Positions 1-46,692 of a stretch of 46,692 nucleotides of DNA are shown piece by piece; position 1 is the first letter of the stretch; every line of letters starts with the position of its first letter. The translations under genes and the position numbers were made by a program. The notes beneath the pieces are model-generated. The model saw only the letters and a program-made list of their open reading frames with translations, did not search any database and was not told the DNA's origin. This DNA comes from Clostridia bacterium (GTDB taxonomy: Bacteria; Bacillota; Clostridia; Christensenellales; Aristaeellaceae), in the NCBI GenBank assembly GCA_017427165.1, contig JAFRTK010000154.1, forward strand, positions 1 to 46,692. The letters are read 5' to 3'.

Positions 1-2110
1 CGGCGGAATCAAAATCAACGCGAAGCCCATGAAGGGAATTGAGTCGAACGGCATGCTCTGCTCCGGGGAGGAGCTGGGCCTGAACGACGACCTGTATCCC
101 GGCGCGGACGTCTACGGACTGATGGACCTGCCGAAGGATACGGTTCCCGGAATGGATATCCGGACCGTGGTCGGCCTGGACGACTATATCCTGGATGTGT
201 CCATCACGGCGAACCGGCCGGACTGCCAGAGCATCCTGGGAATCGCCCGGGAAGTGGCTGCCGCGCTGGGCAAGGAACTGAAGATGCCGGCGACGGACTA
301 CAAAACGACGAATTACGTGTTCCCGGACCTGGATGTGAAGGTGGAAGCTCCTGACCTGTGCCCCCGTTACCTGGGACACGGTGTGCGGAACATCACTGTG
401 GGAGAGAGCCCGCGGTGGATGCGCCGCAACCTGGCCCTGTGCGGCCTGCGGAGCATTTCCAACGTCGTGGATATTACCAACTATGTGCTGCTGGAGATCG
501 GCCAGCCGATGCATGCCTTTGACATGGACCAGCTGCAGGAGCGGAAGATCATTGTCCGCCGCGCGAAGCCCGGTGAGAAGATCCAGACGCTGGATGAGAA
601 GGAATTCAGCCTGACTCCTGAAAACCTGGTGATCTGCGACGGCAACCGCCCTGTGGCGCTGGCCGGCATCATGGGCGGACTGAACAGCGAAATTACCGAA
701 AACACCACACAGCTGCTGTTTGAAGCGGCCAAGTTCGCCCGGGACAACGTGCGGAAGACCTCCCGCGCCCTGGGACAGAGCAGCGATTCTTCCGCCCGGT
801 TTGAAAAGGGCATCAGCGAATACACCACCGAGTTGGGCATGGCCCGGGCCCTGCACCTGATTGAGGAGCTGGGGTGCGGCGAGATCACTTCCAGCGCATT
901 CGACTGCAGTGCCGGTGCGCCCCGGGAAGGGAAACGCTTCACGGCCAGCCTCAACCGGATCAACGCGATCCTCGGCATTGAGGTGCCGGCGGAGGAAGTG
1001 CTCCGGATCCTGAAGAACCTGAGCTTTGACGTGACCCGGGACGGCGATACGCTGAATGTGCAGGCGCCCCGCTACCGCGATGACATCGAGGTGGGCGAGC
1101 CGGATCTGGCGGAGGAAGTAATCCGCGAATACGGCTACGGACATGTGGTGCCCACCTTCCTGAAGGCCGCCATGGTCACCAGCGGCGGAAAGAATCCGGC
1201 CCAGCTGCGCCAGGATAAGCTGAAACGCATCATGTGCGCGGAGGGTTACAGCGAGATCATGACGCTGTCCTTCTACGCGGACGCTGACCTGGACGCACTG
1301 AAGATTCCTGCGGATGCTCCGGAACGCAATGTACTGCGGATCAAAAACCCGATTTCCGCGAACCTGTCCATCATGCGGCCGCTGCTGGCGCCCAGCATGC
1401 TGAATATCGTGACGGAAAACCTGAAGAAGGGCAACAGCGAAGGCCGGATCTTTGAACTGAGCAACGTTTACACGCCCGGCGAGGACGGCGCACGGCCGGC
1501 GGAGCGGCTCCATATCGGCTTTGCCGCCTTCGGCGACAGCGAAGATTTCTTTACGGTCAAAGGCAGCCTGGAAGCGCTTGGAAACGCTTTCGGCCTCAGC
1601 TTCACCGTGGAACGGGCGCAGGACGTTTCCTGGCTGCATCCCGGAATCGCTGCATACCTGCTGTGCGAAGGGGAGCGGATCGGCGTGTTCGGCCGGCTGG
1701 CCAATGAAGTGACGGCGGAGCTGAAGCTGCACAAGGACAACCGCGCCAGCCACAAGATCTTCCTGGGCGAAATTGATTATGAAAAGATGATGGCCCATGC
1801 AGCCGCATCCTTCCGGTACCGCCCGATTTCCGCGTTCCCGCCGGTGATCCGGGACCTGGCCCTGACCGTTTCCGAGGAAACGGCGTGCGGAGACCTGATG
1901 AACGAGATCGCCCGGGCATGCCCGCGTGTGAGCGACGTGGAGCTGTTCGACATCTACCGCGGCGAACAGATTGGAGAGGGCAAAAAGAGCATGGCCTTCA
2001 AGATCCGGTTTGAGCCGGATGACAAGGCACTCACTCCCGAGGACATCGAACGCTTTGTGAAAAAAATCCTGGGCAACCTGAAGTTCAAGCTCGGCGCGGA
2101 AATCCGCTGA
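1..2110 (+). CDS. pheT: Phenylalanyl-tRNA synthetase beta subunit, 5'-truncated by the window edge
   Basis: Beta chain of the (alpha-beta)2 phenylalanyl-tRNA synthetase, which charges tRNA-Phe in the cytoplasm. The frame is open from base 2, so about 100 N-terminal residues lie outside the window; 702 residues remain. The visible start is the end of the EMAP/OB-type tRNA-binding domain (KGIESNGMLCS). It is followed by the B3/B4 editing region, the B5 domain, the catalytic-like core and, in the last ~90 residues, the ferredoxin-fold anticodon-binding domain that begins near FPPVIRDLALTV. The downstream hairpin terminator at 2160 closes the transcript. pheS is expected just upstream, outside the window. 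No damage is visible in the coding frame. Confidence 0.97.
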   Translation, partial: GGIKINAKPMKGIESNGMLCSGEELGLNDDLYPGADVYGLMDLPKDTVPGMDIRTVVGLDDYILDVSITANRPDCQSILGIAREVAAALGKELKMPATDYKTTNYVFPDLDVKVEAPDLCPRYLGHGVRNITVGESPRWMRRNLALCGLRSISNVVDITNYVLLEIGQPMHAFDMDQLQERKIIVRRAKPGEKIQTLDEKEFSLTPENLVICDGNRPVALAGIMGGLNSEITENTTQLLFEAAKFARDNVRKTSRALGQSSDSSARFEKGISEYTTELGMARALHLIEELGCGEITSSAFDCSAGAPREGKRFTASLNRINAILGIEVPAEEVLRILKNLSFDVTRDGDTLNVQAPRYRDDIEVGEPDLAEEVIREYGYGHVVPTFLKAAMVTSGGKNPAQLRQDKLKRIMCAEGYSEIMTLSFYADADLDALKIPADAPERNVLRIKNPISANLSIMRPLLAPSMLNIVTENLKKGNSEGRIFELSNVYTPGEDGARPAERLHIGFAAFGDSEDFFTVKGSLEALGNAFGLSFTVERAQDVSWLHPGIAAYLLCEGERIGVFGRLANEVTAELKLHKDNRASHKIFLGEIDYEKMMAHAAASFRYRPISAFPPVIRDLALTVSEETACGDLMNEIARACPRVSDVELFDIYRGEQIGEGKKSMAFKIRFEPDDKALTPEDIERFVKKILGNLKFKLGAEIR

Positions 2111-2114
2111 TCAG

Positions 2115-2126
2115 GCAAACGTTTGC
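2115..2126. promoter_or_regulatory. LacI-family/cre-like 12-bp palindrome
   Basis: GCAAACGTTTGC is a perfect palindrome with a central CG, the form typical of LacI/CcpA/PurR operators. The 14-mer around it fits the cre consensus TGNAANCGNTNNCA at all fixed positions except the first. It lies 4 bases after the pheT stop and about 108 bases upstream of the -35 box of the transport cluster. That is far for a simple operator, so a regulatory role is inference. Confidence 0.35.
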
Positions 2127-2159
2127 ATCCATTCCTGAAAAACAGAAGAAAACCAGACG

Positions 2160-2187
2160 GGCCCGGCACTTTGCCGGGCCTTTCCTG
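2160..2187 (+). terminator. Rho-independent terminator after pheT
   Basis: A 9-bp stem GGCCCGGCA / TGCCGGGCC with a 3-base loop is followed by TTTCCTGTT. It ends the pheST transcript before the promoter at 2234. The T tract is short, so termination may be partial. Confidence 0.75.
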
Positions 2188-2233
2188 TTAAGTTAATGTG
2201 ACGGAAAAGTGATCATTCCGTGATGTTTTTCAA

Positions 2234-2262
2234 TTGACAATACACCCCCCTGTCATTATAAT
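2234..2262 (+). promoter_or_regulatory. Sigma-A promoter of the transport/NHL/DUF5696 cluster
   Basis: TTGACA (2234-2239) and TATAAT (2257-2262) are separated by exactly 17 bases, a full consensus match. The start is expected near 2269, giving a leader of about 110 bases. The leader holds a small hairpin, TGATCC/GGATCA at 2328-2346. Confidence 0.85.
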
Positions 2263-2380
2263 ATTTGTGCATACAACCCATGTTGTTTTTGGTTGGTTTC
2301 CAGAAAAGAATATCCGTTCTGAACGCCTGATCCGGGTGTCGGATCATGCGTTTTGTGCGGGAACAGTGGGAGATGGACTC

Positions 2381-5266
2381 ATGACAAGGAAATGGCGGAA
2401 CGTGATCATCGGAGTTCTGGTAGTCGCGCTTCTGGGCGTGGTGCTCTGGCTGCTCAGCCAGGGGACCGACAACTACCGGGCCAAGTATGAGGGTACGGAT
2501 CTTTCCACGGATGTTTCAGGCGTTGGACGCAGCAATACGTACAGCGCTTATCTGGCGTCCCACGCCGGTGAAGCAGCCGTGAAGGAAGAGATTCCGGTTG
2601 ACGTTTTCTCCTTTGAGGGAGAGGGCGAAGCCCGGGCAGAGGGTGTATTCACACCGGAAGAAACAGAAGCTTCCTGGAAGGTAAACGTTCCCCAGGCCGG
2701 ACTGTACAACGTCCGCCTCGATTACCTGACGACCCAGAGCCGCGGCGTCGACATCGAGCGCGAACTCCTGATCAACGGGGAAGTGCCGTTTGCCGGTGCC
2801 TCCGCACTGACCTTCAGCCGCCTGTGGACAGATGCGGGTGAGGTCCGGCAGGACAACCAGGGCAATGACATCCGCCCCAGCCAGAAGGAGATTTTCGAAC
2901 GGCAAACCGCATACTGCAAGGATGATATGGGGTACCAGACGGAGCCCTATGCTTTCCATTTCGATGAAGGCGAAAATACCATTACCCTGCGGGCAGTGAA
3001 TGAACCGGTTGTGATCTGCGGAATGACGCTGGTGCCGATCAAGAAGGCACCGGAGTATGCGGATTACGCCGCCGCCCAGCCGGAAGCCGCCATGACCGAT
3101 GAGGGAAAGAACTATTCACAGACTGTCCAGGGCGAGAGCGCTACGCTGCGCAGCGCCCCCAGCCTGTATGCCCGGTATGACCGGAGTTCCTCCCAGACCG
3201 TTCCGTATTCCGTGAATACCACGGTACTGAACTATATCGGCGGCGACCCGTGGACCTATCCGGGAGACTGGATCGAATGGCCGTTTGAAGTGCCGGAGGA
3301 CGGCTACTACTATATTTCCATCAAGGCCCGCCAGATGTACCAGCGCGGCGCACTGTCCGCGCGGACTGTTTACATTGACGGAGAGGTTCCGTTCCGGGAT
3401 CTGGAAGCCGTAACCTTCGGCTACAACACCGCATGGGAAATGCGGACGCTGGGCGACAAGGACGGAAACCCCTTCCGCTTCTTCCTGAAAAAGGGCGCCC
3501 ATACGATCCGTATGGAAGTAACACTGGGCGAAATGGGCCCCGTGCTGCAGGACGTGGAAGACAGCGTTTTCCGCCTGAACCAGATTTACCGGAAGCTGCT
3601 GGTGCTGACCGGCGCGACACCGGACCGGTTCCGGGATTACAAGCTGAATGAGGTTTATCCTGAAGCGATCGAGGCAATGGAGCTGGAAAGCAAGCGCCTG
3701 TACAAGATCGTGGACGACGTGGTGGCAACCACCGGCGAGAAGAGCGACCGGATCGCCGCCGCGCAGACCCTGGCAGTCCAGCTGGAGCAGTTTGTGGAAA
3801 CCAACGAACGGATTACGGAATCCTTCGGCAACTTCAAGGACAACATCACGTCGCTGGGCTCCGCCATGCAGAACATGTCCGAAAGCAAACTGGACGTGGA
3901 CCTGATCATGATTACCGGTGAAAACGCGAAGATCCCGCCGGTGCGCGAGAGCTTCCTGACCAGCGCCCTGCACGAGATCCGCAGCTGCGCGAGCTCCTTC
4001 TTTGTGGATTACAACACGCTGGGCGACAAGTATGACGCAAACGACGACAACGTGCTGGATATCTGGATTACCACCGGACGTGACCAGAGCACGGTGCTGA
4101 AGAGCATCGTGGATGACACATTCACCGTTCAGTCCGGTATCAAGGTCAACATCAAGCTGGTACAGGCAGATGCCATCCTGACCGCGGTGGTTGCCGGCAA
4201 CGGGCCGGACTTGGTGCTGAGCGTGAGCGGCTGGTTCGCCGTGAACTACGCGATGCGGAACGCGGTGGAGGACCTGACACAGTTTGCTGATTTTGATGAG
4301 GCTGTGAAGGCGTTCCATCCGAGCATCCTGGATCCGCTGAAGTACAACAACGGGGAACATACCGGCATCTACGGACTGCCGGAGACCCAGGAGACCCTCC
4401 TGCTGTTCTACCGCAAAGACATCATGGAAGAACTTGGACTGCCGATTCCGCAGACATGGGACGAGCTGATTGCGGAGCTTCCGACCCTGCAGGGCGACAG
4501 CCTGAGCGTCGGCGTTCCGTTCCCGGACGTCAACAACGTGGATACCGGCGTGTTCAACAGCCTGATCTACCAGAACGGCGGGGAGATTTACGACAAGGAC
4601 GCCAAGCGGACGCTGATCGACAGCGAAGCCGGTGTTGCCGCGTTCGAACTGTATACGAGCCTTTACAACGATTACGGACTTCCGTCCATTTACGAATTCC
4701 CCAGCCGTTTCCGCAGCGGGGAAATGCCGATGGGCATCGCGATGAGTTCCACCTATAATACGTTGTCGATTTCCGCACCGGAAATCCGCGGACTGTGGGA
4801 CTTCACCCTGATTCCCGGTACCAAGCAGGCGGACGGAACGATCAACCGTACCGCGCATACGGGCGGGCTGTGCTGCCTGATGATCAAGACGGATGACGAA
4901 AAGGTTCGCAACAATGCCTGGGAATTCATGAAGTGGTGGGTCAGCGCGGACGCGCAGGTCCGCTTCGGCCGTGAGATGGAAAGCGTGCTGGGCACCAGCG
5001 GCCGGTATATGACGGCCAACCGGGAGGCACTGCCCCAGCTGGGCTGGAACGCAAAGCAGCTGCGGGTCCTGGAAGCCCAGATGTCCCAGACACACGGCTT
5101 CCCGGAAATTGCCGGCGGCTATTCCACCACGCGTCATATGACGAATGCCATCCGCCGCGTGATCACCGCCAAGGAAGACAAGCGGGAGACGCTGATGAAC
5201 TACGCGCGGACCATTAATGAAGAAATCCGGATCAAACGGCGGGAATTCAACCTGCCGCTGGATTAA
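2381..5266 (+). CDS. Membrane-anchored extracellular solute-binding protein with duplicated N-terminal ligand-binding-like modules
   Basis: Probable substrate receptor of a carbohydrate ABC importer, 961 residues, about twice the usual size. ATG 2381 is chosen because GGGAG lies 8 bases upstream and the frame's earlier TTG is the promoter -35 box. Residues 8-26 form an uncleaved-looking membrane segment; there is no lipobox Cys. Two beta-rich modules follow, each with a matching segment (INGEVPF at residue 131, IDGEVPF at 332), suggesting duplicated carbohydrate-binding-like domains. A helical region spans about 390-555. From about 557 to the end is a type-1 solute-binding domain (DIWITTGRD, GPDLVLSVSGWF, YGLPETQETLLLFYRKD, PQTWDEL). 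It is first in the operon, 24 bases before the permease. Binding to sugar is inferred from family; the ligand is unknown. Confidence 0.88.
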   Translation: MTRKWRNVIIGVLVVALLGVVLWLLSQGTDNYRAKYEGTDLSTDVSGVGRSNTYSAYLASHAGEAAVKEEIPVDVFSFEGEGEARAEGVFTPEETEASWKVNVPQAGLYNVRLDYLTTQSRGVDIERELLINGEVPFAGASALTFSRLWTDAGEVRQDNQGNDIRPSQKEIFERQTAYCKDDMGYQTEPYAFHFDEGENTITLRAVNEPVVICGMTLVPIKKAPEYADYAAAQPEAAMTDEGKNYSQTVQGESATLRSAPSLYARYDRSSSQTVPYSVNTTVLNYIGGDPWTYPGDWIEWPFEVPEDGYYYISIKARQMYQRGALSARTVYIDGEVPFRDLEAVTFGYNTAWEMRTLGDKDGNPFRFFLKKGAHTIRMEVTLGEMGPVLQDVEDSVFRLNQIYRKLLVLTGATPDRFRDYKLNEVYPEAIEAMELESKRLYKIVDDVVATTGEKSDRIAAAQTLAVQLEQFVETNERITESFGNFKDNITSLGSAMQNMSESKLDVDLIMITGENAKIPPVRESFLTSALHEIRSCASSFFVDYNTLGDKYDANDDNVLDIWITTGRDQSTVLKSIVDDTFTVQSGIKVNIKLVQADAILTAVVAGNGPDLVLSVSGWFAVNYAMRNAVEDLTQFADFDEAVKAFHPSILDPLKYNNGEHTGIYGLPETQETLLLFYRKDIMEELGLPIPQTWDELIAELPTLQGDSLSVGVPFPDVNNVDTGVFNSLIYQNGGEIYDKDAKRTLIDSEAGVAAFELYTSLYNDYGLPSIYEFPSRFRSGEMPMGIAMSSTYNTLSISAPEIRGLWDFTLIPGTKQADGTINRTAHTGGLCCLMIKTDDEKVRNNAWEFMKWWVSADAQVRFGREMESVLGTSGRYMTANREALPQLGWNAKQLRVLEAQMSQTHGFPEIAGGYSTTRHMTNAIRRVITAKEDKRETLMNYARTINEEIRIKRREFNLPLD

Positions 5267-5290
5267 GAAACAGGAAGGGAGGAATCAAGC

Positions 5291-6238
5291 ATGCAGCAGA
5301 CACAGTCTTTCGCATCCCGTTACTTCAAGATGAAGCGGGAACAGTTCCAGCATGGACTGGTGCAGGCAAAGCATAACAAGGTATGCTACCTGTTCCTGGC
5401 TCCGTACGCCATCCTGTTCTTTACTTTCTTCATCCTGCCGATCTGTACGTCGATCTTTTACGGATTCACGTATTACAACATCCTGGAGCCGGCCCGGTTT
5501 ATCGGCCTCCAGAACTACATCAACCTGATCCTCCAGGATGAGGTATTCCTGATTGCAATCAAGAACACGTTCGTGATCGCGGTGATTACCGGACCGGTCG
5601 GATATATCCTTTCCTTCCTGTTCGCATGGTTTATCAATGAACTGCCGAAATGGATCCGCTCTGTGGCGGTGGTGATCTTCTACGCCCCGTCCATCGCAGC
5701 CTCCGCGTTTACGATCTTCTCCGTCCTGTTCCGCGGTGATGCCTACGGCTGGTTCAACGCAATCCTGATGGAGTTCGGCATTATCGAAGCGCCGAAGCTC
5801 TGGCTGATTACCCCGGACACCATGATGCCGATCCTGATCGTCGTTATCCTGTGGATGAGCATGGGCACCGGCTTCCTGAGCTTTGTTGCCGGCTTCCAGG
5901 GAATTGACCGGAGCATGTATGAAGCCGGATATGTGGACGGCGTCCGCAACCGCTGGCAGGAACTGTACCATATCACCCTGCCGAGCATGAAGCCCATGCT
6001 GCTGTTCGGCGCGGTGATGAGCATCACCAACGCGTTCAACGTCAGCGACGTTCCGCGGATGCTGTGCGGATTCCCCTCCACGGACTACGCGGCCCGCACG
6101 GTGGTTACCCACCTGTTCGACTATGGTTTCAGCCGGTTCGAGATGGGCTATGCCAGCGCCATCGCGACCATCCTGTTCCTGGTCATGATTCTGTGCAAGA
6201 AAGCAATCACCGGATTGCTGGGAAGGGTGGGAACCTGA
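5291..6238 (+). CDS. ABC sugar transporter permease, LplB/UgpA type
   Basis: Integral membrane subunit (315 residues) of a CUT1-like carbohydrate importer. About six hydrophobic helices are visible, starting at YLFLAPYAILFFTFFILP near residue 35. The EAA loop that docks the ATPase is present in the second half (YEAGYVDGVRN then ITLPSMKP). It starts at ATG 5291 behind AGGAAGGGAGG. It lies between the solute-binding gene and the second permease (1-base gap), so it probably pairs with the product of 6240. No ATPase gene is nearby, so it would need a shared MsmX/UgpC-type ATPase encoded elsewhere. Confidence 0.93.
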   Translation: MQQTQSFASRYFKMKREQFQHGLVQAKHNKVCYLFLAPYAILFFTFFILPICTSIFYGFTYYNILEPARFIGLQNYINLILQDEVFLIAIKNTFVIAVITGPVGYILSFLFAWFINELPKWIRSVAVVIFYAPSIAASAFTIFSVLFRGDAYGWFNAILMEFGIIEAPKLWLITPDTMMPILIVVILWMSMGTGFLSFVAGFQGIDRSMYEAGYVDGVRNRWQELYHITLPSMKPMLLFGAVMSITNAFNVSDVPRMLCGFPSTDYAARTVVTHLFDYGFSRFEMGYASAIATILFLVMILCKKAITGLLGRVGT

Positions 6239-6239
6239 T

Positions 6240-7466
6240 ATGAGTGAGATCAATACAGTCAAATCAAACGGCACCCTGAAACTGATTGACGGCAAGAAAT
6301 ACCGCGGATACCTCCAGGCGGACGAAACCGGCGTGGCCTTCTACCCGAAGGGAAAGACCGAGCCTATCGTACAGTGGACCTATCCGCGGATGCACCGGAT
6401 GGACCGGATCCGCCGGGGCGGCACTTCCGGCGAGATTACCGTAATCCTGAAGGATGACAGCCGGTATATCTTCGACCTGGACTATGGCCTGAAGCTATAC
6501 GACCATATGGACAAACACTGGGCTGACAAGCCGGTGATGCCCAGGACCCGCGGCGATGAGCTCCACCGCCTGGCGGAGCTGCGCGGTGAGAAGATCGAGG
6601 TGCCCAAGAAGCACCTGATTACGCGGCGGCATCCCAACCGGTCCATCGGCGGCGATATCGGGGTTTACCTGATCCTGCTGATCTTTGCCATCCTGATGGT
6701 GTTCCCGCTGGTATTCCTGATCGGCAACAGCCTGAAGCCGCTGAATGAATTCTTCCGGTTCCCGCCGCCCGTGTGGCCTTCCCAGCCCACAACCGACAAC
6801 TTCTCCGACCTGTTTGTCCTGATGGGGCAGAGCTGGGTTCCCTTCAGCCGGTACCTGATCAACACCGTCCTGATCACCTTCGTCGGTACATTCGGGCACC
6901 TGGTGATCGCAAGCATGGCGGCGTTCGTACTGGCCAAATACCAGTTCCCGGGCGGAAGGACATTCTTCGCCGTGGTTACCACGTGCCTGATGTTCTCAGG
7001 CTATGTGACCGGCGTTCCGAACTACCTGATCATGAGCCGCCTGGGCATGATTGACACCTACTGGGCTCTGATTCTTCCGGCCTTCGCGGCACCGATCGGC
7101 ATGTTCCTGATGAAGCAGTTCATGGAGGGCCTGCCGACCGCCCTGATTGAGGCGGCCACCATTGACGGTGCGAGCACATTCGGAATCTTCTGGAACATCG
7201 TGATGCCGAACGTGAAGCCGGCGTGGCTGACCATGATCATCTTCAGCGTCCAGGGCCTGTGGAACTCCACGGCGACCACCGTGATTTATTCCGAAGCCAA
7301 GAAACCCCTGGTATACGCCCTGAACCAGCTGCTGGCCGGCGGTGTTGCCCGTACCGGCGCAAGCGCCGCGGCGCAGGTCGTGATTATCTCCGTCCCCATC
7401 CTCATCTTCATCCTGAGCCAGAGCCGGATTCTGGAGACAATGGCCTCCTCCGGTATCAAGGATTAA
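6240..7466 (+). CDS. ABC sugar transporter permease, YtcP/UgpE type, with an extra N-terminal cytoplasmic domain
   Basis: Partner permease (408 residues). Family members are about 275-300 residues; this one has about 135 extra residues before the first membrane helix (GVYLILLIFAILMVFPLVFL, near residue 140). The extension is soluble and beta-rich with a closing helix (KLIDGKKYRGYLQADETG, GEITVILKDDSRYIFDLD), which looks like a PH/GRAM-type small barrel; that fold call is inference. The EAA loop is intact (IEAATIDGAS then IVMPNVKP). The ATG follows the previous stop by one base with GGAAGGGTGGGAA upstream, so the start is well supported and the extension is translated. Likely forms a heterodimer with the 5291 product. 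Confidence 0.92.
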   Translation: MSEINTVKSNGTLKLIDGKKYRGYLQADETGVAFYPKGKTEPIVQWTYPRMHRMDRIRRGGTSGEITVILKDDSRYIFDLDYGLKLYDHMDKHWADKPVMPRTRGDELHRLAELRGEKIEVPKKHLITRRHPNRSIGGDIGVYLILLIFAILMVFPLVFLIGNSLKPLNEFFRFPPPVWPSQPTTDNFSDLFVLMGQSWVPFSRYLINTVLITFVGTFGHLVIASMAAFVLAKYQFPGGRTFFAVVTTCLMFSGYVTGVPNYLIMSRLGMIDTYWALILPAFAAPIGMFLMKQFMEGLPTALIEAATIDGASTFGIFWNIVMPNVKPAWLTMIIFSVQGLWNSTATTVIYSEAKKPLVYALNQLLAGGVARTGASAAAQVVIISVPILIFILSQSRILETMASSGIKD

Positions 7467-7515
7467 GGTGATCCGGATGATGAACGACCGAATAAACAAC
7501 AGGAGGGGATATCCC

Positions 7516-9054
7516 GTGAAAGGAATGATCAGGGCCATTGCAATCCTGTGCCTGCTTGCCCTGCTGCCGGTCACCGTGCTTGCGGACGACAGCTACAGCA
7601 TGAAGCAGGACGGATTCAGCACTTCCTATTCCTATATTTATGACTACTGGGGCGACGTGCAGGAAGCGCCGAACCCGTACCGGGTTTCCACGGTGATCGA
7701 CAGCATGACGATCGGCCTGGACAAACTGGACGGAAAACGGATGAGCCGGCCGCAGAGCTTGTTTGTCCATGAAAAGGACCTGTATGTTGCGGACACATTC
7801 AACAACCGGATCCTGCAGCTGCGTTACGACGGCGTGGAATTCGAACTGATCCGGGTGATCAGCGAGGTCAAGGGAGCAGAGCCGGCCACCTTCAACAACC
7901 CGTACGACATTGCGGTGGACGCGGATGAGAACATCTACGTGGCCGACTACTTCAACTACCGGGTTGTGATGATGGACAAGGACCTGAACTTCATCAAGGC
8001 GTTTACAAAGCCCACGGATTCCACCTATGACCAGGGCCTGGATTTCCTTCCAAAGAAGATCGCGGTGGACGTTGCCGGCCGGGTATATGTGCTCGGCGCG
8101 AACATCAACAAGGGTTTCATCAAATATGAAGCGGATACGACGTTCACCGGCTATATCGGCGCCAACCAGGTATCTGTCAATATGGCCCAGTATATCTGGA
8201 AACGGTATTTCCAGACGAAGGAGCAGCGGGCAGCTTCCCAAAGCTTCGCGCCGACGGAATATGAAAACCTGTATATTGATGATGAAGGCTTCATCTACGC
8301 GACGAACACCATCTTCAGCGAATATGACCTGAAGTGGGACAAGGCAAAACCAATCCGCCGGCTGAACAGCCTGGGCGGCGACATCCTGATCAAGAATGAC
8401 CGGTATCCCCCGATCGGTGATATCTGGTGGATCGAGGAGGGAACCCAGTACCTGGGACCGACCCGGTTTACCGACATCACGGTGCTGAAAAACGATCTTT
8501 ACGTGGCGCTGGACAGGACGCGCGGACGCCTCTTCGGCTATGATAACCAGGGCGTGCTGCTGTGGGCGTTCGGCACCCGCGGCAACGTGGAAGGCGCTTT
8601 CACCAGTGCGATCAGTGTTGAGCATATGGGATACGACCTGTTCGTGCTGGACCAGGTGGAAAACAGCATCACGGTTTTCACCCCGACCGAATACGGCCAG
8701 ATGATCTACGATGCCAACGAGACCTACCTGAACGGTGAATATGACCGGAGCGCCGATATCTGGCGGGACGTCATGCGGATGAATGCCAACTATCCGCTGG
8801 CGTTCCGGGGAATCGGACGGGCTATCCTGCGGCAGGATGATTTTGAAGGCGCGATGCGGTACTTTGAAATGGCCCATGACCAGGAAAGCTACGGACGGGC
8901 GTTCAAGCTGTACCGGAAACAATGGATCGAGAAGAACATCCTGTGGATTGTCCTGATTCTGGCAGTGATCCTGATTGTTCCGCTGGTGATCGGGCGAGTG
9001 AAGAGAGCAAAGTGGGAGGTGATCATGCATGAGCAGAGCAAAGTCCGCCAGTGA
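7516..9054 (+). CDS. Secreted NHL beta-propeller protein with TPR-like segment and C-terminal membrane anchor
   Basis: Unknown function, 512 residues. GTG 7516 is chosen because AGGAGGGGA lies 6 bases upstream and a signal peptide follows at once (cut likely after VTVLA). NHL-type repeats run through the first ~370 residues, e.g. RPQSLFVHEKDLYVADTFNN, NPYDIAVDADENIYVADYFN and KKIAVDVAGRVYVLG. Residues ~385-450 look like a TPR pair (YLNGEYDRSADIWRDVMRM, AILRQDDFEGAMRYFEMAHD). A membrane helix at ~475-493 and a short basic tail end the protein. The propeller should therefore sit outside the cell, tethered to the membrane beside the transporter. It overlaps the next gene by 26 bases, implying coupled translation. 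NHL propellers bind protein, RNA or sugars; which applies here is not visible. Confidence 0.85.
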   Translation: MKGMIRAIAILCLLALLPVTVLADDSYSMKQDGFSTSYSYIYDYWGDVQEAPNPYRVSTVIDSMTIGLDKLDGKRMSRPQSLFVHEKDLYVADTFNNRILQLRYDGVEFELIRVISEVKGAEPATFNNPYDIAVDADENIYVADYFNYRVVMMDKDLNFIKAFTKPTDSTYDQGLDFLPKKIAVDVAGRVYVLGANINKGFIKYEADTTFTGYIGANQVSVNMAQYIWKRYFQTKEQRAASQSFAPTEYENLYIDDEGFIYATNTIFSEYDLKWDKAKPIRRLNSLGGDILIKNDRYPPIGDIWWIEEGTQYLGPTRFTDITVLKNDLYVALDRTRGRLFGYDNQGVLLWAFGTRGNVEGAFTSAISVEHMGYDLFVLDQVENSITVFTPTEYGQMIYDANETYLNGEYDRSADIWRDVMRMNANYPLAFRGIGRAILRQDDFEGAMRYFEMAHDQESYGRAFKLYRKQWIEKNILWIVLILAVILIVPLVIGRVKRAKWEVIMHEQSKVRQ

Positions 9055-9724
9055 TTCCGTGAAGGCACTCAGGGCTGAAAAGCGGAAAGAGTCATGGTCC
9101 CGGTACCTTGATTCGCTGCGGTACTCCCTGCATGTGATCACCCATCCTTTTGACGGATTCTGGGATCTGATCCATGAGAAGAAGGGGACCCTGGCAGCGG
9201 CCCATACCTTCCTGATCCTGTTCCTGGTGGTGCGGGTGATGAAGCTGATCCTGACCAGCTTCCAGTTCATCAACGCTCCGATCCAGCATATCAATATTTT
9301 CGAGGAAGCGGGATCCCTGGCGCTGCCGTTCCTGGTGCTGTGCGTTGCCAACTGGGCGATGACCACCCTGTTTGAAGGCAAGGGCCGGTTCCGGGACATC
9401 TACATGGCAATGTGCTATGCCCTGGTACCGTATATCCTGATTCAGCTCCCGATGGTCATCATCAGCAACGGGCTGACCTTTGAAGAGGGAAGCATCTTCA
9501 GCATCATGCTGTCTGTCAGCGTGATCTGGTGCTGCTTCCTGGTGTTCATCGGCCTGATGCAGGTGCATGACTACGGCCCCGGAAAGACTTTGATCTTCCT
9601 GGTCGTAACCGTGGTCGGCGCCATGGTCATCATCTTCCTGGTGCTGACATTCTTCAGCCTGCTGAGCGACGCGATTGCCTATTTCGTGAGCCTGTACCGC
9701 GAAATTGTGTATCGCCTGTATTAA
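9029..9724 (+). CDS. Yip1-domain membrane protein
   Basis: 231 residues with a basic N-terminal 25 residues and about five membrane helices (roughly 48-70, 92-113, 130-148, 154-176 and 185-212). The pattern and the segments PFDGFWDLIHEKKGTLAAAH and ALVPYILIQLP match the bacterial Yip1 family, which is polytopic and mostly uncharacterised. Start ATG 9029 has GGGAGG upstream and lies inside the end of the NHL gene. Its fixed place between the NHL protein and the DUF5696 protein suggests an assembly or scaffold role in the membrane complex. That is inference; no catalytic residues can be named. Confidence 0.82.
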   Translation: MSRAKSASDSVKALRAEKRKESWSRYLDSLRYSLHVITHPFDGFWDLIHEKKGTLAAAHTFLILFLVVRVMKLILTSFQFINAPIQHINIFEEAGSLALPFLVLCVANWAMTTLFEGKGRFRDIYMAMCYALVPYILIQLPMVIISNGLTFEEGSIFSIMLSVSVIWCCFLVFIGLMQVHDYGPGKTLIFLVVTVVGAMVIIFLVLTFFSLLSDAIAYFVSLYREIVYRLY

Positions 9725-9739
9725 GGAGGGAGAGAGATT

Positions 9740-12322
9740 ATGAAAAAGAAGAGATCCCTCATCCTGCGGCTTCTTCCGTGGCTGATTATCCTGGCGGCGA
9801 TTGCGGCACTGATCATCTTCGTATTCGTTCCGATTTATTCCCAGCAGGAAACAAGCTTCGGGGCTGATCCGGTCGTTTACGAATACGAAGGAAAGAACGA
9901 CCCGCTGAAAATGGAAACCGACCGCCTCCTGTTTGAAATGGATCCGGCGACCACCCAGTTCACCCTGACCGACAAGCAGACGGGGAAGGTATGGAACTCC
10001 AACCCGGCGGAAAGGGATAAGGATCCGGTAGCCCGGGGCGTCAACAAGGAAGCCCTGTCCTCCACACTGAACGTGACCTATACCACCAGCGGCGGTGAGG
10101 TCGAGCTGAACAACTTCAGCTATTCCATCCAGAACCAGAACTTTGAGATCGTTCCCGGCGAGGACGGTTCCATCCGGGTGAATTACGCCATCGGCAAAAT
10201 CGAGAAGAAATTCATCCTGCCGATCGCGATGACCGAGGAAAGATACGAGCAGTTCACCGGGAATATGAGCAAGAAGAACAAGAAACAGGTTTCGAGCAAC
10301 TATTCCCTGTATGAGCCCTCCAAGCTGGACAAGAAGGAGAATAAGGAAGAGATCATCGCCCGGTATCCCTCCGTGGTTGACCAGGCGCTCTATATCCTGA
10401 AATCCGATACATCCTCCACCAACAAGGGAAAACTGGAAGCCCTGTTCCGGGATGCCGGATACAACGAGGAAGAGTTTGCGGTTGATATGGAGCTGGTGGC
10501 TGAAGCGAAGAGCAACAACGGCCCGGTTTTCAACGCGTCCGTGGTTTACCGCCTGGACGGTGAGGAGCTGGTCGTGGAAGTGCCCTATGACAGCCTCCGG
10601 TGCGAGGGTGACTATCCGATGTCGTTCGTCAGCGTGCTGCCGTATTTCGGTGCTGCCGGCACTGACCAGGAAGGATATATGCTGCTTCCGGAAGGCGGCG
10701 GCGCCTTGATCAGATACAACAACGGAAAGCTTTCCCAGAGCGCGTATTACGCCAACCTGTACGGATGGGACTACGCCACGGAAAGAAAGGAAGTCATCAG
10801 CGAAACGCGGAACGCATTCCCGGTATTCGGTATGGGGCAGCAGGACGGATCGTTCCTGTGCGTGATTGAAGGCGCCAGCTCCTATGCCGGAATCAACGCG
10901 GATATCGCCGGACGGTTCAACAATTACAACTTTATCTATCCCAAGTACAACGTCATCCATTATGACAAATTCAACGTTTCCAACCGGACCGCATCCCTTC
11001 TGTATATGTACGAGCAGGCCATCCCGAACGACACGGTGGTCCAGCGGTACTTCTTTACGGACAACGACAGCTATGTGGAGCTGGCCAATATCTACAGCCA
11101 GTATCTCCGCCGCGATCCGGAGCTGCGGAACGAAACGGCCAGTGCGGATATTCCGGTGAATGTGGAACTGGTCGGCGCGATTGACAAGAAAGTGCCGAAG
11201 CTGGGCATGCCGGTCAAATCGGTTGTGGCGCTGACTACATTTGACCAGGCGGGAAGCATCATCGACGAGCTGAAGGACAGCGGCATCAGGGACCTGAACG
11301 TCCGGATGACCGGATGGGCCAACGGCGGCGTCTGGCAGAAGGTACTGACCGGGGTGCATACCCTGAATGAGCTGGGCGGCGACGGCGGCATGAAGAAACT
11401 GATCGCCCATGCCTCCGATAAGGGCGTGAACCTGTTCTTCGACGGTATTTCCTGCTTTGCCTATGACAGCGGCCTGCTCGACGGTTTCCTTCCGTTCTCA
11501 AATGCAGCCCGGTTTACCACCCGTGAACAGGCGATCATTTACAACTATGATATCGTTACATATCAACAGGCTGACTGGTCGGGGATGGATCCATACTACC
11601 TGGTACGGCCGGAATACGCCCAGAAATGCGCGGATAACCTGATCAACGCGCTGAAGGACCGCAACGCGGCCGGCGTCGCATTCCGCGATATCGGCAACCT
11701 GCTGAGCGCGGACTATTACGCCCAGAATACCGTGACCCGGGAACAGGTGAAGGAAATGAACATCAACACCCTCCGGGACGCGGTGGCCAAGGGACTGAAG
11801 ATCAGCATCAAGGAAGGCAACAATTACGCCATTCCGTATGCGGACATGATCACGGATATGAACCTGACCGGCAATACCTATGCGATTATCGATCAGCGGA
11901 TTCCTTTCTACCAGATCGCAATCCACGGAATGAAAGATTACACCGGAGAATCGATCAACCTGGCGGGCGACTACCAGACGGCCCTGCTGGAATGCGCGGA
12001 ATACGGCGCCGGGCTGAACTTCACCTTCATGAAGGAAGATACGCCGGTGCTGCAGGACTCCAAGTATTCCTGCTACCGTTCCGCATCCTATGACCGGTGG
12101 AATGAGATCCTGACGCCGCTGATCCTGCGCTACCAGGCGGAGATGGCCGGACTGAACCGGCAGAATATCACGGGCCATGAACAACTGTCCAAGGAAGTTT
12201 CCGTGACGGAATACGCGGACGGCACCAAGGTTTATGTCAACTACAGCAACCGGGATTACAAGGACGGCGGAACCGTGATTCCTGCCAGAGACTATAAGGT
12301 GGAAAGGGGGAACGGGCAGTGA
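9740..12322 (+). CDS. DUF5696-type membrane-anchored protein with glycoside-hydrolase-like segment
   Basis: 860 residues, starting at ATG 9740 with GGAGGGAGAG upstream. Residues ~10-32 form a membrane anchor after a basic start (MKKKR), so most of the protein is extracytoplasmic. The first ~250 residues are beta-rich (TQFTLTDKQTGKVWNSNP). The middle and C-terminal part resembles DUF5696 and has alternating strand/helix segments like a TIM barrel of the glycoside hydrolase kind: DLNVRMTGWANGG, GVNLFFDGISCFAYDS and GVAFRDIGNLLSADY. The Asp and Glu residues at strand ends are candidates for catalysis, but I cannot assign them. A polysaccharide- or glycan-processing role next to sugar permeases is inference. 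Its stop overlaps the next start (GTGA). Confidence 0.8.
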   Translation: MKKKRSLILRLLPWLIILAAIAALIIFVFVPIYSQQETSFGADPVVYEYEGKNDPLKMETDRLLFEMDPATTQFTLTDKQTGKVWNSNPAERDKDPVARGVNKEALSSTLNVTYTTSGGEVELNNFSYSIQNQNFEIVPGEDGSIRVNYAIGKIEKKFILPIAMTEERYEQFTGNMSKKNKKQVSSNYSLYEPSKLDKKENKEEIIARYPSVVDQALYILKSDTSSTNKGKLEALFRDAGYNEEEFAVDMELVAEAKSNNGPVFNASVVYRLDGEELVVEVPYDSLRCEGDYPMSFVSVLPYFGAAGTDQEGYMLLPEGGGALIRYNNGKLSQSAYYANLYGWDYATERKEVISETRNAFPVFGMGQQDGSFLCVIEGASSYAGINADIAGRFNNYNFIYPKYNVIHYDKFNVSNRTASLLYMYEQAIPNDTVVQRYFFTDNDSYVELANIYSQYLRRDPELRNETASADIPVNVELVGAIDKKVPKLGMPVKSVVALTTFDQAGSIIDELKDSGIRDLNVRMTGWANGGVWQKVLTGVHTLNELGGDGGMKKLIAHASDKGVNLFFDGISCFAYDSGLLDGFLPFSNAARFTTREQAIIYNYDIVTYQQADWSGMDPYYLVRPEYAQKCADNLINALKDRNAAGVAFRDIGNLLSADYYAQNTVTREQVKEMNINTLRDAVAKGLKISIKEGNNYAIPYADMITDMNLTGNTYAIIDQRIPFYQIAIHGMKDYTGESINLAGDYQTALLECAEYGAGLNFTFMKEDTPVLQDSKYSCYRSASYDRWNEILTPLILRYQAEMAGLNRQNITGHEQLSKEVSVTEYADGTKVYVNYSNRDYKDGGTVIPARDYKVERGNGQ

Positions 12323-13305
12323 GCAAGAAAACGCGGAAACGCCGGGAACACTGGTACAGCGGTATTACGGAAGCTATTCAGATGTATATTCCCGGAAACA
12401 AGCTGTACCATACCATGCCGGCCAGGCGCGCCCGGACCGGGACCCTGTTTATCCTTCCGTTCATCATCGGGTTTATCTTCTTTATGGTCCGCCCGCTGGT
12501 GATGTCGCTGCAGATGAGCCTGAATGAGGTGAACCTGATCCGCGGCGGCGGTTTCACCATGACATGGAATGATTTCTACAACTATCATTACGCGCTGCAG
12601 ACGGATCCGAACTATAACCAGTACCTGGTGGATGAGATCAGCCGGATGGTGATCAACACGATCGCCACCCTGGTGCTGAGTTTCGTGATCGCTGTAATCC
12701 TGAACCAGAAGTTCAAGGGACGGATCCTGTGCCGGATTATCTTCTTCCTGCCGGTTATCCTGTCCTCCGGCGTTCTGCCCGGCATCGAAAGCTCCAATGA
12801 GTTCTACAACATGATGACGGATATCGGCAACTCGGTGCAGAACTCATCCGGCGTGGACATTGCGGCATCGCTGCAGGATCTGCTGCAGGTTTCCGGTGTG
12901 GCCGGCGAGGTGTTCGACGTTGTCTTCCAGATGATCAACGCGATTTACGACATTGTCATGGCCAGCGGCATCCAGATCATCGTATTCCTGAGCGGCCTGC
13001 AGTCCATCTCCCCGTCACTGTATGAAGCGGCAGATGTGGAAGGCTGCTCCGCATGGGAATCTTTCTGGAAGATCACTTTCCCGATGGTCAGCCCGCTGCT
13101 GCTGGTGAACTGCATCTATACGATTATCGACTTCTTCATGAAGAACGACAACCGGGTCATTGAGAAGATCAATGACGTTATGTACGGCGTCCGGATGGAC
13201 TTCGGCGTGGCCTCCGCCATGAGCTGGATCTACTTCGGCGTTGCCCTGCTGTTCATCGGAATCAGCACATTCATCATCACAAGGGCGGTGAAGTCTTATG
13301 AGTAA
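12319..13305 (+). CDS. ABC sugar transporter permease, MalF/UgpA-like, with long external loop
   Basis: 328-residue permease starting at GTG 12319, overlapping the DUF5696 stop by 4 bases. The first helix is TLFILPFIIGFIFFMVRPLV near residue 48. The EAA loop is LYEAADVEGCSAWESFWK with FPMVSPLL. Between the helix at FLPVILSSGVLPG and the one before the EAA loop there is an insertion of about 60 residues, rich in polar and acidic residues (NEFYNMMTDIGNSVQNSSG), likely outside the membrane. Such a loop could contact a binding protein. It pairs with the 13298 gene and gives the cluster a second permease pair. Confidence 0.9.
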   Translation: MSKKTRKRREHWYSGITEAIQMYIPGNKLYHTMPARRARTGTLFILPFIIGFIFFMVRPLVMSLQMSLNEVNLIRGGGFTMTWNDFYNYHYALQTDPNYNQYLVDEISRMVINTIATLVLSFVIAVILNQKFKGRILCRIIFFLPVILSSGVLPGIESSNEFYNMMTDIGNSVQNSSGVDIAASLQDLLQVSGVAGEVFDVVFQMINAIYDIVMASGIQIIVFLSGLQSISPSLYEAADVEGCSAWESFWKITFPMVSPLLLVNCIYTIIDFFMKNDNRVIEKINDVMYGVRMDFGVASAMSWIYFGVALLFIGISTFIITRAVKSYE

Positions 13306-14308
13306 GGACAACACGGTATTCATCGGGAAAAGCCAGGACTTCTGGACCCGGAACCGCCGCAGTGAAGGATACCTGCTGAAGCGCAGGGTCAAGGAAATTG
13401 TGGTTTCCGTTGTCCGCGCACTGCTGATGTTCGGCCTGTGCTTTATGATTATCCAGCCCATGCTGACCCGCTTCTCCATGAGCCTGATGGAGGAGAAGGA
13501 CCTTTATGACTCCACCATCATCCTGCTGCCGCGCCATGTGACGCTGGACAACTACCGGATTGTGGCGGACCTGACGAGTTTCCCGGAATCCATGATCAAC
13601 ACGCTGTGGATTTCCATCGTGATTTCGATCTGCCAGGTTGTTGCGGCGACCCTGGTGGCTTACGGGTTTGCCCGGTACGAATTCCCGCTGAAGAAATTCT
13701 GGTTCGCCTGCGTGGTGCTGCTGATCATCATCCCGCCGCAGACGATCCAGACCTCCCTGTATATCACATTCGCCCAGTTTGACCTGTTCGGAATCATCAA
13801 GGCGCTTACGGGCGATACGGTGAACCTGCGGTCCTCGATGGCGCCCTATGTCATCATGAGCCTGACCTGCATGGGCCTGAAGAACGGACTGTTCATCTAC
13901 ATGATGCGGCAGTACTTCAAGAACGTTCCGATGAGCCTGGAAGAGGCCGCTTATGTGGACGGCTGCGGCACGATGCATACGTTTGTGAAAATCATGCTGC
14001 CGGACGCCGTTCCGACAATTGCCAGCTGTTTCCTGTTCAGCTTTGTATGGCAGTGGACGGACCTGTTCTACTCCCGGAACTTCCTGACCAGCTACCGGAC
14101 GTTCGCCGTGCAGATGAGCACGATGGTCAGCCGGATGGGCCGCTATTTCTCCAGCGACGCCACCCAGTCGGTCATCGTACCGAACGGACGCCAGCTGCAG
14201 CTGATTTCCATCGCGGTGCTGTTCTGCTGCATTCCGCTGATCATCCTGTACTGCTTCACGCAGCGGACATTCGTGGAAAGCCTGGCCATGACGGGTTCCA
14301 AGGAGTAA
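13298..14308 (+). CDS. ABC sugar transporter permease, MalG/YtcP-like
   Basis: 336-residue permease overlapping the previous gene by 8 bases. Membrane helices are clear (VVRALLMFGLCFMIIQPML, FACVVLLIIIPPQTIQ, AVLFCCIPLIILYCF). The EAA loop reads EEAAYVDGCGTMHTFVK and IMLPDAVPT. It probably forms a heterodimer with the 12319 product and takes substrate from the solute-binding protein encoded at 14481. As for the other pair, no ATPase is encoded nearby. Confidence 0.92.
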   Translation: MSKDNTVFIGKSQDFWTRNRRSEGYLLKRRVKEIVVSVVRALLMFGLCFMIIQPMLTRFSMSLMEEKDLYDSTIILLPRHVTLDNYRIVADLTSFPESMINTLWISIVISICQVVAATLVAYGFARYEFPLKKFWFACVVLLIIIPPQTIQTSLYITFAQFDLFGIIKALTGDTVNLRSSMAPYVIMSLTCMGLKNGLFIYMMRQYFKNVPMSLEEAAYVDGCGTMHTFVKIMLPDAVPTIASCFLFSFVWQWTDLFYSRNFLTSYRTFAVQMSTMVSRMGRYFSSDATQSVIVPNGRQLQLISIAVLFCCIPLIILYCFTQRTFVESLAMTGSKE

Positions 14309-14362
14309 CCGGAAAAGTACAGACAACTGACACGAAAATGGCGAAAAAAACCGCAACAATAC

Positions 14363-14391
14363 TTGAATCTTTGTCGGATGTGGTATATAAT
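14363..14391 (+). promoter_or_regulatory. Internal promoter before the second solute-binding protein
   Basis: TTGAAT (14363-14368), 17 bases, TATAAT (14386-14391). It gives a start near 14398 and an ~80-base leader, allowing the binding protein to be made in excess over the membrane parts. Confidence 0.8.
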
Positions 14392-14425
14392 CTGCCTGCG
14401 AGGAAAAAGATCGCATAATAACGCA

Positions 14426-14456
14426 CCTATACGGGCTTTGTGAAAGGTCCGTAAGG
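14426..14456 (+). other. 5'-leader stem-loop of the second solute-binding gene
   Basis: CCT-A-TACGG-G-CTTT with loop GTG and AAAG-GT-CCGTA-AGG on the other side: 12 pairs with small bulges. It ends 8 bases before the AAGGAGG ribosome site. It may protect the mRNA 5' end or tune translation; function is inferred. Confidence 0.55.
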
Positions 14457-14480
14457 AAATAAAAAAGGAGGTTTTCTCGT

Positions 14481-15953
14481 ATGAAGAAAATCCTGGCTCT
14501 GGTTCTGGCCGCTATGATGCTGCTGGGTATGTGCAGCGCGATGGCCGAAGCTCCCGAAGGTTATCCCGAAGTGATCGAAGGCCTTGACTTTGGCGGCCGC
14601 ACGGTCTACATCTATGACTGGTGGGGAAATGACGATGCTGAACACAGCACCCGTCAGGCTGAACCCGATGCTGAAACCCAGGCTCTGTATGACTACCGTG
14701 ACTGGCTCGAAGCGACCTACAACGTCAAGATCGTTGAGACCGCTCTGAGCGACTGGTCCGGCAACCCCGCTGAACTGACCAACATCAACATGAATGGCGG
14801 TCTGAACGGCAAGGGCGACGAAGGCGACTGGTGCATCATCGCGATCGCGGCTGACTTTGCTCCCGCGACCCTGAAGAATGACCTGTATATGCCCTGGACG
14901 ATCGACCTGTCCGCTGAAAAGTGGAATCCGGTTACCACCAACTTCATGACCAAGGACGGCAAGGTCCTGGGCGTGCACGTTGGCAAGACCGAGCCCCGCA
15001 GCTGCCTGTTCTTCAACAAGCGCGTGCTGGAAGAAGCCGGTATCGACTGGAACACCATCTATGATATGCAGGCGGACGGCACCTGGACCTGGGAAGCCTG
15101 GGAAAACATCATGGACCAGGTACAGCGTGACACCGACAACGACGGTATCACCGACATCTACGGCCTGACCGGTTCCGGTGATGACATGGCGGTTGCCCTG
15201 GTGTTCGCCAATGGCGCTTCCTTCTTCGACAAGGACGAAAACGGCAAGATCACCTTGGCCGTTGACAGCCAGGCTGCCCTGGACGCTCTGGATGAGCGCG
15301 TCAAGGTTTGGGACAAGTACGCCTGCCCGACGCCCGAAGGCGCCAACTGGGACTGGTTCAAGACCTATTGGGAAGAAGGCACCTCCGCGTTCTACGCCGG
15401 CCAGACCTGGCAGGGCTTCAACGACGGTGCTGAAATGGACGACATGCAGGACGAGTGGGGCGCTGTGATGGTTCCGAAGGGACCCAATGCTGAGACCTAC
15501 AAGGCCATGGCGTGCGACAACATCTACGGCATCCCGAATGTCTACAGCCCCGAAGTTTCCGAGAAGATCCAGATGATCTATGACCTGTACACCGACGATG
15601 TGCCTGGCACCGATTCCGAAGACAACTGGATCGGCAACAAGTACAACAAGACCGACGAGCGTGCTGTTGACGAGACCTACGCCATGATGCGTGAGCCCGA
15701 GCATACCGCTCCGAACTACACCTTCAACCTGGGCTCCACCAACGACGTGCTGGGCAGCGCGCTGCTGTGGGGACCGATCAACAGCAAGGGACCGGCCCAG
15801 GCTGTTGAAGAATCCAAGGGATTCTGGCAGGATCTGATGGACGTGTTCAATGGCGTCAAGACTCAGGAAGAAGTTGACGCTGAGAACGCTGCTGAAGAAG
15901 CTGCTGCCGCTGCCGCTGCAGAAGCTGCTGAAGAGGCTCCCGCTGCTGAATAA
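14481..15953 (+). CDS. Secreted extracellular solute-binding protein, type 1
   Basis: 490-residue receptor for a sugar-type ABC importer. AAGGAGG lies 9 bases before ATG 14481. The signal peptide ends AMA|EA at residue 22; a Cys at 18 is preceded by Met, so a lipobox is not convincing. The mature part has the family signs: YDWWGND, SCLFFNKRVLEEAGID, TWTWEAWENIMDQVQ, DTDNDGITDIYGLTGSG and WGAVMVPKGPN. The last ~25 residues are almost only Ala and Glu. Codon use differs from its neighbours: many GCT and GAC/GAA codons, as in very highly expressed genes. It has its own promoter and a strong terminator. Likely serves the 12319/13298 permeases; ligand unknown. Confidence 0.9.
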   Translation: MKKILALVLAAMMLLGMCSAMAEAPEGYPEVIEGLDFGGRTVYIYDWWGNDDAEHSTRQAEPDAETQALYDYRDWLEATYNVKIVETALSDWSGNPAELTNINMNGGLNGKGDEGDWCIIAIAADFAPATLKNDLYMPWTIDLSAEKWNPVTTNFMTKDGKVLGVHVGKTEPRSCLFFNKRVLEEAGIDWNTIYDMQADGTWTWEAWENIMDQVQRDTDNDGITDIYGLTGSGDDMAVALVFANGASFFDKDENGKITLAVDSQAALDALDERVKVWDKYACPTPEGANWDWFKTYWEEGTSAFYAGQTWQGFNDGAEMDDMQDEWGAVMVPKGPNAETYKAMACDNIYGIPNVYSPEVSEKIQMIYDLYTDDVPGTDSEDNWIGNKYNKTDERAVDETYAMMREPEHTAPNYTFNLGSTNDVLGSALLWGPINSKGPAQAVEESKGFWQDLMDVFNGVKTQEEVDAENAAEEAAAAAAAEAAEEAPAAE

Positions 15954-15988
15954 TTCAGCTGAATTCAGATTCATTGTCTGAGTTTCCG

Positions 15989-16021
15989 GGCCGCCGCACA
16001 AGATGTGCGGCGGCCTTTTTT
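15989..16021 (+). terminator. Strong terminator ending the transport cluster
   Basis: A perfect 12-bp stem GGCCGCCGCACA / TGTGCGGCGGCC with loop AGA is followed by six T. It marks the end of the cluster. Confidence 0.93.
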
Positions 16022-16085
16022 CATGCCCTGCGGGGACAATGAAAAAAGAACCCCAAAGGGCCTGCAGATAATCAAATAATTCTCC

Positions 16086-16114
16086 TTGTATATTTCCGGA
16101 AACAGTGATACAAT
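16086..16114 (+). promoter_or_regulatory. Promoter of the antiporter gene
   Basis: TTGTAT (16086-16091), 17 bases, TACAAT (16109-16114). The transcript would begin near 16121, at the left arm of the inverted repeat described next. Confidence 0.7.
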
Positions 16115-16119
16115 GCCGT

Positions 16120-16150
16120 CCGGCAGAAGCGAAAACGCTATTTCTGCCGG
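16120..16150 (+). promoter_or_regulatory. Inverted repeat at the antiporter transcription start
   Basis: CCGGCAGAA-GCG-AAAA-CGC-TAT-TTCTGCCGG pairs as 9 + 3 bp around an AAAA loop. It starts within a base or two of the predicted +1. It could be a 5'-end stabilising hairpin or an operator; the sequence alone does not decide. Confidence 0.5.
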
Positions 16151-16188
16151 CGATTTTTGGAGAATGAAAGGGAAGCGTTAAGGAGAAA

Positions 16189-17496
16189 ATGCAGGAACTT
16201 TTATTAATCTCAATGGCACTGTTTGCCGGGCTCCTGATGACCCGGCTGTTTGTGAAATTAAAGCTGCCGGACGTGACGGCATACCTGGTAGCCGGCGTGC
16301 TGATCGGACCGTGTGTGCTGGGCCGGACCGGGATCGGATTCACTACGTCTGCGCAGGTAGACTCACTGGCTGTGATCAGCGATGTGGCACTGGGCTTTAT
16401 CGCGTTTGCGATCGGTCATGAATTCCGCCTGTCCGAACTGAAGCATACCGGGAAGCAGGCAACGATCATCGGTATCCTGCAGGCGGTGATCACCACGATC
16501 GTTGTGGACGCAGTGCTGATCGGACTCCATTTTATCAATCCCGAAATAATCAGCCTGCCGGTGGCGATCACCCTGGGCGCGATCGCTGCCGCTACCGCAC
16601 CGGCAGCCACCCTGATGGTCGTGCGCCAGTACAAGGCCAAAGGTCCGGTAACTGACGTCCTGCTGCCGGTCGTCGCGCTGGATGACGCGGTTGGCCTGAT
16701 CGTGTTTGCCGTTTCTTTCGGTATTGCACAGTCGATGGAAAACGGGACCGCCAATGTTGCCGCCCTGATTATTGAACCGCTGATGGAGGTGGTACTGTCC
16801 CTGGGCTTCGGCGGAATCGTCGGATTCCTGCTGACATTCCTGGAGCGGTACTTCCATTCCCACCGGAACCGTAACGCGCTGATTGTCGGCAGCGTAATGC
16901 TGACCGTGGCGGTGAGCCAGCTGAAGATCCCGGTCGGAAGCTTCACTTTCGGTTTTTCCTCGCTGCTGGTGTGCATGATGCTGGGTACGGTGTTCTGCAA
17001 TTACTGCCCGCTGAGCGAGGAACTGATGCTGCAGGCGGACCGCTGGTCCGGCCCGGCGCTGACCCTGTTCTTTGTGCTGAGCGGATCGGCCCTGCAGTTT
17101 GACGTGTTTTCCGACATTACCGTGGTCCTGATCGGACTGATTTATATCGTAGCCCGGTCCATCGGCAAATACCTGGGTGCGCGGCTGTCTTCCGACCTGG
17201 CGCACAGCCCGGAAACCGTACGGAAATACCTGGGAATCACGCTGCTGCCGCAGGCCGGTGTCGCACTGGGAATGTGCACAACCGCATACCGAGTGCTGGG
17301 CGGCGGCCCCGGGACACTGATCCGGAATATTATCCTGTTCTCTGTGCTGGTCTACGAGCTGATCGGCCCGAGCCTGACGAAGATGGCTCTGACCAAGGCC
17401 GGCGATATCCAGGCGATTCCGCAGGAAGTGAAAGCGCGCCGTAAGAAACAGCTGGAAGCGGTCACCAAGCCGGTTCCCCCCCAGTTTGACAAGTAA
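16189..17496 (+). CDS. Cation:proton antiporter, CPA2 (Kef/NapA-like)
   Basis: 435-residue inner membrane exchanger, probably moving Na+ or K+ against H+. About 12-13 helices are visible. The fold-defining segments are AATAPAATLMVVRQYKAKGP and, near residue 165, ALDDAVGLIVFAVSFG, whose paired Asp residues match the ion-binding DD of electrogenic CPA2 members. There is no C-terminal TrkA-N (NAD-binding) domain, only a short basic tail. Start ATG 16189 follows AAGGAG. It is monocistronic between its own promoter and a bidirectional terminator. Ion choice cannot be read from the sequence. Confidence 0.9.
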   Translation: MQELLLISMALFAGLLMTRLFVKLKLPDVTAYLVAGVLIGPCVLGRTGIGFTTSAQVDSLAVISDVALGFIAFAIGHEFRLSELKHTGKQATIIGILQAVITTIVVDAVLIGLHFINPEIISLPVAITLGAIAAATAPAATLMVVRQYKAKGPVTDVLLPVVALDDAVGLIVFAVSFGIAQSMENGTANVAALIIEPLMEVVLSLGFGGIVGFLLTFLERYFHSHRNRNALIVGSVMLTVAVSQLKIPVGSFTFGFSSLLVCMMLGTVFCNYCPLSEELMLQADRWSGPALTLFFVLSGSALQFDVFSDITVVLIGLIYIVARSIGKYLGARLSSDLAHSPETVRKYLGITLLPQAGVALGMCTTAYRVLGGGPGTLIRNIILFSVLVYELIGPSLTKMALTKAGDIQAIPQEVKARRKKQLEAVTKPVPPQFDK

Positions 17497-17500
17497 ATTG

Positions 17501-17528
17501 AAAAAAGACCGGAAATCCGGTCTTTTTT
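17501..17528. terminator. Bidirectional terminator between antiporter and MFS gene
   Basis: AAAAAAGACCGG-AAAT-CCGGTCTTTTTT: the stem has a T tract on both strands and sits between two convergent genes. Confidence 0.92.
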
Positions 17529-17543
17529 CATGTGCGGAAACGG

Positions 17544-18761
17544 TTAACGAAGTGACTGCCTTTCCGTTCCGGAACGGCGGATGAAGGTGGCGGCAATTGC
17601 GATGGCCGCACCGACCGCGCATATTGCAACTGCGGTGAGCATGGTTGGACGGACACCGACGGTATCGAACATCCGGCCGCCGATCAGGCTGGACAATACC
17701 GAACCGATATTGGTCATGCTGAAGGCCAGACTCTGGGCCTTGGCAGAATCTTTCCGGTCCACGACCTGATCCGCATAGCTGACGATCAGGACCGTGTAGA
17801 GCGCATAGCTGGGGGCCTGCAGCGTCCGGGCAGCAAAGAGCAGCGGGACGTTCGGCGCCAGTGCGTAGGCCAGCAGTTTGATCACGAAGAAGATGAAGGA
17901 TGCCCGGATATACTGAACCGTGGTCCAGCGCTTCGGAAGGCGGGACGCGAACATCATAACCGGGACTTCCACAATGGCGGTATATGCGGCAAGATAACCC
18001 ATGATGGCTTCTCCTCCGCCGACATTCCGGACCACATTGATCAGGAAATTGCCATCGATATTATGCGCGATATAAATGAATATTGTGCCGAACAGCATGA
18101 GCCCGAAAGCCTTGTTCTCCCGGAAAAAGCCAATCAGCGAAGTGGACCTGGCGGAAACCGCTGTGCTGTCCGCAGGCAGGAGGGCTTCCGCCTGCCGGAG
18201 ATCCCGGTCTACCAGCCGGTTGCCAAAAAGCTGCAGGACTGTGACCGCCAGGCCGGCAAAGGGCAGCATCCGGTAGCCGAGCCTTTCGGTCAGGAATCCC
18301 AGGACGGTAGAAAGAATAACAAAGGAGAAGCTGCCCATGGAACGGGCAAAGCCGAAGTTGAAATCGGTTTTCGCATGCTCCAGGCGGACGCACAGGTCCA
18401 GGTTGACTGCGTTGACCGGAAGGGCAATCGCGATATAAAGCGTGAAGCAGACGGAACAGACAATCCCTTTGACCGGACTGATCCGGAGCAGGATGAGCAG
18501 GGCTGCCTGAAGCGCCAGCAGCACATTGATAACATGGGCATGGCGGATATTCCGGTTGCGGTCAATCCAGGCACCGAGGGCCGGGCCCAGGACCGCTCCG
18601 ACAACATTGCCGACCGCCATGATGAGCCCCAGCTCCATATTGGTGTAGCCGGCTCCCTGGAGGAATACGGCGGCATACTGGACAAAGACGCAGAAGGAAC
18701 TCCAGAAGCCGGCTGTGATGATCATATAGTGGAAGGTGACCGGTGAAATCCGCTTTTTCAT
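17544..18761 (-). CDS. MFS transporter (MFS_1-like)
   Basis: 405 residues with about 12 membrane helices and the MFS loop 2-3 motif region (GPALGAWIDRNRN). Overall form resembles the LacY/nucleoside-symporter-like branch (MFS_1_like) rather than the drug exporters. ATG 18761 has GAAAGG 9 bases upstream. It is 41 bases downstream of the hydroxyacid dehydrogenase on the same strand, so the two are probably co-transcribed from the promoter near 19790. A role in moving a hydroxy- or keto-acid is possible from this pairing, but that is inference. Confidence 0.85.
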   Translation of the reverse strand: MKKRISPVTFHYMIITAGFWSSFCVFVQYAAVFLQGAGYTNMELGLIMAVGNVVGAVLGPALGAWIDRNRNIRHAHVINVLLALQAALLILLRISPVKGIVCSVCFTLYIAIALPVNAVNLDLCVRLEHAKTDFNFGFARSMGSFSFVILSTVLGFLTERLGYRMLPFAGLAVTVLQLFGNRLVDRDLRQAEALLPADSTAVSARSTSLIGFFRENKAFGLMLFGTIFIYIAHNIDGNFLINVVRNVGGGEAIMGYLAAYTAIVEVPVMMFASRLPKRWTTVQYIRASFIFFVIKLLAYALAPNVPLLFAARTLQAPSYALYTVLIVSYADQVVDRKDSAKAQSLAFSMTNIGSVLSSLIGGRMFDTVGVRPTMLTAVAICAVGAAIAIAATFIRRSGTERQSLR

Positions 18762-18802
18762 AAAAACGACCTTTCGTATACGGGATGGGGGATTGTTCAG
18801 AA

Positions 18803-19750
18803 TCAGATGTTGACGCAGTTTCGGGGCGTTCCGATTTCAAATGCCCGGATGTTCAGGATTATCTCCTGCAGGCAGCGCTGCCGTGCTTCCAGGGCACCCC
18901 AGGCCATGTGCGGGGTCAGGCACACCCGGTCATCCGACCGGATGGCATAGAACGGATGATCTTCCGGGAACGGTTCCTGTGTGTAGACATCAATTCCCAG
19001 ACCGCCGATACGGTTTTCCAGGACTGCGTCCGCCAGAGCCTGCTCATCGGTGACTGCACCGCGTGCCACATTGATAAACAGCGCATCCGGTTTCATCAGG
19101 GAGATCATCTCGCGGGAGAAAAGGCCGCGTGTTTCGCTGTTGAGCGGAAGATGTACGCTGATGATGTCGGATTCCCGGCAGAGAGACGGAAGATCCACGC
19201 ATTCCACATCCGGCGCGGGGGTCCGCTTATAGGCGATGACCCTGCAGCCCAGCGCGCGGGCGATTGCCGCAACCTTCCGGCCGATATTGCCGTAACCGGC
19301 GATTCCCCAGGTTTTTCCGGCAAGCTCATGGAAGGCGGGTGACAGCTTGTTGGCGATTCCGCTTCGGGTATAATCGCCTGTACGGACAGTGCGGGTATAC
19401 TCCGGAAGACGGTTGGTGAGGTACAGCGCCATGGCTGCCGTGAGCTGGGCGACGCTGTCCGTGGAATACCCGACCACATTGGAGACCGTGATTCCGTGTG
19501 CACGGCACCAGGCAGTATCAATATTGTCATACCCGGTGGCGGCCACACAGATCAGCCGGACCCGGCTGCCGGACAGATTGGATTCGTTCAGGCGGATTTT
19601 ATTGATGATGACGGTATCGGCTTCCCGGACACGCGCAGCCACTTCATCCGGCGCGGTGGTCTGCCAGACTGTGACATCCCCGACTTCATCCAGGGGAGCA
19701 AGGGAAAGATCACTGCCGAGCGTGGCAGCATCGAGCACAGCAATACGCAT
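18803..19750 (-). CDS. D-2-hydroxyacid dehydrogenase, NAD-binding
   Basis: 315-residue cytosolic oxidoreductase that interconverts a 2-keto acid and a D-2-hydroxy acid. ATG 19750 is chosen because GGAGG lies 8 bases upstream; the frame extends 25 codons further without a ribosome site. The dinucleotide fold motif is G152-x-G154-x-x-G157 (AGYGNIG). The catalytic triad is Arg230 (NVARGAVT), Glu259 (DVYTQEP) and His281 (LTPHMAW). Substrate-domain contact is CVAATGYDNID. Closest in form to glycerate/hydroxypyruvate reductase-type members, but substrate cannot be fixed. Transcribed with the MFS gene that follows. Confidence 0.92.
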   Translation of the reverse strand: MRIAVLDAATLGSDLSLAPLDEVGDVTVWQTTAPDEVAARVREADTVIINKIRLNESNLSGSRVRLICVAATGYDNIDTAWCRAHGITVSNVVGYSTDSVAQLTAAMALYLTNRLPEYTRTVRTGDYTRSGIANKLSPAFHELAGKTWGIAGYGNIGRKVAAIARALGCRVIAYKRTPAPDVECVDLPSLCRESDIISVHLPLNSETRGLFSREMISLMKPDALFINVARGAVTDEQALADAVLENRIGGLGIDVYTQEPFPEDHPFYAIRSDDRVCLTPHMAWGALEARQRCLQEIILNIRAFEIGTPRNCVNI

Positions 19751-19784
19751 TGGACAAGCCTCCGGAAATGATTTCTGATAAGCC

Positions 19785-19813
19785 ATCATACCATAGATCG
19801 GAAGGAAAGAGAA
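19785..19813 (-). promoter_or_regulatory. Promoter of the dehydrogenase-MFS pair
   Basis: On the minus strand TATGAT (19785-19790) is preceded by TGG, an extended -10, with a weak TTCTCT (19808-19813) 17 bases upstream. It is divergent from the FprA promoter. Confidence 0.55.
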
Positions 19814-19835
19814 GATATCGGGCAATATGAACCGG

Positions 19836-19864
19836 TTGCACGCGGAAAGAAGTACATGTATAAT
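19836..19864 (+). promoter_or_regulatory. Promoter of the FprA gene
   Basis: TTGCAC (19836-19841), 17 bases, TATAAT (19859-19864), with the start expected about 35 bases before ATG 19906. Confidence 0.8.
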
Positions 19865-19905
19865 AACAATAATCCAAAAAACAGAAAACAGGAGAGGGAC
19901 CGGCG

Positions 19906-21063
19906 ATGAACATCACAAAGGATATCCGCTATATCGGCGTCAATGACCATCAGATCGACCTGTTTGAGGGACAGTATATTGTTCCTGAAGGCATGGCATA
20001 TAATTCCTATGTAATCCTGGACCGGCAGATTGCCGTGATGGACAGCGTGGACCGGCATTTCGGAACGGAATGGCTGAACAATCTCGCGGAAGCGCTGGAA
20101 GGCCGGCAGCCGGATTACCTGGTTGTCCAGCACATGGAACCGGACCATTCCGCCAATATCCTCGCTTTTGCGGAAAAATACCCGCAGGCGAAGATTGTCG
20201 CTTCTGCCAAGGCGTTTACGATGATGAAGAACTTCTACGGGGATGATTTCGCCGAAAAGCGGATTGTGGCCGGTGAGGGCGATACACTGGAACTGGGCAC
20301 CCATACCCTGAAGTTCATCACGGCCCCGATGGTTCACTGGCCGGAAGTCATTATGACCTATGACTGCACGGACAAGGTGCTGTTTTCCGCGGACGCATTC
20401 GGCAAGTTCGGCGCGCTGGATGCGGAGGATCCGGAAGGCTGGGCCTGCGAAGCCCGGCGGTATTATTTCGGCATCGTCGGGAAGTACGGCGCCCAGGTAC
20501 AGGCCCTGCTGAAAAAGGCAGCCGCACTGGAAATCAAAACGATCTGTCCGCTGCACGGACCGGTGCTGGCGGAGGATCTCGACACATATCTCAACCTTTA
20601 CCAGACCTGGTCGTCCTACGGCGTGGAAAGCGAAGGCGTCGTTATCTGCTATACTTCCGTATACGGCAACACGGAGAAGGCTGTGGAGCTGCTGGCGGAA
20701 AAGCTGAAGGAGAAGGGATGCCCGAAGGTGGCGGTGAACGACCTGGCGCGGTGCGACATGCCCGAAGCCGTTGAGGACGCGTTCCGCTACGGGAAGCTGG
20801 TCCTGGCAACCACCACCTACAACGCGGAGATTTTCCCCTTTATGAAGCAGTTCATAGACCACCTGACGGAGCGCGGTTTCCGGGGCCGGAAGATTGGCCT
20901 GATCGAGAACGGCAGCTGGGCGCCGATGGCGGCCAAGGTGATGCACGGCATGCTGGAAGACTGCAAGGACACCACGTTTGCCGAAACCACCGTGCGGATC
21001 ATGTCCGCAATGAACGAGGAAAACAAGGCCCAGATTGAGAAACTGGCGGAGGAAATGCTGTAA
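19906..21063 (+). CDS. FprA-family A-type flavo-diiron protein
   Basis: 385-residue cytosolic flavo-diiron enzyme that reduces O2 to water and/or NO to N2O, protecting anaerobes. The metallo-beta-lactamase-like half carries all the diiron ligands: His76, Glu78, Asp80 and His81 (HMEPDH), His144 (MVHWPE), Asp163 (SADAFGKFG) and His217 (CPLHGP). The flavodoxin half begins near residue 247 (VICYTSVYGNTEKAVE, the FMN phosphate loop). No rubredoxin domain is fused, so this is a class A protein needing a separate rubredoxin donor. AGGAGAGGG precedes ATG 19906. Transcribed alone, between its promoter and the terminator at 21082. Confidence 0.96.
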   Translation: MNITKDIRYIGVNDHQIDLFEGQYIVPEGMAYNSYVILDRQIAVMDSVDRHFGTEWLNNLAEALEGRQPDYLVVQHMEPDHSANILAFAEKYPQAKIVASAKAFTMMKNFYGDDFAEKRIVAGEGDTLELGTHTLKFITAPMVHWPEVIMTYDCTDKVLFSADAFGKFGALDAEDPEGWACEARRYYFGIVGKYGAQVQALLKKAAALEIKTICPLHGPVLAEDLDTYLNLYQTWSSYGVESEGVVICYTSVYGNTEKAVELLAEKLKEKGCPKVAVNDLARCDMPEAVEDAFRYGKLVLATTTYNAEIFPFMKQFIDHLTERGFRGRKIGLIENGSWAPMAAKVMHGMLEDCKDTTFAETTVRIMSAMNEENKAQIEKLAEEML

Positions 21064-21081
21064 GGCAGCGGAAAAAGACTG

Positions 21082-21127
21082 AAAAAGCCGATCCGGAGGA
21101 CGGATGTCCTGCCGGACCGGCTTTTTT
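21082..21127. terminator. Bidirectional terminator between fprA and carB
   Basis: AAAAAGCCG-AT-CCGG-AGGAC with loop GGAT, then GTCCT-G-CCGG-AC-CGGCTTTTTT: three stacked stems and T tracts on both strands. It ends fprA on the right and the arginine operon on the left. Confidence 0.93.
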
Positions 21128-21138
21128 GATGGATGTTT

Positions 21139-24100
21139 TCAGCGGCGCATGCAGTTGATATCCACCAGTTCCGTGTTTTCCAGGGTAAAGCGGGAACCCA
21201 GGATATCCATCAGTGCATTGGCGGTATCCAGCGATGTCATGCAGGGGATGCCCAGGACCATGGCCCGGCGGTGGAGCGCAGTATAGTCGCCCACGGTGTC
21301 ATCCTTGACAGCACCGGTGTATATGATGTAGTTTACAGAGCCGTTTTCCATGAGCCCGAAGATCTCATCGCTGATTTTCGGATCCGCTACGGGAGTGACA
21401 TGGATGCCGACCGCGGAAATCGCACGGGCAGTATCCTTGGTGGCGTATACGCTGATTCCCTGGTCATAACAGCGTTTGGCGACGGCAATCGCATCCGGGA
21501 AGTCCTCGTCTTCCACAGACAGCAGGACACCGGTTCTGTTCTTTTCCCGGGCGGTGGGCAGGTGGAAACCGGCAGCGGACAGTCCTTTGAACAGCGCTTC
21601 CGCCTTGGTGATGCCGATGCCGAGGACTTCACCCGTGGATTTCATTTCCGGACCAAGGATGGAGTCTGCATCGTTCAGTTTCTCAAAGGAGAAAACCGGC
21701 ACCTTGATGGCGCAGTACGGCGGGGCCTTGTACAGCCCTGTGCCGAAGCCCAGGTCCTTCAGCGGCTCATCCAGCATGACGCGGGACGCCAGGTCCACCA
21801 TCGGGACACCTGTGACCTTGGAAATATACGGTACGGTGCGGGATGCCCTGGGATTTACCTCAATGACATACAGCTCATTGTCAAAGATCAGGTACTGGAT
21901 ATTGACCAGGCCTTTGGTGCCCAGTGCCAGAGCCAGCTTGGTGGAGATATCGCAGATCTTTTCCTGGAACTTCTCCGTAAGGTTGAAGGGCGGATAGACG
22001 GCGATGGAGTCGCCGCTGTGGACGCCGGCCCGCTCAATATGCTCCATGATGCCGGGGATCAGGACATCGCGGCCATCGGAGATAACATCGACCTCCAGCT
22101 CGATTCCGGGGAGGTACTGGTCCACGAGAACCGGGTTTTCAATCCCGCCGGCGAGAATGCGGCGCATATAATCCTCCGTATGCGCCCGGCTGCGGGAAAT
22201 GGTCATATTCTGGCCGCCGATGACGTAGGAGGGACGGAGCAGAACCGGATAGCCCAACTCTTCCGCCGCGGCAACCGCTTCCTCCATCGTGCGGACGCCC
22301 ATGCCGCGGGGACGGCGGATGCCGAACTGCTCCAGCAGCGCATCAAAGCGTTCCCGGTCTTCCGCAATATCGATGGATTCGGCACTGGTGCCCAGGATGC
22401 GGATGCCCTGTGAATTCAGGAACTGCGTCAGCTTGATGGCGGTCTGGCCACCGAAGGCAACCACAACGCCCACGGGCTGTTCCACCTCAATGACATTCAT
22501 GACGTCTTCCGGGGTAAGCGGCTCAAAGTAGAGCCGGTCGGCGGTATCATAGTCGGTGGAGACCGTTTCGGGGTTGTTGTTGATGATGACCACATCGTAC
22601 CCGATACGGCGCAGCGTCCAGACGCAGTGGACCGAGGAATAGTCAAACTCGATGCCCTGGCCGATCCGGATGGGACCGGAACCCAGGACGATGACGACCG
22701 GACGGCCGGAACGCTTCAGGCTCCGGGATTCGCAGGCTTTGTCCGTGCAGGAGTAGAAGTAGGGGGTCTCCGCGGCGAATTCCGCGCCGCAGGTGTCGAC
22801 CATTTTGTAGCTCATCTTCCAGCCGGGCACAGATTCTGCACCGGTAATGCGTTTGATGGCATTATCCGGATAGCCCATGCGCTTGAAGCACTCATAATCC
22901 CCGGGTTGCAGGCCTTTGCCCTGCGTCCGCTGTTCGAGTTCCGCCATGGCACGGAGACGGTACAGGAAGAACCGGTCGATTTTCGTGATCTCAAAGATCT
23001 CATCGACAGTCAGCCCCTGCTTCAGGGCTTCAAAGACCGTAAAGAGCCGATGGTCATCCTGGCGGGCAAGGCGGTCGCGGACCGGCTCATCCGTCAGCGG
23101 CGGGGCATTCAGCGTATCGAGGGAGATTTCTGCGCCGCGGACTGCCTTCATCAGGGCTTCCTCAAAGCGCTGGCCGATGGCCATGACCTCACCGGTGGCT
23201 TTCATCTGGGTTCCCAGGCGGCGTGAAGAACCGTAGAACTTATCAAAGGGCCACTTCGGGAACTTGACGACCACATAGTCCACGGTCGGTTCGAAGCAGG
23301 CACAGGTTTTTCCGGTGATATCATTGGTGATTTCATCCAGGGTGTAACCCAGGGCGAGGCGGGTGGTGATCTTCGCGATCGGATAGCCGGTGGCCTTGCT
23401 GGCCAGGGCGGAGGAACGGCTGACGCGGGGATTGACTTCAATGACCGCGTACTCAAAGGAATCCGGATTCAGCGCGAACTGGCAGTTGCATCCGCCGACA
23501 ATTCCGATGGCGCTGATGATATCCAGCGAGGCGGTGCGGAGCATCTGGTATTCCTTGTCCGAAAGGGTCAGCGCCGGGGCAACGACCACGCTGTCGCCGG
23601 TATGGATGCCGACGGGGTCCACATTTTCCATGGAACAGACTGCAATGACATTGCCCTGCGCGTCCCGCATGGTTTCGAATTCAATTTCCTTCCAGCCGGA
23701 AATGCACTTTTCCACCAGGATCTGGGTGATGGGAGACGCATCCAGGCCGGTTCGGGCGATCTGGCGCATTTCCGCTTCATTCGCAGCAATACCACCGCCG
23801 CTGCCGCCCAGCGTATAGGCGGGGCGCACAATGACCGGATAGCCGATGTCCGAGGCTGCCCTGAGGGCGTCTTCCAGCGTTTCCGCAATTTCAGAGGGGA
23901 CACAGGGCTGGCCGGCGTTCAGCATGGTCTCCCGGAACTTTTCGCGGTCTTCAGCCCGCTCGATGGCCTCAATGGGGGAACCGAGCAGGCGGACACCGAA
24001 CTCATCCAGCGTTCCGTTACGGCTCAGCTGCATGGCCAGGGTCAGGCCGGTCTGTCCGCCGAGACCGGCAATCAGCCCGTCCGGGCGTTCCTTTTCGATC

Positions 24101-24330
24101 ACACGGCGGACCGTAGCAGCATTCAGCGGTTCCAGGTAGATTTCATCCGCCAGGTGCTGGTCCGTCATGATGGTGGCGGGGTTGGAGTTGACCAGGACCA
24201 CATTGATGCCTTCCGCTTTCAGTACGCGGCAGGCCTGGGCACCGGCGTAGTCGAATTCAGCGGCCTGTCCGATGACAATCGGACCGGAACCGATCACCAG
24301 GACTTTTTTGATGGAACTGTCTTTAGGCAT
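21139..24330 (-). CDS. carB: Carbamoyl-phosphate synthase large subunit
   Basis: 1063 residues, the full family length. Uses ammonia from CarA, bicarbonate and two ATP to make carbamoyl phosphate for arginine and pyrimidines. The two homologous ATP-grasp halves are visible: the first starts at VLVIGSGPIVIGQAAEFDYA and the second near VIVLGSGPIRIGQGIEFDYS. Each holds GGQTGLTLA or GGQTAIKLT. The C-terminal MGS-like allosteric domain begins near residue 930 (GVLLSVEDEDF). It overlaps carA by 8 bases (ATG 24330), so translation is coupled. It is the last gene of the arginine operon, ended by the bidirectional hairpin. Confidence 0.97.
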   Translation of the reverse strand: MPKDSSIKKVLVIGSGPIVIGQAAEFDYAGAQACRVLKAEGINVVLVNSNPATIMTDQHLADEIYLEPLNAATVRRVIEKERPDGLIAGLGGQTGLTLAMQLSRNGTLDEFGVRLLGSPIEAIERAEDREKFRETMLNAGQPCVPSEIAETLEDALRAASDIGYPVIVRPAYTLGGSGGGIAANEAEMRQIARTGLDASPITQILVEKCISGWKEIEFETMRDAQGNVIAVCSMENVDPVGIHTGDSVVVAPALTLSDKEYQMLRTASLDIISAIGIVGGCNCQFALNPDSFEYAVIEVNPRVSRSSALASKATGYPIAKITTRLALGYTLDEITNDITGKTCACFEPTVDYVVVKFPKWPFDKFYGSSRRLGTQMKATGEVMAIGQRFEEALMKAVRGAEISLDTLNAPPLTDEPVRDRLARQDDHRLFTVFEALKQGLTVDEIFEITKIDRFFLYRLRAMAELEQRTQGKGLQPGDYECFKRMGYPDNAIKRITGAESVPGWKMSYKMVDTCGAEFAAETPYFYSCTDKACESRSLKRSGRPVVIVLGSGPIRIGQGIEFDYSSVHCVWTLRRIGYDVVIINNNPETVSTDYDTADRLYFEPLTPEDVMNVIEVEQPVGVVVAFGGQTAIKLTQFLNSQGIRILGTSAESIDIAEDRERFDALLEQFGIRRPRGMGVRTMEEAVAAAEELGYPVLLRPSYVIGGQNMTISRSRAHTEDYMRRILAGGIENPVLVDQYLPGIELEVDVISDGRDVLIPGIMEHIERAGVHSGDSIAVYPPFNLTEKFQEKICDISTKLALALGTKGLVNIQYLIFDNELYVIEVNPRASRTVPYISKVTGVPMVDLASRVMLDEPLKDLGFGTGLYKAPPYCAIKVPVFSFEKLNDADSILGPEMKSTGEVLGIGITKAEALFKGLSAAGFHLPTAREKNRTGVLLSVEDEDFPDAIAVAKRCYDQGISVYATKDTARAISAVGIHVTPVADPKISDEIFGLMENGSVNYIIYTGAVKDDTVGDYTALHRRAMVLGIPCMTSLDTANALMDILGSRFTLENTELVDINCMRR

Positions 24331-25381
24331 TTTTCATCATCCTTTCCACAAAACGATCGAACAGGACCGCGGTATCCCGGGGACCGGACGCGGCCTCGGG
24401 GTGGAACTGGACAGTGAAGCAGTTCAGGTCCGGGTAATCCATTCCTTCACAGCTGCCGTCATTGGCATTCCGGAAGGATTCCGTTCCGGTACCCTTCAGG
24501 GAACCCGCCACAACCGCATAGCCGTGATTCTGGGAGGTAATATAGGTCCGGCCGGCTGCCAGGTCGCGGACCGGCTGGTTGCCGCCGCGGTGGCCGTATT
24601 TCAGCTTGACGGTATCGCCGCCGAGGGCGAGGGCAGCCAGCTGGTGGCCCAGGCAGATGCCGAAGACCGGCTTTTTCCCGATCAGCTTTTTCAGCTCGGC
24701 AATGCAGGCCGTGTTTTCCTTGGGATCCCCGGGACCGTTGGACAGCATGATTCCGTCCGCACCGGAGGCCAGAATGGTTTCCGCAGCGGTGTCCGACGGC
24801 CATACCGTGACGGAACAGCCCCGCTTCTGCAGGCTGCGGATGATATTGTGCTTTGCACCGTAATCAATCAGGGCGACCTTGCATTTTTCCTCCCCGTCAG
24901 CCGGGAAGTATTCCTTTATGTTGGAGGAAACGGAAGCCACGGCATTCCGGACGGAAAACGCGCGGATTTCACTGAGATCCGAAGGAATTTCATCACAGAT
25001 CATGGCATTCATGACGCCTTCTTCCCGGGTGATCCGGACGATCTCCCGCGTATCCACACCGCACAGGCCGGGGATTCCTTTGGCCACCAGGTACTCATTC
25101 AGCGGATAGGCGGAACGGAAGTTGGAAGGCGTATCGCACAGGTCCCGGACAATATAGCCGAAAAGCGTGCTGTTTCCTTCAAAGTCCTCCTCGATGACAC
25201 CGTAGTTTCCGATCAGCGGGAAGGTCTGGGTGACAATCTGGCCATAATAACTGGGATCAGTCAGCGTTTCCAGGTATCCTTCCATGCCGGTGGTGAACAC
25301 CAGTTCACCGATCCGGTCCATATGCGCGCCGATGCGGCGGCCTTCAAAGACAGTGCCATTGGCCAGAACAAGATATGACAT
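24323..25381 (-). CDS. carA: Carbamoyl-phosphate synthase small (glutaminase) subunit
   Basis: 352 residues. Class I glutamine amidotransferase that frees ammonia and channels it to CarB. The N-terminal CPSase small-chain domain begins YLVLANGTVFEG. The catalytic triad is Cys243 (FGICLGHQLA), His327 and Glu329 (FHPEAASGP). CGGAGG lies upstream of ATG 25381. It follows argD by 79 bases and overlaps carB. Placement in the arg operon suggests this copy serves arginine synthesis and may be arginine-controlled; whether a second, pyrimidine copy exists cannot be told from this window. Confidence 0.97.
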   Translation of the reverse strand: MSYLVLANGTVFEGRRIGAHMDRIGELVFTTGMEGYLETLTDPSYYGQIVTQTFPLIGNYGVIEEDFEGNSTLFGYIVRDLCDTPSNFRSAYPLNEYLVAKGIPGLCGVDTREIVRITREEGVMNAMICDEIPSDLSEIRAFSVRNAVASVSSNIKEYFPADGEEKCKVALIDYGAKHNIIRSLQKRGCSVTVWPSDTAAETILASGADGIMLSNGPGDPKENTACIAELKKLIGKKPVFGICLGHQLAALALGGDTVKLKYGHRGGNQPVRDLAAGRTYITSQNHGYAVVAGSLKGTGTESFRNANDGSCEGMDYPDLNCFTVQFHPEAASGPRDTAVLFDRFVERMMKNA

Positions 25382-25460
25382 ACAGCGTCCTCCGGTTTTT
25401 TATAAATTCTGCGGACTGCGCAGGGTATACCGGGATACGGGAGCCCAAGGGAACCGGGAT

Positions 25461-26630
25461 TTATCCGCAGACTTCGCAGATCACCGCGGCAGCCTTGCGG
25501 AGGAGATCCTCCGGAATGTTCAGGGCGGGGAGAAGCCGGACCTTATTTTTGGCAGTCAGGCAGAGCACGCCGCGCTCCATACAGGCGGCGACCACTTCAC
25601 CTGCCGGTTTGACGGTTTCCAGGCCGAGCATCAGGCCCAGGCCGGATACGGACTTAATCCCCGGACATGCTTCGAGCAGGCTCCGGAGCAGATCGGCCTT
25701 GCTGCGGACTTCCTGAAGGAAATCATCCGTCAGCCGGTTTACCACGGACAGCGCGGCCGCGGCGGCAACCGGGTTTCCGCCGAAGGTGGAACCGTGGTCG
25801 CCATAGGAAAGGACATGCTGCACCTTTTCCGAGAGCAGGGCGGCGCCCATCGGCAGGCCGCCGGCCAGGCCCTTGGCCGTGGAAACCACATCCGGATGGA
25901 GCCCGTAATGCATATAGGCATACATCTGTCCGGAACGGCCGTTGCCGGTCTGGACTTCATCGACCATAAGGAGGATATCCTGCTCACGGACAAACCGGTC
26001 GAGTGCGGAAGCAAACTCCGGATCCAGCGGAATAACGCCGCCTTCGCCCTGCACGCATTCGACCAGCACGGCGGCGATCGTTCCGGTTTCGCACAGGGCG
26101 GCAAGGGCGTCCATGTCGCCGGCATCAATATGCGCGAAGCCGGGCGTCAGGGGCTGGAAAAGCTCATGGTAGTGATCCTGCCCGGTGGCGGAAAGCGTGG
26201 TCAGGGTGCGGCCGTGGAAGCTGTTTTTCAGCGTTACGATGGTGGAGCAGGACGGTCCCTTATGCTCCGCTGCCCATTTCCGGGCCACCTTGATGGCACA
26301 TTCATTGGCTTCCGCCCCGGAATTGCAGAAGAATACCTTTTTCATGCCGGTTTTCTCACACAGGGCTTTCGCCAGCAGCGCACATGGTTCGGTGTAATAC
26401 AGGTTGGACATATGCTGCACCGTGTGGATCTGCTTTTCCACAGCCGCAATCCATTCCGGATCCGCAATCCCAAAGGAGGTGACGGCGATTCCGGAACCCA
26501 TATCGATATACTCCCGGCCGCCGGCATCCCGGACAACAGATCCGCTGCCGGAGACGATCTCCAGCGGGAACCGCTTATAGGTATTGGCAACATATTCCCG
26601 GTCCAGATTCATAACGGACATATCACTCAC
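25461..26630 (-). CDS. argD: Acetylornithine aminotransferase
   Basis: 389-residue class III PLP aminotransferase that converts N-acetylglutamate semialdehyde to N2-acetylornithine. Key sites: the PLP Lys253 (STAKGLAGG), the Asp224-Glu225 with Gln227 pair (VDEVQTGNGRSG), the phosphate-binding loop NSGAEANE (103-110) and NSFHGRT. The start is GTG 26630 with AGGA 7 bases upstream; an in-frame ATG at 26621 is an alternative. It sits between argB and carA in the operon, which supports ArgD over the related ornithine or GABA aminotransferases. Confidence 0.95.
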   Translation of the reverse strand: MSDMSVMNLDREYVANTYKRFPLEIVSGSGSVVRDAGGREYIDMGSGIAVTSFGIADPEWIAAVEKQIHTVQHMSNLYYTEPCALLAKALCEKTGMKKVFFCNSGAEANECAIKVARKWAAEHKGPSCSTIVTLKNSFHGRTLTTLSATGQDHYHELFQPLTPGFAHIDAGDMDALAALCETGTIAAVLVECVQGEGGVIPLDPEFASALDRFVREQDILLMVDEVQTGNGRSGQMYAYMHYGLHPDVVSTAKGLAGGLPMGAALLSEKVQHVLSYGDHGSTFGGNPVAAAAALSVVNRLTDDFLQEVRSKADLLRSLLEACPGIKSVSGLGLMLGLETVKPAGEVVAACMERGVLCLTAKNKVRLLPALNIPEDLLRKAAAVICEVCG

Positions 26631-26663
26631 GCTCTTTTCCTGTCGTATTGGGGAAAAACGCTG

Positions 26664-27563
26664 TTATTCCCAGCCTTCCTTGCGGTCATCGTATTTCGGC
26701 TCGGAACGGGAAAAACGCGTACCTGCGCCTTCATCGGTCAGCAGTTCCATGAGGATGGAGTGGGGAACGCGGCCGTCCATGATGACCACATTCTTCACAC
26801 CGCGCTTCAGCGCGGTGGCGCAGCATTCCACCTTCGGAATCATACCGCCGGAGATGACTCCGCTCTCATACAGGGCGGGAAGGTCATCCTGGGAAATCTC
26901 CTGGATCAGGGTGGAGGGATCGTCCTTATTCTGCAGGACGCCGGCGATATCCGTCATCATGATCAGGTTTTCAGCGTTCAGGGCACCGGCAATATATGCC
27001 GCAGCCGTATCGCCGTTGATATTGTAGGCATTGCCGGATTTGTCGCATCCCACGGTGGATACCACCGGAATGTAGCCGTTGTCCAGCAGGTCTGTAACCG
27101 GATTGATATGTACCTTCTGGATTTCCCCGACAAAACCGAGACGCTCATCCTTTACGGTGCACTGCAGAAGCCGCCCGTCCATTCCGGACAGGCCGACAGC
27201 CTTGCCGCCTTTCATCTCCAGCAGGTTGACCAGCGTTTTGTTGATCTTGCCGGCAAGCACCATCTGGACGATATCCATGGTTTCCTTGTCGGTGACGCGC
27301 AGGCCGTTGACGAATTCCGGTTTCTTTCCCAGCCGGTCCATGAGGTCGTTGATTTCAGGACCGCCGCCGTGAACAAGTACAATACGGACACCGATCAGCC
27401 AGAGGAGGACAATATCCTCCATTACCTGCTGCTTCAGCGTCTCATTGATCATGGCATTGCCGCCGTACTTGACGACAACCACTTTGCCGGTGTATTTCCG
27501 GATATAGGGAAGGGCGGCAGTCAGGACCTCCGCACGTTCCATGTTGGTGAATTCATTCTGCAT
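26664..27563 (-). CDS. argB: Acetylglutamate kinase
   Basis: 299-residue amino-acid kinase that phosphorylates N-acetylglutamate, normally the feedback-controlled step. KYGGNAM (Lys32, Gly34-Gly35) and VLVHGGGPEIN are the phosphate and substrate loops. GCDKSGNAYNINGDTAAAYI is the ATP-site segment. The N-terminal ~25 residues (MERAEVLTAALPYIRKYTGK) match the extra helix found in arginine-inhibited hexameric forms, so feedback inhibition by arginine is likely. GAGGAG precedes ATG 27563. Follows argJ by 11 bases. Confidence 0.96.
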   Translation of the reverse strand: MQNEFTNMERAEVLTAALPYIRKYTGKVVVVKYGGNAMINETLKQQVMEDIVLLWLIGVRIVLVHGGGPEINDLMDRLGKKPEFVNGLRVTDKETMDIVQMVLAGKINKTLVNLLEMKGGKAVGLSGMDGRLLQCTVKDERLGFVGEIQKVHINPVTDLLDNGYIPVVSTVGCDKSGNAYNINGDTAAAYIAGALNAENLIMMTDIAGVLQNKDDPSTLIQEISQDDLPALYESGVISGGMIPKVECCATALKRGVKNVVIMDGRVPHSILMELLTDEGAGTRFSRSEPKYDDRKEGWE

Positions 27564-27574
27564 TGTTCTTCTCC

Positions 27575-28819
27575 TCAGCTCCGGTAGTCCCCGTTGATTT
27601 TCACATAGTCGTAAGTCAGGTCGCAGCCCCAGGCCACCGCAGATTCACTGCCCATATGCATATCCGCCGTGAAGCGGACATCATGCCCGGACAGAATCTC
27701 CAGCGCCTTGTCCTCATCAAACTCCTGCACACGGCCGTTCAGGCAGAAGCAGACATTGCCGGAATTTCCGAGCAGGTACAGATCCACCCGGTCCGGATTG
27801 AACGCGGGACCGGCATAACCCAGTGCACAGAGGATCCGGCCGCAGTTGGCATCCTTCCCGTAGATCATTGCCTTGACCAGGCTGGAGGAAACCACGGAGC
27901 GTGCCAGCGTCCGGGCATTTTCCTTCGTGTCGGCACCGGTAACCGTCATCTCGATGAGATGCGTTGCTCCCTCGCCGTCACCCGCCATGAGGACTGCCAG
28001 GTTCCGGCAAACGGTGAAGAGCGCGGCTTTCAGAACGGCATAGCCGGGATCCTCAGCGGAAACAACCGGGCGGTTGCCGGCCAGCCCGCTGGCCAGGACC
28101 AGCAGGGTGTCATTGGTGCTTGTATCGCCGTCCACGGAGATCATATTGAAGGTATCCTTCACAACATCCCGCAGCGCCTGCTGCAGCAGGGCCTGGTCCA
28201 CAGCACAGTCGGTGGTGAGGTAGGCGAGCATGGTGCACATGTTCGGATGGATCATGCCGGAACCCTTGCTCATTCCGCCGAGGGTGACCGTTACGTCTTC
28301 CCCGTTCTCACCGGGAAGCGTGAACCGGACAGCGCGTTCCTTGTTGACGGTATCCGTGGTCATGATCGCCCTGCTTGCGGCGGTTCCCGCTTCCGCAGTA
28401 TCCGCCAGGGCAGGAATCATCATGTCCACACCGGCGGAAATCCGGTCGACCGGGATATTGGGACCGATGACACCGGTGGAGCCGATCAGGACCGAATCAG
28501 ACGGGATGCCCAGCCTGTTTCCGGTGTATTCCGCGGTTTCCCGGCAGAGAGCCAGGCCGGTTTCACCGGTTGCCGCATTGGCGATTCCGGCATTGACCAC
28601 CACAGCCTGTGCCTGTTTTTTCCGGAAAACAACATCCATATCCCACAGGACGGGAGCGGCCTTGACCTGGTTGGAGGTAAAGGTTCCGGCAACCGCACAT
28701 GGAACGCTGCAGGCAATCATGGCCATATCCGTCCTGCCCTGATACTTGATACCGGCCGCGCAGCTGGCGGCGCGGAAGCCTTTGGCAGCGGTTACACCGC
28801 CGGTGATTTCAGAAATCAT
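27575..28819 (-). CDS. argJ: Glutamate N-acetyltransferase (ArgJ), self-cleaving
   Basis: 414 residues. Transfers acetyl from N2-acetylornithine to glutamate, closing the acetyl cycle; some members also use acetyl-CoA. The precursor cuts itself before the nucleophilic Thr. Here that site is HPNM-Cys195-Thr196-MLAYLTTD; the residue before Thr is Cys where many family members have Ala. Other conserved parts are GVTAAKGF at the start, VVNAGIANAATG and the oxyanion-like STGVIG. ATG 28819 overlaps the stop of the GNAT gene (ATGA), so the two are translationally coupled. The cyclic pathway implies argE is not needed. Confidence 0.96.
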   Translation of the reverse strand: MISEITGGVTAAKGFRAASCAAGIKYQGRTDMAMIACSVPCAVAGTFTSNQVKAAPVLWDMDVVFRKKQAQAVVVNAGIANAATGETGLALCRETAEYTGNRLGIPSDSVLIGSTGVIGPNIPVDRISAGVDMMIPALADTAEAGTAASRAIMTTDTVNKERAVRFTLPGENGEDVTVTLGGMSKGSGMIHPNMCTMLAYLTTDCAVDQALLQQALRDVVKDTFNMISVDGDTSTNDTLLVLASGLAGNRPVVSAEDPGYAVLKAALFTVCRNLAVLMAGDGEGATHLIEMTVTGADTKENARTLARSVVSSSLVKAMIYGKDANCGRILCALGYAGPAFNPDRVDLYLLGNSGNVCFCLNGRVQEFDEDKALEILSGHDVRFTADMHMGSESAVAWGCDLTYDYVKINGDYRS

Positions 28820-29283
28820 TGTCCTTCTTCTCCTATAAAGCGTGTGATGTTCTGTTCATTGAGCACGAATTCATAATAGTTCACATCCGATTTGCGCGTC
28901 CACCCGATCTGTTTCCAGAAGGCGTTTCCGGCATCATTGGAAGCGAACGCGATGAGGGATACCTTGTTGATTCCCATCAGGCGCAGCTGATGCATGCAGT
29001 AACCGACCATGTGTGTGCCGATTCCGCGGCGGCGGTACTCCCGCGCAACGCAGACATGGTACAGCGCGCCCTGGCGTCCGTCCGATCCGCAGAGAATGGA
29101 ACCGACAATCCGGCCGTCCATGCGGGCCACCACGCTGGTGGTGGGATTTCGGCGGATGAAACGCTGCACATCCTCGCGGGAGTCATCCAGCGCACGGATT
29201 CCGAAACCGCGGATTGTCATCCAGAGGGCACGGACATCATCATAATCGTCCTCTGTCATGGGCATAATACTGTATTTATCCAT
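28816..29283 (-). CDS. GNAT N-acetyltransferase inside the arginine operon (YpeA-like; candidate acetylglutamate synthase)
   Basis: 155 residues of the GNAT fold. The acetyl-CoA pyrophosphate loop is REYRRRGIGTHMV (near residues 85-97), with the strand before it ALYHVCVA and the C-terminal FWKQIGWTRKS. The central part resembles E. coli YpeA (VVARMDGRIVGSILCG). It lies between argC and argJ, 3 bases after argC and overlapping argJ. ArgJ recycles acetyl groups but the cycle needs priming, so a small GNAT here may act as a short-type N-acetylglutamate synthase. That role is inference from position; a protein or antibiotic acetylase is possible. Confidence 0.85.
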   Translation of the reverse strand: MDKYSIMPMTEDDYDDVRALWMTIRGFGIRALDDSREDVQRFIRRNPTTSVVARMDGRIVGSILCGSDGRQGALYHVCVAREYRRRGIGTHMVGYCMHQLRLMGINKVSLIAFASNDAGNAFWKQIGWTRKSDVNYYEFVLNEQNITRFIGEEGQ

Positions 29284-29286
29284 CCC

Positions 29287-30210
29287 TTACCTCACAAGGC
29301 CTTCCGCCTCATCCAGGCCGAGCGCCAGGTTCATGTTCTGGATTGCGGCACCGGAGGCTCCCTTGCCCAGATTGTCAAAACGGGAAACCAGCAGGATCCG
29401 GTCATCCCGGCCGAACACGGAGATCTCCATGTCATCCCGGCCCGCCATGGAACCGGCGGAAAGGAAACCGGATTCATCCGGCGCATCGCGGAAAGAGACC
29501 AGGCCGGTGCGGTAATAATCCCGGTAGATTTCACGGATCTGCTCCATGGAGGCACCGGTCTCCGCCGGGGTCAGCGGAATGGTTACTTCCATACCGGCGT
29601 AATAGGGTGCGACAAGCGGGCAGAACACGGGCGGATACTGCAGGCCGCAGACCGCGGCCATTTCCGGCAGGTGCTTATGGGTCTGGGACAGCCCGTACTG
29701 GCGGGGGGCATCGAGAAGCGGATCCCGCCCGGCTGCCGTGTAATCGGCGATCATTTTTTTGCCGCCGCCGGAGTATCCGGTGATCGAGAAGCAGGAAAGG
29801 CGGACGCCGGATTCCAGAACGCCGGCGGCAACCAGCGGCGCGGCCAGGGCAATAAAACCGCTGGCATGGCAGCCGGGGTTTGCAATGCGCTTTGACACGG
29901 CAATTTTATCCCTTTGTCCGGCCAGCTCGGGAAACCCGTAAGTCCACCTGTCCGCCGTCCGATGGGCCGTAGAGGTATCAATCACGACGGTCGAGGGAGA
30001 GGTGACCAGGGAGACGGATTCCACAGCAGCGGCATCCGGCAGGCAGAGGAACGCAATATCCGCCGCGTTGAGCGCGTCAGCGCGGGCGGCGGGATCCTTG
30101 CGAAGCTCTTCCGGAAGTGTAACCAGCGAAAGATCCGGCCGGACGGAGAGCCGTTCCCGGATCCGCAGGCCGGTGGTGCCGGCGCTGCCGTCAATAAAAA
30201 CCTTTGTCAT
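29287..30210 (-). CDS. argC: N-acetyl-gamma-glutamyl-phosphate reductase, type 2
   Basis: 307 residues, the shorter type-2 form of ArgC (about 310). NADPH-dependent reduction of acetylglutamyl phosphate to the semialdehyde. ATG 30210 is chosen because GGAAAGGA lies 7 bases upstream. The dinucleotide-binding start is VFIDGSAGTTGLRI. The catalytic Cys114 lies in NPGCHASG. SGGGKKMI and HKHLPEM are further family marks. Type-2 ArgC is usual in proteobacteria and some Clostridia. It follows argG after an 86-base gap that holds a long hairpin. Confidence 0.95.
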   Translation of the reverse strand: MTKVFIDGSAGTTGLRIRERLSVRPDLSLVTLPEELRKDPAARADALNAADIAFLCLPDAAAVESVSLVTSPSTVVIDTSTAHRTADRWTYGFPELAGQRDKIAVSKRIANPGCHASGFIALAAPLVAAGVLESGVRLSCFSITGYSGGGKKMIADYTAAGRDPLLDAPRQYGLSQTHKHLPEMAAVCGLQYPPVFCPLVAPYYAGMEVTIPLTPAETGASMEQIREIYRDYYRTGLVSFRDAPDESGFLSAGSMAGRDDMEISVFGRDDRILLVSRFDNLGKGASGAAIQNMNLALGLDEAEGLVR

Positions 30211-30248
30211 GCGCAAATCCTTTCCGGCAAAAAACTGATTCGGAATAA

Positions 30249-30285
30249 GACCAATCCCGCCGCGAAATACGGGGCGGGATTGGTC
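30249..30285 (-). terminator. Long hairpin between argG and argC (partial terminator or processing site)
   Basis: A perfect 13-bp stem GACCAATCCCGCC / GGCGGGATTGGTC with an 11-base loop lies just after the argG stop. On the transcribed minus strand it is followed by TTATTCCG, a poor U tract. No promoter is visible before argC. It may cause partial termination or protect the argG 3' end, making argG more abundant than the rest. Confidence 0.6.
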
Positions 30286-30296
30286 CGCAGAGACGA

Positions 30297-31523
30297 TTAC
30301 TTTTTCGCGTTAGCCGCGTCCACAAGGGCCTGCACCTTGGTGGGAAGGCCAAAGAGGGTGATGAAGCCCGCGGAGTCCTTCTGGTTGTAATCGCTGGCGC
30401 CGAAGGTGGCGATGTCCTCGGAGTAGAGGGAATAATCACTCCAGACGCCGGCTTTGATGATGTTGCCTTTATACAGCTTGAGCTTTACCTTGCCGGTGAC
30501 ATGCTCCTGGGTCTTGTCCACGAAAGCGGAAAGCGCTTCCCGGAGCGGGGAGAACCACAGGCCGTTGTAAACCAGTTCGGCAAAGGTGATGGAGAGCTTC
30601 TGCTTTTCGTGCATGGTCAGTTTATCCAGGCAGACAGACTCAAGGGCTTCATGCGCCTTGTAGAGAATGGTTCCGCCGGGGGTTTCATAAACGCCGCGGC
30701 ACTTCATGCCGACCAGCCGGTTTTCCACGATGTCGATCAGGCCGATACCGTTCTTTCCGCCGAGGTCATTGAGCTTCAGGATGATGTCCTTTGCTGACAT
30801 CTTTTCACTGTCAATCGCGACCGGAACACCCTTTTCGAAATCCAGCGTCACATAGGTCGGAACATCGGGTGCATTGATCGGGGAAACACCCATTTCCAGG
30901 AACCCGGGCTTTTCATACAGCGGCTCGTTGCCGGTATATTCGAGATCCAGGCCTTCGTGGCTGAGGTGCCAGAGGTTCTTGTCCTTGGAGTAGTTCGTTT
31001 CCCGTGTGATCTTCAGCGGGATGTTGTGGGCTTCAGCATAATCGATTTCCTCATCCCGGGACTGGATATCCCACTCCCGCCAGGGCGCGATAATCGGCAT
31101 ATCCGGCGCAAAGTGCTTGACAGCCAGTTCGAAGCGGACCTGGTCATTGCCCTTGCCGGTGCAACCGTGGCAGATGGCGTCCGCGCCTTCCTTCAGCGCG
31201 ATTTCCACCAGCCCCTTCGCAATGCAGGGACGCGCATGGCTGGTGCCGAGGAGATAATCCTCATACACAGCGCCGGCTTTCATCGTGGGAATGATATAAT
31301 CGTCCACGTATTCATCCTTCAGATCCAGCACGTACAGCTTGGACGCGCCGGTTTTCAGGGCCTTTTCCTCCAGGCCGTCCAGCTCGGTGCCCTGTCCCAC
31401 ATCGCCGGAAACAGCAATGATCTCCGGATTGTTGTAATTCTCCTTCAGCCAGGGAATGATGATGGACGTATCCAGACCGCCCGAATAGGCGAGAACAACC
31501 TTTTTGATATCCGCCTTATTCAT
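30297..31523 (-). CDS. argG: Argininosuccinate synthase
   Basis: 408 residues, the usual length. ATP-dependent joining of citrulline and aspartate, the penultimate step of arginine synthesis. ATG 31523 is set by AAGGAGGGG at 31529-31537; the frame runs on upstream through promoter sequence. The N-type ATP pyrophosphatase loop is AYSGGLDTS (residues 12-20). [15 protein letters not shown] and the segment [13 protein letters not shown] follow as in the family. First gene of the operon, transcribed from the promoter at 31558-31586. argH, its usual partner, is not present here. Confidence 0.97.
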
Positions 31524-31537
31524 GAAAACCCCTCCTT

Positions 31538-31555
31538 CGTGCATGTTTATGCACG
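31538..31555 (-). promoter_or_regulatory. ArgR/AhrC-type operator (ARG box) at the argG start
   Basis: CGTGCAT-AAAC-ATGCACG (minus strand) is a perfect 7+4+7 palindrome. It has the architecture of the 18-bp ARG box, whose consensus core is TGAAT-wwww-ATTCA; here the core is TGCAT-AAAC-ATGCA. It covers the predicted transcription start and touches the ribosome site, a natural place for arginine repression. Regulator assignment is inferred. Confidence 0.65.
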
Positions 31556-31557
31556 GA

Positions 31558-31586
31558 AATATACACCCGGCCGGAGGGATTGTCAA
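31558..31586 (-). promoter_or_regulatory. Promoter of the arginine operon
   Basis: On the minus strand TTGACA (31581-31586), 17 bases, TATATT (31558-31563). The start falls inside the palindrome at 31538-31555. Confidence 0.85.
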
Positions 31587-31710
31587 TATGTTTTTCAAAT
31601 AAACAATTAGAAAACAATCGGGAACATGCAATATTCAGAAAGAATGCATATTATGGGAAATATGATGCATATATTGTATATTCCGTGTATGCTTCCGGAC
31701 GCCGCGGCAG

Positions 31711-31739
31711 TTGCGGATTTCCATAAAAGAAGGTATGAT
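31711..31739 (+). promoter_or_regulatory. Promoter of rnz-uvrB
   Basis: TTGCGG (31711-31716), 17 bases, TATGAT (31734-31739). The start would be near 31746, about 35 bases before the rnz ATG. Confidence 0.6.
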
Positions 31740-31780
31740 ATCATTGATATTGTATGCAGATACGGAAGGAGGGGAACCGG

Positions 31781-32722
31781 ATGCTGGAGTTCTGTATGCT
31801 GGGTACGGGCGGTACGCTTCCGATTCCCGACCGGGCGCTTTCATCTGTCTATCTGCGGGTGAACGGGCGCGGGCTCCTGATTGACTGCGGCGAAGGAACC
31901 CAGGTGGGTATCCGCCGGCTGGGCTGGGGTTTCCGGTGCATGGACGGTCTCCTGCTGACCCATTACCACGGGGACCACTGCACCGGGCTGGCCGGCCTGC
32001 TGCTGAGCCTGGAAAAGGCCGGACGGGACGAGACGTTCCATATCTGGGGCCCGAAGGGACTGAAACGCGTGGTGGAGGGACTCTGTGTAATTGTTCCCCC
32101 GCTGAGTTATCCGGTGATGCTGCATGAAATTCCCGCCACCGGCGGCGAACTGGACGCAATCGGACTGAAGATCCGGGCGTTTCCGGTTGACCATGGCGGT
32201 ATTCCGTGCTTCGGTTTCCGGATCCACCTTCCGAGAAGCGCCGAGTTTGATCCGGAACGGGCAAAAGCCCTGGGCATTCCCATGCAGGTCTGGAAACGTC
32301 TCCAGGAGGGGGAAACCGTGCGCGCAGGCGGCGGGATCTATACCCTGCAGGACGTTGCAGGAAAGGAACGAAAAGGGATCACACTGGTGTTTTCCACTGA
32401 TACAAGGCCATGTGAAACCCTGAGGAAATATACACGGGATGCGGACCTGCTGATCCTGGAAGGCATGTACGGAACGGAAGACAAGCGCCCGCAGGCGCTT
32501 AAAAACCACCATATGCTCTTTTCCGAAGCAGCGGAAATCGCACATGAGGCCGCGCCTTCCGCTCTGCTGCTGACGCATTTCAGCACGAGCATTGAAGATC
32601 CGGAAGCATACCTGGAAGAAACCCGGGAGATTTTTGCCCGGACATGGACCGCGCGAGACGGCGAGATCGTTACAATGCGCTATCCCAAAGATGAGGAACC
32701 GGCATGGATCAGTTTGTTTTAA
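31781..32722 (+). CDS. rnz: Ribonuclease Z (tRNA 3' endonuclease)
   Basis: 313 residues. Zinc metallo-beta-lactamase-fold nuclease that trims 3' trailers of tRNA precursors. ATG 31781 is chosen for AAGGAGGGG 6 bases upstream. The signature is H61-Y-H63-G-D65-H66 ([12 protein letters not shown]); other ligands appear in FPVDHG, FSTDTRP and LLTHFS. Family start [15 protein letters not shown] is typical of short-form RNase Z. It overlaps uvrB by 19 bases, so the two genes are co-translated. Confidence 0.94.
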
Positions 32723-34725
32723 AGGCACCCTATTCCGCATCCGGAGACCAGCCGCAGGCTATTGAAGCCCTTGCGGCGGGAATCCGGGCCGGCATGAAAA
32801 ACCAGATTCTGCTGGGCGTAACCGGCAGCGGAAAAACATTTACCATGGCTTCCGTAATCGAGAAGGTACAGAAGCCCACCCTGGTAATCGCACACAACAA
32901 AACCCTGGCCGCACAGCTTTGCAGCGAGCTGCGGGCCTTCTTCCCGGACAGCCGGGTGGAATACTTTGTTTCCTATTATGATTATTACCAGCCGGAGGCC
33001 TATATTGCATCATCGGACACCTATATTGAAAAGGACGCGTCCATCAACGATGAAATCGACCGCCTTCGCCACTCCGCAACCGCCGCGCTGCGGGAGCGGA
33101 AGGATGTGATTATCGTTGCATCCGTGAGCTGCATCTACTCCATGGGCGATCCGAGCGAATATGAAGGGCAGATGATTTCCCTCCGGCCCGGGATGGAATA
33201 CAGCCGGCAGAAACTGATCCGGGACCTGGTGGATATCCAGTATGACCGGAATGATACGGAATTTGACCGGGGAACATTCCGCGTCCGCGGGGATGTCATC
33301 GAGATTATTCCGGCCGGTGAACACGAAAAGGCAATCCGCGTGGAACTGTTCGGGGATGAAATTGAACGTATTTCCCAGATTGAGGCGGTGAGCGGCCACG
33401 TGCTCGCCACGCTGGAGCATGCCGCACTGTTTCCGGCGACGCACTATGCTACTGATCCGGCCCATATGGAAGAGCATATCGGCGATATCGAGAAGGACCT
33501 TGCCGAACGGATTGCGGAATTCGAACAGAAGGGAATGCTGCTGGAAGCGCAGCGCATTGCCCAGCGGACCCGTTATGACATCGAAATGATGCGGGAGATC
33601 GGATACTGCCAGGGAATTGAGAACTATTCCCGGTATTTTGACGGCCGTAAGCCCGGTGACGCGCCGTATACCCTGCTGGATTACTTTACGGGGGATTTCC
33701 TGGTCATGATTGACGAGAGCCATGTGACGGTTCCCCAGATCCGGGCCATGTACAACGGCGACCGCGCACGGAAGGAAACCCTGGTTTCCTACGGATTCCG
33801 GCTGCCATCCGCGTTTGACAACCGGCCGCTGCTGTTTTCGGAATTTGAGAGCCGCATCGGCCAGACCATTTTTGTCTCGGCGACACCCGGCCCGTATGAG
33901 CGGGAAAGGGCCGACCAGATCGTGGAACAGATTATCCGTCCCACCGGCCTGCTGGATCCCCAGGTAATCCTCCGGAAAGCGACCGGACAGGTGGATGACC
34001 TGGTGGGTGAAATCCGGAAGGTCACCCAGAACGGGGAACGGGTGCTGGTGACCACCCTGACAAAACGGATGGCGGAAAGCCTGACGGACTACCTGAAGGA
34101 ACTGGATATCAAGGTACGCTATCTCCACAGCGATATCCAGACCATGGAGCGGATGGAGCTGATCCGGGACCTCCGCCTGGGCGAATTCGATGTCCTGGTT
34201 GGCATCAACCTGCTGCGTGAAGGCCTGGATCTTCCCGAAGTCGCATTGGTGGCGATCCTGGATGCTGACAAGGAAGGATTCCTCCGCAGTGAGACGTCAC
34301 TTGTACAGACGATCGGGCGGGCGGCCCGGAATGTGGACGGAAGGGTGATCCTGTACGGCGATTCCCTGACGGAAAGCATGGCGAAGGCGATGTCCGAAAC
34401 CAACCGCCGCAGGGCACTGCAGCAGGCATACAACGAAGCGCACGGAATCACGCCGGAAACAGTACGGAACGCAATCCGTTCCGTGCTGGAAATCACCCGG
34501 AAGGTAGAAGAGACATCTTCTGCGGTGCTGAATGACGATGAGCGTGAAGCCCTGATGCGGCAGATTGAAGAGGAAATGATCAGCGCGGCGAAGGAGCTCG
34601 AATTCGAACGGGCAGCCCGGCTACGCGACCGGCTGCTGGCCCTGCGCGGAGACGCGCCGATGAAGGACGACCAGCAGCAGAAACGACACAGGAGAAGGGA
34701 GCGGACCCGCAAAAGTGAGCACTGA
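32704..34725 (+). CDS. uvrB: Excinuclease ABC subunit B
   Basis: 673 residues, full length. DNA-damage verification helicase of nucleotide excision repair, acting with UvrA and UvrC. Walker A GVTGSGKT (38-45), the beta-hairpin with clustered tyrosines [14 protein letters not shown] (87-100), the DESH Walker B (MIDESHVT), the motif [14 protein letters not shown] and helicase motif [10 protein letters not shown] are all present. The C-terminal UVR motif ([14 protein letters not shown]), which binds UvrC, is intact. ATG 32704 lies in the end of rnz with TGAGGAA upstream. uvrA is not adjacent. Confidence 0.97.
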
Positions 34726-34876
34726 AACCCGTTCCGGCAAAAGGATGCGGATATTCTGGCTTCCGGTACTGACCGCTGCCCCGATTATCGCGGGCGCACT
34801 GTTCCTGGCGCTCCGGTACGGACCGGTCATCCGGAAACTGCTGGGCATCCTGATCAAAATGGTGGTGAAGGCATGA
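34715..34876 (+). CDS. Small single-span membrane protein, 53 residues
   Basis: GTG 34715 overlaps the uvrB stop by 11 bases and the TGA at 34874 overlaps the next ATG (ATGA), so it fits exactly between two genes as a coupled reading frame. The peptide has a basic N terminus (RSGKRMR), one hydrophobic stretch at about 14-32 ([19 protein letters not shown]) and a basic tail. AGGAGAAGGGAG lies about 12 bases upstream of the GTG. No family is recognised. It may be a partner of the following membrane protein. Confidence 0.6.
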
Positions 34877-35817
34877 GCACGAAAAAGGAAAACCCGTGTA
34901 TACCCGCGCGGATTGCCGCATGGGTGTGTGCTGTGCTGCTGACCGTGGCTCTGGCGTGCACACTGCTGAGTATAACCGCAGTACGGATGCTGACATCCGA
35001 GGAAAGCCATATCCGGATTTCCACAGACCGGAAAGTGATTGCCGGGCAGATGGAAAAAATCGCCGGTGCTGTCCGGGACCTGGCGGAGGAAGACGGTTTT
35101 TCCGCAGAACCGGTCATCCGTGCCATTCCGCAGGATGATATTTCCGAACTGAATATCCAGATGGCCAGATGGTGGACCCGGATCGCAACGGAAGGGATCA
35201 TGGAAAGTGTACCGTCCTGGTCCGCAGAATCCCTGATTCCGGCAATCATGGAAACCATGGACCCGGGAAAGGTCTCCGGTGATCCGTTTGATAAGGCTGC
35301 GGAAGCGGCCGGAGAGATCGAGAAAACGGTGCAGGAAGCAGCGATGCCGGTCCGGACTTCTCTGATTGCCTTCGGCGTGCGGTACCTGAACCGCCGGGTT
35401 GACCTGCCCGGCGCGGTCCGTACGGCATCCCGGTTTCCCGCGCTCGGAGGGGCTGCCTGCCTGCTGCTGGCCGGAATGATCGCCTTGCTGACCGCCCGGA
35501 AGGCCCGTACTTCACTTAAGTATTACGGCGCCGCGTTCGGCGGCGCCGGGATTGCGGCTGCTTTCTGCATGATCCTGGCCGGGACGGCGGGGATCCAGGA
35601 AATGATCAGCCGGGTATCTGAGGGTATGAGCCGCCAGACCGGCCTGGCAATCCGGGGACTGGTGCTGGAAGGCGGCCTGTATATCCTGATCCTCCTGGCT
35701 GCCGGAGCAGCATGCCTGATTATATATACCCGTCCGGAAAAGAACGGAAACCACCGGGGAGGAAAGTATGCAGAGGAAGCGGACAGTACACCGGATCCGG
35801 TCGCCGAAAATACCTGA
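34873..35817 (+). CDS. Uncharacterised four-helix membrane protein
   Basis: 314 residues, family not recognised. One helix near residues 12-38, then about 140 mainly helical, polar residues, likely extracytoplasmic (KVIAGQMEKIAGAVRDLAEE). Three more helices follow at about 193-210, 218-240 and 257-285, and a charged tail ends the protein. Its start overlaps the 53-residue gene (ATGA) and its last 50 bases overlap the phosphoesterase gene in another frame. Such dense overlap suggests the three are made together. No catalytic motif is visible. Confidence 0.8.
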   Translation: MSTKKENPCIPARIAAWVCAVLLTVALACTLLSITAVRMLTSEESHIRISTDRKVIAGQMEKIAGAVRDLAEEDGFSAEPVIRAIPQDDISELNIQMARWWTRIATEGIMESVPSWSAESLIPAIMETMDPGKVSGDPFDKAAEAAGEIEKTVQEAAMPVRTSLIAFGVRYLNRRVDLPGAVRTASRFPALGGAACLLLAGMIALLTARKARTSLKYYGAAFGGAGIAAAFCMILAGTAGIQEMISRVSEGMSRQTGLAIRGLVLEGGLYILILLAAGAACLIIYTRPEKNGNHRGGKYAEEADSTPDPVAENT

Positions 35818-36499
35818 GAAGCTGCGCCTGGCCGCAGCGCCGGATATTCACAGCGCCCCGTTTGATGATATGCTGGAAGATTTTTCCGCCTGTGATGCGG
35901 TGCTGATTCCCGGGGACCTGGTGGACCGGCACCGCCGGGACAACCGGAACGCGTACCGTTTCCTGGAGGTGGTTCCGGGAATTGTACCGGTGTTTTACTC
36001 CATCGGAAACCATGAACGAAAGTTCCGGGATGCGGAGCAGTACCTGGCAGCGGCCAGGAAAAGCAAGGCGGAACTGCTGGAAGACCGGTATACGGAATTC
36101 CGGGGAATCCTGATCGGAGGTGTCAGCAGCACCCTGTCCGGTATCCCGGACCAGGCGTTCCTGGATCGTTTCGCGTCAGAAGATCCGTTTAAACTGCTGA
36201 TGTGCCATCATCCGGAAATGTACCGGGATTATGTACGGGGAAAGGATATTGACTTTACTGTCTGCGGGCATGCCCACGGCGGGCAGGTCCAGCTGTTCGG
36301 CCGGGGCCTGTACGCACCGGGGCAGGGACTGTTTCCGCGCCTGACCCACGGGATCCATGACGGCGGTAAAATGCTGGTTTCCCGGGGTATGACGAATGCC
36401 GCAAAACCCCGGATCCCGCGGATCAACAATCCCTGCGAACTGATCATCCTGGAACTGGAACCCGGAACCGAAACAAATGAAGAGGAGGAACGAACATGA
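35768..36499 (+). CDS. Calcineurin-like metallophosphoesterase, YkuE/YaeI-like
   Basis: 243 residues with the full two-metal motif set: APDIHS (D-x-H), IPGDLVDR (G-D-x-x-D), IGNHE (G-N-H-E), CHHPE and GHAHGGQ. The GHAHGGQ ending with a YAPGQGLFPRLTHG segment is typical of the YkuE-like phosphohydrolases associated with the membrane or lipid metabolism. There is no signal peptide or membrane helix. AGGA is close before ATG 35768, which lies inside the end of the upstream gene. Substrate unknown; UDP-diacylglucosamine-type hydrolysis is only one family possibility. Confidence 0.92.
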   Translation: MQRKRTVHRIRSPKIPEKLRLAAAPDIHSAPFDDMLEDFSACDAVLIPGDLVDRHRRDNRNAYRFLEVVPGIVPVFYSIGNHERKFRDAEQYLAAARKSKAELLEDRYTEFRGILIGGVSSTLSGIPDQAFLDRFASEDPFKLLMCHHPEMYRDYVRGKDIDFTVCGHAHGGQVQLFGRGLYAPGQGLFPRLTHGIHDGGKMLVSRGMTNAAKPRIPRINNPCELIILELEPGTETNEEEERT

Positions 36500-36654
36500 A
36501 TCCGGAAGACCTGAAGCTCCTGATGGACTGGTTTGAGGAAAACAAGGACCACAAGCTGAACTTCATCGAAAAGGAAGGCATCAAAATGGCTGTCCGGAAG
36601 GCTGATACGGTCGGAGACCTGCTGAAGACCGCGCTGGACCTTCTGAAACGGTAA
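36496..36654 (+). CDS. Small helical protein, 52 residues, unknown
   Basis: ATG 36496 overlaps the phosphoesterase stop (ATGA) and has AAGAGGAGG 8 bases upstream, so it is well supported as a translated gene although very short. The peptide is charged and helix-prone (EDLKLLMDWFEENKDHKLNF, then KADTVGDLLKTALDLLKR) with no membrane segment. No family is recognised. It ends 15 bases before the greA -35 box. Confidence 0.7.
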   Translation: MNPEDLKLLMDWFEENKDHKLNFIEKEGIKMAVRKADTVGDLLKTALDLLKR

Positions 36655-36669
36655 AAACCAACGGGTTGA

Positions 36670-36698
36670 TTGACAACAATACATAAAACGGGTATAAT
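36670..36698 (+). promoter_or_regulatory. Promoter of greA-lysS
   Basis: TTGACA (36670-36675), 17 bases, TATAAT (36693-36698): a full consensus match, giving an ~85-base leader before greA. Confidence 0.88.
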
Positions 36699-36720
36699 CC
36701 GTTTGCCCTTAGAAGATACG

Positions 36721-36760
36721 GAAACACTCTATCGCCCCGTTGACGGCGCCGGGGTGTTTC
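36721..36760 (+). other. Terminator-like hairpin in the greA leader
   Basis: GAAACA (36721-36726) and CCCCG (36735-36739) pair with CGGGG (36750-36754) and TGTTTC (36755-36760), followed by TTAT. It begins about 16 bases after the expected start. Could give an attenuated short leader RNA or regulate greA; role is inferred. Confidence 0.5.
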
Positions 36761-36789
36761 TTATATGTGTGAAAGGAGCCCTGAGGAGC

Positions 36790-37272
36790 ATGGCAGACGA
36801 AAAAGGAACGATTCTGACAGAAAGCGGCCTGAAAAAGCTGGAGGAACAGCTGGATTACCTGGTTTCCGTTCGCCGGAACGAGATCAGCGAACAGATTGCC
36901 GTTGCCCGTGGATTCGGCGACCTGAGTGAAAATGCCGAATATGACGAAGCCAAGAAGGAACAGGCCAAGGTGGAAGCTGAGATCACCCGCCTGCAGGCCA
37001 CGATCCGTACCGCAACCGTTGTGGCGGATGATGAGATCACGACAGAACGGGTATCCATCGGCACGATCGTCAAGGTCAAGGACCTGGACGAAGGCGACAC
37101 CTATGAATACGCGATTGTCGGCGCGAATGAAGCCGATCCTGCAGCGGACAAGATCTCCAATGAGAGCCCTGTCGGTGCCGGCCTCCTGGGCGCCAAGCGG
37201 AACCAGACCGTGACCATTACCATTCCGGCGGGCACGCTCCGGTATAAGGTCCTGTCGATCAAGAAGATGTAA
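36790..37272 (+). CDS. greA: Transcription elongation factor GreA
   Basis: 160 residues, the usual length. Rescues backtracked RNA polymerase by stimulating transcript cleavage through the secondary channel. ATG 36790 starts MADEKGTILTESGLKKL as in the family; AAAGGAG lies 11 bases upstream. The N-terminal coiled coil carries the acidic tip residues Asp44 and Glu47 in GDLSENAEY. The C-terminal domain ends with the typical PVGAGLLG and YKVLSIKK. lysS follows 19 bases later, the common Bacillota arrangement. Confidence 0.97.
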   Translation: MADEKGTILTESGLKKLEEQLDYLVSVRRNEISEQIAVARGFGDLSENAEYDEAKKEQAKVEAEITRLQATIRTATVVADDEITTERVSIGTIVKVKDLDEGDTYEYAIVGANEADPAADKISNESPVGAGLLGAKRNQTVTITIPAGTLRYKVLSIKKM

Positions 37273-37291
37273 GTAAAGGTTGGAAGATTAT

Positions 37292-38815
37292 ATGGCAGAT
37301 TATCCCGTAACCCCCCTGACCCCGCCGCTGACCGAACAGGAGATTATCCGCCGCCAGAAGCTGCAGAAGCTGATTGACGCGGGAGAAAACCCCTATGAGA
37401 TCACACGGTTTGATGTGACACACCGCAGCGCGGCAATCCTTGCCGGGTTCGAAGAACTGGAAGGCCGGGAAGTATCCATCGCCGGACGCATGACCAGCCG
37501 CCGCGTAATGGGCAAGGCTTCCTTTGCACACCTGCTGGACGGAGAAGGGGATATCCAGATTTATGTCCGGCGTGATGATGTGGGAGAAGAATCCTACGCG
37601 GCATTCAAGCAGGATGATATCGGGGATATCCTGGGTGTGAAGGGAACTGTGTTCCGCACCCAGACCGGGGAGATTTCCGTGCATGCCACTTCCGTGACAC
37701 TGCTGTGCAAGAGCCTGAAGGTGCTGCCGGAGAAATACCACGGGCTGACGGATACGGACCTGCGTTACCGCCAGCGGTATGTGGACATGATCGTGAATCC
37801 GGAAGTGCGTGATACCTTCCGGAAACGGAGCCGGATTATTGCCGCGGTGCGGGAATTCCTCGACAGCCATGGGTATATCGAAGTGGATACCCCCGTGCTG
37901 CACACACTGGAAATCGGCGCCAGCGCACGGCCTTTCCGGACCCATCACAACGCCCTGAACCTGGACATGTTCCTGCGGATCGAGACGGAACTGTACCTGA
38001 AGCGGCTGATTGTCGGCGGATTTGAACGCGTTTATGAAGTCGGCCGGATTTTCCGGAATGAGGGAATGGACGCAACCCATAATCCTGAATTTACCTCCGT
38101 GGAGACCTACCAGGCCTATGCGGATTACAAGGATATCATGGAGATGGTGGAGCAGCTCTATGAGTTTGTCGCCATCAAAGCCCTCGGCACAACGGATGTA
38201 AATTACCAGGGACAGGTGATCCACCTGAAAGCACCCTGGAAGCGGATTACCATGGCGGACGCGGTCCGCGAAGCCTGTGGGGAAGACTATTCCGCGTGGC
38301 AGAGCGACGAAGAAGCACGCGCAATCTGCGACAAGCGGGGAGTCCATGTGGAAAAGGATGCCCGGAAGGGCGACTGCCTGGCCGCGCTGTTTGACGAATA
38401 TGTCGAGGCTTCCCTGGTTCAGCCGACGTTTATCATGGACTATCCCGTGGAGATTTCCCCGCTGGCCAAGCGGAAGCCGGATAATCCTGAACTGACCGAA
38501 CGGTTTGAATTCTTCATCACCGGACATGAGATGGGGAACGCGTTCAGCGAGCTGAACGATCCTGTGGATCAGCGCCGCCGCTTTGAGGAGCAGGTTGCGC
38601 TGCGGGCTTCCCAGGGAATCCACGCGGAAGTGGATGAAGACTTCGTGAATGCCCTGGAATACGGCATGCCCCCGACCGGCGGTCTGGGCTTCGGCCTGGA
38701 CCGGCTGATTATGCTGCTGACTGATTCCGCCACGATCCGCGACGTGCTGCTGTTCCCGACGATGAAGCCGCTTGACGCAGGCAGCGGGGATACGGTGCAG
38801 AATGCCGAAGGCTGA
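37292..38815 (+). CDS. lysS: Lysyl-tRNA synthetase, class II
   Basis: 507 residues. Charges tRNA-Lys. ATG 37292 is preferred over the TTG four codons earlier. The N-terminal OB-fold anticodon domain (VSIAGRMTSRRVMGKASF) is followed by the class II core: motif 1 region SHGYIEVDTPVL, motif 2 FRNEGMDATHNPEF and motif 3 GGLGFGLDRLIML. It is co-transcribed with greA. Its last 14 bases overlap the start of the hemolysin III family gene. Confidence 0.97.
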   Translation: MADYPVTPLTPPLTEQEIIRRQKLQKLIDAGENPYEITRFDVTHRSAAILAGFEELEGREVSIAGRMTSRRVMGKASFAHLLDGEGDIQIYVRRDDVGEESYAAFKQDDIGDILGVKGTVFRTQTGEISVHATSVTLLCKSLKVLPEKYHGLTDTDLRYRQRYVDMIVNPEVRDTFRKRSRIIAAVREFLDSHGYIEVDTPVLHTLEIGASARPFRTHHNALNLDMFLRIETELYLKRLIVGGFERVYEVGRIFRNEGMDATHNPEFTSVETYQAYADYKDIMEMVEQLYEFVAIKALGTTDVNYQGQVIHLKAPWKRITMADAVREACGEDYSAWQSDEEARAICDKRGVHVEKDARKGDCLAALFDEYVEASLVQPTFIMDYPVEISPLAKRKPDNPELTERFEFFITGHEMGNAFSELNDPVDQRRRFEEQVALRASQGIHAEVDEDFVNALEYGMPPTGGLGFGLDRLIMLLTDSATIRDVLLFPTMKPLDAGSGDTVQNAEG

Positions 38816-39461
38816 AAAAGAAGGACAGATCCGCAGGGAACCGCCGCGCCGGTCTGTCCTGGAAGAAGTGGGAAACGCGGTTACCCACGGGATCGGCGCA
38901 CTGGCCGGCATTGCCGGACTTGTCCTGCTGCTTGTGAAATCCGATACGGGAATTAAGGCTGTTTCCTCCGTGATTTACGGGACATGCCTGATCCTGATGT
39001 TCCTGATGAGCTGCCTGTACCACGCATTCCGGTGGGGATCCGGCGTGAAACGGCTGTGGCGGCGGTTTGACTACATCGGGATTTACCTGCTGATCGGCGG
39101 AACATTCACTCCGCTGTGGCTCCTGTACTGGGGAGGCGGATGGGGAACCGCCCTTTGTGCCGTCCAGTGGGCGGTGGTTGTAACGGGAATTACGATGATC
39201 GGTGTGTTCGGGCCGGAGAAAGCCCATTCCGCCCACGTCGCGCTGTATATTGTGATGGGCTGGTGCGGACTGGCTTTCCTGCCGCGGATGTTCCACGACA
39301 ATATCCCGCTCCTGATCTTTACCCTGGGCGGCGGAGTCCTGTATACGCTCGGAATCATCCCGTTTGCACTGAAACGCAGGGGTGCCCACTTTATCTGGCA
39401 TTTCTTTGTGCTGTTCGGCGCAGCTGCCCACTGGCTGGGTATTTATCTCTGCCTGTACTGA
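38802..39461 (+). CDS. Hemolysin III (TrhA/PAQR) family membrane protein
   Basis: 219 residues with seven hydrophobic helices. The PAQR marks are present: THGIGA near the start, SCLYHAF, RRFDYIGIYLLIGGTFTP, and HFIWH-type His residues before the last helix (HFFVLFGAAAHW). These His/Asp/Ser residues form a zinc-dependent hydrolase-like site in the family. ATG 38802 overlaps lysS; no clear ribosome site, so the start is uncertain. Bacterial members influence membrane lipids; the name hemolysin is historical. The terminator at 39470 closes the unit. Confidence 0.92.
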   Translation: MPKAEKEGQIRREPPRRSVLEEVGNAVTHGIGALAGIAGLVLLLVKSDTGIKAVSSVIYGTCLILMFLMSCLYHAFRWGSGVKRLWRRFDYIGIYLLIGGTFTPLWLLYWGGGWGTALCAVQWAVVVTGITMIGVFGPEKAHSAHVALYIVMGWCGLAFLPRMFHDNIPLLIFTLGGGVLYTLGIIPFALKRRGAHFIWHFFVLFGAAAHWLGIYLCLY

Positions 39462-39469
39462 AGACTATG

Positions 39470-39500
39470 AAAGTTCCTCCGATGCGGAGGAACTTTTTTT
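39470..39500 (+). terminator. Terminator after the greA-lysS-hemolysin III operon
   Basis: AAAGTTCCTCC-GATGC-GGAGGAACTTTTTTT: an 11-bp stem with a seven-T run. It has A/T on both sides and could work on either strand. Confidence 0.93.
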
Positions 39501-39547
39501 CGCATGAACGGCAAAGCGCGACACAACATGTACGGCCCGGCTGAACG

Positions 39548-39576
39548 TTGACATACAACAGATATGACGATATAAT
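39548..39576 (+). promoter_or_regulatory. Promoter of the CofE-like/thioesterase/GT2 operon
   Basis: TTGACA (39548-39553), 17 bases, TATAAT (39571-39576), a full consensus match. The start is expected near 39583. Confidence 0.88.
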
Positions 39577-39606
39577 ATTTTGAACACGACTAACCGGAGG
39601 TGCCTT

Positions 39607-40353
39607 ATGGGGAACACGCCGTCTAAAAACCTGGAGGAACAGCGTCGGGAGCTGAACGGAGTTACCTATTTCGACCGGGGGACTGTTACCGGAAAAAACG
39701 GGCGGAAGTATGACCGGTTCGCGATCCAGACCCACTTTGTGGAAGTCGGCGAGGACCAGGCAGAACTGGTAAAGAAATACGTCCTGCCGATTGCACAGGA
39801 AGGGGATGTCCTTTCCTTCGGGGCCAAGGTGATGGCCATGTGCACCCGGAACGTGTTTACCAAGGAACAGGTCCAGCCCGGATTCTGGGCGAAGCTGCTG
39901 TCGCCGCATGCCAGTGAAACCGTTGCCGGTATCGGAATGCATGATCCCTATAAGCTGCAGCTGGCGATCAATATGGTCGGCGCGCCGCGGGTGGTATTCG
40001 CATCTGTGGTATCGGCGATTACCAAGCCGTTCGGCGTTAAAGGCCTGTTTTACAAAATTGTGGGGAAGGGCGTTGCCGGCATTGACGGTTTCTACTACCG
40101 CTCCTCCTTTGAACGGTACAAGGACCTTGCGCTGGTCAACAATGAAAACGCACAGGAACTGTGTGATGAACTGGAGCAGAAGACCGGAATTCCGGTGGTC
40201 CTGATGGATGCCAACGATATTGACCAGAACCAGCTTGGCAAATGCACGGATTTTCCGCTGACTGACGAGGAAATCCAGGATGCCATGGCTGACAATCCGT
40301 CCGGGCAGGGCGGCGAACTGACGCCCCTGATCCTGATCCGGCCCCTCAGCTGA
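39607..40353 (+). CDS. CofE-like (F420-0:gamma-glutamyl ligase family) protein
   Basis: 248 residues. GGAGG lies 6 bases before ATG 39607. Segments GDVLSFGAKVMAMCTRNVF, NMVGAPRVVFASVVSAITKP and DANDIDQNQLGKCT follow the family that includes CofE, which adds glutamate to coenzyme F420-0 using GTP. No other F420 gene is present, and Clostridia usually lack F420, so the substrate may be different. First gene of an operon with DUF1643, a thioesterase and a glycosyltransferase. Family assignment is from recalled pattern, not a search. Confidence 0.78.
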   Translation: MGNTPSKNLEEQRRELNGVTYFDRGTVTGKNGRKYDRFAIQTHFVEVGEDQAELVKKYVLPIAQEGDVLSFGAKVMAMCTRNVFTKEQVQPGFWAKLLSPHASETVAGIGMHDPYKLQLAINMVGAPRVVFASVVSAITKPFGVKGLFYKIVGKGVAGIDGFYYRSSFERYKDLALVNNENAQELCDELEQKTGIPVVLMDANDIDQNQLGKCTDFPLTDEEIQDAMADNPSGQGGELTPLILIRPLS

Positions 40354-40357
40354 AGCC

Positions 40358-41014
40358 ATGCGGCACATTCCTGCAAGCGACACATTCCATGCCGGCGTAC
40401 TCTCCTTTGAGGAGGCGCTGCTTCCCGGCGCTTCCGACTATGACCGGGAGCGCTGGATTTATGTACCGGACCATTACAGCGAATACCGGTATATTCTCGG
40501 TACCCGCGGAAGCCATCCGCTGGTATGTATCGGGATCAACCCGTCGACAGCTGTGCCGGACCGGCTGGACAACACACTGAAAAGCGCACAGAGAATCGCA
40601 CTGTTCAACGGATATGATTCCTTTATCATGTTCAACGTTTACGCCCAGAGGGCGACGGATCCGGATGACATGGAAAAGACCATGAACCCGTACCTGCATG
40701 CGGAGAACATGAAGGCGTTTACGTGGATTATGGATTATATTTCCCGGTCCGGGAAGCCGGATCTTTGGGCAGCTTGGGGCGCGGTGATTGAAAAACGGGA
40801 TTACCTGAGCCGCTGCGTGCTGGATATGGCGGAAATCGGCAACCGGTACGGCGCCTCATGGTTCACGGCCGGCCCGCGGAGCAAGGCGGGACATCCCCAC
40901 CATCCGCTGTACCTGAAGAGTGACAGCCGGCTGGATCCGTTCCCGGACCTTACAGAATACCTGCAGGCGATCGGACAGGAAAAACAAAGAAACCACAGGA
41001 GCAAACGCATATGA
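40358..41014 (+). CDS. DUF1643 domain protein
   Basis: 218 residues, cytosolic. The core matches DUF1643: LVCIGINPSTAVPDRLDNTL, then a conserved region with FIMFNVYAQRATDP, WAAWG and GHPHHPLYLKS. The family is uncharacterised; its members sit near many types of genes. It follows the CofE-like gene by 4 bases and overlaps the thioesterase (ATGA at 41011). No function is assigned. Confidence 0.85.
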   Translation: MRHIPASDTFHAGVLSFEEALLPGASDYDRERWIYVPDHYSEYRYILGTRGSHPLVCIGINPSTAVPDRLDNTLKSAQRIALFNGYDSFIMFNVYAQRATDPDDMEKTMNPYLHAENMKAFTWIMDYISRSGKPDLWAAWGAVIEKRDYLSRCVLDMAEIGNRYGASWFTAGPRSKAGHPHHPLYLKSDSRLDPFPDLTEYLQAIGQEKQRNHRSKRI

Positions 41015-41748
41015 TGAAGACTTATGAGGAACAGATCCGGATCCTGACCCGGGACTGTGATGTAAACGGCCAATGGCGGATCAGCGCCATCCTGGAATCC
41101 ATGCAGGAAGCTGCGGGAGCGCACAGCTACCTGCTGGGCTGCGGAAGGGATGAACTGCTGAAGAAAAATATGGTATGGGTCCTGTCCCGGATCGAGCTCC
41201 GGATGAACCGGTATCCGCGGATCGGGGAAACGGTGACGCTTTCCACCTTTCCCATGCCGACCCGGATCTGTTTCTTTCCCCGGTATTACATTTTCCTGGA
41301 CAAGGACGGGGAAATGATCGGCAAGGCCGGCACACTCTGGCTTCTGATGGACACCGAAACACGGCATATGCTGCCCCCGGGCGATATCGCGCACCTGATT
41401 CCGGACAACCGGGACCTGACGGTTCCGATGAACCTTCCTGCCACTGTCGGCCAGCTGCAGGGCGATGAGTTTGTTTCCGTTCATTCCCCGGTCTATACGG
41501 ACCTGGATGTGAACGGGCACGTCAATAACACGCGGTATGCGGACTGGCTGTGCAACATCCTGGGTACGGAAACCATGACGCGTTCCGAACCGGAAGCGGT
41601 GATCCTGAACTACAATCATGAAATCCTGCCGGACCAGCAGGTGACACTGCGCCGGGTGCTGAAGGATGAACAGTTCCGCCTGACTGGATATGTGAATGAC
41701 GCGATCGCATTTGATATCGGCGGAAGCCTGCGGGCCAGACAAGCATAA
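41011..41748 (+). CDS. Acyl-ACP thioesterase
   Basis: 245 residues with a double hotdog layout. Hydrolyses acyl-ACP to release free fatty acids. The C-terminal hotdog carries the catalytic-type segment D166-x-N168-x-H170 with N172 (DLDVNGHVNNTRYADW). The N-terminal one has a related pattern (RDCDVNGQWRISAILESMQE). The middle loop LDKDGEMIGKAGTLWLLMD is standard for the family. AGGAG lies before ATG 41011, which overlaps the DUF1643 stop. Likely sets chain length in fatty acid or lipid supply; exact chain cannot be read. Confidence 0.93.
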   Translation: MMKTYEEQIRILTRDCDVNGQWRISAILESMQEAAGAHSYLLGCGRDELLKKNMVWVLSRIELRMNRYPRIGETVTLSTFPMPTRICFFPRYYIFLDKDGEMIGKAGTLWLLMDTETRHMLPPGDIAHLIPDNRDLTVPMNLPATVGQLQGDEFVSVHSPVYTDLDVNGHVNNTRYADWLCNILGTETMTRSEPEAVILNYNHEILPDQQVTLRRVLKDEQFRLTGYVNDAIAFDIGGSLRARQA

Positions 41749-41766
41749 AAGGGAGAAATGCTTCGT

Positions 41767-42864
41767 ATGAATGAAACCAACCAGGCGGTCCGGGACGCGG
41801 TGATCCTGATTCCGTCGCTTGAACCGGACGAACGGCTGCCCGCTTATATCCGCGAACTGGAACAGAGCGGATTCGGGCTGATCGTTGTGGTGGATGACGG
41901 CAGCGGGGAAGATTACCAGCCGGTATTCCGGGAAGTTGCGGAAATTCCTCGCACCACGGTCCTGCGGCATGAGGTGAACCGCGGGAAAGGTGTTGCGCTG
42001 AAAACCGGTTACCGCTATATCATGGAGCTTGCCGGAACATACCGGACGGTAATTACCGCCGATTCGGACGGGCAGCATACGGTCCGCGACTGTATCCGCC
42101 TGGCGGAGAAGGTAGCGGACGGACAGAAAGTCCTGTACCTGGGAAGCCGTGATTTCAACCTGCCGGATATTCCGCCCAAGTCCCGGACAGGAAACCGGAT
42201 TACATCCACAGTGTTCAGGCTGCTGTACGGACAGTGGCTGCCGGATACGCAGACCGGACTGCGCGCATTCCGCCGGGAAGAACTGCCGTTTATGGCAGAG
42301 GTTGAAGGCGAACGGTACGAGTATGAAATGAAGGTGCTGATTGCCTGCGCCCGGGCGGGAATTCCCATGATTCCCGTAACGATCGAAACGATCTACGAGA
42401 ACGGAAATGAAGGAACCCACTTCCATCCGATACGGGATTCATGGCGGATTTACAAGGTGATCCTGGGCAGCTTTTTCCGCTTTATGGGCTCATCCCTGTT
42501 CTGCGTGCTGATCGACCAGGCGGCCGCGTTTATCCTGAGGGAATGGCTGCTGCCCGGCTGGGGAATTCCGACCGGCTCCCTCTGGAATGTGAACATCAGC
42601 GGATGGGGAGCACGGCTGATCAGTTCCGTTGTCAATTATAAGCTGAACAAAAACCTTGTTTTCAGGCAGAAGGGAAGCGGCCGGAATACCGCCCTGAAAT
42701 ATGCCCTGGTATGTGTTGCGGTGATCTGTATTTCCAACCTCGGTGTGTGGCTGCTGGGAAAGATCGGGGTAGCGGGATGGCTGGCCAAGCTGGTCATGGA
42801 TACCGCACTGTATTTCCTCAGTTACCGGCTGCAGCAGGCCTGGGTATTCCGGGAGGCGGCATGA
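41767..42864 (+). CDS. Glycosyltransferase family 2 fused to a GtrA-like membrane domain
   Basis: 365 residues. The N-terminal GT2 domain has the nucleotide-sugar motifs VVVDDGSG (Asp43-Asp44) and ADSDGQH (Asp99, Asp101), and is of the dolichyl/polyprenyl-phosphate sugar synthase type. From about residue 235 a GtrA domain adds about four membrane helices (FFRFMGSSLFCVLIDQAA, VVNYKLNKNLVF). GtrA proteins are thought to flip the lipid-linked sugar made by such a GT2, so the fusion joins synthesis and flipping. ATG 41767 has GGAG 11 bases away; ATG 41758 is an alternative. Confidence 0.92.
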   Translation: MNETNQAVRDAVILIPSLEPDERLPAYIRELEQSGFGLIVVVDDGSGEDYQPVFREVAEIPRTTVLRHEVNRGKGVALKTGYRYIMELAGTYRTVITADSDGQHTVRDCIRLAEKVADGQKVLYLGSRDFNLPDIPPKSRTGNRITSTVFRLLYGQWLPDTQTGLRAFRREELPFMAEVEGERYEYEMKVLIACARAGIPMIPVTIETIYENGNEGTHFHPIRDSWRIYKVILGSFFRFMGSSLFCVLIDQAAAFILREWLLPGWGIPTGSLWNVNISGWGARLISSVVNYKLNKNLVFRQKGSGRNTALKYALVCVAVICISNLGVWLLGKIGVAGWLAKLVMDTALYFLSYRLQQAWVFREAA

Positions 42865-42865
42865 T

Positions 42866-43576
42866 ATGAGGACGATTGCACTTGCGGGACTCGGCGCGAC
42901 CCTGTTTATGATCCTGCTGTTTTCCCTGCTGTGGATACTGGACATCCGTAAAAGGAGCACCGGCAGGCTGACAGCCGGGCACTGGGCGAATGCCTTCGGA
43001 TTTGGCCTGCTGCCCGGAATTGCCGCATGGAAAGCATTTGACGCCTTTGCGGGAAGCACCGGGAACGGAAAACCGCTGTTCCAGCCGATCCGGGGCATTC
43101 CGTGGCTTACATCGGAAGGATTGTTTGTTCCCGGCCGAGCAGAGTTCTGCGCTGCGGTTCTTCTGCTGGCCGGAGTGGTCATCTGGCTGATTGTCCGGAA
43201 AAAAGACCTGCCCGGGAACGGAGATGTGCTGATCACCGTTCTTTGTTTGTGGGGAGCGGTACGAAGTGTTACGGAAGGACTGCGGGCCGAGCCGCCCCGG
43301 ACGGGTCCTTTCAGCCTGGTGATCCTGCTGGCCATGGCAGCCGAACTGATCTGCCTGGGCATCTGGACAGTGCGGCGGGGGCAAAAACAAAAAAGCGCGG
43401 TCATGACCGCGCTGGAATGGATTGCTGTGACAGGCTGCGGAACGCTGATCCTGCTCCAGGAAGCCGGAATCCTGTCCATGGGAAGCGAAATCGCGAACTT
43501 CGCCGCATCCGCAGGATGCGCCCTGCTGACGGCAGCCCTGATCCTGAGTGCCGGAAGGGACAGCCGGGAAACCTGA
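42866..43576 (+). CDS. Six-helix membrane protein, weakly Lgt-like
   Basis: 236 residues, almost all hydrophobic helices, behind GGGAGG 9 bases upstream of ATG 42866. The segment GAVRSVTEGLR aligns with the C-terminal region of prolipoprotein diacylglyceryl transferase (E. coli GAFRFIVEFFR), retaining the Arg and Glu. The Lgt region with the catalytic His is not visible. It is last in the operon that begins at 39607 and ends one base before the convergent GNAT gene, with no terminator. Lgt likeness is inference. Confidence 0.72.
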   Translation: MRTIALAGLGATLFMILLFSLLWILDIRKRSTGRLTAGHWANAFGFGLLPGIAAWKAFDAFAGSTGNGKPLFQPIRGIPWLTSEGLFVPGRAEFCAAVLLLAGVVIWLIVRKKDLPGNGDVLITVLCLWGAVRSVTEGLRAEPPRTGPFSLVILLAMAAELICLGIWTVRRGQKQKSAVMTALEWIAVTGCGTLILLQEAGILSMGSEIANFAASAGCALLTAALILSAGRDSRET

Positions 43577-43577
43577 T

Positions 43578-44024
43578 TTACTTCCGGCCGGGACAGTTGG
43601 TTTTCGGACAGCCTTTACAGGTGTCCAGGTCGATTTGGTCCCCGGGAAGCATCATTTCGGTTCCCTCCGGTGAGGCTGAGCAGGCACGGAATCCCAGCCG
43701 GGAGAAGAATCCTTCGGAACCGGTGGGACAAAGGAGATGAACTTCCGGGGCCGCATGGGACTGCGCCTTGTACAGGAGCAGGCGGAGCGTCAGATCCCCG
43801 AGCTTCCTGCCGCGCCGGTTTTCGAGCACTCCGATATCCCCAAGCCAGTATGCGCCGTCCCGATACCAGATCCGGCCGGCAGCGCAGGGAATGCCATCCT
43901 CATAGATCAGGGCATTCCAGCTGAGCGGATCCAGATCATCCGCGCCGCGGGAAAAAACAGATTCCCGGACAGAAATGAGCGGGGAAATATCGTCCCCGGG
44001 GGCAAACCATTTTCCCTGAATCAT
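43578..44024 (-). CDS. GNAT acetyltransferase with C-terminal Cys cluster
   Basis: 148 residues. A GNAT-type acetyl-CoA loop is present (GVLENRRGRKLGDLTLRLLL) with the flanking strand AYWLGDI and the usual C-terminal FFSRLGFRAC. The last 15 residues hold C-x2-C-x4-C (TCKGCPKTNCPGRK), which could bind zinc or another metal. AAGGAG lies 12 bases before ATG 44024, and a three-codon reading frame fits between them. Transcribed leftward against the previous operon and divergent from the DUF896 gene. Substrate unknown. Confidence 0.85.
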   Translation of the reverse strand: MIQGKWFAPGDDISPLISVRESVFSRGADDLDPLSWNALIYEDGIPCAAGRIWYRDGAYWLGDIGVLENRRGRKLGDLTLRLLLYKAQSHAAPEVHLLCPTGSEGFFSRLGFRACSASPEGTEMMLPGDQIDLDTCKGCPKTNCPGRK

Positions 44025-44070
44025 AATAACATGCGTCTCCTTAAACTACCGCACCAGAAAGGGTACAGAA

Positions 44071-44289
44071 ATGGATCCGAAAAAGATCGAACGTATCAAT
44101 GAGCTTGCCCGGAAGAAGAAAGAGACCGGGCTGACCGAAGCCGAGCTGGCGGAACAGGCGGAACTGCGCCGGGAATACCTGGACGGATACAGGCAGAACC
44201 TGAAGGCCATGCTCGACAGCATTATCGTGGAAGAAAAGGACGGAACGAGGCATCCGCTGCAGAAAAAAAGTGTTCCGCCGACTCAATAA
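44071..44289 (+). CDS. DUF896 (YnzC-like) small protein
   Basis: 72 residues, highly charged and helical. KIERINELARKKKETGLTEA and AEQAELRREYLDGYRQNLK are typical of DUF896/YnzC, a Bacillota family of small helical proteins found in the cytoplasm. AGAAAGGG precedes ATG 44071. Function in the family is largely unknown. No clear promoter is visible in the 46 bases before it. Confidence 0.95.
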   Translation: MDPKKIERINELARKKKETGLTEAELAEQAELRREYLDGYRQNLKAMLDSIIVEEKDGTRHPLQKKSVPPTQ

Positions 44290-44315
44290 TACGTGGTCCG
44301 GACCGGAAAGTCAAC

Positions 44316-44344
44316 TTGCCAAAGATTCCGGATAACGGTATAAT
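44316..44344 (+). promoter_or_regulatory. Promoter of the DUF1292/phosphodiester glycosidase operon
   Basis: TTGCCA (44316-44321), 17 bases, TATAAT (44339-44344), with the start about 28 bases before ATG 44379. Confidence 0.8.
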
Positions 44345-44378
44345 TTCGGCGTAAACGATATGAAAGGAGTGTCGGACA

Positions 44379-44699
44379 ATGAATGAAAATGAAATGAACG
44401 GAATGGAAGGTATGGAAGAGGACGTGATCGTCTTTGAGGATGAGGACGGCCAGGAATATGAATTCAGTGTTGTGGATTATTTCTTCTATAACGGGGAGGA
44501 ATATGCCCTGCTGACCGAAAACGGAACGGAAGGCACTGAACAGGAAGGCGAATGCATTGTCTGCAAAGTGGTCCCTGTCACCGGGGAAGACGGAGCGGAG
44601 GATGAGGAATTCGAGCTGGTGGAAGATGAAGAACTCGCCCAGAAGCTGATTGACATTGCCAATACGCATATGGCCGAAGACGAAGAAGAGGAAGAGTAA
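44379..44699 (+). CDS. DUF1292 acidic protein
   Basis: 106 residues, very acidic. The core EDEDGQEYEFSVVDYFFYNG, then EYALL and the end EEFELVEDEELAQKLIDI, match DUF1292, a Bacillota family (YrzB-like) usually near yrrK/yqgF. AAAGGAG precedes ATG 44379. Here it begins a unit with a phosphodiester glycosidase. The family function is unknown. Confidence 0.93.
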   Translation: MNENEMNGMEGMEEDVIVFEDEDGQEYEFSVVDYFFYNGEEYALLTENGTEGTEQEGECIVCKVVPVTGEDGAEDEEFELVEDEELAQKLIDIANTHMAEDEEEEE

Positions 44700-44702
44700 G
44701 AC

Positions 44703-45848
44703 ATGAAACTGCCAATCCGGATCCTGATATCGCTGCTGTGCGCGGCGATTATAATATCCATGCCGTTTGTGCTTTCGTCTCCTCAGATCCTGGACAATGA
44801 AAAGGCCAGGCTGATGCAGGACGACGCGGAAGAGGAAGAGGCGGAGGACGAGGGAAGCGAGGAGATCGACTTCGGCCGCCTGCTTTTCCCGTCGGCTTAC
44901 GCGGAAGAAGACGAGGACAGCCAGGAAACAGACGGGGACGTGATCGTGGAGACGTTTGTTGAAGGCGAGCTGCATATCAATCCGGAGTGGAAGCTTCCCC
45001 TGGATTTTACCGTTCCGCCGCTGCCGAACCCGGACAAGTATACCGAGAACGGGTACGAGGACCAGAGCATCCGTGTTTCAGTGGAGACACGGGTTATCAA
45101 CGGAATTACCGTCCATATCACATTTGTCCGGATTGCGGATGCCAGCCAGTTCCGCACGGCGGTGGCCGGTACCGCACAGAACAACAAGACCGTCCTGTTC
45201 AAGGCACTGGCACGGGATACGCATGCCATTGCTGCCATCAACGGCGACCGGTATACGAGCGACGCGAAGAAGACCACATTTGAGTACCGGATGACAGAAA
45301 AGATCCGGAGCAAGACCAACAACCTGAAGGATATCCTGATCATTGACGACCTGGGAGATTTCCACCTGTTCATCAAATCCCAGGGCCTCCATAAGGATGA
45401 CAAGCCATACTTTGTGAATGTCATGAAAGAGGAAGGACGCCAGGTGGTGAACGCGTTTACGTTCGGGCCGGCGCTGGTCAAGGACGGGGAACTGCTGACG
45501 ATTGATGAGCATTACGGGTACAATCCCCACGGCCGGGAGCCGCGGTCGGCAATCGGCCAGACAGGCCCCCTGAGCTATGTGATGGTGCTTGTGGAAGGCC
45601 GCACCAGCGGAAATGACAAAGCCGGCATCAGCCAGCAGGGACTTGCCCAGATTATGTATGACCTTGGCTGTGTACAGGCCTATAACCTGGACGGCGGGAA
45701 CACTTCCGAAATGATTCTCTGCGGTCCGGCAGATGAATACGGGAAGCTGACGACCCTGCTCTACTTTGAAGGCGACCAGGTCGCCGGTGACCGGCAGCAG
45801 AAGGATATTATCTACTTCGCCACCGCTGTTCCGGAATCTGAATGGTAA
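44703..45848 (+). CDS. Phosphodiester glycosidase (NAGPA/DUF2233) family, membrane-anchored
   Basis: 381 residues. A basic start and hydrophobic helix (about 5-26) anchor or secrete the protein. An acidic linker of about 50 residues (rich in Asp and Glu, 39-85) comes next. The NAGPA domain then shows AAINGDRY (177-184), NAFTFGPALVKDGEL, EPRSAIGQTGPL and the signature YNLDGGNTSEM (327-337), known from the uncovering enzyme that removes sugar from phosphodiesters. It probably acts on cell-surface or exopolymer phosphodiesters. It starts 3 bases after DUF1292. Confidence 0.92.
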   Translation: MKLPIRILISLLCAAIIISMPFVLSSPQILDNEKARLMQDDAEEEEAEDEGSEEIDFGRLLFPSAYAEEDEDSQETDGDVIVETFVEGELHINPEWKLPLDFTVPPLPNPDKYTENGYEDQSIRVSVETRVINGITVHITFVRIADASQFRTAVAGTAQNNKTVLFKALARDTHAIAAINGDRYTSDAKKTTFEYRMTEKIRSKTNNLKDILIIDDLGDFHLFIKSQGLHKDDKPYFVNVMKEEGRQVVNAFTFGPALVKDGELLTIDEHYGYNPHGREPRSAIGQTGPLSYVMVLVEGRTSGNDKAGISQQGLAQIMYDLGCVQAYNLDGGNTSEMILCGPADEYGKLTTLLYFEGDQVAGDRQQKDIIYFATAVPESEW

Positions 45849-45864
45849 AGGACTGGAAAGACCG

Positions 45865-46692
45865 ATGATGTTAAGGGAAGATGCCGTACGCATCAGTCTC
45901 CTGGGTATGGAGATGTACCCGTTCGGCCTATGCTGTGCCATCGGCGCCGCCTGTGCGCTGGCGGCAGCCGGGGTGGTCTGCCGTGTGCGGAAAACACGGC
46001 CGGGAACTGCCCCGCTTGCCGGCCTGCTCTGCCTGGTCCTGGGAATTGTGTGCAGCCGGCTGGCATTCTGCCTGATGGACCAGGAATTCGGCAGTATGAT
46101 TCCCTTCAGCGCCTGGTTCCTTGCGGACCGGGGCGGCTGGAGCCTGTTCGGCGCAATCGGCGGTATCATGCTCGGAGCATGGATGAGCGCCCGGATTATG
46201 GGAGAAAAGCCAGCACGGATACTGGATGCAGCATCTGTCGGCGCGTGCCTGTTTATTATTGCGGAACGGCTTGCGGAGGAACGGATTGACGGATTCAATA
46301 TCAGCCGTTCCCTTCCGGAAGGAACCCGTGCCGAAGGCTTTTTCATTGCAAAGGATGCCTATGACCTGAGCTATCTTGCCACTTACCGGATTGCCGCTGT
46401 TTTTGCGGCAGTCCTGTTCCTTGTCCTTGCTGTCAGCATGCTGCGCGGCAGGCGGCGGGACGGGGATACCTGGATTCAGTTCCTGATCCTCTGCGGCGCC
46501 GGCGGGATTTTGCTTGAAAGCCTGCGGTATGACGGCTTCCTGGAATTCAGCTTTGTCCGTTTCCAGCAGGTGCTTGCCGCTGTGATGCTGGTATGGGGCC
46601 TGGTGCTGGCTGCCCGCAGGAGCGGCAGAAGCGGAAAAGGCTTTGTTTTCGCTGTGACGGCTGTACTGGTGCTGGCAGTCGGCATCTGTATC
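45865..46692 (+). CDS. Divergent Lgt-like membrane protein, truncated by the window edge
   Basis: Open from ATG 45865 to the last base (276 codons, no stop). Seven or so helices are visible. It aligns with prolipoprotein diacylglyceryl transferase: GMEMYPFGLCCAIGAA, the GGWSLFGAIGG loop (E. coli GGMSFHGGLIG), AERLAEERIDGF (GRLGNFINGEL) and GILLESLRYDGF. However the essential His of the GG-S-F-H-GG loop is Phe here and the essential Arg of FRFIVEFFR is Gly. GGAAAG precedes the start. It may be a relative with another job rather than true Lgt. Confidence 0.8.
   Translation, partial: MMLREDAVRISLLGMEMYPFGLCCAIGAACALAAAGVVCRVRKTRPGTAPLAGLLCLVLGIVCSRLAFCLMDQEFGSMIPFSAWFLADRGGWSLFGAIGGIMLGAWMSARIMGEKPARILDAASVGACLFIIAERLAEERIDGFNISRSLPEGTRAEGFFIAKDAYDLSYLATYRIAAVFAAVLFLVLAVSMLRGRRRDGDTWIQFLILCGAGGILLESLRYDGFLEFSFVRFQQVLAAVMLVWGLVLAARRSGRSGKGFVFAVTAVLVLAVGICI

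Follow-up and report, generated by a model that had tools for sequence, protein, structure and literature searches.

A conserved NHL-Yip1-DUF5696 gene set linked to ABC permeases, a candidate glycan-uptake module of Gram-positive bacteria

A cluster of nine genes in the draft genome of a Clostridia bacterium looks like two CUT1-type ABC importers joined to a membrane-anchored NHL propeller, a Yip1-domain membrane protein and a DUF5696 protein, and the same gene order recurs across Gram-positive bacteria, sometimes with many copies per genome. We consider it reasonably probable that the cluster is an ABC glycan-uptake module with an obligate NHL-Yip1-DUF5696 surface complex, in which DUF5696 would bind or orient the glycan. 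The window, that is, the whole stretch of 46,692 nucleotides that was analyzed, is contig C139 of a 2.4-Mb draft genome in 165 contigs. The nine genes are all present in it, on the + strand at 2381-15953. The features are the following:

2234-2262, + strand: sigma-70 promoter, TTGACA-17-TATAAT, 12/12 matches to consensus by motif score
2381-5266, + strand: SBP1, solute-binding protein of 961 aa (SBP_bac_1, 5e-27)
5291-6238, + strand: LplB1-type ABC permease (BPD_transp_1, 1.5e-12)
6240-7466, + strand: YtcP1-type ABC permease with ~130 extra N-terminal residues (BPD_transp_1, 4e-9)
7468-9054, + strand: NHL propeller with signal peptide and C-terminal transmembrane segment (TM) (NHL, 3.1e-8)
9029-9724, + strand: Yip1-domain membrane protein with five predicted TM (PF04893, 3e-16)
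9740-12322, + strand: DUF5696 protein with N-terminal TM and a predicted GH129/DagB-superfamily ectodomain (DUF5696, 1.3e-184)
12319-13305, + strand: LplB2-type ABC permease (BPD_transp_1, 4.3e-8)
13298-14308, + strand: YtcP2-type ABC permease (BPD_transp_1, 1.6e-12)
14309-14480, + strand: SBP2 leader of 172 nt with a promoter-like site and a possible stem-loop
14481-15953, + strand: SBP2, secreted solute-binding protein with a plain signal peptide (SBP_bac_1, 3.7e-6)
15988-16016, + strand: intrinsic terminator, a 13-pair stem followed by a T-run

The first-pass annotation of this DNA had claimed a nine-gene cluster, and gene calls and Pfam confirmed all nine. Each gene has a Pfam match, with E-values of 4.3e-8 to 1.5e-12 for the four BPD_transp_1 permeases, and the Pfam scan found no ATPase gene within the cluster. 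The coding sequence of the first gene begins at ATG 2381, position 2234 being the promoter and not a gene start, and the successive intergenic spacings are 24, 1, 1, -26, 15, -4, -8 and 172 nt. By simple hydropathy, the membrane anchoring or export claimed for the products also holds for SBP1, NHL, Yip1, DUF5696 and SBP2. SBP1 and DUF5696 each carry one N-terminal TM; the NHL protein has a signal peptide, a weak TPR-like segment and a C-terminal TM at residues 485-515, and Yip1 matched PF04893 with 60.2 bits against a cut-off of 28.6. The cluster is flanked by pheT upstream (named from its translation) and a Na/H antiporter downstream, with MFS, dehydrogenase and flavodiiron-type genes further out, so that no enzyme or regulator lies directly beside it. 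Farther downstream, a minus-strand run at 21139-31523 resembles, by reading of the translations, carbamoyl-phosphate synthase and arginine biosynthesis genes. The nearest DUF5696 relatives of the window copy come from gut Clostridia assemblies, several of them ruminant.

To return to the promoter, 300 bp upstream of 125 loci with a complete SBP1 were scored. A best score of 12/12 was reached in 24 of the 125 relatives and in 0 of 625 base-shuffled copies, and all seven relatives with the pheT-clustering flank (L037, L039, L043, L044, L182, L183 and L184) have the perfect site. Such a consensus promoter, together with the lack of a neighboring regulator, suggests constitutive expression, which in the window copy is probably also strong. 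The earlier statement that one consensus promoter drives the whole run stands as far as the promoter itself is concerned, but SBP2 may also be transcribed alone, because the 172 nt in front of it include a separate promoter-like sequence (TTGAAT-17-TATAAT at 14363-14391, score 10/12) and a putative stem-loop (z -1.85, with 7 of 200 shuffled sequences folding equally well). An RNA leader of a known kind was rejected, since no match in the window attained the gathering threshold of an Rfam family.

Conservation of the neighborhood was analyzed in three sets of loci. The first comprised the best 80 named loci of at least 588 relatives and is biased to close kin; the second, the full set of 55 strong matches in the phylum that lie outside the own genome; and the third, 25 same-family places chosen by hand, paralogues and odd sizes included. 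The sets overlap slightly: L091 and L161 lie on contigs of one and the same length, and in L078 and L186 all complete proteins are of equal length. Genes were called with a home-made caller trained per locus and assigned with profiles of the nine proteins. Of 200 same-family genomes, 113 had DUF5696 itself above the cut-off, as did at least 39 of 398 phylum genomes, where up to three candidates per genome were scored; 7 more phylum genomes gave weak matches only. NHL and Yip1 lay directly upstream of DUF5696 in 78/80 named, 53/55 phylum and 25/25 same-family loci. The misses were three contig ends (two named, one phylum) and L172, which has NHL alone, so that among testable loci the counts become 78/78 and 53/54. 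A permease pair lay directly downstream in 76/80, 52/55 and 25/25 loci, respectively, or in 76/76 named and 52/54 phylum loci when only testable ones are counted; here the misses were five contig ends (four named, one phylum) and two further phylum loci: L206, with an unassigned gene at the contig end, and L178, where LplB is followed by a long binding protein with no YtcP called in between. The second, upstream permease pair was found in 72/72 testable named loci versus 29/51 testable phylum loci. It can be deduced that the constant core is NHL, Yip1, DUF5696, LplB2 and YtcP2, and that the first importer, not directly upstream in the other 22 of the 51, is not obligatory. One exception to the order, outside the three sets, is L292 of genome G491, where NHL-Yip1 is located after the permeases and not before DUF5696.

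The first-pass annotation had held that its reading would fail if the neighborhood were not conserved in related genomes. The neighborhood is kept, and its near-invariance over the three sets rules out a chance cluster. Its statement that similar gene sets occur in Paenibacillus-like genomes was likewise correct: a Paenibacillus cellulosilyticus plasmid shows a similar set, with one YIP1 protein of fusion size presumably in place of NHL and Yip1, and an annotated plasmid of Butyrivibrio fibrisolvens D1 shows the module with GH43 in front. DUF5696 is also encoded in two fecal records named Bacteriophage sp. (MT835587 and MT835600), which we would guess are probably bacterial DNA rather than phage.

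NHL and Yip1 are a single fused protein in 35 of the 55 phylum-sample loci (54 testable), in 9/25 same-family loci and in 0/80 named loci. On the clean DUF5696 tree (160 labeled rows; FastTree, with long branches present) the fusion state changed at least 6 times. Because the fusion recurs and the two coding sequences share 26 nt in the window, we read NHL and Yip1 as probably working as one unit, with the propeller outside the cell attached to the five-TM domain in the membrane. A Yip1 protein by itself is no marker of the module: PF04893 was found in 137 of the 299 phylum genomes scanned, many of which have a single, short copy. Co-variation of the fusion with Asp650 of DUF5696 (see below) gave few independent pairs, on a tree that included eight wrong-frame ORFs.

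DUF5696 is a distant relative of the GH129 and DagB glycosidases. When a DUF5696 profile built from 16 sequences was compared with PDB sequences, only the NagBb and DagB entries were significant (E ~1e-8), the next match being at 0.27. No direct Pfam PF11308 (GH129) match was found in the own genome. A PF11308 scan of 299 phylum genomes gave no match, but its controls gave none either; the GH129 reference therefore consisted of five GH129-type proteins from the order, one of which (L117) matches NagBb at 1.2e-193. Against these five, hhalign of DUF5696 gave 99.5% (E 5.6e-23). The conservation counts, hhalign and tree were based on 202 clean DUF5696 sequences, with eight wrong-frame ORFs (L014, L022, L023, L024, L028, L031, L034 and L035) left out, and NagBb residues were numbered by counting along the alignment of L117 with NagBb. 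In this alignment, Asp650 of the window protein pairs with NagBb D435, which we take to be the nucleophile, Lys691 with E478, which we take to be the acid/base glutamate, and Thr524 with D330. As revealed by the counts, Asp650 is kept in 135/202 sequences: in 113/130 of the window's length class, 20/34 of the long and 2/38 of the short. Its presence in 113/130 is compatible with activity in that class. Column 691 is acidic in only 45/202, and the window has K691 with E692 adjoining; Asp650 together with an acid at 691 or 692 occurs in 58/202. This acid/base column rules out DUF5696 as an ordinary GH129, despite the profile similarity.

The mapping onto DagB led to a similar picture. According to the DagB report (PMC5698469), DagB keeps only Asp435 of the two catalytic residues of NagBb, as Asp486, and is active, and mutants of Asp202, Asp486, Glu517 and Glu531 are inactive. 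DagB Glu517 falls on Lys691 and Glu531 on Thr705, in a segment that aligns weakly (-0.1 bits); the placement on column 691 agrees between the DagB count and the GH129 hhalign. An acid at column 705 was found in 4/202 sequences. For Asp486, Glu517 and Glu531 of the DagB family the window protein thus has D650, K691 and T705, and across the 202 sequences two of the three mapped acids are kept in 24, one in 142, none in 36 and all three in 0. An acid at position 706 was considered as a partner of Asp650, but the association is weak at most (77 sequences with both, 58 with D650 only, 31 with the acid at 706 only and 36 with neither). The best conserved columns are found elsewhere, at G312, P317, G321, Y445, W526, G546, G730, N740 and E754; among the acids, D344 is kept at 94% and E754 at 98%, and these might belong to another active site.

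One could propose from these data that DUF5696 still cleaves glycans: it would be a membrane-anchored glycosidase forming a new family within the GH101/GH129/DagB superfamily and would trim side chains or ends at the cell surface, with Asp650 serving as nucleophile and an acid/base residue that is not homologous to the known ones. Its membership of the superfamily, the retention of Asp650, the precedent of DagB and the window's Glu692 next to the lost acid/base column all speak for this proposal, to which we give some, but rather limited, credence. The scarcity of acids at columns 691 and 705 and the near absence of Asp650 from the short class speak against it; moreover, Asp650 ranks only 153rd of 860 columns in conservation, and the tree shows at least 13 changes at this position under a constant gene order. 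We conclude that DUF5696 is glycosidase-derived, that the function conserved in it is probably something other than GH129 chemistry, and that it more likely binds than cuts glycan, although a subset may be active.

The genes next to the relatives of the module point to plant-wall glycans. Representatives of the recurrent neighbor clusters match GH10, GH43, GH115, GH5, GH26, GH3, acetylesterase and GDSL families, and also CBM65 and AraC regulators; other recurrent neighbors are HlyD-, FtsX- and Peptidase_U32-like proteins. Among the families listed, the flanks of the phylum loci gave 17 matches in 120 proteins (to GH3, GH43, GH42, GH10, GH26 and alginate lyase) versus 2 (GH5) in the 140 proteins of 20 control regions (Fisher 7e-5), a contrast that is indicative, given that the loci are partly related and that the controls come from long-contig genomes only, without enzyme-rich ones such as G491. 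The latter, of 2.4 Mb, carries ten DUF5696 modules (L155, L156, L210 and L291-L297). Eight of the ten lie beside a carbohydrate enzyme confirmed by Pfam among proteins picked by eye (GH106, GH31, alpha-galactosidase, GH43 with GH28, GH2, GH28, alpha-L-arabinofuranosidase and GH43, respectively), and for two none was confirmed. In the own genome, copy C67 adjoins two GH43 genes and an alpha-L-arabinofuranosidase, and copy C26 a CBM65 protein; GH26 stands beside the same-genus copy L179. As part of the glycan-uptake reading, and with no more confidence than we place in it as a whole, the copies would be specialized for different plant-wall glycans. Two further observations belong here: genome G511 has 22 DUF5696 matches, fragments included, and at L005:15471-16973, between the SBP and the GH43 of the arabinan-type copy, a gene encodes a protein of 501 aa whose start resembles a signal peptide and which matches no Pfam family at 0.001.

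Solutes other than glycans may be taken up in some cases, as the two modules of G491 without a confirmed enzyme, the HlyD-, FtsX- and Peptidase_U32-like neighbors and the P. cellulosilyticus copy (L304) indicate. The last has four adjacent LLM-class flavin oxidoreductases and no annotated carbohydrate enzyme, which hints at a solute other than a plant-wall glycan in that species. These oxidoreductases, the histidine kinase and response regulator upstream of the Butyrivibrio copy, and the lack of an ATPase or an enzyme in the window cluster would fit an ordinary dual ABC importer of assorted solutes, not specifically polysaccharide, with NHL, Yip1 and DUF5696 as helpers in assembly, localization or sensing. 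We regard this as unlikely in view of the enrichment of the flanks over the control regions, of the several enzyme families beside eight of the ten G491 modules, and of the binding proteins, which resemble oligosaccharide binders. The best solved-structure match of SBP1 is Lin1841 (1.5e-18), followed by other sugar-binding proteins, and SBP2 gave a weak match (5e-4) to an arabino-oligosaccharide-binding protein. That the two importers are unrelated and adjacent by chance, with no functional unit, is very improbable: the first is missing or displaced at the 22 phylum loci mentioned above, but the core NHL-Yip1-DUF5696-LplB-YtcP hardly varies across many families and the NHL-Yip1 fusion recurs, which largely refutes this reading for the core.

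The transport proteins have features of their own. SBP_bac_1 occupies the C-terminal residues 573-859 of SBP1, and its N-terminal region has weak CBM35- and Golvesin_C-like matches below the cut-off. SBP2 starts with a plain signal peptide (14481-14560). A lipobox-like motif was found in SBP2 of 8/29 of the loci L036-L075 versus 32/35 of L076-L115. A diderm envelope as the explanation for a non-lipoprotein SBP2 is without support, since no Omp85 (outer-membrane) match was found in five genomes, the own and four of the same genus. In YtcP1 the first TM is at residue 134, and the N-terminal extension before it (6240-6630, ~130 residues) has no Pfam name; a YtcP1 of 340-460 aa was found in 34/36 complete copies of L036-L075 and in 2/36 of L076-L115. 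In five loci (L078, L082, L087, L185 and L186) DUF5696 and YtcP1 are both enlarged, to 1302-2538 aa and 564-593 aa, respectively, as though their growth were linked. The MalK-type ATPase domain gave six matches in genome G000 and is present in the five other genomes searched; G491, at 98% completeness, has one match. A UgpC ATPase gene adjoins the P. cellulosilyticus copy. One MsmX/MalK ATPase can be shared among CUT1 importers.

The glycan-uptake reading that we favor would operate as follows. Secreted hydrolases would cut the polymer outside the cell. The membrane-anchored SBP1, the NHL propeller and DUF5696 would hold the pieces near the membrane, the propeller and the Yip1 membrane domain acting as a unit and DUF5696 sitting beside it by means of its own TM. 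This putative complex, adjoining LplB2/YtcP2, would capture oligo- or polysaccharide on the outer side of the membrane, with the glycosidase-derived DUF5696 most likely binding or orienting the glycan instead of cleaving it, and would pass it to the binding proteins and the permease. Importer 1 would be SBP1 with LplB1/YtcP1 and importer 2 SBP2 with LplB2/YtcP2, both powered by a MalK/MsmX-type ATPase encoded elsewhere. Hydrolysis, holding at the surface and import by SBP2 and the permeases is the most likely working order. The first-pass annotation had suggested a surface complex that binds, processes and imports a polymer; binding and import are supported indirectly by the linkage, the NHL-Yip1 fusions, the permeases with their binding proteins and the enzymes beside many relatives, but processing is doubtful, the catalytic acids of both reference enzymes being mostly lost.

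Large-glycan import by Gram-positive gut, rumen and lignocellulose bacteria is usually viewed as plain ABC import. If our reading holds, a component missing from this view would be a constant accessory complex, of which one small genome has ten copies; DUF5696, a domain of unknown function, would gain a role, and the substrate would become predictable copy by copy. DUF5696 may then be a glycosidase fold turned into a non-enzymatic part of a transport system.

Finally, the module was compared with known systems. In the open-licence PubMed Central literature we found no account of the NHL-Yip1-DUF5696 trio, its fusion or its multiplication, and no study of DUF5696. The permease and binding-protein families are those of CUT1 ABC oligosaccharide importers, with a BPD_transp_1 permease pair, an extracellular solute-binding protein and a MalK/MsmX-type ATPase elsewhere in the genome; unlike these importers, the module comprises two importers and the fixed companions NHL, Yip1 and DUF5696. 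DUF5696 shares its superfamily and the Asp650 column with GH129 NagBb (PDB 5wzn) and the GH129-like DagB (5opq), and differs from both in its membrane anchor, an extra region and the loss of most of the other catalytic acids. Gram-positive gpPULs, as defined in the consulted part of PMC5320581, combine an enzyme, a transporter and a regulator, and that part of the source does not mention the trio. Several relatives of the module likewise combine an ABC transporter, hydrolases and a regulator, whereas the window copy has the transport system and neither a degrading enzyme nor a regulator in its locus. The SusCD loci of Bacteroidota have a constant uptake core that is multiplied per genome, with different enzymes at different copies, SusC being a TonB-dependent outer-membrane protein. 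The module is also a constant core, multiplied and with different enzymes beside its copies; it differs in using ABC import and in the lack of Omp85 noted above. It might, tentatively, be seen as a monoderm counterpart of SusCD, a generic, membrane-anchored platform of NHL-Yip1 and a retired glycosidase that feeds long glycans directly to an ABC permease, with copies adapted to the individual plant polysaccharides and served by one shared ATPase. The transporter parts themselves belong to a known kind of system.
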